Source: Polytrichum commune
Taxonomy: Eukaryota; Streptophyta; Polytrichopsida; Polytrichales; Polytrichaceae
NCBI GenBank assembly: GCA_950295325.1
Contig: OX485803.1
Coordinates: 16,058,001 to 16,122,000 of the forward strand
Reading direction: 5' to 3'
Length of the DNA: 64,000 bases
The translations under genes were made by a program, and so were the position numbers. Within the stretch, counting starts at the first letter, position 1. Every line of letters starts with the position of its first letter. Positions 1 to 64,000 of this stretch are shown piece by piece. The notes beneath the pieces are model-generated. The model had not been told where the DNA came from, did no database searches, and saw only the letters and a list, made by a program, of their open reading frames with translations.

Positions 1-2371
1 AGTTGGTGGAGTCTCATAATAGCCTAGGCAGGCTCACATGGCCTGGGGCCAGTGGTGATTTTTCACAAGGCAGCTTACATGTCCAGGGACATGTTCATTA
101 AAAAAAAAGAAACATTTCCAGTGGACGGGTTCTTAGAAAATGAACCGGTTTTCGGACATGGCAAATTCACTTTGGACGGGTTCTTAAAATAACAATTCTT
201 TTGATGATTTTTTTCCAAAAAAAAGAAATGGTACAAATATCAGTTACATCATGTCATATATGACATGTGAATATGAGCATAATGTAATCAAACCACTAAT
301 ACCCTATCAAAATATCAATCTTGAAGTGCTTCATTCACCTGCATACATTAATTCATCAACCAGAACATTTAGAATGGGGTGTACTGGAAAGATGAGAATC
401 GACAGCAAAAGACAAATAACTGACAAACATTGAAGGCATAATTTGTCAAGATCCTATTGTTTCCAAGTGTAACCAATCACATGTCGACATCTTTTGGTTT
501 ATTTTTTTTGTTTTTTTTGTTTATTTTTCCTAATTTTTTACCAACATTGTAAGAGACTTATTTATACCTCTTGCGGGACGGGTATTTTCATTTTCAAACC
601 GGTTTCGGGACGGGTTGTTTTTTCTTTAACCTTTCCTCGGACGGGTTGCAATTTTTTTTTGCCTTTCAATTCAAGGTTTTTGGACATGGACGGGCAAAAA
701 CTTTGTGAAAAAAAAATCAGCCCTGCCCGGGGGCCTTGCGGGCCAGACCTGTTTGGAGCCTCAGAAATGTGAGGCTTCAGGGCTCAAGTGTAAGTACTTG
801 GCATAACCCTAACTGCAGCGTGTGGCATGCCAGCTGGGTAAATTATGCATGCCACGTGGGCCACTTGAGAGCTCCACTTGGACTTTCCTCTTGTGCCCCA
901 AAGATACTTATGTGTGAGTTTTTTATGTGGGAGGGACATTCCGTGTGGAACACTGCATTCAGAAAAAGTGCAGTGTTTGTAGATATTTGTGTGGAACAAA
1001 TAGAGGAAAACTCGTGAATCGCTCAATACATGAACCCTTTAACCAAAATTAACCCTTTCATTGTCCCTCGGGTTTCATGTGAGATCTTTGAGCTTGCTTT
1101 ATGAAACATTTGTGAAACAAAATTGTTCACACAAAGTCGAAGAATACATCGTACAATTGGTCCTTCTATGTAAGGTCATGTATGTGCTGCGTGTAAGCCT
1201 TCGCAAAGCAAGAACTTAAGGACTCCTAGCAGTTCTAGCTAGGCAGGATGGTATTTTTCCGGCTCATCAAAGGTATTCATATGTGGATTACTGCCTATAA
1301 GAAGCTTTCACCTAATCCAGGTTCAAAGGACATTCTTAAAATGAAGATGACATTGGTTTGCTCAGATGTTTGGTAGATTTTCTTTATCTTCTAAAGATTT
1401 GTGACTTGTTTGAGAATGTGTGAAGGAATATGATCATGTGTGTAGAGTGTGAACAACATTTGTAACCGGAATTGAAAAATTGTCATTCAGGACGTCAATG
1501 TTGACTTTTTGTTGATGTCTTGCATCATGAGACTTGGTGATACACATACCCAATTTGAAACATGACTAATATGATCAATTTTTTCTTATGAATTTTTTAT
1601 TTTTTATTTTTTGAAAATTAATATGTAGATAATGTAATCAGTTTAATATATTTTACATTATTTGTGGATTATATATGCAAGAGCAAGTAGGTTCAAAGTT
1701 TTATTGGTAGATGGCCCAAAACTCCAATGTTAAGGTAGAATACACCTTTGAGAATAGCACGTGTTTCATGCACAAGACTTTAGGGTGTTGGGTCTAGGTG
1801 GAGCAATGGACTTACCATGTCATGAATTTAGGGTTCATCATAGGCAACATATTCCTCTACTGTTGCTTTGAATGCCAATGCGCAGCATGTGCCTAGGATG
1901 GGCACTCACAAATCCACATGCTATTTTGGGTGTCGAAAAGGATTACAAGTTCTGAGATCCCCTTAATGATTGCGAACCAAGAAGATTGTCATTTCAAGTT
2001 CTTGATTCAAAATTGACATGCACAAATTATAAGAGATCAAAATATGAAAGAATTTTTCTTCTTCTTGGAATTATTATACATGACATCCCACTTGACATGA
2101 ATAGATTTGGGATCTGCGAAGGACATGTCTTTACGTACCTCTCATTGTACACTAGCTTGTCCTATTATTGTGGGCCACATAAATTGTCTATAGCCCAATG
2201 CATTAATAAATTCTATAGAGTATTGATGTGGATGATTGTTTTAGATTATAATGCTTTTATCCTCAAACTATGATGCCATGAAACTCTATCATTTTGGTTG
2301 GAAGTCTTCATGAAAACTTAGGATAAGATCCAAAGTCTTGGACCCACAACTACATGAAATATTATATTTAG
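1..2371. other. Intergenic, degenerate repeat debris
   Basis: No protein with recognisable domains is visible. The first 770 bases contain several copies of a short GGACGGGTT-type motif among poly-T and poly-A runs. They also have weakly matching inverted ends: a GGCC-rich segment followed by GATTTTTCACAA near 45-90, and its inverted counterpart near 670-740. This suggests an eroded transposon, but the match is too poor to call boundaries. The remaining 1.6 kb is AT-rich single-copy-looking sequence with only short, unconvincing reading frames. Confidence 0.35.
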
Positions 2372-2969
2372 GGAGCAAGCACAATCAAGTATATGGAAAA
2401 AATGCTCCTATATATTAAAACCATATTTTTTTTGGTCAAATGTCTAAAAGTAGTAGCAAAGTGTTATTTACATTGGACTTTTTTTTTCATGGTGCCCTTT
2501 ATTGTTGTGATAGGTACTTAAATATAAAAGACCAAGATTAGATTTTCAAAACTTATCATTAAAAGTATTGCTCAAAAGGTAATGGCCAAATTTGGCTTTG
2601 GACGTAAATTTGATGACCTTAAATACTTTAAAGTTGATTTTTTTCATATATCTTGAAGTCATTATAAACTTGAGGGAAAAATTACAAAATGTGTAGAAAA
2701 ATATCAATTTTATGTAATTTTATCATGTTTTAGACAAATTTTAGAAAATTACATGTTCAATATACCTACTTGCACACTACTTGCACCATCTTTTGAGATA
2801 TGTAGATTTTTCTTCAAATTTCTTTTGTCAACATAAATTGCTTGGCTTTGTAAATCAATGTTTCTATATTTTTTCCTTCACAAAATTCAAAGTCAGTATA
2901 TAGTTTTGAATCACTTTCACTTAAACATGTGCAAGGCAATGGAGTTGTGTACTTGATTGTGCTTGTGCC
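2372..2969. mobile_element. MITE, 598 bp, with 6-bp target-site duplication
   Basis: The left end reads GGAGCAAGCACAATCAAG and the right end is its near-perfect reverse complement (GGCACAAGCACAATCAAG when inverted). The element is flanked on both sides by ATTTAG (2366-2371 and 2970-2975), a direct target-site duplication. The interior is AT-rich and non-coding. Terminal inverted repeats, a short length, no open frame and a clean duplication together make this a non-autonomous DNA transposon. The superfamily is not certain, because a 6-bp duplication fits no common family perfectly. Confidence 0.78.
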
Positions 2970-3478
2970 ATTTAGTAGCACCAATTCAATTTGTCTTGCT
3001 CAATAGTACAAATTATCATCCGCCTGTGTAGTGTCACCAACACTAATTGGAAACCTAACATCATGTATCATTCCTTTTATAACAATTAGGGCATTATAGA
3101 TTTACAACGTTTCAATTATTGTCACTTACTAAGTGACTTTTCATCCAAATTTCAAGCATCCTTGAGAATATTCCATGAAGATGCCGACCAGGCAAAAGCT
3201 TTGTTTCAAAAAATCGGCATGTATGTCATGCAGATTTCAATCATCCATGGCACGAACCATAAACTTACGCATAAGAATTGTATAAAAAATTCAACCATAT
3301 TGACATAAAACACAATACGGTCCCCTAATAAATAAAATATTTAATATTGTTAGACATTTAGAGTGACCCATAATAAATATTTACACATTCAATTTCCACC
3401 CACATGAATAAAGGCAATTTAATATAGTAAAAATATGTATGTAAGGTAGATGGGTCTTCAGTGGCTCATTTTCTTATT

Positions 3479-3815
3479 GGGACCCCTGTGTTTGATTGGT
3501 ACGGGATTTGTGGGGATCAAAGAGCCAACATCACAAAAACACATGGTTGAAAGAGATTGGACTACATCTTCAAATATTACTAACTACTCTACACTCAACA
3601 ATGAACGCAATTGGGATGACCTATGTATTTAGTTTTTAAAAAATCAAGAAACATACACTTTCAATAATCATAACTAAATAAGGGGAGGTCCGACTTTGAA
3701 CATAGTTTTTTGCAGATGTTTCATCGTAGATTTGTAAATGCAACACGGGTTTTGTTATGTAAATATAATTGATAGAAGCTGAAGAACAAACCATCATTTA
3801 AATCCATACCAACGT
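3479..3815. repeat. Dispersed repeat family R, copy 1
   Basis: This sequence recurs, diverged but collinear, at 27957-28460 and 39577-39900. Its 5' part also matches 9174-9530 (SGR intron 4) and 34931-35260 (RNase J intron 4). Shared landmarks in order are a TTTGATTGGT start, GAGATTGGACTA, CTACACTCAA, a GGGGAGGTCC or similar tract, and a TTCATCATAGATTTG-like segment. No terminal inverted repeats or coding potential were seen. It could be a SINE or a fragment of a larger element. Confidence 0.65.
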
Positions 3816-3819
3816 TATG

Positions 3820-3900
3820 TGGGACTGATAGTATTCCATAGAATATTCCCCACATTCAGTCTGAATGTGGGGAACATTCTGTGAAATACTGTCAATCCCA
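3820..3900. repeat. Short perfect-looking hairpin (about 40-bp arms)
   Basis: Positions 3820-3860 and 3860-3900 are near-exact reverse complements (TGGGACTGATAGTATT at the left pairs with AATACTGTCAATCCCA at the right). Only about five mismatches separate the arms and there is almost no loop. A transcript on either strand would fold into a single stem of about 40 bp. It may be a minimal MITE or a small-RNA precursor. Nothing in the sequence shows that it is transcribed. Confidence 0.7.
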
Positions 3901-5628
3901 GAGAACACTGCTGTAAATATGAATAATGTTATGAACTTGAAAAACAAACCAAATAAAACACACATTATACCTTAATGGGTGAGAACGAATGATGCCTGGC
4001 TATGCATAGTGCTTGGAGATCTGGTGGTGGTGGGGCCAAGGATCCTACGGCTACGGTTCGTTTCTTTCAACACACACTGCCTGCCCGAGCCCAAGTAGCC
4101 GACTCCAAGAGAGAGGCTTAGGATACACTTGAAAGTTTTCACCCGCTGCCCGACATGCATCCAAAGTCCATTCCCAATTGACATTTGACAAAGGTGGTGG
4201 ACCTTGTAAAAGCCTCACCTCACACCTTCCACGTCCTTGGTTGTAGTGCACTTCTCAAAGTGGTCGACCTTTTCCATCGTCATTTGAAGCTTGGACGTGG
4301 ACGTTTCCTAGCTTTCCAAGCCTACATGCACCTCACAAAGAAGTAGTTTTCAATGTATCTTAACATGTCGACTTGTTTCTTCCGATATAAAGCCTTTCGT
4401 TTTACATAACTACGGCAATTTAGTCTAAGAGTTCAACATTAGTGTATACATACGTGAGACTGGGATGAGACTGTTATGTAGTCTATGATTTGTATGTGTA
4501 GTTTATTTTTGGGTCATGGGGATTCTGTTTATTGGGGGTTTAAATAAGGGGGTCAACCACCCCTCCCCCTTTTATTTGCTCATGCCACTGCCCATTTACT
4601 CCAAGCATTGTTGTGTAGCACTCAAACATTGAAGAGTGACCACATAAGGCCCACATACCTGACAATTTTGATTTGATCATGTGTAACCTTGTGACCATCC
4701 ATCCATCCATCCAAGCAAAGAGACGACAATTTCGGACAGAACGACTGATGACTACAAATGCAAGTGATTCGTATTTTTGTCAATTTGTAATGCATAGGCA
4801 TGGATTCAAGCCGATTTCGGTCTGACTTAGACTCATAAAGTTTTTCAGCCCAATGAACCTAGATAACCTAATCCGGAGTGGCCTTTGGGTTGTTCACCTT
4901 GTCACGAGATAGTAATCGACATTTGATCCAAGAGCATAAGGGCTATGAGGACTCGTCATAAGGTTTCATCCATGTAACAGTGTATCATTTGTAATTTCAA
5001 GATTTGTTTCTATGAGCTACAAAGTTATGATTGATAACCAACTCAAGTAGTCATGAGGATGACTCATTACTATTGTGGCTTGTCATTTGACTCGGCTGGT
5101 CACGTAATAAACAATGCATGGGGAGGAGTGCATTTGTCGAGCCATATGAACACCATGCAAGGCCGTTGCCACGCATAGGTGTCCTTGTTCCCCAAAATGC
5201 GTCCTTCCTCATGCATAAGCAAACATAAAGTCTCAAGGACAAATTTCAATGCCTTTAATCAGTTGGAGAAACATATTGCGCTACCCGAAAACATAATGCA
5301 CTATGAAAAAATAAATGGGGTGCATTACGCAAAACAAGGATACCCAAATAAAGGTACATAGGAAAACTTGACCTTTGGCATGGGTCCTTACGTAAGCCGT
5401 AACAAACTAGGGTTGATTCCCCTTTATTAATATATGTCCCTTATATAACAAAATGCCCCAGTTATCAGTGACATGCATTATGTGCCATAATATACGTTGT
5501 GCACATTGCATGCGACAGTATGCACTATTATTGTTTTTGGAATCAACCCATTCTTTACGTAGGATAGAGCATTCTTGACATTAAGGTCCTACCTTAGACG
5601 TAAATACCACCGTTAACTGCAAGGACCC
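3901..5628. other. Intergenic, no gene recognised
   Basis: Only short frames without family features are present. A small CCAT microsatellite lies near 4696-4714. I see nothing else to annotate in this stretch. Confidence 0.5.
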
Positions 5629-5700
5629 ATCCATCCATTCATCCACCCACCCACCCACCCACCCACCCGGTCGCCGTTCATCCATCCATGCATGCATGCA
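5629..5700. repeat. Compound microsatellite (CCAT / ACCC / GCAT)
   Basis: Consecutive runs of CCAT, then CCACCCACCC, then GCATGCATGCAT lie about 1 kb upstream of the SGR start codon. The block is probably in the promoter or near the transcription start. Short open frames across it on both strands are products of the repeats. Confidence 0.75.
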
Positions 5701-6329
5701 TTTCCAAGGACGACCAGGGCGACAGTTCCGGGCGGAACGGCGCAGGAACGGCGAACTCAAGCAAGAAGTAAGCAGCCTGATCACCGCCCGTTTTTGGCAT
5801 AATGCAGCTGAGGCACGCCATCACCATCTCCTCAGCTTCCTCCTTCTTCCGCTTCCTCTCGGTCGGTCACGTCTACTCCATCACCACCATTCTTTATCAT
5901 CATCATCATCATCAGCGTTGTCTCCCCGTCTCCTAAACTACCTATGCTCTACTTACCTAACTCAAAGATGCTGCGAGCCACCTTGTTTTAACCTTGCGTA
6001 TACTTTTCTACCGCCTCGTGCCTGCTTCCGTGTGCTGTACTCGTGTCTTCTCTCCGTAGACCTCCACCCCTCCTCGAAGCCTTGCAACCAACACAACCTC
6101 CCTCCTGCACTCATATCATCCATTCTATTGGACGCCCAATCTGGCCCAGTAACTTAACGTCCACAGCAACAAACAGCAGGCGATTGAATCTCGTTTCGGT
6201 TTCGGTTTCGGTTTTGGTTTACGTGACGAAGCTTCAATCAAGGAGTGTCGTGTGTGTGCACGGGAGGAACTTTGGACCCAAGGTGGCGTCTTTTGGTGTA
6301 AATTGGTTGGAGAGGTTTGGGTTAAGTGA

Positions 6330-6694
6330 TCAATAAAGACTCCCTTCGGATTTGTAATTGAGCTTCTCGCCCTCTCTTTCTCTCTCTCTCTCTAGCGGTG
6401 GAGATTGTTGGGATTCGAGATCGAGCTTCGTTCTTACTCTGGAAGAAGCGGCGGAGATTGTGGCAATTTGTGTGGAGAACTTGTGGTCAAGAAGAGTTGG
6501 AGAGTCTTGAGGATTTGGAGTGAGTCGGGTGTGGCCCAAGGAGGTTGGTGGAGGTTGTTGGGAGATTTTGGACGTGGAATGGTGTTTGGAGTGTTAAGGT
6601 TACAGGTGATTGGAAGGATTCAGCTTCCCAAATTGGAGTAGGCAACACAAACCCTTGTAAAAATTGTGGTGTCTTCTTCGGCGGGTGTGCAGAA
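6330..6694 (+). promoter_or_regulatory. Probable SGR 5' leader with CT-rich tract
   Basis: A pyrimidine tract of repeated CTCTCT at about 6369-6395 precedes the SGR start codon by 300 bp. Such tracts are common in plant 5' untranslated leaders. I cannot fix the transcription start or exclude a leader intron. The open frame running through this stretch from about 6545 is entered from upstream without a good initiation context, so I treat it as leader. Confidence 0.35.
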
Positions 6695-9600
6695 ATGGCC
6701 ACTTACAGTTTGACATGCCGACCACTGACCTCGGTGGGTGGGAGGGCAAGAGAGATTTCGTCTGGGAACATGCACAAGGATGTGCATGCCTCGGCTATGG
6801 TGTCTTCCGCTGCTCACCTGAAATTTGAAGCAGCAAGATTGTGCCAGGAAGCCGCCCAAACCAAGAACGTCTCCGATGTTTCTTTGGTCTCTGCGTTCTG
6901 GAGCATTGGCAGCCGACGTGGCCTTTTGACAAACAAGATGAGCTGCTCAGAATCCGTCCGCAGGCCTGGTGGCCATCTTGTGGTGGTGAGACTTAGCCTT
7001 GCTCATACGGCGATTTTAAGGATTTTGTCACTGTTGAAACGAAGCCCATCCGTAATAATTAGTTGAGATGCATGCACGATTCTGCAGCGGGTTTCTACGA
7101 GATAATCTACCAAAATATTCGTCAGGAAGAATAATTGCAGAGGATTTGATTATTGCGGCGACTCGGGTGGACTTACACGTAAAATCCGCGGTGCAGGAGA
7201 AGATGTCATATTAAATAGCTTGGCTCTTGAAGATCCAAGGCTCTCTGTCTATGTTCTCCTCGTATTACAATACAGTACTCGCAGCAACAGAAGAGGACTG
7301 TTGCAACGTAACTAAAGTTTAACAGGTTTTTGAAAGTTGTGAACGATGGACCAGTGAGAAGCGTCTCACTTGGTGCGAGGGACTCAAACTTAGTTTTCAA
7401 CATCTGTCCTCAGGTACACCTGTCTGTGCTGTTATACACGTAATAACAGACAAGGGGAGTTCCAACGTCAGAGGCAACGTTTTACAGTTTCTCGCACCTT
7501 GGAAACTGTTATGAGCTTGTTGTGAGGCACTCCAACCTCACGATCTGTCTTTGTTGGATGATTATTTAGGAGAGGTCGGTCGTTGAGGATTTGGAAGGGG
7601 GAGCTGATGAATCTTGTCTAGATAAAGAGAGGTTGCAAGATGTAAAGTTTGCTGTAGAAGTTGGGGGCAACTCCTGAACAGCGAGATTGTTCTGAACCAT
7701 AATTGAACCAAGCTCGTTTAGGTAGCGGCACTTAGTGGGAGTTGTTGGTACCGACGTGATGTTGATTTGATTGTTGAAGTTAGAATGATAACTTGAGGAG
7801 GTTCTATTGACCGCAGCTAAAATGTTGCGGTTTTGATGTTGTGGTTGGATGCTGCAGGAGGCTAGATTGTTTGGACCTGCGATTTTCGAAGCTGCCAAGC
7901 TGAGAGTTCTCTTCCTGGGAGAAGATAAGAAACATCCAGACGAGACGCCCCGAATCTACACCCTAACCCACAGTGACGTCACCTCCAAAATCACGTTGGC
8001 CATCTCTCGGGAAATAAATAAAGCTCAGGTAAACATTCCTTTGAATCATGCCCATGAAGCCAGTGCGAGAGAATCATGCCTCTGGTTCAAATTAAGAGAA
8101 TCATGGACTTGTGTGCCGGTCTGCACGTAGATCATTGCATGCAGATATAACTCAACGTCTGTTTCACAACAATTAATGGTTTCCAATTTAGTTCTTGTCA
8201 TCTTTCAACAGTGTTTGTAGTTTCTCAACCTTGTTGAAGAGGGTGTAAGGTGTCTGGGCGTTATTCGGTTTGTATTCCATATTCTCCAACTTCTACTACC
8301 GATTAGATTCACGCAACGAAACTAGTGTTGCATTAGCAAATCTATGGTGAAGCATCAGCAAATCTTTAGTGAACCCAAATTTCGTTATGGTTACCAGAAG
8401 TGGATGTTTGTTGATTCCTTAACTGAACACATAGGTTATCCCAACCATGTTCATTATTGAGTTTGGAGTAGTGAATATAACCTGAAGACGTACTTCAATC
8501 TCTTTTAAACATGCGTCTTTATGCTGCTTGTTCTATAATACTCATCAAACCTTACACCAATCAAATATAGGTGTCCTATTAGAAAGAGTGACCAAATACA
8601 CACCCGTATACCTTATTGTTTCAAGCTTGGCTTCCTCATATTATTACTACTGTCCGAAGAGGAACTCACTTGATAAGATGGTGCTGATGCAGCTCAAAGG
8701 ATGGTACAGCAAGCTCCAGAGGGATGAAGTCGTCGCGGAATGGAAAAGAGTGCAGGGAAAGATGTCTCTCCATGTGCACTGCCATATCAGTGGCGGAAAC
8801 TTTTTACACAACATAATCGCGAACTTGCGGTTTTATATTTTCCGCAAAGAGTTGCCAGTGGTTAGTTCTTGCTCTATTAAATTATGACACCACTATGTTC
8901 AGCAGTTGTGTTTATGCTTAAGAGGCCATACGCATGATTCTTCAATGCTTTGCTTCACGTTGTGTTATACATGCATCACCCCGATTTCTCTTTGCCTTTT
9001 TCTCATGTCGATTTGGTATTTCACCACAGGTGTTGGAGGCCTTTAGGCATGGCGATGAAGAACTTCTGAAGGCATATCCAGGTGAGGACCTATTCTGCGA
9101 TCAATGTAACGTTACAATAAATCTGTGATTTAAAGTTTCATTGAGTATGCTAACGTAGTCATGTGTTAACCTCGACACCTATATTTAAGTGAGATGTGGT
9201 TAGGTGTGAACCTAAGCACGGACACCAAACAGACATGTGCTTGAAAGAGATTGGAGTACATGCTGAAAATAAGATAATCATTCTAGGCTGCGAAGTCAAA
9301 CATAATGGGGGGGACATAGGTAAACATTTAATGAGCATGAGAATATTTCACTTTGAGAATGAATTAGATAATGATACGAGTTCCAAAAATTATGAATTAA
9401 ATGGCTAGGGGCATGATTTGGATGTTCTCGCTGTAATTCAGTGTTTCATATCCTACGAGAAATGGGTGCAGAGAGCAGTATCCAGTTAACATACATCTAC
9501 CTTACTATCAGCAGAATCGAGGTCTGAATAACTGACCTGGTATGTGCAGATCTGGACAACTCCATGGTTTGGGTTTATTTTCATTCAAATGTAAAGGAAT

Positions 9601-9980
9601 ACAATCGGGTTGAATGCTGGGGCCCGCTTGTTGAAGCTGCCAAGGTATAAATAGACTTTAAATTTCCCCCTTGCATTATGAAAATTTTGCTTGGAATGTG
9701 CTATAGGGTTTGAGGTGAGATAAAACCTTATGTAGTAGTAGAAGCTGACCAACTGCAAGAACACGTTGTCTGTCTGCAGGGTGCAACTCAAGAAGCAAAA
9801 GAGGCAATCCACCATGCTTTGGAAGAAATTGAGAAGCAGTGGCCTAAGCAATTGTGGCCTGGGAAAGTATGCGACGAACCTTGTGATTGCTGCTCTCGCC
9901 ATGGCACTCTGATTCCACTGCCAAAGACCTTTGAGCTATTACAATTGCAGGAGGAACAGCACCAGCAGCAAGAAAATTAG
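6695..9980 (+). CDS. SGR: STAY-GREEN protein (chlorophyll Mg-dechelatase), six exons
   Basis: SGR proteins remove Mg from chlorophyll a in chloroplasts, committing it to breakdown. Exons: 6695-6985, 7858-8028, 8693-8860, 9030-9081, 9550-9644 and 9780-9980. All junctions are GT-AG and in phase, giving 325 residues. Family signatures are ARLFGPAIFEAAKL (from about residue 99), YTLTHSD, DEVVAEWK, GKMSLHVHCHISGG (around residues 177-190), YIFRKELPV, WVYFHSNV and VECWGPL. The C-terminal Cys cluster C290-x3-C294-x-CC (residues 290-297) marks SGR/SGR1 rather than the shorter SGR-like type. The first 97 residues, rich in Ser/Arg/Ala, should hold the plastid transit peptide and are longer than the roughly 50 usual in flowering plants. 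The start is the first ATG that splices in phase (phase 0) to the conserved core. Intron 4 carries repeat family R. Confidence 0.93.
9174..9530. repeat. Dispersed repeat family R, copy inside SGR intron 4
   Basis: The segment begins GACACCTATATTTAAGTG and continues through GGTTAGGTGTGAACC and GAGATTGGAGTACATGCT. It matches 34931-35260 in RNase J intron 4 along most of its length, including the later AGAAATGGGTGCAGAGAG stretch. It matches the intergenic copies of family R over its first part only. The same repeat therefore sits in introns of two unrelated genes in this window. Confidence 0.6.
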
Positions 9981-12900
9981 ATTACATTCACAAAATACAT
10001 GACAAAAACGGTGGTACATACGATTGGATATAAGCTACAAGGTAAACATTCTGGTCAGCATCATCATCAAACACATGATTCCTTTGATTCGTCGATTTTC
10101 ACACATGGAGCTTTTCGGCTGCGGGAAAAAATGCAATCGTCATTACTTGGTTCCACACATCTATCTGCCTCCTGAAACCAGCAGGTCAGAGTTTTCTGTA
10201 CATAATTCATAGTCTGAACAGAGAGAATACTTTTACACCTTCAACAGAAAAGACTTTCAACAGATTCTGGTGATCATCTTCGGATTTTGTGTGTCTTCAC
10301 AAATTTAGTATCTTTCCAGCAACGCAGTAGCACATCTGGTCTCCCGTGATGTAAACTCGGTACATATATTCGTGGTGACAACATTACATTCAATTGTTAA
10401 CTCTTTGGAACATTATAAGTTCCTATATACAGAGGCTTCTCTATGTGAAGAAGAAGCAGACATTGTTAACAGAAATGTACAAGATGTGCTGAGACAGTTT
10501 GTGCTGTACAGTAGTTGGTTTTGAAGTATCTTCACCATTGCATGGTGAGAATGTATGGGAGCAATCAGCCCCTTATTGCAATAAAGTGTTCTGATATCAT
10601 TGTTTCATAGATTTATCTTCTGAGCAAGAGTGGTCTTTTCCTCTCTAATACATCATCTTATCTCGCGAATGCAAACTGCTACTAAGTCACAAATGTACGC
10701 AAGCTTACCTCAGAAGTTTCAAAATTGGCAGATGAATCCTTTCCGGTCCACTCTCGCATAAATGTACCTAATCGAAGAATTCTGAGCCGCTTGTATCTCC
10801 TATGCTGACAAATTTACCTCATTCGCATCTATTACCCAAGAATATCAAGCACCTGCAAGGATCAGAATGTCAACTCTATATTATGATTGAAGTTAATGAA
10901 ACATTCTCATGGAGACTCCAGCAAACACAGAACATGGACAGAACCACGGATTCTCTTTTCTATAAGGCACCCACCTGGCCATCACATAGAGGTTCACCTG
11001 ACTCTAGATTTCAGGCAAATTGTAGAGGGGGATGAAACGATGAGTACTGCGAGATGACTAGGATCGGTGAATGATCTGTCAACATGACTACATTTTCATT
11101 GGACAAAAACCACATCATTATCAGCAATTGTAGATCTTATCCATGGGGGTATGATATAGCTACTCTTGCACGATATCAAAAGCATGATTCCCTCGCCATT
11201 GTTTCATATGAGGTAAATCAGCTGACATCACTTAGTTTGAACAGAGCAGACATCCATGACAACTCAGCGTCAAGCTCAGGGCCAGAATTGATTTAACTGG
11301 AGAATGCCTGATTTCATGATCTCGAGCCTCTGCAATCATGGATAATATTGCATGCAGGAAATAAAAAGGAAACATGTAACAGCTCTATGCCTATCATGAT
11401 GATCAAGAACAGGCGGTATGTTGATATTGAATTTTCAACCACTCAGACCACTTGTGCTAGTCATGAAACACATTGTACAGAGACATAAAACGATCTGCAG
11501 TTTTAAGAACAAAATCACACACTGCTGTTCAACAACCCACCTGCACGGGCATGTATTCCATGCAGGTGAGTCGGCCTATGTGCTCAAACTATAGACATCA
11601 CTCTAAGTCTAATAGTTAATAGAATTAGGAGGGCATGTGCATCATTTTAGAGAGAAAGAGAATTTTCACTTTGACATCAGATTATTGTACTTTTGCATCT
11701 CAACTGCGATTCCTAGACTTGAATCAACAGACTTCATGAATCGCCACCAGATCCAACGGCTATTATTGTCTGTGAAGTTGGAAGTACTCACCATAGGACC
11801 ACATACCTTCACCATCCTGAGAAGAGATTCCAGCACATCGAGAGCACAAAGTACCTTCTGGATGTTGCATACGATAATCATCTTCGAAGTTATCCAGCAT
11901 TCCTCCGTTAAAATCCCATGTGTAAAATCACCTGCTACAATGAACTCTCAACAGGCCAGGGTTACTGTAACTTTCGGCAACAACGGGCTGCGATTCAGGC
12001 AAAATCACATAATTTACAACCTCTCAACCAATCTCCAGCAACACCAGAATAATATTAAGCTCTTCATGCAAGTCTACCACTCTAGAAACATAGATTGCCA
12101 CATGCTCACAGAAAAGGAGTACCCGCAGATGTTCCTCAAACATCCATATGCACGTCCTCTAATGAACTCTCCCATGGTTACTGCAACTTTCAGCTACAAG
12201 AGGGAGACTAACAGGCTGCAATGGTGGTTACAATCCAATGGAAGACACCCAAACCAGAACTCAAGGAACTTGCGACCTCTAAAACGATCTACAGAAGCAG
12301 CTGCAAATTAAGCCATCGGTGCAACAGCTCTCTGGCACAAGGAGCATTTGAGAAATTCCCGCATGGGAAATGGGATATGGTTTTTCCTACTATGAACATT
12401 CCCACTTTGGTACAATTCGCACCTTTTGAAAGGGAATTCTTGCGTTCTTCCCACACACAAGAGGGGATTGTGCCAGGAGGAAATGTTGTACATCCCCCTT
12501 GTGTGTCTCTGCAAACAGAATTCGCAAGTACATAAGATACAACACAAAACAATGGGTCGATCCTGCCTGGGAAAAGTGGCAGCTGAAAAGCGAAGCGTGG
12601 ATGGAGCACCACGTGCATTGAGCAGACACAAAGCCGAATTGTAGTACTGCTATGTTTCCCAATGTTGTGGTGCTTTCTTCCCTGTCGTTTCTTCCCATTA
12701 CACAGCCGCCGATAAGGCGCCCAAACTCTGGCCCTCCCATTGGCTCCTCAGGATCGCGCGGAAGTGGATGAATGATAATCTTTCTCGCGTGGATGAACGT
12801 CGAGCACAAAGAGGGTGCAATGAGAAATGGTCCCGAGATGCTCATTCTGCCCTATCTAGGTATGGCAGGATGGATGAAATATATGGATGATGCATGGTGG

Positions 12901-13341
12901 ATGAAAATATAGATGATTGGATTTATGGATGCATGGGAAGTGCAGTCACTGATTTTAATTTCAAGTTTCTAAGAGAGGACGCATTGGCTATAACATTTGG
13001 CTATTGGAGTGACGAAGCCACATATGGATGGTTAACCCAATTTTCATCCAGATGACTACACATTCCTCCAAGTAGTCCACGATCTCATCCAATTCTGATG
13101 ATGTTTTGGGATATTTCTGGCTATTCATCTGCAGAATTCATTTTGCGGAATATTTCATTTTTTGATTTTAGAATCACAAATCACTGGCGGATAGCCAGAT
13201 TAAAAATCGCTGGGTACAGTATGGATGGATGGGGGAAGGAAGTCTTGGATGAACATCTATGAACAAGAGCATTCACAAAATTAATCCTGTGAGGTACTGT
13301 AGGTCCACAATAGATGGGTCTTAAATGGTTGATGGGTCTTA
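9981..13341. other. SGR 3' region and intergenic, no gene recognised
   Basis: AATAAA-type polyadenylation signals occur, for example near 10578. Frames at 11637-12311 (+) and 12390-12845 (-) are the longest, but they overlap other frames and show no domain, splice structure or codon bias I can recognise. Degenerate GGATGA repeats lie at 12860-12935. A non-coding transcript or long 3' untranslated region is possible but not supported. Confidence 0.4.
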
Positions 13342-13639
13342 GGGCCGGTTCACATGGGGTCCCAAGTCCCACTTGTATTAGCAAGTCCCACCATGGAGGC
13401 AATTTCCTGACTTTTGAGCCTCAAGTAACCATAGAAATATAGTTAATTGTCATAAATTTGGATCTTGATTATTGTACACAAAATTAATCATGAGACTCGT
13501 GTTGAGAGTTGGGTCCAAGTTATTTCTCAACCCAACTCTCAAACACAAGTCCCAAGCCTCAGCTTCAAAAAAAGTGTTGTCATGTAGGCATTCATGTCAT
13601 ACTTGGGACTTAGGACTTGGGACCCATGTGAAGTGGCAA
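13342..13639. mobile_element. Tourist-like MITE, about 298 bp
   Basis: The left end GGGCCGGTTCACATGGGG follows a TTA, and the right end carries the inverted form (CCCATGTGAAGTGGC). Inside both ends is a CCCAAGTCC motif. The length and the TIR start GGG(C/T) with TTA match the PIF/Harbinger-derived Tourist type seen again at 47282 and 53072. The right target duplication is eroded, so that boundary is approximate. Confidence 0.6.
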
Positions 13640-15154
13640 GTCCAAACTTTCATGTTCTCAACCGTTAAGATTGGATGCTCTCAAAAATGCCGGTCCCAAA
13701 AAGTAGTAGCTAGCTAGAAGCATAAATTGTTTGAGTCTTAAAAATGGCTATGAGAGCCTAAAGCCAAACCTCAAATTGGCTAAAAACGAGGATTTTCTCT
13801 CAGAGTTGGCTCGGGTGTGAGGGGTAGACCTCCTAGGCATATCAACTATACATCGACATTTGCTTGGAGAGGGGTGGAACACTCAAGGTTAAAAATCTTG
13901 TTTCTAAAGGAGAATGCCTCCGACTCACGAGCTAAGCAAGTACATTTGCAAGCAAAAGGCACATCCAAAGGCTCTAGATTGAACGCATTCCTCAAGCTTC
14001 CGAAGCTTACTTTTAGGATAGTGTTGCTCTTCAACTCCCGCCCCTCCCCCCAAAAAAACCGGTTTAACATGATTGTGATTGACATGGATTCAAGATTGAC
14101 AGTGAAGGTCGATTGCAGAGGGAGGCCCAACCGCACAATTACCAAGAGGACCAAATCGTGAAAGGTGCATATTATCAAGAAAACGAGATCCACCTTGCTT
14201 GCACTCATACCAACAAGAAAGACTCACCTCGCATTCAACCACATCTCATGCTATAACATTCATAAAAACAACCATAAATCACAACAAAATATACACAAGA
14301 TAAAACATAAATGAGGAAGGGTTTCAGCTTCCTTGTTTAGCCGAGGCAATTACACGTAAATAAAGGTATTCACCTTTGAATCTATCCCCCATAATCGTAC
14401 AAGTTCCAACAATTTCAATCGTGACTGCTACATGACAGCATTTCATCACTTCCACAACTTCATCGTAGTGTGAAGTACATAGATACAAACTCCCCATCAA
14501 TAAATGAAAACTTGGCAAGTTTGAATTGGGAAGTAATCAACAAAAGATATTGGTCTTTACGACAATTCCCGCCATTAAGCACTATCAGCCAATGCACCTT
14601 CATAAAAGACGATGTTATCAAACACAAGGGCCCTACCAAACGCAATGGCGGACTAGCAGTCAGTGATTATTGTGACAATCAAAAACTTAGAGATAATGAA
14701 CGAAGTGACAATGAAGAGATGAAGGAGGCAAAATAGATGCGCGATACCTTACAAGTGGCAATAGGACTCAAATCCATCGGCAAGGGTATCGTATCATTGG
14801 CTACATGTACAAGATTACGACATCTGATAGAAGACAAGTTTGGTCTCTTACGATGGAATATATTTAAAGAATTGCATAAATTCTCAAAGATCTTTGGTCG
14901 ACAACACCATCTTCAACCTGAACTTATAGAGCTTGAAGTTGTCGCCACCGAATTTGTCAACCGTTACAAGTTTATCGTCCTCACTAGAAGCCATTTTTTT
15001 ATCCGAATACAAACTCCCACTCACTCAATGTAGCACAAGAACTCAAAAACCCTCAAAAGAGTTAGAATTTGCTTAAACAATATGTAATGGACTCTACTTA
15101 TTTAAGGTTCTCCTACATACAAGTCAGAATCTTAACCTTTTAAGTTAGTACAAA
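13640..15154. other. Intergenic, no gene recognised
   Basis: Overlapping mid-size frames occur on both strands (for example 14470-14736 and 14737-15033 on plus, 13846-14208 on minus). None has a domain I recognise or a second supporting exon. They may be eroded transposon coding sequence. Confidence 0.35.
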
Positions 15155-15660
15155 ACCACTAAAAAACTTTAAAATATTCTAGAATTATTGAAATCACTTA
15201 ATAATTCTAGACTTCAATTGAATCCTTCAAAATTAAAATATTTCAAAACACTGTGAAATTATTGAAATCTCTCAAATCAATACATTTTCAATCCAAATAG
15301 ATGCAAAATCATTCAATAACTACGATAAAAACACAACTAAGCCTCTGGGAATTCAAATCATCTCAAATTAATCGTAAAAAATAAAGGCTTTCAAATCAAC
15401 ATTTTTTACTCCAAATAGATGTAAAATGATTTAATATCCATCAAGAGAGCACAATTAGGTATTTTGAAATTCAAATCACCTCAAACTAAGCATAGATTGT
15501 AAGGATCTCCTAAATCAACACCTTTGCATTCAAAATAAATGTAAAATCACTTCAAAACCATCAAGAGGACACAACTAAGCATCTTGCAACTCAAATCACC
15601 TCAAACTAAAAGTATAAAAAAAATATCTCTCAAGTCAACACCTTTTCGTTCAATAAACGA
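15155..15660. repeat. Minisatellite, 119-bp unit, about four copies
   Basis: A CAAATCAA(T/C)A anchor recurs at 15273, 15392, 15511 and 15631, a spacing of 119-120 bp. Each unit contains a CCAAATAGATG-like segment, CATCAAGAG-type sequence, ACACAACTAAG and TCAAATCACCTCAAACTAA in the same order. Divergence between copies is perhaps 20-25 percent. No coding content is visible. Confidence 0.72.
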
Positions 15661-16059
15661 ATTGATTGACATTCATGCATTCAAAATGAAATGGACCTCT
15701 ACCAAATGGGTCATTTAATATAATAACACTCTTATAAGATGTTTCACACTGGTCCAAACCTCCACGAGTGCTTTTTAAATCCTTCAAAGCTTCAAAACTC
15801 CATCAAAAGTTCTAAACATCTGCAAATCGCCTCCGATCAGATCTAGCCCTCTCCTAGCTACTTCTAAGTTGATCTCTCTCCTTCACAACAAATTGGGCCT
15901 ATAATATACAGGGAAATGAGAAAAAAAATGCAAATAGTCCAGCGTAGGAACGTATGATACAATCAATAAGATTTACATACAAGGAAAATAATGCTTAGTT
16001 CATTCTCTTTATTTATACGTATAGGTCACGACCAATGTTGACAACCCATATGAGACAAT

Positions 16060-16790
16060 ATTACTAATGCAACCTAATATTATCTTTCATTAGTATTTAA
16101 TTAAAGAATTTTTGCACACATTGCCATATGGACATGTTTATAAGATATGGCCATCCAACTAATTCAAATAATATATTTTTAGAATACATCTATCATAAAA
16201 ATTAGAATAAGCATAGGGCATCTAGATTTGGATGAAAAAAACATAATATCAATAATATCTTAATTTTTATATTACCAATATTCATATAATTTTATATTTA
16301 TATTTATATTTTATATTTAAAAATAAGTTTTATATAAGAATTTAAATAAAATAATAATTTTGATAAACTTTAATTTTTTTAATTAAATAAAATAACATAT
16401 TTGATTCTATAGAATAAAATTGCTTGATTAAATTAAATCTAACTATTTTATTCTATAAATAAATTTATTAAATTAAATATTTCATTCTATAAAATAAAAT
16501 ATACATATTCATTCAAACAAAATATACATATGTTATTTCTTAGATTTTGTTGCTACTATCTAATTTATCATTTAACTTTCGTTTGATTTAATTGATTGAA
16601 TATTTTTCATATGTAAACTTAAAGATGAAACAAAAATATTACAAATTGAATTAAAACTTATTTGAATATAATAAGATTATGAATCTACATTGAAATTCAA
16701 AATTATATTTTTTTGTCAAATCATGTTGCTTATCAAAATAATATTCTTAATAACCAACAAAATATGATATCATAGTTATCGTGTAAATAC
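16060..16790. other. Extremely AT-rich block
   Basis: The block is dominated by A and T, with repeated TTAAATTAAATAT and ATTCTATAAAATAAAAT-type segments. It has no reading frames of interest. It is similar in character to the block at 19620-21260 that flanks the other side of the LTR-like sequence. I see no gene. Confidence 0.55.
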
Positions 16791-18150
16791 CGATCGTGTG
16801 TCATTGCAGTTCGAATACCAACCACCACTAATAAACAACACTAAAATATAGCAAGGTCACATATGAACAACACATCTTAACTGTGCCCAAAAGATCCGAG
16901 GATCGACCTTGCGATGATGCCGGAGACGGAAAACAATAATGTCGGCTCCGCGTTGTAACCATAACCCCGCAATGGGTTTAGTCACTGGAGCCAACAACCT
17001 AAACTAATGTGGTGTAAAGGTAAAGGGTTGATATGTGAAAGGCAACATGCACCTGCAAACAATTCCAAATCTTATGGTCATTTGGTCATCAATCCAGCCT
17101 CATCATAAGGGAATACAAGCACCGCCCATTTGGTGTACACACAAGGGTCTCGTCGGTCATTACTCCGACCTCACCCCCACAAGACCCTATCACAAACTAG
17201 GACAATACAAAATGGGGCAATGTTGGATGACTTCAACACAACATCCCGCCACGGGAGAAGGTACCACAACAAAATACAATGAACAATGCAATAATAACAC
17301 TGGATCCTCTTCCCCAAAACAACACTTAAACAAAAATTGAAGGCGACCGCGACCAACCGGCACTCGTATGCGGTTATTGGTCAAAATGAAGAGCCCTTGT
17401 TGCTTAAGAAATTAAATTGTATAAGCATATCTCTCATCTAGTACTACAATATAAAATCTTCTCTTCCCTGAAGTCCATGGAATCTGTGTTCTTAACACAA
17501 TTCGCTCTTAACAATTATCTTGTTAAGTCGAATGGTGATTCCATATACCACGCTCCACCCCTAGGCAATCTCTCAACAATTTATAAACTTATCCCAACCA
17601 ATCTAATAAATCTATCCCTAAATAAATTCCAACAACAATCTAATAAATCTCACCCAAAATAAACCCAAACACCTACAATTTGCCCCCCAAAATTGAAAAA
17701 TACCCCTATGTTTCTTTGAACCAAAAGAAAAAAAAGAAAACACCTTTCGATGCCAAGTACCTCGCCCAAATTGTTACGGAAGATGAGTAAGTCACTTGCA
17801 CGTTCGCCGCAAGCCCACGCTTCCAACGTGACCGGATGCTCCCACGAACTCTTCCCATGCAGTCTTCCTCTTCCGAAACCAAATACCTTAAATGATCATA
17901 AGGTATTTGTGGATGATGGCATTCAATGTCCCAAACCCCCAATTGCCAGGCGTGATGGATGAAAATAACCTTGGCAATTACTTTGGTCAATATGTATCTT
18001 GTTTAGTTAAGAATGTGACCTCCAAACACTAAGGTTGTAAATGTGTCCCCTTCGGAATCGATATAAATTGATTATTTTATTTTATTTTATTTTTGAACAA
18101 GTTATGGTCACCAAGTTGCAAACTTGGTTAACAAACTCAATGTTTAAAAT
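16791..18150. other. Intergenic, no gene recognised
   Basis: Ordinary composition with short frames only. A TTTTA repeat lies at 18073-18091, just before the LTR-like sequence. This stretch may belong to the same retroelement remnant, but I cannot show it. Confidence 0.35.
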
Positions 18151-19587
18151 AAATTTAAAAAATCCAAAATCCAAAATCCAAAAATATATAAAAATAAATG
18201 AAAAGGCCCCCCACCCTGCCGGCTGCTGGCGGGGGGCAGGGAGGGCCGGGGAGGGTAGCACTGGGGGAGCCGCGTCACTGAGGCGCGGATTAGGGAGCCG
18301 AGCCTGTGGGCGGCTCCCACAATCTGAGCCACTCACTTGGTAGCATTCATCCAACGGTTGAAAAAATCCTAGGTGGCGGGCGCCCATAGTCGGGCACGGG
18401 TCCCAAACGCGGGCGGGCATGCAAGGTCCGGCACGGGTCCCGGAACGCACCTCCCCATTAACTGCGGTCCAAATTAATTGATGTCAAGTGAGGAGAGGGC
18501 ATTAGAATTAATTGATGTCAAGTGAGGAGAGTGCATTAGAATTTATTGATGTCAAGTGAGGAGAGGGTATTAGAATTAATTGACATTAATTAATTTGGAC
18601 CACAGTTAATGGGGAGCTGTGTTCCGGGACCCGTGCCGGACCTCGCATGCCCGCCTACGTTTGGGACCCGTGCCCGACCATGGGTGCCCGCCACCTAGGA
18701 TATTTTCAACCGTTGGATGAATGTTTAGAAGTGAACGGCTCAGATTGTGGGAGCTGGCCACAGGCCCGGCTCCCTAATCTGCGCCTCAGTGACGCGGCAG
18801 GGGAGGGGAGGGCGGCGGGGAGGCATCCGGCTCGGCTTGCCGCCGGCCGCGTGCCGTCACAGCCTGGAGTCCAGAGAGCTCCGGCTCTCGGCGCCGCTTC
18901 CTCTTCTCCTCTCCCTTGTTGATTCTTTTAATTTTTTTGTAAATTTTTGTGAATGAACTTGAACTTGAATCGGAATGAAGAGTGCTCTTCACAAGCTTAA
19001 TGATACAAATCCAAGCTTGTAAGTGGAAAAATAACAAGGAATTCCGTAGTCAATTCAATAATTCATCACCACAATTCACCTTGATGTGGCCTTCAAAAAA
19101 CAAGCATTCTTCATCTTGTTGTGCCGCAAATTCGCGGTGTTCTCTCTCCGGAACTTCGCAACTTCATCACTCTTTGTCCTCACGCCTTTCCTTGTGTGTT
19201 ATATATCAAGAATGAAAAAGAAAACATAAAAAATGAGGCATTCTTCCCAGGTGAGAAGGAAGAAAGTAGAACACTCATAATAGCTCTAAATCTCTTTTCA
19301 AATGCACACAATTAATCAAGCTATCTCTCACTCCACCACGGGAGAATCCAAGAGTGCAAGAGAGGGGAGAAGAACTCAAGATTTATTGTAAAAACATGCA
19401 ATCTTCACCTCACACAAGCTCTCTTCACACACTCACTTACAAGACTTGACTTGGCAAGAATGTCAAGCCAAGGAGGAGGCTCCTCACTTAGGAGCCTCAC
19501 TTTCCAAAACTAAGGTTCATCCATCCAACTCTAAATGAATAAAGCCCAACGGATAAGGTGCGGCCGCCGACGCCACATACCGTGACA
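18151..19587 (-). mobile_element. Degenerate LTR (solo or truncated) related to the 62-kb LTR
   Basis: The outer end, read on the minus strand, starts TGTCACGG. This is very close to the TGTCACGT start at 62951. From 19315 (ATCAAGCTATCTCTCACTCC, then GGAGAATCCAAGAGTGCAAG) and from 19441 (AAGACTTGACTTGGCAAGAA) it parallels 62601 and 62744 in the same order and orientation. Both copies also have a GC-rich block flanked by AT-rich sequence. No gag or pol follows, so it is a solo or truncated LTR. A foldback element is inserted in it. Confidence 0.6.
18269..18798. mobile_element. Foldback transposon with 218-bp arms, nested in LTR
   Basis: The left arm 18269-18486 begins GCCGCGTCACTGAGGCGC, and the right arm 18581-18798 ends with its exact inverse. 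The arms stay closely complementary along their whole length, including the CGGGCACGGGTCCCAAACG segment. The 94-bp centre is made mainly of 34-bp direct repeats (TTGATGTCAAGTGAGGAG at 18478, 18512 and 18546). No coding sequence is present. The GC-rich arms contrast with the AT-rich surroundings. A target duplication is not clear. Confidence 0.82.
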
Positions 19588-19619
19588 GAGTGGACCTAAA
19601 TTTTTTCGTGAAGACAAAG

Positions 19620-21260
19620 TTGAGAAATAAATTTAATTCGATTATTTTACATTTGAAAAAATTCATTTGAATACATACAAATTGAATCAGATAATCATTC
19701 ATCTTCTACACACTTGAATATATCGTGTATTTGTTACAACAATTTCATATTTAATTAAAGTGAATAATTAAACTGATTTGTTACATTTCTATTTTCTGAA
19801 ATAATATGTACTAATAGATATTAAACCACATTGTCTACTTTGCAAGTTCTATAGATATGGTAGAATAAAGAATAATTTGATTCATCATACATAAATAATC
19901 TTTAATCCGTAGTATAAATATTCAATCAATCAATTTATATATATATATAATGATATAATACAATACATTATAATATATAATATATAGTAATATATACAAA
20001 CTAATATATAGATAAATTAAAATAAATTAAAAATTAAAATAACATAGTAAAATAAATTATAGATTTAAAATAATATTGTATTACGTATATATATTTATAT
20101 ACAATATAACAAAATGATAAAAAATGATACAATATAATAGAATGATTGAAATAAATATTATAGAATATAAATAATCACATTAATATCAATTATTTCTTGG
20201 CAATCTGTATGATTATAATGATGAATTTTTTAATAATGTTAATCACTCGAGTAACAATGATCTATGTGTCAATTTTAAGAAATTGATGATGTTTTGGTGT
20301 AGTGGTTATGTTTTTAGATATCACCAATATAATTTCATTAATTTCAAAGATTTTCAAAGATTTTTTGTATATTCATAAAAATATCATAAAAATCCATCAG
20401 TATCGTGATCTTCTTCTGTAATACTGTCTACAATAATCACTGGACAAAAATTCTTATTGTTTGCATTTTTATTGTGACCTTGAATTCTGATCATTATTGT
20501 ACAAAATGTAGTGATTAGACTTCTAAGAGATCTTATTTTGAAATCTCTTATACATATCTTTGTATAAAAAATTTGAAGTAATTCAAATACAAATGCAGAA
20601 AGAATAATAATAATATGCCTATTTTGTGATATTAATATTGTGTAAGATATATCACACATTCGAAAGCCAGTAACATATTTATATTTGACACCAATTTTTT
20701 TTGTCTTCATATATGTTCATTTATAATCTGGTCTTTGTGATTATGTATTACGTCACCAACGATTGTCATTGTGATTGATGATAAATACTCTTAATTTATT
20801 AAATCACAATGAAAAAAAATTGAACTTGATGTATTTTTTGAGTTTCCATAAAAAAATGTAATGGAAAATACCATACACGTTTAGAATTCAGTCACAAAAT
20901 GAAAATCTTTACGTTTAACATATATTTCAAGTATATACATGACAATCTTAGAAGATCTAATGATAATAGTAATGACCATGAAAATGTGAGTACTATGAAA
21001 ATAAAAATAAAATCACATAAAAATAACAAACAAAAAAAAATGCTCAAACACAATAAATGTAAGATGAAAAGAAAAAACTACAATTACGCAGACCACCTCA
21101 ATATATACAAGCTTTTTGAACCGTGGACAACTGCCAAATTTATTATAATTATCTATGATTTTTCAATATATTTTAGGGAATAACTATAATTAACTATATA
21201 TATATACATACACTATAGTGAACATGACCAAAAATAACATGAACAAGGAAACGGTAGAAC
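19620..21260. other. Extremely AT-rich block with TA repeats
   Basis: It contains (TA)n runs such as at 19938-19950, many ATAATATA-like repeats and no credible coding sequence. A minus-strand frame at 20384-20710 is a by-product of low GC. Nothing else was recognised. Confidence 0.5.
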
Positions 21261-21404
21261 TGTGCGGCTCTGTCCTTTCTTATGAAAGACTACAATTGTA
21301 ATTGTCTAGTTTGCTCATTCCAGTCCATGGCTATTTTCTATATCTTTAACCAAAAAGGTCCAAGTATTATCCGGAGGCTAGTTAGTATTGAAAAATCACA
21401 AAAT

Positions 21405-21815
21405 TTACGTACCATTGCCGTTAGTATCAATTGCCCCAAACGAACAAGACACATCACTCACACTCACTGTATTAGGAGAATTCAAATAAGAAGAGGGATT
21501 AGCATACAAAAAACGGTACTTACTGTCCTTCTTCCAAAGTGAAATAGCGTCACCAATTATGTCATCTACCTCCTCATATGGCCCTTCCAAGGCAATTCGC
21601 AGCATTGCATCGAGATTCTTACTACCCAACCTATTTCTAACTTTGGTCTTGATCAAATTCTGCACACTGAAAGCACGCTCACATGTCGTTGTAGAAACAC
21701 ATTGCACATGAGCTAAGTCTGCAAGAATAAGGAGGTTGGGGTACTGTGCTTGCAAAGCATGATTCCAAGTTATCATGCCCCACCGCTGCGGAATGGAAGT
21801 TGTGGCGGGAAGCAA
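21405..21815 (-). pseudogene. hAT-like transposase, C-terminal fragment
   Basis: The 136-residue frame contains a typical hAT C-terminal dimerisation region. An aliphatic LILADLAHVQCVSTTTCERAFS segment (about residues 29-50) is followed by a KTKVRNRLGSKNL segment and LRIALEGP. This Cys-Glu-Arg-xx-Ser motif and the following RN(R)L pattern are shared by the TTF-zinc-finger/ZNF862-like branch of hAT proteins, where this domain holds the transposase dimer together. The N-terminal DNA-binding and catalytic parts are absent upstream on this strand. It is a remnant rather than an active gene. Confidence 0.65.
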
Positions 21816-22189
21816 GTAACCCTAAACCATAAGCCACACTAACCCTAAACCACAAGCCAACAAGGCATAGTCTCCAACTATGCATAGTATTGAAAAAAAT
21901 ACTTAATATATATATATTTGGTCGGATGCCCGCCATGAAAATAAAATTTCAATCGGTAATTTGCCGTGGATACTCTAGGGCAGCTTGCCTTAATGCTGGC
22001 ATTTTTTTTCTTCTAATCGGCCCATTTCCGTAAACCTTGATTTTCTTCCGGAACCGCTTCCTAAACTTTCCAATTGCATTCGGAAATTCTCAAAATCAAC
22101 CGGCTAGCTTGTAACTAACTGCCGGCACTACCCGTTCATTGGTCCCGGCTTCCATTCTCTCAACGGCTGAGATTGGACGGATTGAGTTC

Positions 22190-22233
22190 AAGTGTATCTG
22201 GGACTTGGGAGCCCGTGTGAACGGGCCCTAAGT
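22190..22233. repeat. Single terminal inverted repeat of a Tourist-like MITE
   Basis: The sequence GGGACTTGGGAGCCCGTG followed by TGAACGGGCCC and TAA is the inverted form of the left end of the MITE at 13342. No partner end was found within 400 bp upstream. The element is therefore truncated or interrupted by the hAT remnant. Confidence 0.45.
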
Positions 22234-22681
22234 ACTTACCCCGGCGATGACCAAGGCTCTTCCGTTGTTGAATTCGGAAGCACTCATCAATTGCGGTTGT
22301 TTTGTTTTGAGTTTGTTTTAAGAGTCTGTGTTATGTTGAACCACGGTGACTGTGAATCGTCACTCCTCAATACCTACGTATAAGGTTGATCAGCTAATTT
22401 GTGTGCTGTTTCCTACTGAGTGAGGAAGGAAGGAAGGAAGGCGGGATTGCACAGTTATCCCCGCAACAGGATTCCCGAATTTCATCTCCAACTCAATTCG
22501 GTGCCAGGATTGCGGTGCTCCCGGGATGCTTCATCAGCTTCGCAGGGGATATCTCGTAATGTAGGTCATCAGCAGCGCCCAATTGACTCTTAAGTCTGCG
22601 TTTCATATATAAGTTAACTTAAGTTACGTGGAATGAGCGTTTTGGAAGTGCAGTGAGTGAGCGCATTCATTCATAGCTGCC

Positions 22682-25600
22682 ATGCAGGGTGGTGGTTTCT
22701 TGGCCAATCGCTTCGCACTTCTTCCCACCCCCACCGTCGCTGCTTTGCTTCTTGGCTCATCTGGTAACGCCGCGAGGGGGGCTACTCGCATTCAGGACAT
22801 TGCCCGCAGTTGCGTAATCCAGCCGCGAACGAGGGGAGGAATTAGTAGCTCATCACGGCCTTGTTTGCATCTCTTGCTGCAACGGAGCACGCCAACATCT
22901 TTTACCAGGTGCGCTTCACATTTGGAGGCTAGGGAGAGGGAGAGCACTATGGACGCAGAGGGCGCCGGCCTGCCTGGTCAGTTCAAATTCTCGCACATCT
23001 CTCTCTCTCTCTCTCAATTATCGTGGCCGTTAGGGCTCTTGCCTCCTGATTAGGTATAGCCAGAAACTAAATCAATTCATCACACACTTCTAAAATCATG
23101 TATCATATAAAATCATACAATCGCATCAAACCATAATTGCAAATCCACACCTATCGAACAGAGCTTTGAAATTGTTAATCTCTCAACTTTGGAACTCTGC
23201 GTTGCTCATATACGGGTCCTTGTGGCCTCCTTGTGGCCGTTAGGCTTCTGTTGCCTCCTGATCTATACCCTTCCACTGAAATCAATCTTTTGTGGGCTAA
23301 ACCCTAAACCTTTATCACAGACCTCTAAATTCCCTTATAAACACGGATTTCACAGTCGTGCATTCAATCGCATTTACATTGATACACTCGCATGAAATTA
23401 AAACTTTTAACATTGAGTCCATCCATGCCTACCAACATAGGTTTGCAATTCTAAGCTTCTTTTGTTTCTACATCTTATAGTTTCAAGACCTAAAAGATTT
23501 GAGATATGAGTTGAACCAGCGTTACCTCAATGTTATGTCTGCAACTCAAGAAGATTTTAGACCCCGAAGGGTATGTATCAACACTGACTCCACATTCAAC
23601 GCTACCTAGTCGCTTGCATCTTGGGATGATTTTTGTGTCGCCAGAGCAACTTGGGACCCACAATTTGTATTTCTCCTGCATCCATCTTGATCTTGAAATC
23701 GAAACGTCTTTAATGAGAGGAAGTAACAGTTAAGCCACAAATGAGCTCAGGCTCACAAAGCGTTCAAGGGACTTAGACCTTCCCCCCCCATATTTTTGGA
23801 GATCAGGATTTGTGCAATTTTGTTGTGCAGGTCATTGAGGAACAACCATTTCCTAAGCTGTATCCAGAACGTCAAAAGTGCAATTTTATTTTACAGGGAA
23901 GCAGGGTGTAGGCGCAGAACGGACCCAAGAATTGAGCACTTCCGCATCTGAAGAAGTGCCTGTGACAATCAAAGTGTCGGAAGAGCTAGGGCAACTTGAA
24001 CCAATGGGTCCAGACTCAGACGTAAAAGATGGCGTCAAAGTGGAGAAGTCAATATGGTCGAAACTGGGGCAGAGGGTCAACATTGCAGGCATTCAATTCG
24101 CCTCACATATCATCATGGGAAACCAACACCTTGCTATCCCTCACGTCAGTGTCCCTGATATACGGTGAGTTCTGAACCTTCGATTGACATTGGTCTTTCA
24201 TGTTGACTATATTTTCTCCTGAATTAAGTTTGTTGAAAGCATAGCAGTTCTTTGGGTTTTCGAAAGGAAGATCTATATTATTATGGCCAGTCTAATGAGT
24301 ACTTCTTTGAGCCCTCATGTGCAGTGAACCAATGTATGTGTCTCTACAAGGACTAAAGATGCAAAACTCCTTAATTGAGCGAAACGATCAAAGTCAATGT
24401 TGCATTGTAACATAGGTTACCTCAATCCTTTATCCAGGTTTGATGGTTTTGATGGTTATGGTAAGACCTGGCAATGGAGATTAAAGCATCTGTCGTCAAC
24501 ACTGATGTTTACTGGCAGGTGGGTAGACTGGAAGGCTTTACGTGACCGTGGCTTTGAGGGTGTTGTCTTTGACAAAGACAACACTCTCACTGCACCATAT
24601 GCACTAGCGGTCTGGCCAGCCCTTGGTCCATCTCTACAAGAATGTCAGGCCATTTTTGAAGGCCGAGTTGCCCTTCTGAGCAATTCAGCAGGTACATCTT
24701 TCTATTCTGTAGCACAAAACATGGGAGGTGCAGTTTTATTCTGTATAGTGCTAGAGAAGAATTTGTGTATATTGTGGATATTTGGATAAGGTTTAGAGTC
24801 GAATGCTGCAAAGCATGCATGGCAGCTCCAAATGTACGTCATAGCAACAGTTTTACTTACAAACCAGAATGGTGCAAATATTAACCAATGCAATTTGGAA
24901 TGCATGGATGGGGGCTAGAGCAGGGTTGTATCAATTTGATCCTGATGGGGTGGAGGCAAAAGCATTGGAGGAGAGATTGGGTATTCCAGTCATTCGCCAT
25001 GGTAATGATACTCACTGACGCACTCTGACATGTTCATGGTTGCAGTAGTTTTCCTTCATTGATGCAACCTAACTCTACACGAACATATTAGAATAGTGGT
25101 TATTTTCTCGAATCTGCATAGTATTCGCTAGCACCCCTTCTGAAAATTTGTAGAACAAAGTGTCATGGATCAGATACTCTCTGTGAAGACTGGCTAATAT
25201 TTGAGAAGGAGGTGGCTGTTGTTACATGTCTTGGGGAGATGAAGAAAGGAGAATGGCTGTTGTTACCATGTGTCTTGTGAAGTCATGTAGAAAAAATCAC
25301 AAATCACTCATTTGATCAAATTCTGTTGTGCAATGGTTGTGGTGTACCTCCTGTAAGTGCTACTTAATGTTTCCTTTTCCAGGTGCATCATGACACAAGA
25401 GTGGTTATCTATGTTGTATTCTAGCTTGACTACAATCAGTCTTGCCTTTCTTTTATTTAAGATTGTTTTGGAAATAAACAAGTCAATCACTTAGTGCATA
25501 ATCATGTATTGAGGTAAGTGTTGATGTGGAATTTATGAAATTCAGGAACCAAAAAACCAGCTGGTACAGCTGAGGACATCTCCAAGCATTTTGGATGTGA

Positions 25601-27372
25601 GCCATCACGACTGATCATGGTAAAGGCTAATCCACAGCATATTGGAACTCATTGAGAGAATTATCATGAGATTGCATGAAAAGAAACTTCCTTTCCAATC
25701 TTTGCCTGCATTGTGATCATGCAGTTCAGTTGCTCGAGACTATAAGCTTAGCACATCTCCAGTAAGGTGTAAAAATCTCCTATCTTGAAGTAAATTGTGA
25801 ACAGGTTTACCTTTTGACTACTTTTTTTTAGCTACATTACCCCTAAGTTGTCATAACATTACACAGCTTAGCCATGGCGTTCTGTGGGCCATGGCTAAGC
25901 TGAGTAATCTTCTAGTTTTTTAAGCCAATGTTCCTGCATTATACAAATGCTCCAAGTCTAGGAGGCTGGTATTGGTACTTGCAAGGTAAGATTTAGTTCC
26001 TCCTGTATGACGAATTTGGCTTTGGGCTCACTGATGATACTGTGGTATTGCCCACAAACTGGCAGGTAGGAGACCGGTACTTCACAGACATAGTGTACGG
26101 CAATAACAATGGCTTGTTAACAATCAGGCCTGCTCCACTTACGCCAATTGGAGAGCCATTTATTGTCCGACAGGTATTTCTTTTCTCTTCAACGTAGTGA
26201 GCATGTTTGTGAGTCTCTTGTAAAGTTTGGGCCCTTTGAAGTCTGCCCATCCGAACCACTGTTGCTAAGGTGTCCCTAAGGGGATTCTTAGACCATGGAT
26301 TTTTCCATTGGGAGTCGATCCACTATGATTTTCCATTGATTTTTTGCATACAGAATCAATAATGTTTTTCCACTTGTAGTGCATGCTTGGAGGTAGTATA
26401 TAATTCTGAATGAAGCTCAACCTATTCCGTTTCATTGAGGGCCAACTTATTTTAGCACCTCTTGGCATGCCAAAATGAGTTTGACTCTCAATGAACTGAT
26501 AGAATGTTCTCTCTTCAAACCTCCACAGTACCATTAAGCAAGCATATAAAAGATACTGAACATGGAAGGTGTTGTATGCAAAAAACAACCAAATCCCAAT
26601 CAAAAGTCCAATTGAATCAAAAAATAATTCTATAATGCATCTATTACATCAGACTAAAATCTGGGCTGCACATCTTTAAGGTCAATATTACCTGGCAACC
26701 ACATGAAGAGGTTGTTTGGATTATTTCAGCTTTTAACATCACTGATGCCACTTGTGTTGACCTCCATGATCAAGCCTCCATATTGTGAATGGAGTTCCGT
26801 CATGTTCAATGATGTAACATTTGCAATATTGCTCACTATTTTTAGACCAGTGTTGGACTGGTATCACCTTTTTTGATGACGGGTATCTAAATTAAGGTTT
26901 TTTTCTTTTTTTGGATACCTGTGGAGTACAAGTTTTTGAGGATATTTTTGTTATTGATATCATCCATGTCTACATACCACACAAGAACCTTCATACCTAG
27001 GTAGACTTACCCTAGTATCAATATCCTATTAGGATGGTATTGACCCAAATAATGACTTGCATATATGAAGATTCTTTCTTGTGATACACACCAAGTAGCA
27101 AAATTTGACATATATTACAATTTTGATACTGGCGGGGTAGGTAAGCTCATCGATACCATTTTTGCTGTTGTGTATGGATACCATGCATTCACCTATATAC
27201 TAGTCCAACGTTGGTTAAGACTCATTGAGAGGTGCCTTATTTGGTCATGCAACAGGTGAGGATGCTTGAAGAAGCTCTGGTGGGGCGATGGCTGAGACTA
27301 AAAGTGCCACCAACAGAGCATGCCTTGTATACCTCTCCTTACGAATTCATCAAGGACCCTGCATGCTGGTAG
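22682..27372 (+). CDS. PGPP1: Phosphatidylglycerophosphate phosphatase (HAD family, YqeG-like), seven exons
   Basis: The family dephosphorylates phosphatidylglycerophosphate to phosphatidylglycerol in plastids and/or mitochondria. Exons: 22682-22976, 23897-24164, 24519-24691, 24924-25001, 25546-25619, 26066-26173 and 27256-27372. All junctions are GT-AG and phase-consistent, giving 370 residues. HAD motif I is FDKDNT (nucleophile D206, acid D208). Motif II is the SNSAG segment (242-246), motif III lies in GTKKPAG and motif IV is VGDRYFTD. The first 98 residues are Ser/Arg/Ala-rich with few acidic residues, fitting an organelle targeting peptide. A variable acidic linker of about 50 residues (exon 2) precedes the conserved block that leads into HVSVPDIR. 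The first in-frame ATG was chosen; others follow in exon 1. Introns 3-6 carry dispersed repeats. The next gene starts 4.2 kb away. Confidence 0.92.
26262..26640. repeat. Dispersed repeat family T, copy in PGPP1 intron 6
   Basis: It matches 35908-36150 in RNase J intron 6, with deletions. Both have a CATGGATTTTTCC or TATGATTTTTCATC start, TTTGCATA, CTCAATGAAC, ATGGAAG(G)TGTTGT and CAAAAGTC in that order. No coding content or clear ends were seen. Confidence 0.5.
26846..27180. repeat. Dispersed repeat family S, copy in PGPP1 intron 6
   Basis: It starts ACCAGTGTTGGACTGGTATC and includes ACAAGAACCTTC, TAGGATGGTATTGACCC and a TACTGG.GGGGTAGG segment. The same order of motifs recurs at 41821-42150 (RNase J intron 16) and partly at 39382-39555 (intron 14). 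Repeated GGTATCA and its inverse suggest an element with internal palindromes. Confidence 0.6.
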
Positions 27373-29813
27373 CTACATTCCATACCTTGCATTTTTAGGC
27401 CATAAAGTTTTTACTGAATTGTACCAAAAACCTGGCAACATGTTGCCAACAATAGAAAGCTATGCTCAACACCACAGTTCAACTGTTAACTCTAGTAAAG
27501 CTTCAGTGGAGGCCATTATATCTTAGGATGCTAATCTACATCTGAAGTCATTTACTACAAGGATATGAAGTCAATTACTACAAGGATCTGGAGTGTGAAG
27601 GATTTGAAGCGAATGTTCACATGACTATTTATCCTGATTTTTATGAAATTTCCACATAAATGTGCAAAAGCTGATGCCTATGCACCCACTACATACATGT
27701 TTGCACCCGCCCTAGATTGACTTAAGGGTGGAAATGTTGAGAACCTCTTGGAGCTCAAGAATTTCTATGTGAAGCATATCTGACCCTGAATGAGCATGAA
27801 GGATTCCAAATGAGTCTAGCTTACATGATTTTGTAAGACAAGAAGGCATGGCTGAAATACACCGGTCACCCATTGTATTGCCATAAGGTCCTTGCTTTCA
27901 CATTATTATTGGTGAAAGGAAAACTCTTAGCTGATGGACTCCATTAAGCCTTAAAGGTATACCTGTATTTGATTAGTGTGTGATTTGGTGAGGATCAAAG
28001 AACAAACACCATAAAGACACATGTAACTGACATTTAAGTATATGTGGATGAACCACTTGTTGAAAATAAATAAAAGATGTGCATTTGTTGGGACAAAAAA
28101 GCAAATGATAATTGCAAAAATATCAAATGACAACTATTGTAATTTAGTGTATGTCATATTGATGGTTGGAATTGTCCAAAATTCATGCATAAATTCAAGT
28201 ATGTTTATATTCTAGTTATGTTTAAAAGAGATTGGAATTCATCTTCAAATTTTATACTCCACACGCGATAATGAGCACAATTGGGAAGACTTATGTATAT
28301 AATAAAGAAATCAATGAACATGCACTTTTTGATTAGGGGAGGTCTGATTTTTGTTGATGGTTCATTATAGATTTGCTACCGAGTTTCATTGTGCAAATCC
28401 AATGGGTAGAAGTCGGAGAGCATGAGCAACGAATGGAATAACACCTTCATGCATTATAGGCCCATTATTTGAGTCTCTAGGTATCATATCGAGGTGTTAT
28501 ATAATGTTATTCTTAGCTAATGATGTCATTGTGACCCATTCTGAAATTATAAAAATATCAAATGCATTCTACCAATTGGACAAAATGATACAGATTTAAA
28601 TACTAACTAGGTATATTTGACCAGTATTACTGCACATACCTCTAATATTTTCACTTTTTTGTGTTGTAAGTTGTTGTAAATCTAGCTTCAGTCTCATAGA
28701 TCAAGTCAAAATTGACTTCGTTATTTGTTGGGGCTTGTGCAAATTGTCAAGTAGACCAATCAACGGTAGCATGATACTATTTAGGGGTTAAGAAAAGCAT
28801 CCACTCTACAATATCCATAACTTACAATAGGATTCTCAACCCCCCCTTCCATCCCCATAACATTTCTAAAGACAATGTACATATGACCTTTCAACAAGGA
28901 ATCAAAACACACCAAGGAAGCACAAAGTTGCATTTTTCAATATCTTGAATTGAATATGAGAACACAAATTGCTCCATTGGGAAAAGAAAAGAAAAAACTC
29001 CTAGCTTTAAGGGCCCATCCAATGCTTGGAGCATATCATGCTTACACAACATCCTAAGGGCATGGGCATAATTGTATTTAGTAATAAAATATGAAAAATG
29101 ATCGAGGTAGTGTCAATCATATAATGATATGCACAACATTTGTTGTAAGTACAAAAGCCTACATAACATTACTTAGCCATGTGGGTTGGTTCCATGACTT
29201 TGGAACATGTCGATTATATTTTGCGCCATTTGAACAAAATGAGAATATTTTTTTTATTGTTCATACATTCATGTTGAGCTTGGAAATTTGGGTGGAGTTA
29301 TACTCCCGACACTATGCGTAGGAATCACTTGTTCATCCTAGTAATACTCATAGGATACATTGTCCATCCCAATATTATTCCCGAAAATTATTATTCATAG
29401 CAGCACTATCATTGAAAATACTGACATTATTCACAATATTCTTACTATTTATATTGGCACTTATCATTATTCGTACCGGTTTCGGTTTTTTCCCATGTAG
29501 GTAAGATAGTGGAGGCCATGTCATATGATAAATATAGAATAGAACTCAACCATGCAAATGAATAATGTTATATATGTCAAGGCATACATTAGAATGAATA
29601 GGGAGAAGAAGCTTTGGGGTCCTTTGAGACCATCATGAGGTTGGGAGACTTTGTTTCCTTTCCCTAGAAATGAACTTTGTTTGTTGCATTTTGATTAGGA
29701 AAGGAAAGTGCAAGTTGCAAATTCTTTATTTGATTTCAGCCTCAATTTTGTAGTGGATGGGGAAAAAGGGGGTTTAATAGGTTTGGGGAAAGAATAAATT
29801 TCATAGCTTAAGT
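27373..29813. other. PGPP1 3' region and intergenic, no gene recognised
   Basis: No domain-bearing frame was seen. A copy of repeat family R occupies about 27957-28460, interrupted near 28030-28210 by unrelated sequence. The rest is AT-rich and apparently single-copy. Confidence 0.45.
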
Positions 29814-30368
29814 GCCCGGGTACGCAACTCCCATATTGTATGTAGGGGACATCGGCATTGAAACGGTTTAGAGGACAACTTTTGTAAAAAATATATCAAA
29901 TAAGACAAAAATGTAAGGACCAAAAAGTTAGGTGAAGACCAAATTAAATAAAATGAGATGGAGAAAAAGTTGGGTTGCATTTTTTTTTTTAAACTCCACA
30001 ATGTGTATAAAGAATTGAAACACCTATCTTTAAACTTATTTTAATTGGAGTAGTTGCCTCCAATTAAGATTAAAAGTCATTGTATTTTAATAATAAATAT
30101 ATTAAAAAAATCTTAAAAATCTTAAAAAGTTGGGTAGTTTGGCCATGCTACATGTATTTATGAAACTCATATAATTAAGTTTTTAATGCAATTATATGCT
30201 TCAAGGAATATTCATTTCCTATTCATTTTTGGATTCCTTGTTAGAAGGGTTAGAAGAGTTAGAAGAGTTTCATGTATCAAAACAAATTATATCACTTGAG
30301 ATTGGACTAAAATTCATTATAAGTGATTATAATCAGGGCCATGTAATACGGGAGTTGCGTACCTGGGC
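29814..30368. mobile_element. MITE, 555 bp, with 6-bp target-site duplication
   Basis: The left end GCCCGGGTACGCAACTCCCA and the right end, inverted GCCCAGGTACGCAACTCCCG, differ at two positions and then both continue TATT or similar. The direct duplication TTAAGT flanks it at 29808-29813 and 30369-30374. The interior is AT-rich and non-coding. It belongs to a different family from the MITE at 2372 but has the same duplication length. Confidence 0.8.
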
Positions 30369-30374
30369 TTAAGT

Positions 30375-31526
30375 GATGTTATGTACATTGGAAAGAAAAA
30401 AGATTAAATCAAGCAGTGCGGATAAACTACTACATCCTTGCTTCAAACTGTAAATTGAATAGATCAAGATATTCTTGAACATACAAATGGCAAGTGTCAT
30501 TTGTGTACACTTTAGTCAACTTGGAGATCATTGTGTAATACAAATATAAGCATACACCTCATAATACTATTGAACATACTCATGCCAAGATGTTAGTTAG
30601 CGCACTTGAACGCCAAGTGTCATGAGGTGAAGTAATGGTGAAGTTGTTGGTTATTAGTGTAACCTAGGATACACCTCAAAATAGGGAAAGTGACACTATT
30701 ATGCACATGACACTAATCACCATAAACGGTGTACTTAGGCTTAGATAGAGAACAACCTTCACAAGTTGAGTAATGTTTTCAATGAGACCGAATTCAAGCA
30801 TAAAATGCTATATTTAAATAAACCAAAAGAAACTCTTTCCCGGAAATACTTTCTGTTGGTTGCACTTTAAATGTAGAATAAAAATGAAGAGATGCAGAAT
30901 CTTGATCCAATTTCAGCCTGAAGAATCTGTGGATGGAAGAGAGGGAGTAGGCTTGACTAGGTTTGGATAGCGAACGAGCTTCAATAGTTCAAGTTTTCAG
31001 TGAGATTGAATTTCTGCTTGGATGAATTTCTGCTTCATACTAAAAGTGTCTTGATTCTCACTTACTGACTTTCGTAGTACTACACCTAGTTTCTTTCTTC
31101 GACTTGTCTAACTTTGAAACGGGAGCCACTTTTGGATAAGAAGTCTGCATAACTTCAAGCTTTTCAGTTTGTCAACTCTTTGCTTTCCAATTTGCAGGAG
31201 CTGAATGACACATAACTTAAGTTACCACTGTTGCATTTCATCTGTGGGTTCATGGTCTTGCTGTAACTTACAGATAAAATTATAAGTAGATTCTGCTCCT
31301 GGCAATCTGTAAGTAGGAGGAGCCCCCCATTGTTGAAGAATTTGCTGTTCTGTGAGGTTGAAAGTTTTGAGGGGTTTTGAAGGTTTTGTAGAAGATGGGT
31401 AGTAGTAGTTTTAGTAATCTGTGAGGCAATATTTTCTTTAGCAGAAGGGAGATACGGACACAGGTGCGACCAGTTTTTTTGCAAATTCTTATCCAAAACT
31501 GCAATTTTGGCAATCTTTCCTCCACA
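30375..31526. other. Intergenic and RNase J upstream region
   Basis: There is no gene in this stretch. A minus-strand frame at 31164-31796 overlaps the RNase J first exon and leader and is interpreted as a shadow. The RNase J promoter should lie here, but no TATA or other element could be assigned with confidence. Confidence 0.4.
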
Positions 31527-34500
31527 ATGCAAAGCTTGCAAGTGCGACCAGGTTTTTTGGGTTCTCTCAATGGCGGTGCAGACATTTGGGTTTCGGAGTG
31601 GAAAAAAGCTGAGCTTTTGAGGTCCAGCCCACAGCTGCGGGGAGTTTGCAAAGGGACGAGGAGGGTCGTCACTACTAATTCTGGAGGTAGGATAGGGGGC
31701 CGCTTTGCTTTTCTTTTCTTTCCTCGGTTGGTTTACTAAACAATGTTGGTATTTTTGTAGCACATTTTGAGGTTTCTGTGCCTGCGAAGATTGCACGAGA
31801 TAAATTTGATGTAAAGGATATGATTCAGCTCCTTTTCTTTTTCTCCAGAGTTTTTTTCACTAGAGAATGCTTTGACATCTTCTATTCGCTTCCGTCATTT
31901 CCTTTCTTAACATGACATATTCTGAAAGAAATCTGTGGCATTTTCGATTTTGAAGTTCTCAATCCGTGGAAATGTACAAAATTTCAATTCGTTACTCTCC
32001 TGTAGTAAGGAACTGGAGAACTTTCCATTGGGTTTAGGAAAGCTTCACTGTCAAGCCCCTCCAAAGAATTCGACTGGGTTTAGGGTTTATGATGAGTGCG
32101 CAGTTTTGCAACCCCTGATTGAATGAAGGGGTTGGTTATACTGAACAACGTCAATGTTTTTGTAGCAAATTTTGAGGTTTCTGTGCCTGCGAATATTGGA
32201 CGAGATAAATTCGATGTTACAGGATATCATCAGCTCTTATTCTTCTCCCGAATTTAATTTTTTTAGTAGGGAATGCTTTGACATCTTTTATTCCCATTTG
32301 TCATTGCTAATCTTGTTATGACATATGATGAAAGACATCGGAGGCATTCTGGACTTTCAAGTTCTCAATCCATGGAAATGTACAAATATTCCAGTTCCTT
32401 ATTATCCTGTAGTTAGGAATCCACTCCAAAATTGACTGGAAAGTGAAGAAGTAAGTAAAAATTGTGCTACCAATTTCGGATGAGACAAAGCATGTCGAAG
32501 TGAAGTAGGATATAATATTCAGCGTGGACAGACAGGCTTGTTCCATTTTCCCTGACTTGTTCGGGTATCCAATTCTTCAATGTAGGGCGTAGTATCTTTC
32601 CAGACAGGTTTAGTTTGTGTTGTGATGCATGACGATGATTATTTAGCTCACAGTTGGTGTAAAAATCAGCCCCTGCTACGCAGAAACATCAACAACCACG
32701 CCGCTATTACAACAGCAACAGTGGGCAGCAGGGCAGACATCATAATCACCACGAGGGAGCAGGACGCAGTAGAGACGATGCGGTGCAGCGAAAGATGAAA
32801 TCCTTTCACGAGGGCAAAGAGGGCCCTCCGTTGCGAATTCTTCCGATCGGTGGGCTTGGGGAGATTGGCATGAATTGCATGTTGGTTGGCAATTATGATC
32901 GTTACATCATGGTTGATGCAGGTCTCATGTTCCCTGAGTAAGTTTGTGCATCCCATTTTGCTACTGTTCTGCTCGATTTGTGTACGTAGGTTTATCATAG
33001 TACATCAACAAGAATTAGGGTTTAGGGTTTAAGAGGAAGGCCACTCAACCTCAACCCAACCTCAATACCCTAATGTCGGATGACAGTGTAGGTTAAGATC
33101 GGTGACATTCTCACCCCAACCTCGAAACAACCTCAAGCACTTCAATTGGATCAAATACAACGACAAGGCAGGGCAGTCGTTACACCATTCGTGCAGGTCG
33201 CTACTTATGCGACAAGGAATTTCGCTACCTTAGGACAAGAGGTTGAGGTCGGGCCTCAACGACCCCTCTGACCTCATTAAATAGTTTTGAGGTGGGATGG
33301 GAATGTGTCCAACTTCAACGTATATTGTCATCCGGTATGGAGGTTAAGATCGTTATATCATGGTTGATGGAGGTCTCATGTTCCTGAAGTTTGTGCATCC
33401 CATTTTGCTTGCTCCACAGCACCAGGGCTTCCCAGGTCAAGGTCAAGGTCAAGGTCTAGGGTTTAGGGTTTAGGGTTAAAGAGCAAGGCCACTCCAACCT
33501 CAACCTCAACCTCAACACCTCAATATTGGATGACAACAAATGTTGAGGTCTGACACATTCCCACCCCAGCCTCAAAACTATCTATTGATTGATGTATGAG
33601 GTGGTTAGTGAGGTCTTGAGGTTGTTTTGAGGCTGGCGTGAAAATGTCTCCAACGTCAACCTAATTTGGCATCCGATATTAAGGTATTGTCACATCATCA
33701 TCGATGCAGGTCTCCTTACCACAATCCGGAGGACAATATAGGTTGAGGTCGGAGACATTCTCAGCCGAACCTCAAAACAACCACAAGAGGATTGAGGTCG
33801 GGCCTTAATAACCCCATTTGACCTCATTAGATGGTTCTGAGGGCGGGGTGGGAATGTTTCCAACCTCAAACCTACATTGTCATTCAATATTGAGGTACTG
33901 GGGTATTGATGTTGGAGTGAGAATGTGGCCCTCCATCAATCTATATTGTAATCCAGATATCGAGGTTTTAGGCTTGGATTTGAGGTTGGGGTGGTCTTCC
34001 TCAAATTTGAGCATCAAAATCTGAAGCCTATGCCAGGATCCAGTTTGGGAATAAATCCAAGTAAATTCTACAGATGAGTGAGTCTTCATAGAGTCACAAT
34101 ATTTGCATGAGCCAGTCTTCAGAGGGTTTAGGTTACCGCTCAACCTTGTAGGGAATTTGAAGTTGAAAAGACATGGCAAGTATGTGGTCATTTATGAAGA
34201 GAATGTTGAATTTTGTGAATTTATTTCTCAAAATTGGATTGAAACTCTTAGCTGTTTTTTTGCAGCTACGATGAACTTGGTGTGCAGAAAGTCCTACCAG
34301 ATACTGCTTTCATACACAGGTGGAGGGATAAAATTGAAGCTGTCATTATCACCCATGGCCATGAAGACCACATTGGTGCTCTCCCTTGGGTAGTGTACAT
34401 GTTCCTGAAGCCATTTTGCTTTGCAGATTATCTTATTAATCTTTTGGACTTGCAACCCTCAACAATACCAAATGATAAATTTCTATCATATGTACCAGAC

Positions 34501-37500
34501 TTAATTCATCAGACTGTAAGGAATCCATATTTTTAGCTGCTTGTATAAATTTGGCAGTCACCATAGTGGAAATATGTTTTGAAATGACTGGAAAAAAATT
34601 TGCCTGCATGGAAGCAAGAGTGGTCATCTCACAATGAGAACACATAAAAAAAATGTTTTCTGAGGGGTTGTTGTTGGTTCTTACGTGACTCCCCAGTTGA
34701 TTATTGCTTTGTGAATGCTGCTTTGTAGGTCATTCCAGCACTAGACCCCAAGACGCCAATCTATGCCACAGGTTTCACAATGCAGGTATCTGTGTCACAC
34801 AACACTGTCTCTCTGATTCTATTTTGAAGAATTCATCAGAGACTTGAGTATTCACGATGAACAACTAAAGCTTCATCACAGCCTGACTTGTCTAAGGTAG
34901 ACTGGTGTTAATCCAACATAGCAATAACGTGGACACCTTTATTTAAGTGGTCTATGGTTAGGTTTGGATGCAAGAACACCACAACGGCATGCGTTAAAAA
35001 GATATTGGACTACGTGCTCAGAATTTGTAACCATTCTAGGCTCAATTGTCAACATAATTGGGGAACGTATATGACCATTATTGAGCACAGAAATCCTCAC
35101 TTTGGTAATTAATAAGATGCTCAGATGAGCTCCAAAAATATATAGGAAAATGGCTACGGGCACAATTTGGGTTTGCTAATCATCTCGCACTTATTATGTG
35201 TTTCATGTCTCAGGAGAAGTGGGTGTAGAGAGAAAAGTATAGGATTAAGGCCCACTTAGCTTAGACAGGTCTTCATTCCATATGTATCCTGATGCTGACA
35301 TATCAATGGCTTGGTTTTCTTTCTTTTAATAAGCTAATCAAGAGGCGATTGAAGGAGTACAACATACCAGCTGAGGGTCGATTGCGCACTTTCAGTATGC
35401 GTGCTCGCTTTGACGCAGGCCCCTTTGAAGTCGAACCAATTCGAGTCACACATTCCATACCAGATTGTTGTGGACTTGTTTTGAGATGTGCGGATGGAAA
35501 TATCTTTCACACAGGAGACTGGAAGGTTAGTAACTTCATATGCCGAACAGTGGATTGGTTGACATTCCTTTAATCATTAATTTCTCAAATATGGTTTGAA
35601 ACAGCTTTGAGTAGGCTCTGTGGTGTCTGCTAATGTCCTACCTGGTACTGTCTAGAGTTATTGTAGTATTTTAAGAGGAAGGTTTTTCTGATCTAAATAA
35701 CCCTTTCCTGTAGATTGACGAGTCCCCTGTGGATGGTAATATTTTTGACCGTACGGCTCTGGAGCAGCTTCAAAAGGAGGGTGTGACTCTGGTGAGCCAT
35801 CTGTTATTTGAGATTAACCATTTCAAATGTTGGGTCCTCATGTATTTTGTCTTAACATACTTTGTGCTGAGTTTGAAAGCAGCCATTCCGCATTTAAGTT
35901 ACACATTACGGTTATCCTTAACTTAATGGGACTTTTTGTCCCCTATGATTTTTCATCGGTTGTTTTGCATATAATATCACTAATTTTTGTGCACTCATGG
36001 CGCATGCTCGTGGGTGGATACCTCGAATGACTGGACCCTCAATGAACCTATATAATATACCGAATATGGAAGTGTTGTGTGCCAAACAACCAACTACCGT
36101 CCAAAAGTCACATTGAGCTAAAAGATAACTTTATTATAGACAATGAACCTTGCAAAGCTCTGCAGACTCTAAATTGTGAACACATGAAGGATAGAGATAA
36201 GTGCCAGTATCACTCTGAGCTACACTAAGCAAGTAAGGCGCGCCACTCTAATTGTCTAGTCAGGTTGGAAATAATGAGGGCTCAAGATCCCGTGTCTTTC
36301 CCTAAGTCTTTCCCTGGAGACTACCAATCAATACCTTACATCCTTTGCTTTGAACAAAAGTAGCATAAAATAAAATAGTCACCCACATCAATTTCCTACA
36401 AGCAATTGATGTGGCCCACACTTAATTTGAACTAGAAGATTTGGCAAATGTTGAAATTTTATGTGGGTTCAAGAGAAGTACTGTGGCCCACACTAATAGG
36501 GCATTTTAGTGTTTAATTGCATTGTTCTTGAACAGTCCTCTAAGCTGAGGGCCAAAAGTAGCTCAAGCTATTTTTGTTGAGGCGAAAGGGCTAACTTGCA
36601 TTTTATATTTGCAGATGATGAGTGATTCTACAAATGTATTATCTCCCGGCAGGACTACAAGTGAAGCTGACGTGGCAGAAGCTCTGATGCGCAAGATTAC
36701 TGCAGCAAAAGGTCGACGTGTCATCTTGACCCAATTTGCATCAAATGTTCACCGCCTAGGCTGCGTCAAAGCTGCTGCTGAAGCTTCGGGTCGAAAACTG
36801 GTAATTTTTTTTTGTCTCTTGTCGTGGATTGATGAAACAAGAATGTTGTGAGGGCTGTCTGATTCCATCAAGTTTTCCCCTTTGTTGTGGTACAGGTATT
36901 TGTTGGACTGTCATTGAAGACTTACCTTGAAGCAGCATGGCGAGACGGACAAGCCCCTTTTGACCCCTCGATTCTGGTATGACCCAAATTCTGATCTGTG
37001 GATTTCAAATGAATGGAGATTTAACTATCCTTTTCTTAGATTTATGAGACTTTTTAATTCTCCATATGCTTGAGCACACATAGGTGTATCCTATAGACCC
37101 TACATGGTATTTTGACATGTTTGGTGATCTTTTGTTGTCCAGGTTAAAGCTGAGGATATGGATTCATATGCACCAAAAGACCTTCTCATTGTGACTACTG
37201 GATCACAGGTTTATTTCCAACTGTGAACAATGAAAAGATTGTTATAAAATGAGCTGGCTTCAGAACAAGGACATTTACATAGCACGTCTTTCATAATTTG
37301 ATTACAGTTAACTATTTTTTGCAGTTAAGCAAGAACCTCTAGTATCTATTCATGTGTGCCCCACACGGTAATTACCAAAAGGCCAAGTAAAGTACCTGCA
37401 GACTTGCATCCATCTGGCATATTGTACTTGGAGTTCTACTTAATGAATGAAGAATTATGAAGTATTTGATTCTTGCAATATTTCTCTCTGTTGCAGGCAG

Positions 37501-40500
37501 AGCCACGGGCAGCATTGAACTTGGCTTCCATGGGCTCTAGCCGCCTCCTCAAGCTACACAAGAATGATGTTGTCCTCTATGCTGCCAAGGTCTTTCTCAA
37601 AACCTACCATGTTTGCTTCAATTCGGATGGTTTCAAGACCAAAGTTTTTCAGGGGCACTGTATATTTATAATTCACAGTACCGTAGAGGGAGCTCTAGTT
37701 AGTCTCTACTACAGCAAATAATTAGTGTCACCTTCTATGTGGAATTACGCAATGCTATAACATTTGACTATTCATGTAAAAGTTACCAAGTATAGAGGTT
37801 AATGTTCTATAATGTCCAAACTACCAATTTGACCTTTGTTGGCAAAAAATGAGATATACAGTAACCAGTTATAGCATTTTGTAATTCCAAACAGTATGTG
37901 AGACCAAATACAATATTTAGTGTAGTGCTGCAAGTTGAGTCCATCTGGGTCTTTGCTATTGTGGGAATGACATGTGGCAAAAGTTGAGGGGAAATCTGTC
38001 GGGATAGCTCTATGGTATTCAGCACTTGAAGATGCTGTTGTTCTTCTACAGATGATTCCTGGCAATGAAACACGAGTGGTAAAGATGATGAATCGAATTG
38101 CAGAGCTTGGGCCAACTATTGTGATGGGTAGAGGAGAGAATTTGCACACTTCCGGTCATGCATATCGTGATGAATTGGTGAGACATCTCATCAGGATGTT
38201 ACAATTTGTGCGATTAACCAAAAATGTTAACATTGTTTTTCTATACCTGAGAAAATTAAAGAAAATATTTTAAATGTTGTCTTTCAGCTTAATAAGGTAC
38301 ATGCATATATCAAATTAATATAGGATTATATTCCAAGGGTTATGTTTTTGTCAAGTATGTGCTGAAATTATCCAAATACCTTATAAAGCTAAAACATGCT
38401 TTTGTCAAAAGATGTTGGCTGTTGTACAAGACCTCCTTCCAGGAGCATTACTGATTTGTACTGTAGTGTGCTGCAACTCCCAGCTATTGTAACTACTTTG
38501 CCACTACATATGGAGGTTAAACAACAATTATGAGTACAACGTGCGATGTAAAAGAAGAAACCGAGACATGAAGAACTGAGTGTCAATTTGTGGTGATGTT
38601 AAACATTGTTGCATTCTGTTCTTGACAAGGGAGTTGGGATGCTGTGGGTGTTGTTAAACATTGTTGCTTTTAGGAGGAGGTGTTGAGACTGGTGAAACCA
38701 CAACATTTTCTTCCTGTTCATGGGGAATTTGCCTTCCTCAAAGAACATGAACTTCTTGGCAAAGCCAATGGCATTAGACATACTGCAGTAAGTTTATGAT
38801 AATCCCACAGTGCCTTGGTTTCCTGATGTAACTTATTGTGATTACTATGTTACCTGCATTTCTTAGCCTACTTTCCTATCTGTAGAGCGGCATGTTCACT
38901 AAGAGGGGATTTAGAGGTTATAGGAGTTTTAATAGATGTTTAATGAGTACATCTCATGGTGCAGGTAATTAGAAATGGTGAGATGCTGGGTGTGGCTCCT
39001 CTAAGAAATGGTCGCGTTCTCTCAAGTGGATTCTCCAATCTTGGAAAGGAAAAGTTGAAGGTTAGTGTTCGTTAAAAACATTTGTCTGTTCAGATGTCAC
39101 CTTGTGTAAAGTGAAAATTTTCTCTCTGGAAAAAAGTTCTGTTGTAAATTGAAGAATTTGCAGCTGAAACAGAAACATTATTGGGAAACTCACTAGAATG
39201 CATTCAATTGTGGCAGTTGATGTACAATGATGGGGATAAGGCATTTGGAACAGCAGCTGACCTTTGTGTCCAAGAACGCATGCAAATTGCTTTAGAAGGC
39301 ATCGTAATTGCCAGGTACACATACATATCTGGTAACTCCAATATTATGTCAAGATTGATTATGTCAGTTGGATTTATTTTTAGTCTTGGACTGGTATTTA
39401 GGTTCCAGCATGGTATCAATACACAATATTATTAATGGTATTAAAAAATTTACCTGACTGGTATAAAATTTGTAATATCAATATGGTATTAGGATGATAT
39501 TGACCCAAACACACGTGGGAATACCATGTGTTCACCTATAAGGTATCCAGGTGTTACTCAGTTACTTTTCTTAATTGGACACCTATATTTGATTGGTGTG
39601 GGGTTAGGTAACAATTAAAGACTAAACACTATAAAGACATGTGTTTAGTCCATAAAGAGATTGGACTAAGTCGTCAAATGTTATTAACTACTCCACACTC
39701 AATAGTGAACATAGTTTAGAGGACCCATGTATTCGGTGAAGGAATCAACAAACATGCCCTTCCGTTAACCATAACTAAATCAGGGGAAATCCAAATTTCA
39801 ATCTGGTTTTTGTTGATGCTTCATCATAGATTTGCTAATGCATTGCAAATTTGAAGACATAAATAGAAGATGAAGAACAAGAAAAGCAAGCCACTTAACA
39901 CCTGCATATCTTACACCAGTCAATGTATGGACTCCTGCAGTTAGTTATAGAAATTGCAAGGTATTATGTGTAGTCATACTCATGATGAAATTGTCATTGC
40001 AAACAGTGTTGAGGTCATAAGAGCTGAAGAAACAACAACACTTGGTGAAGATGATGAACTGGTTGAAGATGATGATGATGATGAAGAAGGTGACGAGTAT
40101 GGGTTGCAAGGACGTATCCGAATTACCACTCGTTGTCTGTGGACAGATAATGGTAAACTGTTAGAATCATTGCAAAGGGCAGCTGATGTGGCACTCGCAG
40201 CCTGTCGAAAGGATGCAAAGCTTCCAATTGTGGAGCGCCAAGTGGGAGCGGTCCTCCGCAAAGTAGTGCAGAAATATAGTAACCGAAGACCAGATGTCAT
40301 TGTTATCGCAACTGATGCTTCGGAAGGGGTTACGCCTAATAGAACTCTTATTCAAGGGCTTGGTCAAACTCAAAACAATGACCAACATCAACGTCATGGT
40401 AAGGGTAATGGTAATGACACGTGGACCCGGTCTTCAAGTGGGTCCGTTGTCAGAGGGAAATTAGAAACCGTTCATAATAAGAAGAGCATAGAGCAGCGAG

Positions 40501-43149
40501 TAGAGAAGAAGAAAGTTGAGAGGTTGGAACACACAGTATTATCGGCTACAGTGAGTACAGTAGTTGAGGTTGAAGCCCTCGAAAGTGAAGCTCCTGCAAC
40601 AAATTCTCAAGTTGAAGTGACTGAGGATGATAGTCTTGCGTTGGCGCCATCTGAGGATGTCCTCACACCAGAAGGTACCAATTTCTTGTTTGAGTATGCA
40701 GTCTTATTTTTCTACCAATTTCTAGAAATATTCATGTCATTGACTGTTAACGACAGATTTAATGGCAATGCTCCACTGATTTGGGGAAGAATGCTCAAAA
40801 TTTTCAAGATCAAGACATGAATAAAAATAAATAGTGCTAGGGATGTCATAAACACAAGGCCTTAATCCAGAAAGCGTCTGAGAGGCCCAATCTGGGCCTC
40901 TCTATGTATTTGAGCAACATACTTCCATTTATAGCTAACTGTGTTAAAAGTGACCCTATTTAAAATGACCTACTTCATGAAGTGTAGTTTTAAACTCAGC
41001 TGAGTACCTAAGTAGAAATTCGGGTTTAAATACATGACCTGGGTGCCTTTGGATGCAAATATAAACTTAGTATATTGATCATCAATGTCATATATGACCA
41101 TTTTTTAGTCAAGAGTGCTTTCTTGATTTTATACTGCTTGCAGTCATCCATATTTTTTGATTGCATCACGTCTGGTACATTCATTCGTAATACTATTAAC
41201 TTCCGCCTTCCTGTGCCAAAAGGTGTTGAGTGAGAATGAGAATGGCCAAAAGCTATTAAGTGGTCTAGTTAGATGTCCTTGAATCTGAATCTCGATGAGA
41301 ATATGTGACTTTGACAAGGATTTCCCTACAGTCACAATGCAGTCCAGAGGTCCTTGTAATTGATCTATTGGTGGTTTGATAGGGCCTTGTATATTAGTGT
41401 GCCGCAGAATTCTGTACACTGAATCGATGAACACAATAGAGCACACCGAGTATAATGCGAAAATCTGAAGTGTCAAGTACCTACATTGCTCTGAACTTTA
41501 TACAGATTTGAAGAGCAGTGATGACAGTGAGGATACTGACTCCGAAGAACCAGGCCCAGTCAATGGAGTTAAGGTTTCAAGTCCACCAACTTCAGAGGAA
41601 GACAATCCAACATTTACAAAGAAACGCCAAAAGTGGAGGTAATCAAACGAAACCCAGTGGTCTACTACCATGCAAAGTTTATTTACAAGGGATGGATGCA
41701 TACTTTTTGTTTTGTATTGAGATACTTTGTAATGTCTTGGGCCATCTCCGCACCAGCTGCTCAACATGTTATTGTCGACGTCCTACTGTTTTAGAACTTC
41801 AGAATGCCTACTACGTCACCACCAGTGTTGGATTGGTATCACCTTTTTTTGATACCACTCGAATATACCTATATTATGAGGTTTCTACATTGTTTTGATA
41901 CCAACAGGGTAAGCGTGTTTGAATATACTCTCTTTTTTACACCATTTGGGACTATATACCACTCAAGAACCTTCGTACCTGGGTCAACTACCCCACTATC
42001 AATATGATAATAGGATAGTATTGACCCAACAAAACTCGGGTACACAAAGATCCTCTCATCTTGTGATACCCATCCAGTATCAATGTTGACTCATTTTAAT
42101 TTGGATACCGGTTGGGTAGGATCTTTGTTACCTCTAATAAAATTGTGAATTGATACCACATACAGGATGGACGAGACCTTGAAGCTAATTGAATTGAGAA
42201 GTGCAATGGAAGACCAGTTTGCCGTGGAAAAGAAAAAGAGGAAATCGGTCTGGAAAGACACTGCAGCTTTGCTGGAACAGCAAGGATTCAAACGTACCCC
42301 AGAGCAGTGTAGCTCCATGTGGTCATCTTTGGTCAAGAAATATGAGGTAGAAACTTCCTCTCTGTCAGCAATTGTTTTTTACCTGCTCTATAAACTTGGT
42401 CACAGCATTTGCTTCTTCTAGTGTGCGCTGAGGGCCACTTGACACCATGGCCAAGTGCTGTGACCATGAAATTGCAAGGGCCCTTGCAACCCACCTGAAC
42501 GATGTATCATGGGAAGTTGAAATTGAATTTTGTGTGATCACGGGCCTCCAAGTGAAGTGTAAAGACAAATGCAACCGAACTCTCAACCAATGCTATTTCA
42601 TCACAATCCTACTCATGGAGGCCCTTCTGCACATTAAGTTAGAAAATCAAGGGTTGTGAGATATTGAAGTGCCATGGTCATCTGGTTTTTTATTAGACCC
42701 ACATCTTTGAGGTGGGCTTAACACAAAATCCGGTAGACCATGAAACATTATGCATTTCATGCCATGTAGGGCCTCTTGTAGTGTTTGTTCATCCATTCAA
42801 ACTTTGTCGGTGCCTTACACACCTCAAGCTCTAATGTAAAGTGAAGGGGGGCATTTTCCACCAATGTGAGATTTTAGATTTTCTATGGTCTTGGCCCCTC
42901 AAGCTCTAGTGTAAAGTGCTGGATGTTCATGTCGCTATGGTGGATTGTGCTTCAAATGAGAACCATTCTAATTTGTCAACCCCTGACCATATATGGGCCC
43001 AGGCTGTGGCCGAGGAGAAGGCAACAAGGGATCCAAACACTGCACCCTCAAAGAAAGAGTGGCCTTATTTTGAGGTGGTCGGAGCGGTCCTTCTCAAGCA
43101 GAAGAACTCCAAAACTCTGGACACGCAAAATGGTAATTTGGCAAAGTGA
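31527..43149 (+). CDS. RNJ: Plastid ribonuclease J with C-terminal GT-1/trihelix-like domain, 18 exons
   Basis: RNase J is a metallo-beta-lactamase/beta-CASP exo- and endoribonuclease that matures chloroplast RNAs and removes antisense RNA. Exons: 31527-31686, 32670-32937, 34266-34389, 34729-34785, 35334-35525, 35714-35791, 36615-36800, 36896-36976, 37143-37208, 37497-37589, 38052-38177, 38674-38787, 38965-39060, 39217-39314, 40007-40674, 41506-41638, 42166-42346 and 43003-43149. All junctions are in phase, giving 955 residues (Arabidopsis is about 910). The zinc motif HGHEDH is at 173-178. [27 protein letters not shown] and PVHGE follow. An acidic run near 593-609 is unusual. The trihelix-like end (about 845-925) contains [18 protein letters not shown]. 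Exon 1 encodes a basic, transit-like leader. Its join to exon 2, at a pyrimidine-poor acceptor, is the least certain junction. Confidence 0.92.
31738..32425. repeat. Tandem duplication in RNase J intron 1 (about 410-bp period)
   Basis: The stretch from about 31738 and that from about 32146 are collinear duplicates. Both have TTTTTGTAGCA, TTTTGAGGTTTCTGTGCCTG, GACATCTT, ATGACATAT, AAGTTCTCAATCC and GGAAATGTACAAA in order. They lie between exons 1 and 2. The copies are non-coding and diverged by perhaps 15-20 percent. Confidence 0.75.
32890..34020. repeat. Duplicated exon-2 end and telomere-like/GAGGTT repeats in RNase J intron 2
   Basis: The 3' end of exon 2 and its donor region (32889-32970) recur at about 33349-33415 with mutations, sharing CATGGTTGATG, GGTCTCATGTTCC and GTTTGTGCATCCCATTTTGC. 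A shorter copy lies at 33682-33715. Between them are interstitial telomere-type TTTAGGG runs (33017-33031 and 33457-33478), an AGGTCA hexamer array (33434-33456), and many direct and inverted copies of a GAGGTTGAGGTC / ACCTCAACCTC module. Confidence 0.8.
34931..35260. repeat. Dispersed repeat family R, copy in RNase J intron 4
   Basis: It begins GGACACCTTTATTTAAGTGG and follows the same order as the SGR intron copy at 9174, including GATATTGGACTACGTGCT, CATTCTAGGCT, CAACATAATTGGGG and GAGAAGTGGGTG. Confidence 0.6.
35908..36150. repeat. Dispersed repeat family T, copy in RNase J intron 6
   Basis: It is the shorter partner of the copy at 26262-26640 in PGPP1 intron 6. The order of shared motifs is the same, with internal deletions. 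Confidence 0.5.
39382..39900. repeat. Adjacent copies of repeat families S and R in RNase J intron 14
   Basis: Positions 39382-39555 carry the family S landmarks GGACTGGTAT and GATATTGACCCAAA. Family R begins at 39577 (GGACACCTATATTTGATTGG) and runs to about 39900 through GAGATTGGACTA, CTACTCCACACTCAA and TTCATCATAGATTTGC. Exon 15 begins about 100 bp later. Confidence 0.65.
41821..42150. repeat. Dispersed repeat family S, copy in RNase J intron 16
   Basis: It starts ACCAGTGTTGGATTGGTATC, nearly identical to the start at 26846. It then has CTCAAGAACCTTCGTACC, TAGGATAGTATTGACCCAA and GATACCGGTTGGGTAGG. It ends about 15 bp before exon 17. Confidence 0.62.
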
Positions 43150-45561
43150 GTGGCCCACAACCCTCTTGGATTGTGTTTTAATCACATTTTTCCACTCGTA
43201 AAGACTGATTTGGTGGTCTTAGCTTATAAAATTATAAGCTTGTGGTGATGCTTCTATAGGAGGCTGAGATGTGGTTTCCTTATTGAGGCGAGGGAAACGC
43301 TTGTTAGTAGGGACTGTGGAATCCCTTTATTTTTGGAGGAGCTGGCCCTAGATGGCTAATTATCTACATTTACCATTCATTGGCTCTGCCCCTTCAAGGG
43401 GAGAAACCTCATTTGTAGTATTTCCCTTTGATCAATCCCAATGTTCAGAGAAATTTCTGGAAGGATTGAAGTTAGGAAAGTTTGAATACAAACACTGAAA
43501 CACAGATTTCAGAATATAATCCAAATAAATCACTTGAGTCAGAGAATGAATACTTTATGAAGAGACTATTTATTGATTTTCATGTACAATCTGAGTTTTC
43601 CAAAGAACCACTATAGTGTTGTCTGGCCTTGTATCTACTATAATAAGTAACGATCATTAACTTCATGTCTTTAAAGTGACCCCAGATCAAAAGGCTTTTA
43701 CAAAAGATGCTACAAGGAACAGAACATTGAAAATCACAAGAAGAAAGATTGCCAAGAGAAGTGATAAACAAAACAGGTTGTCTTGGGACCCAATTTTTAT
43801 TTTATTTTTCATTTTGAAGTGGTTTTCAAGTTTTCAGAGTGTGGTAGAAATAACCTTTCAACAGTCGAATTATGACACCTATATTGTGAAAGTCCAATAT
43901 ATGATTGTCAGTAAGTCATAAAAGTGGATGGATCAGGTTTTCATGAGTTAACCCTAAGTAACTCTCTGACTTGGTATAATGCCTGGTTGTCTGTAGAACA
44001 TTTAGTATTCCTAGCATTGTCAACCATGAATTTTCCATGCAGCCCGTCTAACTTGAGTTTCAGTCCAAGCCATATATGTATGGTTTCTACTTTTCATATT
44101 GACCACATCAATACAAGTTTCCAGAGGTCCTAGACTCCCTGGTTGATGCAAGATATTTATAACATTACAAAGCCCTTAACTTAGTACTTAGATGTTTGAT
44201 GGCCTGAGAACAACCTGAGCTTTGGATTAGCATAACTCTCTTGAGATTCTCCCACGCCCAGATTCAGCATTGAATCACAATGTCCAGCATGAATTATACT
44301 TGTCCAGTCTCAAGCCTATCCAACTGGCTATAGCAGGTGTCTAGTTACCAGTGGCCATCAGGTTATAGGAAGTGGAGCTGGGAGTTGGGGGGCCTGGAAA
44401 GGGCGCCCAAGCAACTAAACGGAGCCCATGCCCACTTCCAATTCAGGAAGACAGCATGCTGATAGGCATGAGCAAAGTTATGTTGGAGTATTTTCCATTT
44501 CGTGCTATTGACATTGATCACGTTGACAGTCATGGAGTTCAAAAAACATGTAGCCCATGTCCATATTTGATAGCAAAAACTTGGAGTATTTCATCCTCAG
44601 ATCCTCGTGCTGGGGCTATTAACCTTGTACCAATGTAAGGGCTACCCCAGTAGTGTTCCTTGTTTGTTAATAATTATTTATATATCCAAAAATATGCAAC
44701 ATCTTGGAGCCATGAGGGTGCAATTCTGGAAATTTAAACCTTAGATGTAAGAGCAGTAAACTTAATACAATGTCATGTTGTCTCTGTCTGTTCTACAGGA
44801 CATTGCTTGTTTTCATTTCACTTTCAAACTTGTGATTTTTAATTGAGCCTTATGGAATGCTTTCATGCATATATATATATATATATATTCCATCACTCCA
44901 ATGACGAACAAACCTCATTCGTATGGTTGGTTATCCTCCCCAGCTGATACAAATTTTAACTCATTAATCCACCTAGAAGCAGAAGTCAGCTACCTTGGTT
45001 ATATATTATTGTGATTCTCATAAGCTCAAGATATCAGTAAGAATATGGAAGGTTCTGCAAATGAATGACAGAGCCAAAGCAATAGAGAGAACTGACAGTT
45101 GCAGAGGCGGAATTTTGTTTAGCAAAGTGAGGTGCTGGTTCATGGTGTTGAGACAAAGTAGAACTTTCCCTTGATATCATGTCTAAATGTGGGATAAAGG
45201 AACTGTCTGTAAGGGAACATGATCATCAATGGGCACCCCTTTTGCAATCCCCCAAAACCTATTGAGTTCACGTAACTCAACAGGGTGGCACACTATGCTC
45301 ATTCATATCAGCAAAGTGCATAGTCAAAATTTATAAAAATAAAAATAAAACAGATTTGGCAAGCAATGGGAACTTCTTCGATGTTACCCATGAGCAACTT
45401 GCCAACACAAATTGCACTTTGTCATGTAACAATTAATGCCTGTCACAACACGCAACAATAAAGAGAAACACAATGACAATAATAGCCAGCACACTAATGC
45501 TGTGTTGAAATGCAACTGAAACCCAAGAAAGGAAAAGGCCGATTCTGTTAAGATTTTGGAA
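43150..45561. other. Intergenic, no gene recognised
   Basis: A possible extra exon of RNase J lies at about 43675-43776 (see findings). Other frames, such as 44372-44638, show no recognisable domain. An (AT)n microsatellite is at 44868-44888. Nothing else was seen. Confidence 0.4.
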
Positions 45562-48500
45562 ATGAAAGCTCATATGTTGACTCTGTTGGAGATTAATGAT
45601 CTGGAGCAACGCCTACTAACAAGCAAGTTGCTCCCCCCTTTGAAAATGGAAGCTTCTTCCCAAAGATCGAGAGATTTGAGTGTTGATGATATGGAGGCGG
45701 TGATCTGGAGTGAGCTTCCAAATCACCTAGTGTACAAGGTCCTAGCCTTGCTGCCGTTTCGTGACTTTGTTCGCCTCCAATGGGTGTGTCGAAGATGGAG
45801 CCGCCTCGTGGACTCACAATCTTTCCTGGAGGAATTTTCACAAGGCCCGCCAGAGAATCCATGGTTTGCTATTGTTGGAGACGCTCGGAAGGTAAATTAG
45901 CTCCCGGTGGACATCACTCTTTCTAAGATATTAGGAACCATGTGCTTAAAATTATAGGGTGGAATAAAATTCAAAGGAGTAATTATTCTTTTTAAGATAA
46001 CATATATGTAGGATACTGGATATTAGTTTTGAGAATATAGAGAGTATAATTCATCAAATGTATTAAAAAATCCCATGAATATGCATATTACTTCATAGCC
46101 CCTCCCCCTGCGCAAATACACACACTTGATAATATCTTATTGTTGCATGCGCTTCATATCCCTACAAGGGACAATTGTTCCCCACCCCTCCCCCCCTAGC
46201 TTTCCGGGGATTAGCTCCTGTGGTGTAAAAATCAATAAAGTTGCTAGAAGGTGATGAAAAACATAATCAACTCTTGACAATTTGATTCCTCATTGTAATG
46301 TGAAGCAAATCGATTAATCTTTACACACCATCATCACTTTTTAATAGGCCTTTTTCTCATGTCATTAGGTATACGTGTATGTGCCGTATGCGGAGAGATG
46401 GTACACCATGCCCACCAATTTCCTCCCTCAAAACTCCGTCTACTTAGCCTCCGACAAGGGTTTGATACTATACCGCGTTTCCCAACGAGCCTCCGGCCTT
46501 CAAGACTTGCTCATCGTACACAACCCTTTCGTAACGAACTCGCGGAGGGTGTTGCCATGGCCGACACTTTACGGGTGCAGCTACGCGATGGAGGTCGACG
46601 AAGCCACAAAAACGTACAAGATCTACCACTTTGGCCAACTGCAACTCGACTTGCTGGATGGGTTGGTGGCAAACCCTAATCATCATAATCCTAATAACGA
46701 TGTTGGTGGTGTCGAGGATGACCATGCGATCGAGGTGCTGTTAGTCATTGGCAACCGAGGAGGAGCAAGCGGAACAATCACTTCTTCTTCTTCTTCTTCT
46801 TCTTCGTGGCAAGTGCTCGGCCGCGAGAACCCGCAAATCTTCGCCGGCTTGCCCTCCTACGCTTTCGACGACGCCAAGATCCTCGTGTGGGACGACTACG
46901 TTTTCTGCCGCCTCCGGGGCTACTTTGGAGTGTTTGCCTACGGCCTGACGACTAGAAACTGGATGCGAATCCCGTGGCCGATGCGCCCAAACATCACTGC
47001 GTTCCAACAGCTGATCTGCTCTCACAACCAGCTCATCATGGTAACTTGTGCTTTCATTTCACATCTCTTCGTTCCTCGAGTACAGTTTGTGTCACCGTGA
47101 TGCTAATTCGGCAACCAAGGCTTCTCCAAGAAGTAAGTTAGGGCTTCTTGAAAGTCCACAAGTCCTCTGTCCATTACGCAGCTCTTGGTTATCTCCTCAT
47201 CTGCACACTTGTTCCTGTGGACAAGAGATGTGCCTAAAAACATGCACTGTGTTTTCATGACAAAAATGTATGTAAACCTTAGGGTGGGGGTACACTAGGG
47301 TCCAAGACCGAAGAAACTCCACAATCACGCAGTCTTGTTGGGTCTTGAGAAAAAAACTTTGGACCCATGGAGTTTACACAAGGAATGAAAGATTGAAGTG
47401 GTGTTAATGGGGCACTATTTTCGTATGAAATCTCATCCAGCCACGCTCACGAAAAGAATCATGTGAGTTTGAGAAACCAATCCTCAAGTTGTGTCCAATC
47501 TTGAGTCCAACAGCGTGGTCCGTTAAGGGGTAATTTGGACCCCAAGTATCATGGACCCAAACCATAATGTAAATCCACCCTTAGTTGGCATCATATCCAT
47601 CTCATCAATTGCAAGGGTGGAGAGAGAGAGAGACCCACGTGAATTGGTGTTGCAAGTTTGTTAAATTCTTCTCCAGAACAAGCATTACAAGAATAAAAAA
47701 TGCCTTTTAAAAGTATTGTCTCCCTCCAAAAGTGAATGTTCAACTTGAATGGGGTACAAACATATTGACCAAAACATAAGCTCCCCCAATGGCAAGCCCA
47801 TAGGAGTAGGGTGCACCAGCAAAAGGGAATTATCGCATATGAGCATACCTCTCTTCCATCTAACAATGCAACTTGACCCCCCCCCCCCCCTTTTAGGTTT
47901 GTTGCCAATTTACCTCAAATGATAAGGATTAGACTACTTCAACAACTTTAGAATCATTTTTTGTGTCAAAGGAATTAAAATAACAACATCCACAATGCAT
48001 TCTATTTTAGGACATAGGTCATGCGTGAAGTCCCTCAAAGAGAGGATTTTCTTTTGTTTGAGAAGGAAAGTCCCTCAAAGACCTCCAAGAGGGATAGTTC
48101 CATGGGTTTGATCCAAGAGGGATAGTTCCATGCCACCTCAAAAACTTTGAGAAAACCTCAGGATCCAAAACAGGGTTTGCCCATGAGACCATCTACCCTA
48201 AATCCCAAATCAACCAGTGAAAGGCTAGCTTGGCCGTCCAAAATACTATAACAAGCTATAACAACCGATATTTAGCAGCCCAACATCACTCGATAAACAA
48301 GTTAATCTAAGCCCAAAGAACACTTAAAATGACATCATGGATACACACACTCTCAAACTCACGTTCTTTTACCCACCTCACTGGGAGTCGAACCCCAATC
48401 CGTTACACATAACTCTAAAGATTACGACATTCTCACACGCTCGAAACATCACGAGGGAATCGGTTACATGTGGTGCTAATCATCATCTTGCACTAAGTCA

Positions 48501-48934
48501 CATGTTCGATCGATCTCCAAAGAGAAGTGGACTCATCCGACAAAGGAGAAGATAGATAGATAGATAGATAGATATACATAGATATACATATATACATATA
48601 CAAGCAGTGAAGGAAGCGAGCGTGCGTGCAGGTGGTGGGCATGAAGGAGGAGGGAGTGGGGTCGGACTCGGGGTGCAAGAGCATTGAGTTGCGGGGGCTG
48701 GGGCGTGGGAGCCTGCAGTGGACGGAGATGGGCCGTGTTCCCAGCCACATGAACCACATGCGCTACAACTTCGACAGCTACAGTCGCGGCCACTTTGTGT
48801 TCCTGCTCTATGCCACCAAGCTTCTCGTGCACAACGTCGCCACCGGGGCCTGGAGCTTCGCGCCCCCCTGTCACCACGTCTGTGAGAACTTTCAGGAGTT
48901 TTGTTTCGAGCCCAGGTTGAACATGGTGGCGTGA
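45562..48934 (+). CDS. F-box/kelch-like protein, three exons
   Basis: F-box proteins link substrates to SCF ubiquitin ligases through SKP1/ASK; the substrate here is unknown. Exons: 45562-45891, 46369-47040 and 48632-48934. The GT-AG junctions are all phase 0 and the protein has 434 residues. The F-box is at about residues 49-92 (WSELPNHLVYKVLALLPFRDF, then WVCRRWSRLVDSQSF). The remainder resembles the galactose-oxidase/kelch-type half of plant F-box proteins, with hydrophobic strands such as AKILVWDDYVFC and KLLVHNVATGAW, but no repeat is sharp enough to count blades. A TTC microsatellite encodes nine serines in exon 2. The ATG at 45562 is the first in frame; ATGs at 45574 and 45646 are alternatives. 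Intron 2 (1.6 kb) holds a MITE, a C tract and a GATA microsatellite close to the acceptor. Confidence 0.85.
47282..47580. mobile_element. Tourist-like MITE, 299 bp, in F-box gene intron 2
   Basis: It is flanked by TTA on both sides (47279-47281 and 47581-47583). The left end is GGGTGGGGGTACACTAGGG. The inverted right end is GGGTGGATTTACATTATGG, and both reach a GGGTCC motif soon after. The TTA target duplication and GGG-start inverted repeats are typical of PIF/Harbinger-derived Tourist elements. Confidence 0.78.
47878..47892. repeat. Poly-C tract
   Basis: An uninterrupted run of about 15 C residues in the F-box gene intron 2. Its length may be a sequencing or assembly weak point. Confidence 0.8.
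48552..48603. repeat. GATA/CATA microsatellite next to a splice acceptor
   Basis: About six GATA units followed by ATACATA-like repeats end roughly 30 bp upstream of the acceptor of the last F-box exon. Purine-rich sequence occupies the usual pyrimidine-tract position. Length changes here could affect splicing. Confidence 0.75.
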
Positions 48935-50450
48935 AATAGGTAGATAGGTAGGTAGGCAGAATGTTCCTCAATCCAACATACATCTATTCAAGAAGGTTCA
49001 AAAATTCGGCCTTGGCGATACAACTTGACAGCTGCAATAATTACGGCGACTCTGTGTTTGTGTTGTATGCAACAAAGCTTCTCGTCCATAACGTCGTGAC
49101 CGGGGTGTGGATCGGAGCTTCGCATCTCCCTGTGTAACCACGTCTATGAGAACTTTCAGGAGTTTTGTTTCAAGCTGAGCTTCAACATGATGGCATGAAA
49201 TAGGTAGGTCGGTGGGCGGGCAGGTAGGTAGGTAGAATGCTCCTCGATCCAGCATACATCTATCCGAGAAGGTTCAAAAATTCGTCCTTGGCAATACAAC
49301 TTGACAGCTGCAATTACGGCGACTCTGTGTTTGTGTTGTGTGCAACAAAGCTTCTCGTCCATAACGTCGTGACCGGGGTGTGGAGCTTCGCATTTCCCCC
49401 TGTAACCACGTCTGTGAGAACTTTCAGGAGTTTTGTTTCGAGCCAAGGTTGAACATGGTGGCATGAAATAGGTAGGTAGGTGGGCAGGCAAAATGCTCCT
49501 CGATCCAATATACATCTATTCGAGAAGGTCCAAAAATTTGTCCATGACGATGTTTCGTGTGTCAACATTTCTATATGCACGAAAGGAGAAGCAACTAAGT
49601 TTTGTATCAGCGCAAAGTTGTTTATGAACTTAGTTGCCTTGGCGATATAACTTGACAGCTGCAATTACAGTGACTCCGTGTTTGTGTTGTATGCAACCGA
49701 GCTTCTCGTCCATAACGTCGCGACCGGAGCGTGGAGCTTCGCATCCCCCCATGTAACCACGTCTGTGAGAATTTTCAAGAGTTTTGTTTCAAGCCGAAGT
49801 TGAACATAGTGGCATGAAATAGGTAGGTAGGTAGGTAGGTAGGTAGGCACAATTTTCCTCAATCCAACATACATCTATTCAAGAAGGTCCAAAAATTTTG
49901 TCCATGGCGATATTTCATGTGCCAAGATTTCTATATGCATCGTTGTTCTTGGATAGGAGAAGCAATTCAGTTTTGTATTAGGAAAAGTTGTTTATGAACT
50001 TAGTTGCCTTGGCGATACAACTTGACAGCTCCAAATTACGGCGACTCCGTGATCGTGTTGTATGCAACAAAGCTTCCCGTCCATAACGTCGCAATTGGGG
50101 TGTGGAGCTTCACACCCCCGAGTAACCACAATCTTGAGATTTTTCAAGAGTTTTGTTTTAAAGCGAGTTTGAACGTGGATAGGTAGGTAGAATGGTGCTT
50201 AATCCAACATATACATTTATTTAAGAAAGTTTCAAAAATCGTCCATATCGACATTTCATTGTTCTATGCCAAAATTCTATATGAATCATTGCTCTTGGAC
50301 AAGAGATGTGCCCAATAGCAGGTATTTAGGTTTGTAAAGGATAAGTTTATCTATGAACTTAGTTGGCTCGACGATGCAACTTTGATAGCTACAATCACGG
50401 CAATTTCGTGTATTCATGTATAAGGTTGGTAGGAATGAGAGTTGCTTGCC
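48935..50450 (+). repeat. Tandem array of decayed copies of the F-box gene's last exon
   Basis: Five further copies follow the real exon. An ACAACTTGACAGCTGCAAT-like anchor, matching 48762 in the exon, recurs at about 49020, 49298, 49648, 50018 and 50374. The period is about 260-370 bp. Each copy continues with GCAACAAAGCTTCTCGTCC, a TGGAGCTTC block, a GAGTTTTGTTT block, a GGTAGGTAGG microsatellite where the exon's stop region lies, and CATACATCTATTC. Copies 2-5 resemble each other more than the functional exon. They keep a readable ATKL-LVHNV stretch but carry frameshifts and stops. The last copy is truncated. Confidence 0.85.
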
Positions 50451-51002
50451 CATTTGGGCATATGGTGGACATAAACCCTGCACAAACACCTACCTTTTGG
50501 TATAAAGTGGGCAAGTATATGCTTGAAGATGGTAACCTTGAAAAAAACATATTTGTGGCTAATTGGCAAAGAGAGACAAACGGTCATTATATTTGTAAAT
50601 GGGTACAACGGATGTCAAAGGATAGGTTTGGAAAGGTATACATGGAAGATGTGAATTTAAAAAGGGACAAAAAGTCAATCCTATAATTCAATTCCAATTA
50701 GTGATTATTGAGTGGTTGAAATGGATATGAAAGGATTAGGAATGTGAAGTTTGGGGGATGTGGAGGATTTCACACAAACAACACTTATGTCAGACATTGG
50801 AAACAATTACCAAATTAAGAAATTAAAACCAAATGCTTATGTAAGAGATTATGCTCAAGTTGCTCAGTTACCTCTCCTTTTCACATGTAACACGATATTC
50901 AATATTTTGAGAGAGTGGGATCCTCTCAAAATAATATTGGCCATTTGGACACCTAAAAGTCATGTTAGGTTGATAAATACTAGATTATACTTCAAACGTG
51001 TG
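50451..51002. other. Unassigned region
   Basis: Two adjacent plus frames, ending at 50686 and 51017, are longer than chance in AT-rich DNA but carry no domain I recognise. They may be transposon coding debris. Confidence 0.3.
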
Positions 51003-51358
51003 GTTTTCATTAAATGAGAGTATGTTAAGCTGGGAAATCGACTCATTTAGGTTCAGTCGGCCTAAATGAGGACAATATTTTGTCAATTTAGGTTGAGTCG
51101 ACCTAAATGAGGACATTATGTTGTCAGTTTAGGTTGAGTCGACCTAAATGAGGACAATTATGTTAGTCAATTTAGATTGAGTCGACCTAAATGAGGACAA
51201 TATGTTAGTCAATTTAGGTTGAGTCGGCCTAAATGAGGACAATATGTTAGTCAATTTAGGTTGAATCGACCTAAATGAGGACAATATGTTGTCAATTTAG
51301 GTTGAGTCGACCTAAATGAGTCGATTTCCCAGCTGAACATACTCTCATTTTAATGGAA
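51003..51358. mobile_element. Foldback element made of palindromic 40-bp tandem units
   Basis: The outer ends are imperfect inverted repeats of about 45-50 bp. GAGAGTATGTTAAGCTGGG at the left is mirrored by CCCAGCTGAACATACTCTC at the right. Between them lie about seven direct units of 40-42 bp. Each is centred on a palindrome TTTAGGTTGAGTCGACCTAAA-like core (with TCGGCC or TCGACC variants) joined by TGAGGACAATATGTTGTCAA spacers. No coding sequence is present. The structure is self-complementary at two scales. Confidence 0.82.
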
Positions 51359-52711
51359 ACTACAACGGAATTTACAGCGGAATTTATAGCGGAAAATCAA
51401 ATGTTATTTTTTTACTTGTACTCTACAACTTTCCAGTGGTTTTCATTTCATTCTTGGATTAATAGTTTGCTTTATGTACTCTCAACTCACTGGAAAACTC
51501 TCATTTTAATGAATATTGTGTTATGTCCTTAGCGTTACAATGGGAAACACCTAAATAAGAGATATAAAGAATGTTTGAATGATTCACGTGAACACATCGA
51601 AGCAACTTGTTGATAGGTGTTATGAGGGTGGAGGCCACTTTAGTCTAACTTTATTCCTTTCGGAAATGGAGGTCTTGTACAATGTTTTGTCACGACAACA
51701 TGTGACGAAATATCCGATGCCTTACAACCACCCCCACCAATCGGGGCACCCTAATGAATGCCATGACACCAAGTGTGCACTTTGTACATGGACACCATGG
51801 TGTATGAAGTACGACAATGTGTGGAAATGAGATGCAAAGTAAGCGTCACCTAGGATACACGATTTCACTGGCAATTATTGTATAGACACTTGTTTTTCAG
51901 ATACTTTCATGACAATTAGCTTAGCATGGCCCATACCATCATAACATCCTTCATCCAAGAGAAATTACTTTCATTTTCTTTTATTTGAACGCTCACTAAA
52001 TCATCTCAAAGCTATAATGCCAACACTACAAGAATTGCGGAATATTACCATTGCGTCGCTTCCATTAACATATTCTAAAATCTATGAACATGGATTGAAA
52101 TCCTACTATTTTAGTAGATCTTAAAATGAAATAGTGGACGAAGACAATATAACCAATGATAAAACCACCTAATCTCCATAGTGCAAGATCGGACTGAAAA
52201 TCCCATATCTTAGTACCAATGAAGTTGCAGTTTTATGTGAGCATTGATGTAACCGATTCTTGGGCCCACTTAAGAAGACTATGCACTTGAAAAATATAAA
52301 GATAGGTCACATTCAAGTGTACATTATTGTGTAATAATCTTGTATTGATAATGCTCTTTGTTGTTGAAATTGTCACAGGCACACGAATGTCATGGCATTT
52401 GGTGGCCAACTTTCTACGTATAAAGATGCACAAACAATTGGATGCACGTTGAATGTGTATCCATGCATGTACCTTATTACTATGCAACCCATAACATTAT
52501 TCAGTTGCACGGTTGAGTTCCATTGTTTATTTAGACTTTGACATGGGCATCTGCTATCTTACCTTCATGGGAAGAAACTTGGAAAATAAGAAGAAACTAA
52601 TGTTGGTACGAATAATGAATAGTGTTAGTTTGAATAGTAAGAATATTCTGAATAATGTTAGTGTTTTCAATGATATCGCTTCTATTAATACTGCTTTTAG
52701 GGAATATTTTT
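51359..52711. other. Intergenic, no gene recognised
   Basis: An extra fragment CTCTCATTTTAATG near 51500 resembles the outer end of the preceding foldback element, suggesting a second broken copy. Otherwise I see nothing to annotate. Confidence 0.4.
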
Positions 52712-52790
52712 GGGATGAACAATGTGTGCTACAAATATTCTTGGGATGAACAATGTGTGCTACAAATATTCTTGGGATGAACAATATTTT
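52712..52790. repeat. 31-bp tandem repeat, about 2.5 copies
   Basis: The unit TGGGATGAACAATGTGTGCT followed by ACAAATATTCT is repeated exactly twice and then begins a third time. The exact identity indicates a recent duplication. Confidence 0.85.
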
Positions 52791-53071
52791 TTGCCCATAG
52801 TGTCAGGAGTATAACTCCACTCGAATTTCCAAGTTCAGCATGAATGTGTGAAGAGTAAATGAATATTCTCACTTTGTTCGAGGGGCCACAAAATAATATT
52901 GGCGTATTCCAGGGTCACGGAGCCAACCCACATGGTTGAATAATGTTATGCCAAGAGCTACTTTTAGTGGCTGAAAAATGAGTTGGGGTATCCAAGTTTC
53001 ATGTTGATCATACAAGTGCGTTGTATTTTTGTTGCCCACATGTTTCTCGTTTGATATTTTTTTTACACTTA

Positions 53072-53471
53072 GGGTCGGTTTAGACTATGGTGAAGAAGTG
53101 CATTGGTCAAGAATTTTAGGGGAATGGAGCAATATGATTGACTACAAAATGGGTTCTTCACCGTCCAGGGTTTACACTACAACCAAGACTTCTCCAGTGG
53201 AGAACATCCAGCATGGATGAAATAAGTGAGAAGCTTGCCAACATGGCAACACTTTTTTGCTAGGGAATTTTTCCAAAGATCAAGTTTCTTGGGCAACCTC
53301 AAACCATCGGACAAGAAACTTGACCTCCAAAGAACTCCAACTTGAGAGTCTTTTTCTTCATCTGATTTACCATCTTGTCTACCAAACCAACCGTTGCCTC
53401 AAATATCATTGTATTGGGCTAAAATTCTTGATCAACTAATGCACTTCTTCACTGTAGTCTAAACTTGGCCC
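53072..53471. mobile_element. Tourist-like MITE, 400 bp
   Basis: It is flanked by TTA on both sides (53069-53071 and 53472-53474). The left end GGGTCGGTTTAGACTATGG and the inverted right end GGGCCAAGTTTAGACTACAG continue with an identical TGAAGAAGTGCATT. The interior is non-coding. The TTA duplication and GGG start place it with the elements at 13342 and 47282, though the internal sequence differs. Confidence 0.82.
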
Positions 53472-53474
53472 TTA

Positions 53475-54175
53475 TATCAACCCATCAGCCCATCTTGAAT
53501 GTCAAGTTGCAAGTTTGACGTAGAAACAACGAATGCATGTAATGTGTTAATGGAAGCACCACCCAACATTACTAGGTATTGACTTGTGTCATATTCTAAG
53601 GGCAATTTACATTAGAGAAAGGTTTACAGTGTTAGATAGTCTCAAGCCTTTCTTCTCCCAACTTGATCGTCATGTTGGTATTACTTGTTATTGTACAAAG
53701 GTTACTACATTTTAACTCCACCTTCGTACACTTTTCTTAGACTTGTCGTATAAACTAAGATCGTTAAACACAACAAATCGAGTGTCGTCATCAACATCAA
53801 TTAGTAAAATAAAATAGCAAACTAATATGCTAAACAACCACCTCTTCAAGTGCCCCCACTAGCAGATAAGGAGCCCCTCCAATCGGCTAGGAACAAACAC
53901 ACTCAGCGGTAGAGTTGTTGAACATGATGAAGTTGTTGCTACATCTATACATATCCAATTGGTTAGTGGTAATCTAAGGAATTAAACTCATGATGGAGAA
54001 AGTAATCCAAGAACTGTAGGCTGGGTGCAATGTGAGCCCCATCCTTAATCGCCTTCAACAATTTATGTTGAATTCTTGGATAACTCTTTCAATGTGATTT
54101 TCAATCCCATAAACTTTCCAACCAACTAAATAATAACTTCACCACTAAAACATGTGGTAAACATCCACAAAATCT
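53475..54175. other. Region beyond the retroelement 3' end, no LTR found
   Basis: This is where a 3' LTR would be expected for the minus-strand element. None of the landmarks of the 62-kb LTR occurs here. Either the 3' end was lost or later insertions replaced it. No gene was recognised. Confidence 0.45.
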
Positions 54176-55750
54176 TCAATCATGACCATTAACGGCCATG
54201 GAATGAGAGGCTTTCCGACAACGAGGACAAACCCAATTGCCAGAACGAAGAGTCAAAAGGGGAGGTGTCAAACATGCCATGTGCCATCCACATTGACATT
54301 GGTCGCACAATAACATTGTTGCAGCTCCTTTCTTCTCTCCACAAACATAACAAGGCAGACCCTGTGGTACAACCGCCAACTCGGGATGCACAGAGCAGTC
54401 GATGGGAAGGTGACATGGAGCACAATTCTTTGAATGCTCACGACATTCCCGTCCATCTTTGCCTTCAAGCAATAATATACCACTTGGCAAGACATCTTTT
54501 ACCCGCAAAATCGTGCGCCCAGCCTTGACATCCAATGTCGTAGGCGCCTCCCATTGCAAGTAAACATAATCCCCCTTGGAAAATCTACGAACCTGAGGTC
54601 GATAAGCTCCACTGCGGATCCGGGCATACCGTAATGTATCACGATGCTGAGCAATATTTAAGTTCTCTATGGCCATAGGCATAGCCTTTTGGAAGAACTT
54701 TGCTCGGTCATGAAGACATTGAGCCCAAACATCTGGATCATCCAAATTTACCACGGGAGCCAATTTCTCTTGCACCGAGCTAGGTAAAATTGGTTCCCGT
54801 CCATACAAGAGTTGGTATGGACTATAGGATGCCAAAGATGTTTGCCGGCTGAAACGATAACCCATTGCTATCCATGGTAACATCAAGTCCCAATCGCGAT
54901 GGTCGCCATGAAGCAATCCATACTTCCACAAACCACGCTTAACCGTCTGAACAACTCGTTCAGCTAAACCATCTACCTCAGGGTGATCTCTGGAAGTTGT
55001 CCGATGATCAATCAAAGCCTTGATACACAAAGCCTCGAAAGATCCAAGAAATTCTCTCCCTTAATCCGTCAACACCTCTGCAAGTGCTCCAAACCGTGCC
55101 AAAACTCTATCAAGAAATGCCATAGCCGCCAATTCTGAGGAATTTTGGGGAAGAGCCACGAGTTCAATCCACTTACTAAAATGCTCCACCATCACAAGCA
55201 CATACTTGGAACCACGTGGAGTGATAGTAAGCGGTCCGGCAAAATCCAAAGACCAACGATATCCCAAGCCCATAATAGGTAAAGGCTGAAGTTGAGGTGA
55301 CAAAGTATTAAAACTTGACCTGACCCGGTCACATACTTCACACCGAGAAACATAAGTGACAACCTGTTGATACATACCAGTCCACCAATATTGGTTGCGC
55401 AATATAGAGTGTGTCATTTGCACTCCAAAATGTCCAAGCTCCTCGTGCACTTGGCGCACTAAAGAAGCTCTTTGATCTGGCCTTGGAACGATGCGCCTTC
55501 TTCCGTTCGGCCACACACGAAACAACAAGCCGTTTGCCCAACGAAACCTTGTTATTCGATGGCTAACTCTATCTTGCTCCATAGCAGATAGTCCAAGAGG
55601 AAATATCCCTTGTTGAAGTTTGTGCAAGACCGCCTGGTCTTCCCACACATCACTAACAACAAGAGATTTATCAACCTCCTCATCTTGTTCTTCCACAAGG
55701 ATCTCAGCAGCCAATCCTGACATATTGTGAGATATGTGGCAGCATGCCAA
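54176..55750 (-). pseudogene. Integrase with C-terminal PHD finger (broken)
   Basis: The upstream frame (55061-55750) holds the zinc-binding HHCC region (HELGHFG, then CEVCD) and the first two catalytic acidic residues (SLDFAGPL and VLTD). An in-frame stop directly follows VLTD. The next frame (54176-55030) resumes in the same phase with the third catalytic residue, in HPEVDGLAERVVQ. It continues with a basic C-terminal domain (RFSKGDYVYLQW, then ILRVKDVLPSG) and ends in a PHD finger. Integrase inserts the cDNA copy into the genome. The single stop could be read through or be a point mutation. Confidence 0.82.
54218..54352 (-). other. PHD finger at the C-terminus of the integrase
   Basis: Residues 227-271 of the last frame have Cys227-x2-Cys230-x11-Cys242-x2-Cys245-x4-His250-x2-Cys253-x14-Cys268-x2-Cys271, a complete C4HC3 pattern. 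The Trp two residues before the seventh ligand (NWVCPRC) is present, as in true PHD fingers. PHD fingers usually bind the histone H3 tail. In chromoviruses a chromodomain occupies this place. No stop lies between the integrase core's second half and this domain, so it is a real fusion. A RING or FYVE finger is excluded by the spacing. Confidence 0.83.
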
Positions 55751-57304
55751 TCCGGCACTGCCTCACGATCACAATCTCCATGCCACCTGGCTCCAGTTAA
55801 ATCCTCATCTGAAGGACTTGGATTGCGAGACAATCCGTCTGCATCTAAGTTGGCAATTCCTGCTCGGTGAACAACTTCAAAATCATATTCATGAAGTAAC
55901 AATGCCCACCTAGCAAGTTTTCCGGTGAGCTTATCTGATTCCATAAGCCATTTTAAAGGCGATGATCAGTCACCAAAGTAAATTTTTGCCCATACAAATA
56001 AGGTCGAAAATGTGCAATGGCCCAAACGGCCGCCAAGGCCTCGCCTTCATAAGAAGAATAATTAGATTCAGCACTATTATTGCTTCTAGATGTATAAGCC
56101 ACCACATATTTCTTTCCCTCTTCATCTTTCAGTGTCAATACCGCTCCCAATCCTACTGCACTCCAATCCGTGTGCAATTGAAAAGCTCTAGACACATCCG
56201 GGCGTCGAAGCACTGGCGCTGAACCGAGCTTCTGCTTCAATGTATCAAATGCTTGTTGTTGTTCCCGACTCCAAATCCATGGTTGGTCTTTCCCCGTGAG
56301 AATGGTAAGAGGTTTGGCAATCAAACTAAAGTTTTTGACAAACCTCCTATAATAATTTATCAATCCTAGAAATGCACGAAGCCGTGGTACAACACTAGAT
56401 GCGGGAATTTTGTGCAAAGCATCCACCTTTGCCTGTTGCACACCAAGACCGCCAGGAACAATCATGTGGCCTAAATAGGGCAATTGATCATGGAAAAACT
56501 TACATTTTCCATGATGTAAACGGAGTCCCCACCGTTGAAGTTGTTCAAATACCGCTTGCAAATGTCTCACATGATCATATGCACTATTACTAAAGATGAT
56601 AACATCATCAATGTAACATCTAGCAAACGGCAAACCAGTTAATAATTGGTCCATCACACCCTGAAATTCAGCTGGTGCATTCTTGAGACCAAATGGCAGA
56701 AATTTCCAATGATAAAGTTGATCCTTGCCATCTTTATCAATTCCCCAAAATGCGGTCTTCACCCGATCACCCAACAACAAAGGTAATTGGTGATAACCAG
56801 CCTCAAATCCATAGTACTGAAGATTCTAGAAAATCCCAGTGCATCAAACAACTTCTCCGGCATCGGCATTGGATATCGATCCAACTTGGTCTTGCGGTTG
56901 ACTGGACGATAATCACCACACATCCGTTTTTCCGTCTAGTTGCCAAAGATATCCTTCTTTGACGACATAACCGTAGCACAAGCATACTCTCCATTGAAGA
57001 GTTCAATCAATTCCGCTACCAATAACTCTTGACATAGAGTTTGAACACCCAACCTTTCAGAGGTACTAAGTCGGTACGGCCGTCTGAAAATAGGATGGTC
57101 GTCCTCAAGTTGAATACGAACATGTTTACCTTTATATCCTTCAAGATCATGAAGACTAAAGGCAAAACAATTACGGTAAGAGCTAATAAATGCCCGTACC
57201 TTTCGTGCTTCGGCACCAGTAAGCTTTGGCCCCACTTCAATTGGCCAATCGTCAAACTCCGTGGTTTCCTTCTTCATAGAAGGATTGCCACTTGGTGCCA
57301 ACAC
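55751..57304 (-). pseudogene. Reverse transcriptase and RNase H (broken)
   Basis: The N-terminal RT part (56936-57304) has the typical FRRPYRLS stretch. A stop follows, then a short open stretch with MCGDYRPVN in the same phase, then another stop near 56829. The main part (55953-56780) holds FLPFGLKNAPAEF and the catalytic YIDD box. It then has RNase H signatures: LHTDWSAVGLGAVL, with the first acidic residue, and SYEGEALAAVWAI. The RNase H end (HRAGIANLDADGLSRNP) is on the next frame (55552-55944), after a frame change near 55950. This order and the YIDD box are typical of Ty3/Gypsy. Confidence 0.85.
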
Positions 57305-57658
57305 AGCCTGTGATTGCTAGTCCGTGGAGAGGGCAATACCTTTGCCCCCATCATCTGCACTTGAATCCAAATGCGTATCCTCTCCACTACAATCAGTTTG
57401 TGTAGCTAAATAGCTACCCACAGATGAAGTATCACCAAGAAATACAAGTGGAAACATTTTATGGGCCTCCAACTTCCCAAACTCTTGGGCCAAAGCCGAA
57501 AAAACACGTTGGGCTCGAAGCTCTTCCGCAACATGAAGTTTCAAAGGAAATAATCCCTCGCTGTCATTGACCTCAATGTGATCCTTGGATTGCGGCTCCA
57601 TTGCCCCCAGACCATTGTTCTCTGCCCTCAGAGTAAGCAATTGGTCATCCATACGTTG

Positions 57659-58630
57659 TTGAGCAGCAAGACAAATTCCAATTATCCACACAATGCTGTT
57701 AAGATCCATAGCTTGCCCCAATAGGAAACGTCTCTGACCTTCCTGAAGCCCGTGAGCAGCCGTGGTACCTGTAAGAAAACCCATGGCACGTTCCCGCTCA
57801 TCTGCCATAGGCTCCTCATAAGTTTGGAATTTTGAATCCCAAACCATGCCAGGTCCACGAGATCGAAATACAAAAGACTGTGGATATGTCACAAAAATAG
57901 GTAGTGCACCTCTCGGAATGCCCACCTTATTAATTAATGCAAATGGCAAGGTATCATCCTTGGTAACTGCCAAGGAAACACGATGATCATCTAAAATGTC
58001 ATCCACCTTGCGATCCATAAGGCGGGGAATGCGGGCAATCGCCGCTGAAAGCACCCAAGGTGATACCAAGTTGGTCCAAAATCAACGAGGCCGATGAGCA
58101 AAGGATCCCTAAGATGCAGCATCCAGAAATTTTGGAGTATCCAGAATTTGGTTAATGTACTCACCATCCTTCACCACTTTGTGCCGGGTATCACCCAATA
58201 ATGGTACATTTTCGAAAATATATTGGCGTAGTTGATTGGTGGTTAAACCACCATTGCGTCAATCGCATCAAATCAGCAAACAAACTAGACCTAGGATCAT
58301 CCAATCCCTGGCCAGTTCCTGCCCGCGAATGGCCTTGACAAGGCCATCCTGCAATAATCAAATCCACGTGGCCTAATCTTCTCAAATCCTCATCACTAAT
58401 CATAGTGACATCTTGAGGAAGTTGACCACAACATCCATGACTGGCAGAGGCTGACAATTATGCGGGGTATCTCAACAACAATTGTTGGATGTGGTGTCGG
58501 ACGGCTCTGTTGGCTACATACCCATTGTCCACATGAATATATCGCCAAACTATAATTCCAGCTTCCAACACTGCCGCCAAACCTGTGCCAATGCCTCCAA
58601 AGATCTCCACAAGGACAATACCTTCAGGTG
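57659..58630 (-). pseudogene. Cytosine-5 DNA methyltransferase domain inside pol (broken)
   Basis: Motifs appear in canonical order over about 324 codons, the size of a complete catalytic domain. Motif I is VEIFGGIGTGLAAVLEAG (SAM binding, about 58610). Next comes an acidic HVDN turn, then motif IV DLIIAGWPCQGHSRAG with the catalytic Cys (about 58340). Motif VI FENVP (about 58210) lies in a shifted frame. Motif VIII, an RPR-then-FW-N stretch (about 58080), is split by a stop. Motifs IX/X are ERERAMGF and QRRFLLGQAMDLN (about 57700). Breaks: a TAA at 58458, a one-base shift near 58230, and TAG and TGA near 58110 and 58085. The unpermuted order argues against DRM; PCQ resembles DNMT1/CMT/bacterial enzymes, while the C-terminal part recalls DNMT3/DRM. 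Confidence 0.82.
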
Positions 58631-58959
58631 ATGGTTGCCAACGAATGGGTTGAGCAAAAGAAAATGAGGATGAAGTTGGAGGTGCCTCTCCAAGCTCCAA
58701 ATCCGCTACAATGTGTCGACAATGGTCGGATAACTCCTTAGGAGTTCGCCATGGTGGAGGTGGATCCTTGAAATGTCGAGCAGGAATTTGAAAAGATGGT
58801 AAAAATTGTTGTTCTGCCGCATTACAAGTGTAGTCCATTGTTTCCTCCAATAAAACTGGAGCACAAGGTAAATCTGCAACTAAACCGCTGCAACCAAACA
58901 TTGCGTCCGCAACCATAGTCATAGCAATGGCTGCAAATGTGACGGGAATAAATACCTTC

Positions 58960-59698
58960 CTGCCATCTCCAGTGGACCATCCCGGTCTAATCCATGCCTC
59001 TTCCGTCCAATTATCCAAACCAAAGCCAAGTGGGTAAAGAGCTTGCTGACCAACAAGTATATCATAGTTGGTAGCATTAGTAACAACACACTTCATTGAC
59101 AAATGAATGTAAGTAGGCCCTGCCCCCACATGAAAAATCAAACATAGAGGTGCCTTGGTGTAACCTGTTGCACGTTCAGTGCCCCTACTGAAGTCACAAT
59201 AGTGAATGGACAAGGATCCAAGCTTGCTGGCGTCAATCCAAGACTATCAGCAAGTCCTTTGCCAATCATAACCGGTTGAGCACTGGAATCCATCATAACT
59301 CTCAGTGGTGTAGCACGGATAGTGGGCATATCCGTGCGTGAAACGACAAACAAAGATTTGTCGTTCATCAGCCGTACAACTCCAGGTCGCAAATTATGCC
59401 GTTCGCGAGCAGGCCTTGCAGAAATATCTGCAAGATATGCCGCTCCCGACGCATAATTCGAAAATGACGTATCCACTGCTGAAATTGATGCTGGAGGAAT
59501 ATCAGTTTGCTTACCAAAAGCAATGATCGCCGCATCCGCAAGACCCGCTCGCAAATTGGCTAAGTCCTCCACCTCCTCAGCCACAGGTACGTCAACAACA
59601 GCTTGGAATACTTGAAGGGATGGCAAATCCGCCTTACCTTCTAACATTCTCCCAGCTAAATGAAAAACTGCAGCAGGCTTCAAATCCGGAGCCATCAA
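58960..59698 (-). pseudogene. Retroviral-type aspartic protease (broken)
   Basis: The first half (59138-59698) ends with PLRVMMDSSAQPVMIGKGLADSLGL, which matches the active-site loop of retroelement proteases. It has DSS in place of the usual D-T/S-G. The second half (from 59213 in another frame) has YDILVGQQALYPLGF, the conserved strand after the flap. A frame change near 59150 separates the halves. Protease matures the gag-pol polyprotein. The DSS triad is either a family variant or a mutation in this copy. Confidence 0.65.
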
Positions 59699-61409
59699 CT
59701 CCGAACCTGAGAAATTGGCATATGGAGAATTTTATATGCCAATGCCTGCGTAACATCCTTCGAGATGGAATCCTCATCTCTCAAAGGTACCGGGTTTTTA
59801 GCCCCAACAACAGTGGTGTCTACCAGTCCAAATGAGAGAGGTAAACGTGCTTGACCAATTTGATCCGCAGGTCCGGCATGGCGAGGATGTGGCACCTCAT
59901 TGCTACCACCACTCGTGGAAGCCACCGCATCTGCCAATGTTTGTGAGCGGGTAGAAGCCACCGCCACCACCTCTCCAGCTGCTCCAAACATATACATGTC
60001 CGAGCCCGAGGTGCCACCACCCATATGCGGCTCATAAATCTGAGCAAAAGACGCAGAAGATTTGAGCTTTTGCTCAAGTTTTGCTACCTTAGCCTCCAGA
60101 CTCTGCTCCCGTGGAGATCTGCCAGTGACATAACTGGCAGGCCGCATCGCAGGATGAAGTTGGAAACAATGATCCACATCGTGATTAGTGCCACCACAAT
60201 GGCTACATTTAAATTGTCTCTTCCTAGAATTTTCCCCCGCCTTTACTAGTTCTACCTTTTGTTTTAATTTTCCTAAAGGCTGGGTCTTCTTCCTCTTCGG
60301 ACAATTGGGATCATTCTTCAAATGACCAGATTCTCCACAACCCCAACAATGCAAAATCTTTTGCTCCTTGACGGGTTGAGCCTCAGCTAAACTACTAGTA
60401 GTTGTGACAATTCTTCTTGGTTTCGGACTCTCTGTCATCCAAAATACCATATCCGTGGCATCATGTTGGCAAAGAGCCCGATCACATCTCTCAACCACAG
60501 CAAACGTTTGTGCAAGCGTAGCTCGGCCCTCGTAGTCGAGGATAATCCGAGGTGATGCCAACTCAAGTAGCCGCTTGTCAATCTTAGACAAAAAGATTTT
60601 AACAAGCTGACTCTCAGCAAAAATACCTCCCGACTCCACAGCAAATCGCGCGAGTCGCGTATACATGGTCCGTAGAGTATCATCCTTCTCTCGGCGGAAA
60701 TCCTGGATGCGCTGCATCTGGTCTCGCCGAAACCCACCATACTCCACTTCCAAATGTGCGACAAATTCAGTAAGGGGATTAAACGGAGGTGGTGGACCAA
60801 CAGCCGTCAATGCTGCCTGTGTAGCACGTGCCATCCGTGAAAGGATAGCCATGCTACTGCCAGCACTATTGGCCCAAGTGCCAGTTCTTTGTCCTTAGAC
60901 TCCTCCGGCGATTCCTCCTCCTTTAAGGTGGGTGGAGCTAAGGTAGCAACCGCCCCATCTTTAAGGGCTGAAATAAGCTCAACCCGGGCCTCCCAATACT
61001 GCTCCACCTCCCGAAGGTGTCGCTGATGACCCTCTGTCCAGCGTTCGTAAGTTTGGAGTGCCTCATACTCCAAATGCTGAGGCAGAAGTTCAAAGGCATA
61101 CCAATCATTGAAATTGGAAGACCTTTGGCGTTTCTCCTTAATCCAGGTACGAAACCGGAGTTTCCAATCGGGCAAGGAAATGCCCCCAGCTCGACCTGAA
61201 AACCGATCACGCACTGAATTGTGGCGATCGTCCTCCATTTCGTCGAACGTGCCGACACTCCAAATCCGAAGCCTACTAGTAGTGTCCAACGCCGAAATAG
61301 GCTCAAAAGCCTCGTTGGTATCTACCTCTGGCTCAAGATTTGTGGTATGCACGTCCTCCAAGTAATCTGGTGATGAAGATCGATAATATCGGCTCCTAGT
61401 TTGCACCAT
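59695..61409 (-). pseudogene. Gag with two CCHC zinc knuckles (frameshifted)
   Basis: It starts at 61409 with ATG and a basic MVQTRSRYYRSSS terminus. The first frame ends at 60807 and the second (59695-60852) overlaps it, so a frameshift lies near 60850. The second frame has a gag capsid-like segment (NPLTEFVAHLEVEYGG, then FRREKDDTLRTMYTRL, around residues 25-67), as in plant retrotransposon gag (UBN2/RVT-gag type). Two knuckles follow: CWGCGESGHLKNDPNC (CX2CX4HX6C, slightly long) and CSHCGGTNHDVDHC (CX2CX4HX4C). A short coiled-coil-like SLEAKVAKLEQKLKSS follows the knuckles. Gag packages the RNA. Confidence 0.8.
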
Positions 61410-61479
61410 AAAATAATCACTTGAGTACCGGCAACTATCTACAAGGTAATGGCAACCTGCACCGGTTGCGGGCTATCTA

Positions 61480-62951
61480 AATGGCAATCCCTTGCCAAAT
61501 GCCAAGTGTTTATTTAGGCCTCCAGAACTCCAAAATTGTGCAAAGGTTTGAGATTGGTAATTAAAATTAAAAAATCAGCGTTGAAAATGTTAATTTCCAA
61601 GGTGATTATGGAATCCAATCAACAAACTAATTGCACCAATGGACTCCTAGGAAGATTTCACACAAATTAGGCTCAAATTTCACTCCGTTCGAAGTTAATT
61701 TGCTCCCAAAAACAAAAATCAGCGTTGAAATTAATAATTTCAGCAATGATTTTGAATTCCAATCAACAATCCAATTACACCATTGGATTCCTTGGCAAAT
61801 TTCACACAAGATAGGCTCAAATTTCACTCCAATCGGAGCTAGTATGCCCCCAAATTTGAACCTCAAAGTTTGTGAGAATTGGATGCCAAGTTTGAAAGGT
61901 GAAAGTAAAAATGTGAAAAAAATAAAATAAAAATATTTGTTTTAACTAAACAAAACTAAAACTAAAACTAAAACAAAATAAATATAAATAAATAAATAAA
62001 TAAAAAGGGTAAGGGCTTACCTTACCTGCCTGCCAGGGCCTGGCTGGCGCCCGCCCGCCCGTGGGGCCCGCCCGACGCCCGCCCGCCCCCAGCCCCGGCC
62101 CGGCCTGCGCCACCCGCCCCCGGTCCTCCCAGAATTGGAGCTCCAGGAGCTCCAAGAGGGTCCGGTGAGCTCCGGATCCGTCCAGAGCTCAACCAAAATT
62201 AAAAACAAATTGGATTTTAATTTTGGTTTGTGTTTGTGTTTGAATTAAACTTTGCTTTCACAATTTGCAAGCAAGAAAATGTGACTTGAGAATCTTGAGA
62301 CTAAATGGAATCTCAAGATTCAACCATCAACAATTGAAGAAAATACAAAGAGACAACAAAAGAAAAATGGGAAGATTTCTCTCAAAATCTTCTTGAGGGT
62401 TGCAAGAAATGACAAACTAAGCTTTCAAACACTTGTATCACTCATTTGCTCTCATTACTGGGCCATTCTAGCTCAGAAATACAACCAAAAATGAAAAATT
62501 TGAGCCATTGTTGTCAAGTATGAGGGTTTCTCTCTCCAAGCTTAAGAAACTAAAATGTCTTCTTACAAAGCTTAAGAAACTCTGAAATTCACACACAAGA
62601 GTCAAGCTATCTCTCACTCCACGAAGGGAGAATCCAAGAGTGCAAGTGGTGGAGAAAGAATGCAAAGGCTTTACTCATAATCTACTACACCATAGCCATG
62701 AGAAAGCAACAACAAGCTCTCTCTCTCTCAAAACACACTCACAAGACTTGACTTGACAACAATGGCAAGTCAAGAGGCCTTCCTCTCCATACAACCCCAA
62801 TCTTATGTGGAGGTCATCCATGGAGTGGATGAACAACTAACTAGGACTCCCAATGGAGTCCATTACTCATCCAAACACACATGGACTCCTAATGGAGTCC
62901 ATTTACTCCTAAATTGACGTGACTTAGCCCCCGATGTCACCTCACGTGACA
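61480..62951 (-). repeat. 5' LTR and leader of the minus-strand retroelement
   Basis: The outer end reads TGTCACGTGAGGTGACATC on the minus strand from 62951, beginning TG as LTRs do. Its downstream landmarks recur in the same order in the degenerate LTR at 18.2-19.6 kb. The inner boundary with CA and a primer-binding site could not be identified; no initiator-Met-type TGGTATCAGAG is present. The 61480 end is therefore approximate. A GC-rich block (62030-62120) and several AT-rich tetranucleotide runs lie inside. Confidence 0.6.
61571..61852. repeat. 144-bp tandem duplication in the retroelement leader/LTR
   Basis: Copy 1 starts at 61571 and copy 2 at 61715 with AAAATCAGCGTTGAAA. Both continue with CCAATCAACAA, CACCA.TGGA, TTTCACACAA and TAGGCTCAAATTTCACTCC. 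The copies differ by about 15-20 percent. They may be leader or LTR regulatory sequence of the element. Confidence 0.78.
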
Positions 62952-64000
62952 GACTCTTAAATCATTTGCCTTTGCGAAAATTAAATCAAATTCATCTCAT
63001 CAGGATGTGTGTCCAAAGAAATCTAATTCAAGCTGCATTGAAGGTGTTGAGTATGTGAAAATGTACCAGTTTTTATGAAGGTGAAGCGTCTCTCTCTCAT
63101 TATTACCTTTAAACTATATAAATAGTCAAGTGTGAAACTCTTAACAAATTGATTAGCCTCCTACAAAGTTTGGAATACTTAGTAGAATCTACACCTATGT
63201 CAGACAATATATTGTACTTAACCATGGGTTAATTAACCATAATTAAGGAAGTCATCATGCTCCACAATTTAGGGTTTCCGTGACCTTAAGGTACCCACTA
63301 CACCTTACTAAGCAAATACTTAAAGTGTAAACACGTCCATATGAAGACTCCTTTAAGTGTTGGGGGGGAGATAATACTTGGCTTAGTTTATTCATTGTGA
63401 CTTGGTAGATGCTAAGTGTGAAAGTGCATGGCATTTGGTGTACAAGAGGTTCTTACTATTCAATAAAGTTACACAATATATATGGCAAAAGAACATGTTT
63501 CTATGCCCAATTTTTTTTATTGAGTGTAAAGGTTTGCAACCTCTCAATAAACTAGATAGGTAAGATAAATGTGGTATATGAATTACTACTAAGCCTAATT
63601 GAAAACATATGACACACACCTTTCTAAAACATAATTGTATGTTTCGGTTGGTACAGGTGCAAGTGAGGCTAGCCCTTCACATTTGAACACCAGCAATAAT
63701 GCATTGCTCATGTTTGAATGGTCTTTTACTCTTGAAATATTACACTACTCAAAGTTATTATGTTGATGTGACTGGCACTTTGATGTATACACAAATTCCC
63801 AAATTGTACTTGAGGCATTGAGAATACTTTCTAGCAAATTAGGTACGTAAGCCTACATATCACATCATTGCTTTATTACTTGGTTGTAACAATATCATGT
63901 AATTATTGACCAAAATGCACGCATATGTTGGACCATCTTTGGAACTTAGTTGCCATAAGTGATGGATATTTGATACCAAGGCTTGTATCATAACATCACA
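62952..64000. other. Flank of the retroelement, no gene recognised
   Basis: The sequence is AT-rich with only short frames. No repeat partner elsewhere in the window was noticed. Confidence 0.45.

Follow-up and report, generated by a model that had tools for sequence, protein, structure and literature searches.

The window analysed in this study, a stretch of 64,000 nucleotides from the moss Polytrichum commune, contains one retroelement copy that spans positions 62951 to 53744, with all of its parts on the minus strand. The copy reads in the order repeat A1, leader, gag, protease, methyltransferase, tail, in-frame TAG, reverse transcriptase (RT), RNase H, integrase, PHD finger, purine tract and repeat B1, and it is flanked by the target-site duplication AGTC (62952..62955 on the 5' side and 53740..53743 on the 3' side). 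Repeat A1 (62514..62951; TGTCACG...CCCTCAT plus a few bases) forms the 5' end and matches the A repeat of another copy at 98%; directly after it, at the same position as in other copies, lies the putative primer-binding-site-like stretch ACTTGACAACAATGG (62505..62519). The gag part of ORF1, which has two zinc knuckles and is frame-broken (59698..61409), and the aspartic protease, with a frame change near 59183 (58990..59340), were recognised by eye, neither having a Pfam match in the window; the protease motif is DSSA at 59290, compared with DSGA in the proteins P0060 and P0140. The broken domain of a DNMT3-type C5-methyltransferase follows (57659..58630; motifs, Pfam PF00145), and after it come the C-terminal tail of ORF1 (57320..57658), ending in ...STD as does the protein P0001, and the in-frame UAG CAA UCA at the ORF1/ORF2 boundary (57311..57319), a probable readthrough stop whose context is conserved in copies.

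Downstream, RT and RNase H (55953..57316) are interrupted by a premature TAG (56938-56936) and by another break ahead of 56825. The integrase, with an H2C2 zinc-binding part and an rve core (54360..55762), contains an in-frame stop at 55063-55061; its rve match scored 32.2 bits, just below the Pfam cut-off of 32.6. The integrase C-terminus is a PHD finger (54218..54352; PF00628, 2.8e-9), and the 3' end consists of the candidate polypurine-tract-like stretch AGTGGGGGCA (53851..53860) and repeat B1 (CTTGAAGAGG...ACGACA, 53744..53850). The window copy thus carries RT, RNase H and an integrase (H2C2 and rve core) in the order typical of Ty3/Gypsy elements, as does the protein P0142, and no tyrosine recombinase family was found among the ten window ORFs scanned, an integrase being present instead. 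No ordinary LTRs were found in the window, because this copy is of the A-coding-B form, in which A2 and B2 are missing. The family to which this dead copy belongs is of the Gypsy type, young and present in many copies.

The methyltransferase domain carries, from the N- to the C-terminus between 58630 and 57659, the motif string VEIFGGIGTG, AGWPCQG, FENV, AHRPR.FWTN, DERERAMGF and LLGQAMDLN; we take VEIFGGIGTG to be motif I, and the cysteine of AGWPCQG is presumably catalytic. An earlier note on this DNA had placed a methyltransferase with these motifs, in order, between the protease and the RT of a Gypsy-type element, and its coordinates, motif calls and same-strand order were all confirmed. 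Pfam PF00145 was matched at 3.1e-11 when the window pieces were joined by X and at 9e-11 by the unbroken middle piece alone, while the remaining domain pieces, each alone, gave no PF00145 match. The frame is broken by TAA (58460-58458), a frame change at about 58222-58215, TAG (58111-58109) and TGA (58084-58082); the domain is complete but decayed, and the window copy cannot make the enzyme. A protein search with the domain returned 122 matches at E<=1e-3, the best covering 99% of the query at 81% identity, which rules out a chance resemblance to methyltransferases.

The genome searched comprised 407.8 Mb in 64 contigs, of which seven (42-78 Mb) account for nearly all. The best 40 of 305 candidates for the 972-base segment were the window itself, 38 other places at 96-97% and a single place at 92%, each over the full length. 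Twenty copies of this family (F1), next in rank after the window, were fetched for frame analysis: ORF1 was stop-free, at up to 1386 codons, in five of the 20, the methyltransferase frame was open in 14 of the 20, and ORF2 was open, at up to 1047 codons, in eight of the 18 that could be judged, some copies having both ORFs open. Long methyltransferase ORFs are also present in the protein database. A genome search with PF00145 gave at least 123 matches, all above the cut-off (scored among 353 candidates). Of 16 loci inspected, chosen chiefly for long frames, 15 proved to be element-type, matching a relative at 64-87%. Eleven of the inspected loci form a second family (F2), at 64-67% to the reference P0001 compared with 82-86% for the 20 F1 copies; the domain DNA of F1 and F2 is 65% identical. 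A distant methyltransferase match elsewhere in the genome (L073, G000:C2:4703606-4703959), 21.5% to the element domain, is possibly a host gene.

When the search was started from the RT side, the domain lay upstream in 38 of the best 40 RT places (414 candidates; window included), 23 of these being seen from listed matches, 14 via fetched stretches and one after a wider stretch was taken. One exception kept the tail and had no domain, protease or gag in the preceding 3.1 kb, and in the other the RT was cut or interrupted; a protease joined directly to RT was not seen among these best 40 places. The earlier note had considered that the segment might be a one-off insertion or a captured host-gene fragment. 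The first is ruled out by the RT-side result and by the segment search in the same genome, where 39 of the best 40 places, window included, lie at 96-100%; the second is ruled out by the open domain in the fetched copies together with the long database ORFs. The C5-methyltransferase is a family-wide, conserved part of a Gypsy-type element.

Beyond this genome, the search of genome contigs found L017 and four Streptomyces loci. L017 (CADCWO010000201.1) is a 9285-base contig encoding an element of this kind (63% identical to P0001 across residues 2-515), and its ends share 127 identical bases, as in a circular or collapsed-repeat contig. It is filed under a cyanobacterial MAG, and the relative P0002 under a Candidatus Obscuribacterales MAG; L017 is probably plant DNA, and probably from a moss.

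Selection on the domain was estimated as dN/dS by NG86, with L064 and L067, whose match was split in two, and the host-like L073 left out. The ratio was 0.50 within F1 (190 pairs), 0.53 between F1 and its close kin L071/L072 (40 pairs) and 0.25 within F2 (55 pairs). Between lineages, dS was infinite in 104 of 220 pairs for F1 and F2 (pooled pN/pS 0.31) and in all 20 pairs for F1 and L017 (pooled pN/pS 0.23), and it was finite in 2 of 11 pairs for F2 and L017 (pooled pN/pS 0.30). These data show clear long-term constraint on the domain. Among recent F1 copies constraint is weak, which post-insertion decay might explain.

Concerning the class of the enzyme, a 20-row profile searched against PDB matched DNMT3A at 1.1e-25, 4onj (labelled DNA methyltransferase, which we take to be a plant DRM) at 3.1e-14, DRM2 at 3.2e-11, HhaI at 2.2e-9 and DNMT2 at 1.2e-8, and DNMT1 was absent from the best 60 of 61 matches. 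The predicted fold of P0002 (mean pLDDT 82.6, from a 45-row alignment) had DNMT3A/3B as the listed best structures, with a top TM of 0.83 on target length, an rmsd of 3.3 and 21% identity. The motif around the catalytic cysteine is GWPCQG in the element, compared with GSPCND in DNMT3A. In a 43-row tree, in which DNMT3A and six bacterial-type rows served for comparison, the six bacterial-type rows stood apart (support 88/98) and DNMT3A fell, tentatively, among the element enzymes at 82/86, on a long branch (2.67). Those six rows came from 16 methyltransferase loci on viral contigs, 29-55% identical over short stretches and taken as bacterial or phage enzymes; L010 was dropped (<150 residues) and nine were unused. 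By profile and predicted fold, the domain is classed as DNMT3-type.

The boundary between ORF1 and ORF2 was similar across lineages. UAG CAA UCA (TAGCAATCA) stood between the tail and RT in 19 of 20 F1 copies, the remaining copy lacking the pattern; it also occurs in the window copy and in L017, where it is in frame with RT, and the four F2 copies inspected all have UAG CAA UUA (TAGCAATTA). The leaky stop context of the TMV type is UAG CAR YYA. Both contexts fit CARYYA, with open frame on both sides in F1, F2 and L017. The stop is not found in every relative: methyltransferase and RT occupy a single open frame in P0142 and P0149. The UAG is probably a leaky stop in a TMV-like context common to three diverged lineages; readthrough is proposed here because this context is conserved. 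Most ribosomes would then stop after the methyltransferase, so that the enzyme would be made in Gag-like amounts, and a minority would read through the UAG into Pol. A methyltransferase placed last in the gag ORF, ahead of an in-frame UAG whose context three diverged lineages share, is new.

Two identical terminal repeats (LTR-internal-LTR) were not seen in this element; instead, F1 and F2 have DIRS-type split direct repeats, A-coding-B-A-B. In F1, 15 of 21 copies had the junction B1.GC.A2 (one of them with AC), four, including the window copy, ended at B1 (A-coding-B), and two were not judged in their stretch. Because sorting relied on finding B with its end intact, copies damaged at B|A would have gone unnoticed. 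The 4-bp duplications next to A1 and the final B were perfect in 12 of the 13 copies for which both ends were available, namely in eight of nine A-coding-B-A-B copies, one having 3 of 4 bases, and in all four A-coding-B copies. Target-site duplications of 4-6 bp are typical of Ty3/Gypsy DDE integrases. Two inspected F2 copies had the same A-coding-B-A-B layout, and the one whose 5' flank was fetched had GATG on both sides.

The integrated ends are TGTC...GACA. The host bounds A...B, whereas the purine-tract-like and primer-site-like stretches bound B.A; such ends with 4-bp duplications, in an element whose two priming sites apparently delimit B.A, are new. No match to an initiator-Met primer site was found beside A1 at up to two mismatches, and the F1 primer-site-like stretch does not begin with TGG. 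The palindromic junction TTTACACGACA.GC.TGTCACG is common to F1, F2 and L017. Its F1 form had 99 exact genome matches with any two bases between, 85 of them with GC; the reversed junction pattern had 0 exact matches in the genome, and the A|B joint had 108. Among the matches listed on C1-C6, 62 of 86 B|A sites had an exact A|B joint 412-460 bases on and 24 did not, and 31 of 93 exact A|B joints lacked an exact B|A partner. These partnerless joints indicate that repeat recombination or mutation is common, which could make the A-coding-B form. The most surprising feature of the element is that split repeats, 4-bp duplications and an internal palindrome occur together with a DDE integrase.

Comparison of the repeats in eight copies showed that B1 and B2 differ at 0-2 of 75 sites within a copy and at 2.68 between copies, and that A1 and A2 differ at 1-6 of about 432 sites within a copy and at 8.9 between copies. 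Since the repeats are more alike within than between copies, both seem to be written in one cycle. The A1-A2 difference within copies was 0.2-1.4% (eight copies), or 0.5-1.8% in 13 copies with looser bounds, indicating recent insertions. The C-to-T context of 45 A1-A2 differences (30 CHH, 2 CG, 1 CHG and 12 other) is uninformative, CG and CHG sites being scarce in repeat A. The A2|B2 joint carried deletions in 2 of 15 copies, as end-joining would give, and in a third copy A2 was 27 bases shorter with the A2|B2 joint itself intact.

The PHD finger of the integrase, itself a new feature, was nearest to the fingers of CHD4, PHF12, a KDM5-type demethylase, KAT6A, KMT2D, PHF21A and UHRF1. Several such fingers read unmodified H3 tails, and animal DNMT3 carries an H3-reading ADD domain. 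By analogy with this ADD domain, the pairing of a methyltransferase with an H3-type reader in one element is suggestive.

Taken together, it appears fairly probable that the window holds a dead copy of an element that would encode gag, protease and DNMT3 ahead of a leaky UAG, and RT, RNase H, integrase and PHD finger behind it, that would integrate from circles and that would methylate its new DNA. Reverse transcription from the primer site to the purine tract would give repeats ordered B.GC.A, and on the simplest account the cDNA ends would be joined into circles, which we infer from the genomic ends alone. As the integrated ends are A...B though the priming sites bound B.A, the integrase may cut the palindrome GACA.GC.TGTC inside the repeat. 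A circle with two repeats would yield A-coding-B-A-B; the A-coding-B form of the window copy would come from a circle with one repeat or from subsequent B1 x B2 recombination. A linear B.A-coding-B.A cDNA that is circularised and cut at B|A would give exactly the two observed forms. The putative methyltransferase, packed with the cDNA, would most likely methylate the newly made linear or circular DNA by the time it integrates or earlier, and the PHD finger would probably guide integration to some state of histone H3.

Integration of circular DNA through an internal palindromic site was once proposed for retroviruses, and a foamy virus study reportedly described integrase cleavage of the palindrome at the 2-LTR circle junction. 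HIV-1 integrase can likewise cut the palindromic 2-LTR junction (PMC1905944). In retroviral 2-LTR circles the palindrome is the joint of two cDNA ends, whereas here it lies inside the putative repeat. We suggest only tentatively that the element has given up inserting linear cDNA end-on, that the integrase uses such an internal palindromic site on circles and that DNMT3 made at Gag level methylates these circles, which might thereby survive or enter chromatin unnoticed. Three diverged lineages have this architecture, and relatives with a methyltransferase extend to liverworts.

Alternatively, A-coding-B-A-B might be the product of normal linear integration in which strand transfer was atypical (such as an additional template switch on the repeat), and A-coding-B that of B1 x B2 deletions, with no circle at all. 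B1 and B2, about 100 bases long and nearly identical within copies, could recombine in this way, and the partnerless A|B joints would fit solo units from A1 x A2 recombination. We nevertheless regard linear integration as rather unlikely, since the primer-site-like and purine-tract-like stretches bound B.A and not A.B, and since deletions were found at A2|B2, although damage at B|A would have escaped the sorting.

The promoter repeat A is poor in CHG in three lineages (window 62514-62951; L078 286-619; L017 from 7063). CHG is the target of plant chromomethylases. On the coding strand, 27 of 28 F1 repeats had zero CHG, compared with 18.5-19.9 expected from dinucleotide shuffles of two F1 repeats (0 of 2000 as low), and F2 and L017 had two each, compared with 15.6 and 17.7 in shuffles. 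CAG/CTG was absent from all four repeat A sequences tested, and the window's own A1 has one CWG. The leader and ORFs had ordinary CHG content, and 2 of 305 control pieces of the window had <=2 CHG. Repeat A is also CG-poor in F1 and F2. Judged from its base composition, the near-absence of the chromomethylase target looks like escape from silencing. A CHG-free promoter was rejected as an element-only mark, since CAG/CTG-free runs of 338-378 bases (GC 0.39-0.44) also occur elsewhere in the window. Repeat A-like fragments (86% over 77 bases and 81% over 67 bases) were also noted at 19300-19476, inside a CWG-free run at 19248-19586, and are perhaps the remnant of a related repeat.

De Mendoza et al. 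2018 (PMC5890265) discuss a role on behalf of the host or in restraint of the element: the methyltransferase would silence new copies and limit damage, and would be kept because the host stays alive. With repeat A looking like an escape from silencing, such a role seems improbable for the present element, although this objection is weakened by L017, which is not CG-poor (CG o/e 0.79), and by the CHG-free runs that are not special to elements. It is very unlikely that the domain modifies RNA (the element genome or the tRNA primer) instead of DNA, since profile and predicted fold point to DNMT3, the RNA enzyme DNMT2 ranking much lower, even though PMC5890265 reports no DNA activity for the Gypsy type.

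The Klebsormidium and dinoflagellate captures mentioned in the earlier note are indeed described, as KnitGypsy-Dnmt3 and SymbioDIRS-Dnmt3, in PMC5890265. The closest published system, compared by description, is KnitGypsy-Dnmt3 of Klebsormidium nitens, which shares the DNMT3-type enzyme, the Gypsy domains, the absence of introns and the DIRS-like A-coding-B-A-B repeats. It differs in that its host is an alga and not a moss, its methyltransferase is described as lying within the Pol polyprotein ORF, whereas the present one closes the gag-protease ORF ahead of a conserved UAG, and a PHD finger, found here on the integrase, is not mentioned in the main text (PMC5890265). Its domain gave no methylation in yeast, a result that its authors considered inconclusive (PMC5890265). 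SymbioDIRS-Dnmt3 of Symbiodinium, for which CG methylation was shown in yeast (PMC5890265), shares DNMT3 and the A-coding-B-A-B repeats; it is a DIRS element with a tyrosine recombinase, whereas the present element has a DDE integrase and 4-bp target duplications. The earlier note knew of no land-plant element with such a layout: the methyltransferase is indeed a fixed part of a Gypsy-type family here, but the kind of element was already known from KnitGypsy-Dnmt3 (PMC5890265).

In PMC6338049, land plants, such as tracheophytes, are said to lack DNA methylase-encoding transposons, and a moss genome with at least 123 methyltransferase matches contrasts with this stated absence. No earlier bryophyte report was recognised in a literature search that ran without bioRxiv preprints and most subscription papers. 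In an experimentally accessible moss one could ask what advantage DNA methylation brings to a retrotransposon that produces it, and split repeats together with a DDE integrase provide a genomic test of integration from circles.

The named relatives of the domain come from Calypogeia fissa, Marchantia polymorpha, Sphagnum troendelagicum and Closterium, those of Marchantia and Calypogeia fissa being 41-51% identical. As here, Marchantia polymorpha Mp_4g09160 (P0140) has zinc knuckles, a DSGA protease and the methyltransferase in one ORF when inspected by eye, with only the methyltransferase matching in Pfam. The Marchantia and Calypogeia relatives are proteins annotated only as hypothetical, unnamed or uncharacterized. 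A second, new layout, with the methyltransferase before the integrase and PHD finger, was found in the metagenomic proteins P0151, P0154, P0155, P0156 and P0157, and in the three that hold RNase H (P0151, P0155 and P0156) the methyltransferase follows it. Like the window element, these proteins combine a Gypsy integrase bearing a PHD finger with a related methyltransferase, and they form a separate clade (100/98). P0151 has PECKD where others have GWPCQG.

Outside the retroelement, the window contains a host F-box gene with nine protein matches, the only named one being from the moss Ceratodon purpureus (57% identical), which points to a moss distant from Ceratodon. Tandem degenerate copies of an exon-like F-box-type piece, spaced about 256-371 bases apart, lie at 48760-50174. 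An array of units of about 42 bases, rich in GTCGACC and TAAATGAG, occupies 51012-51350 and also makes up a 97-base inverted repeat, and exons at 35265-40817 resemble, by eye, ribonuclease J.
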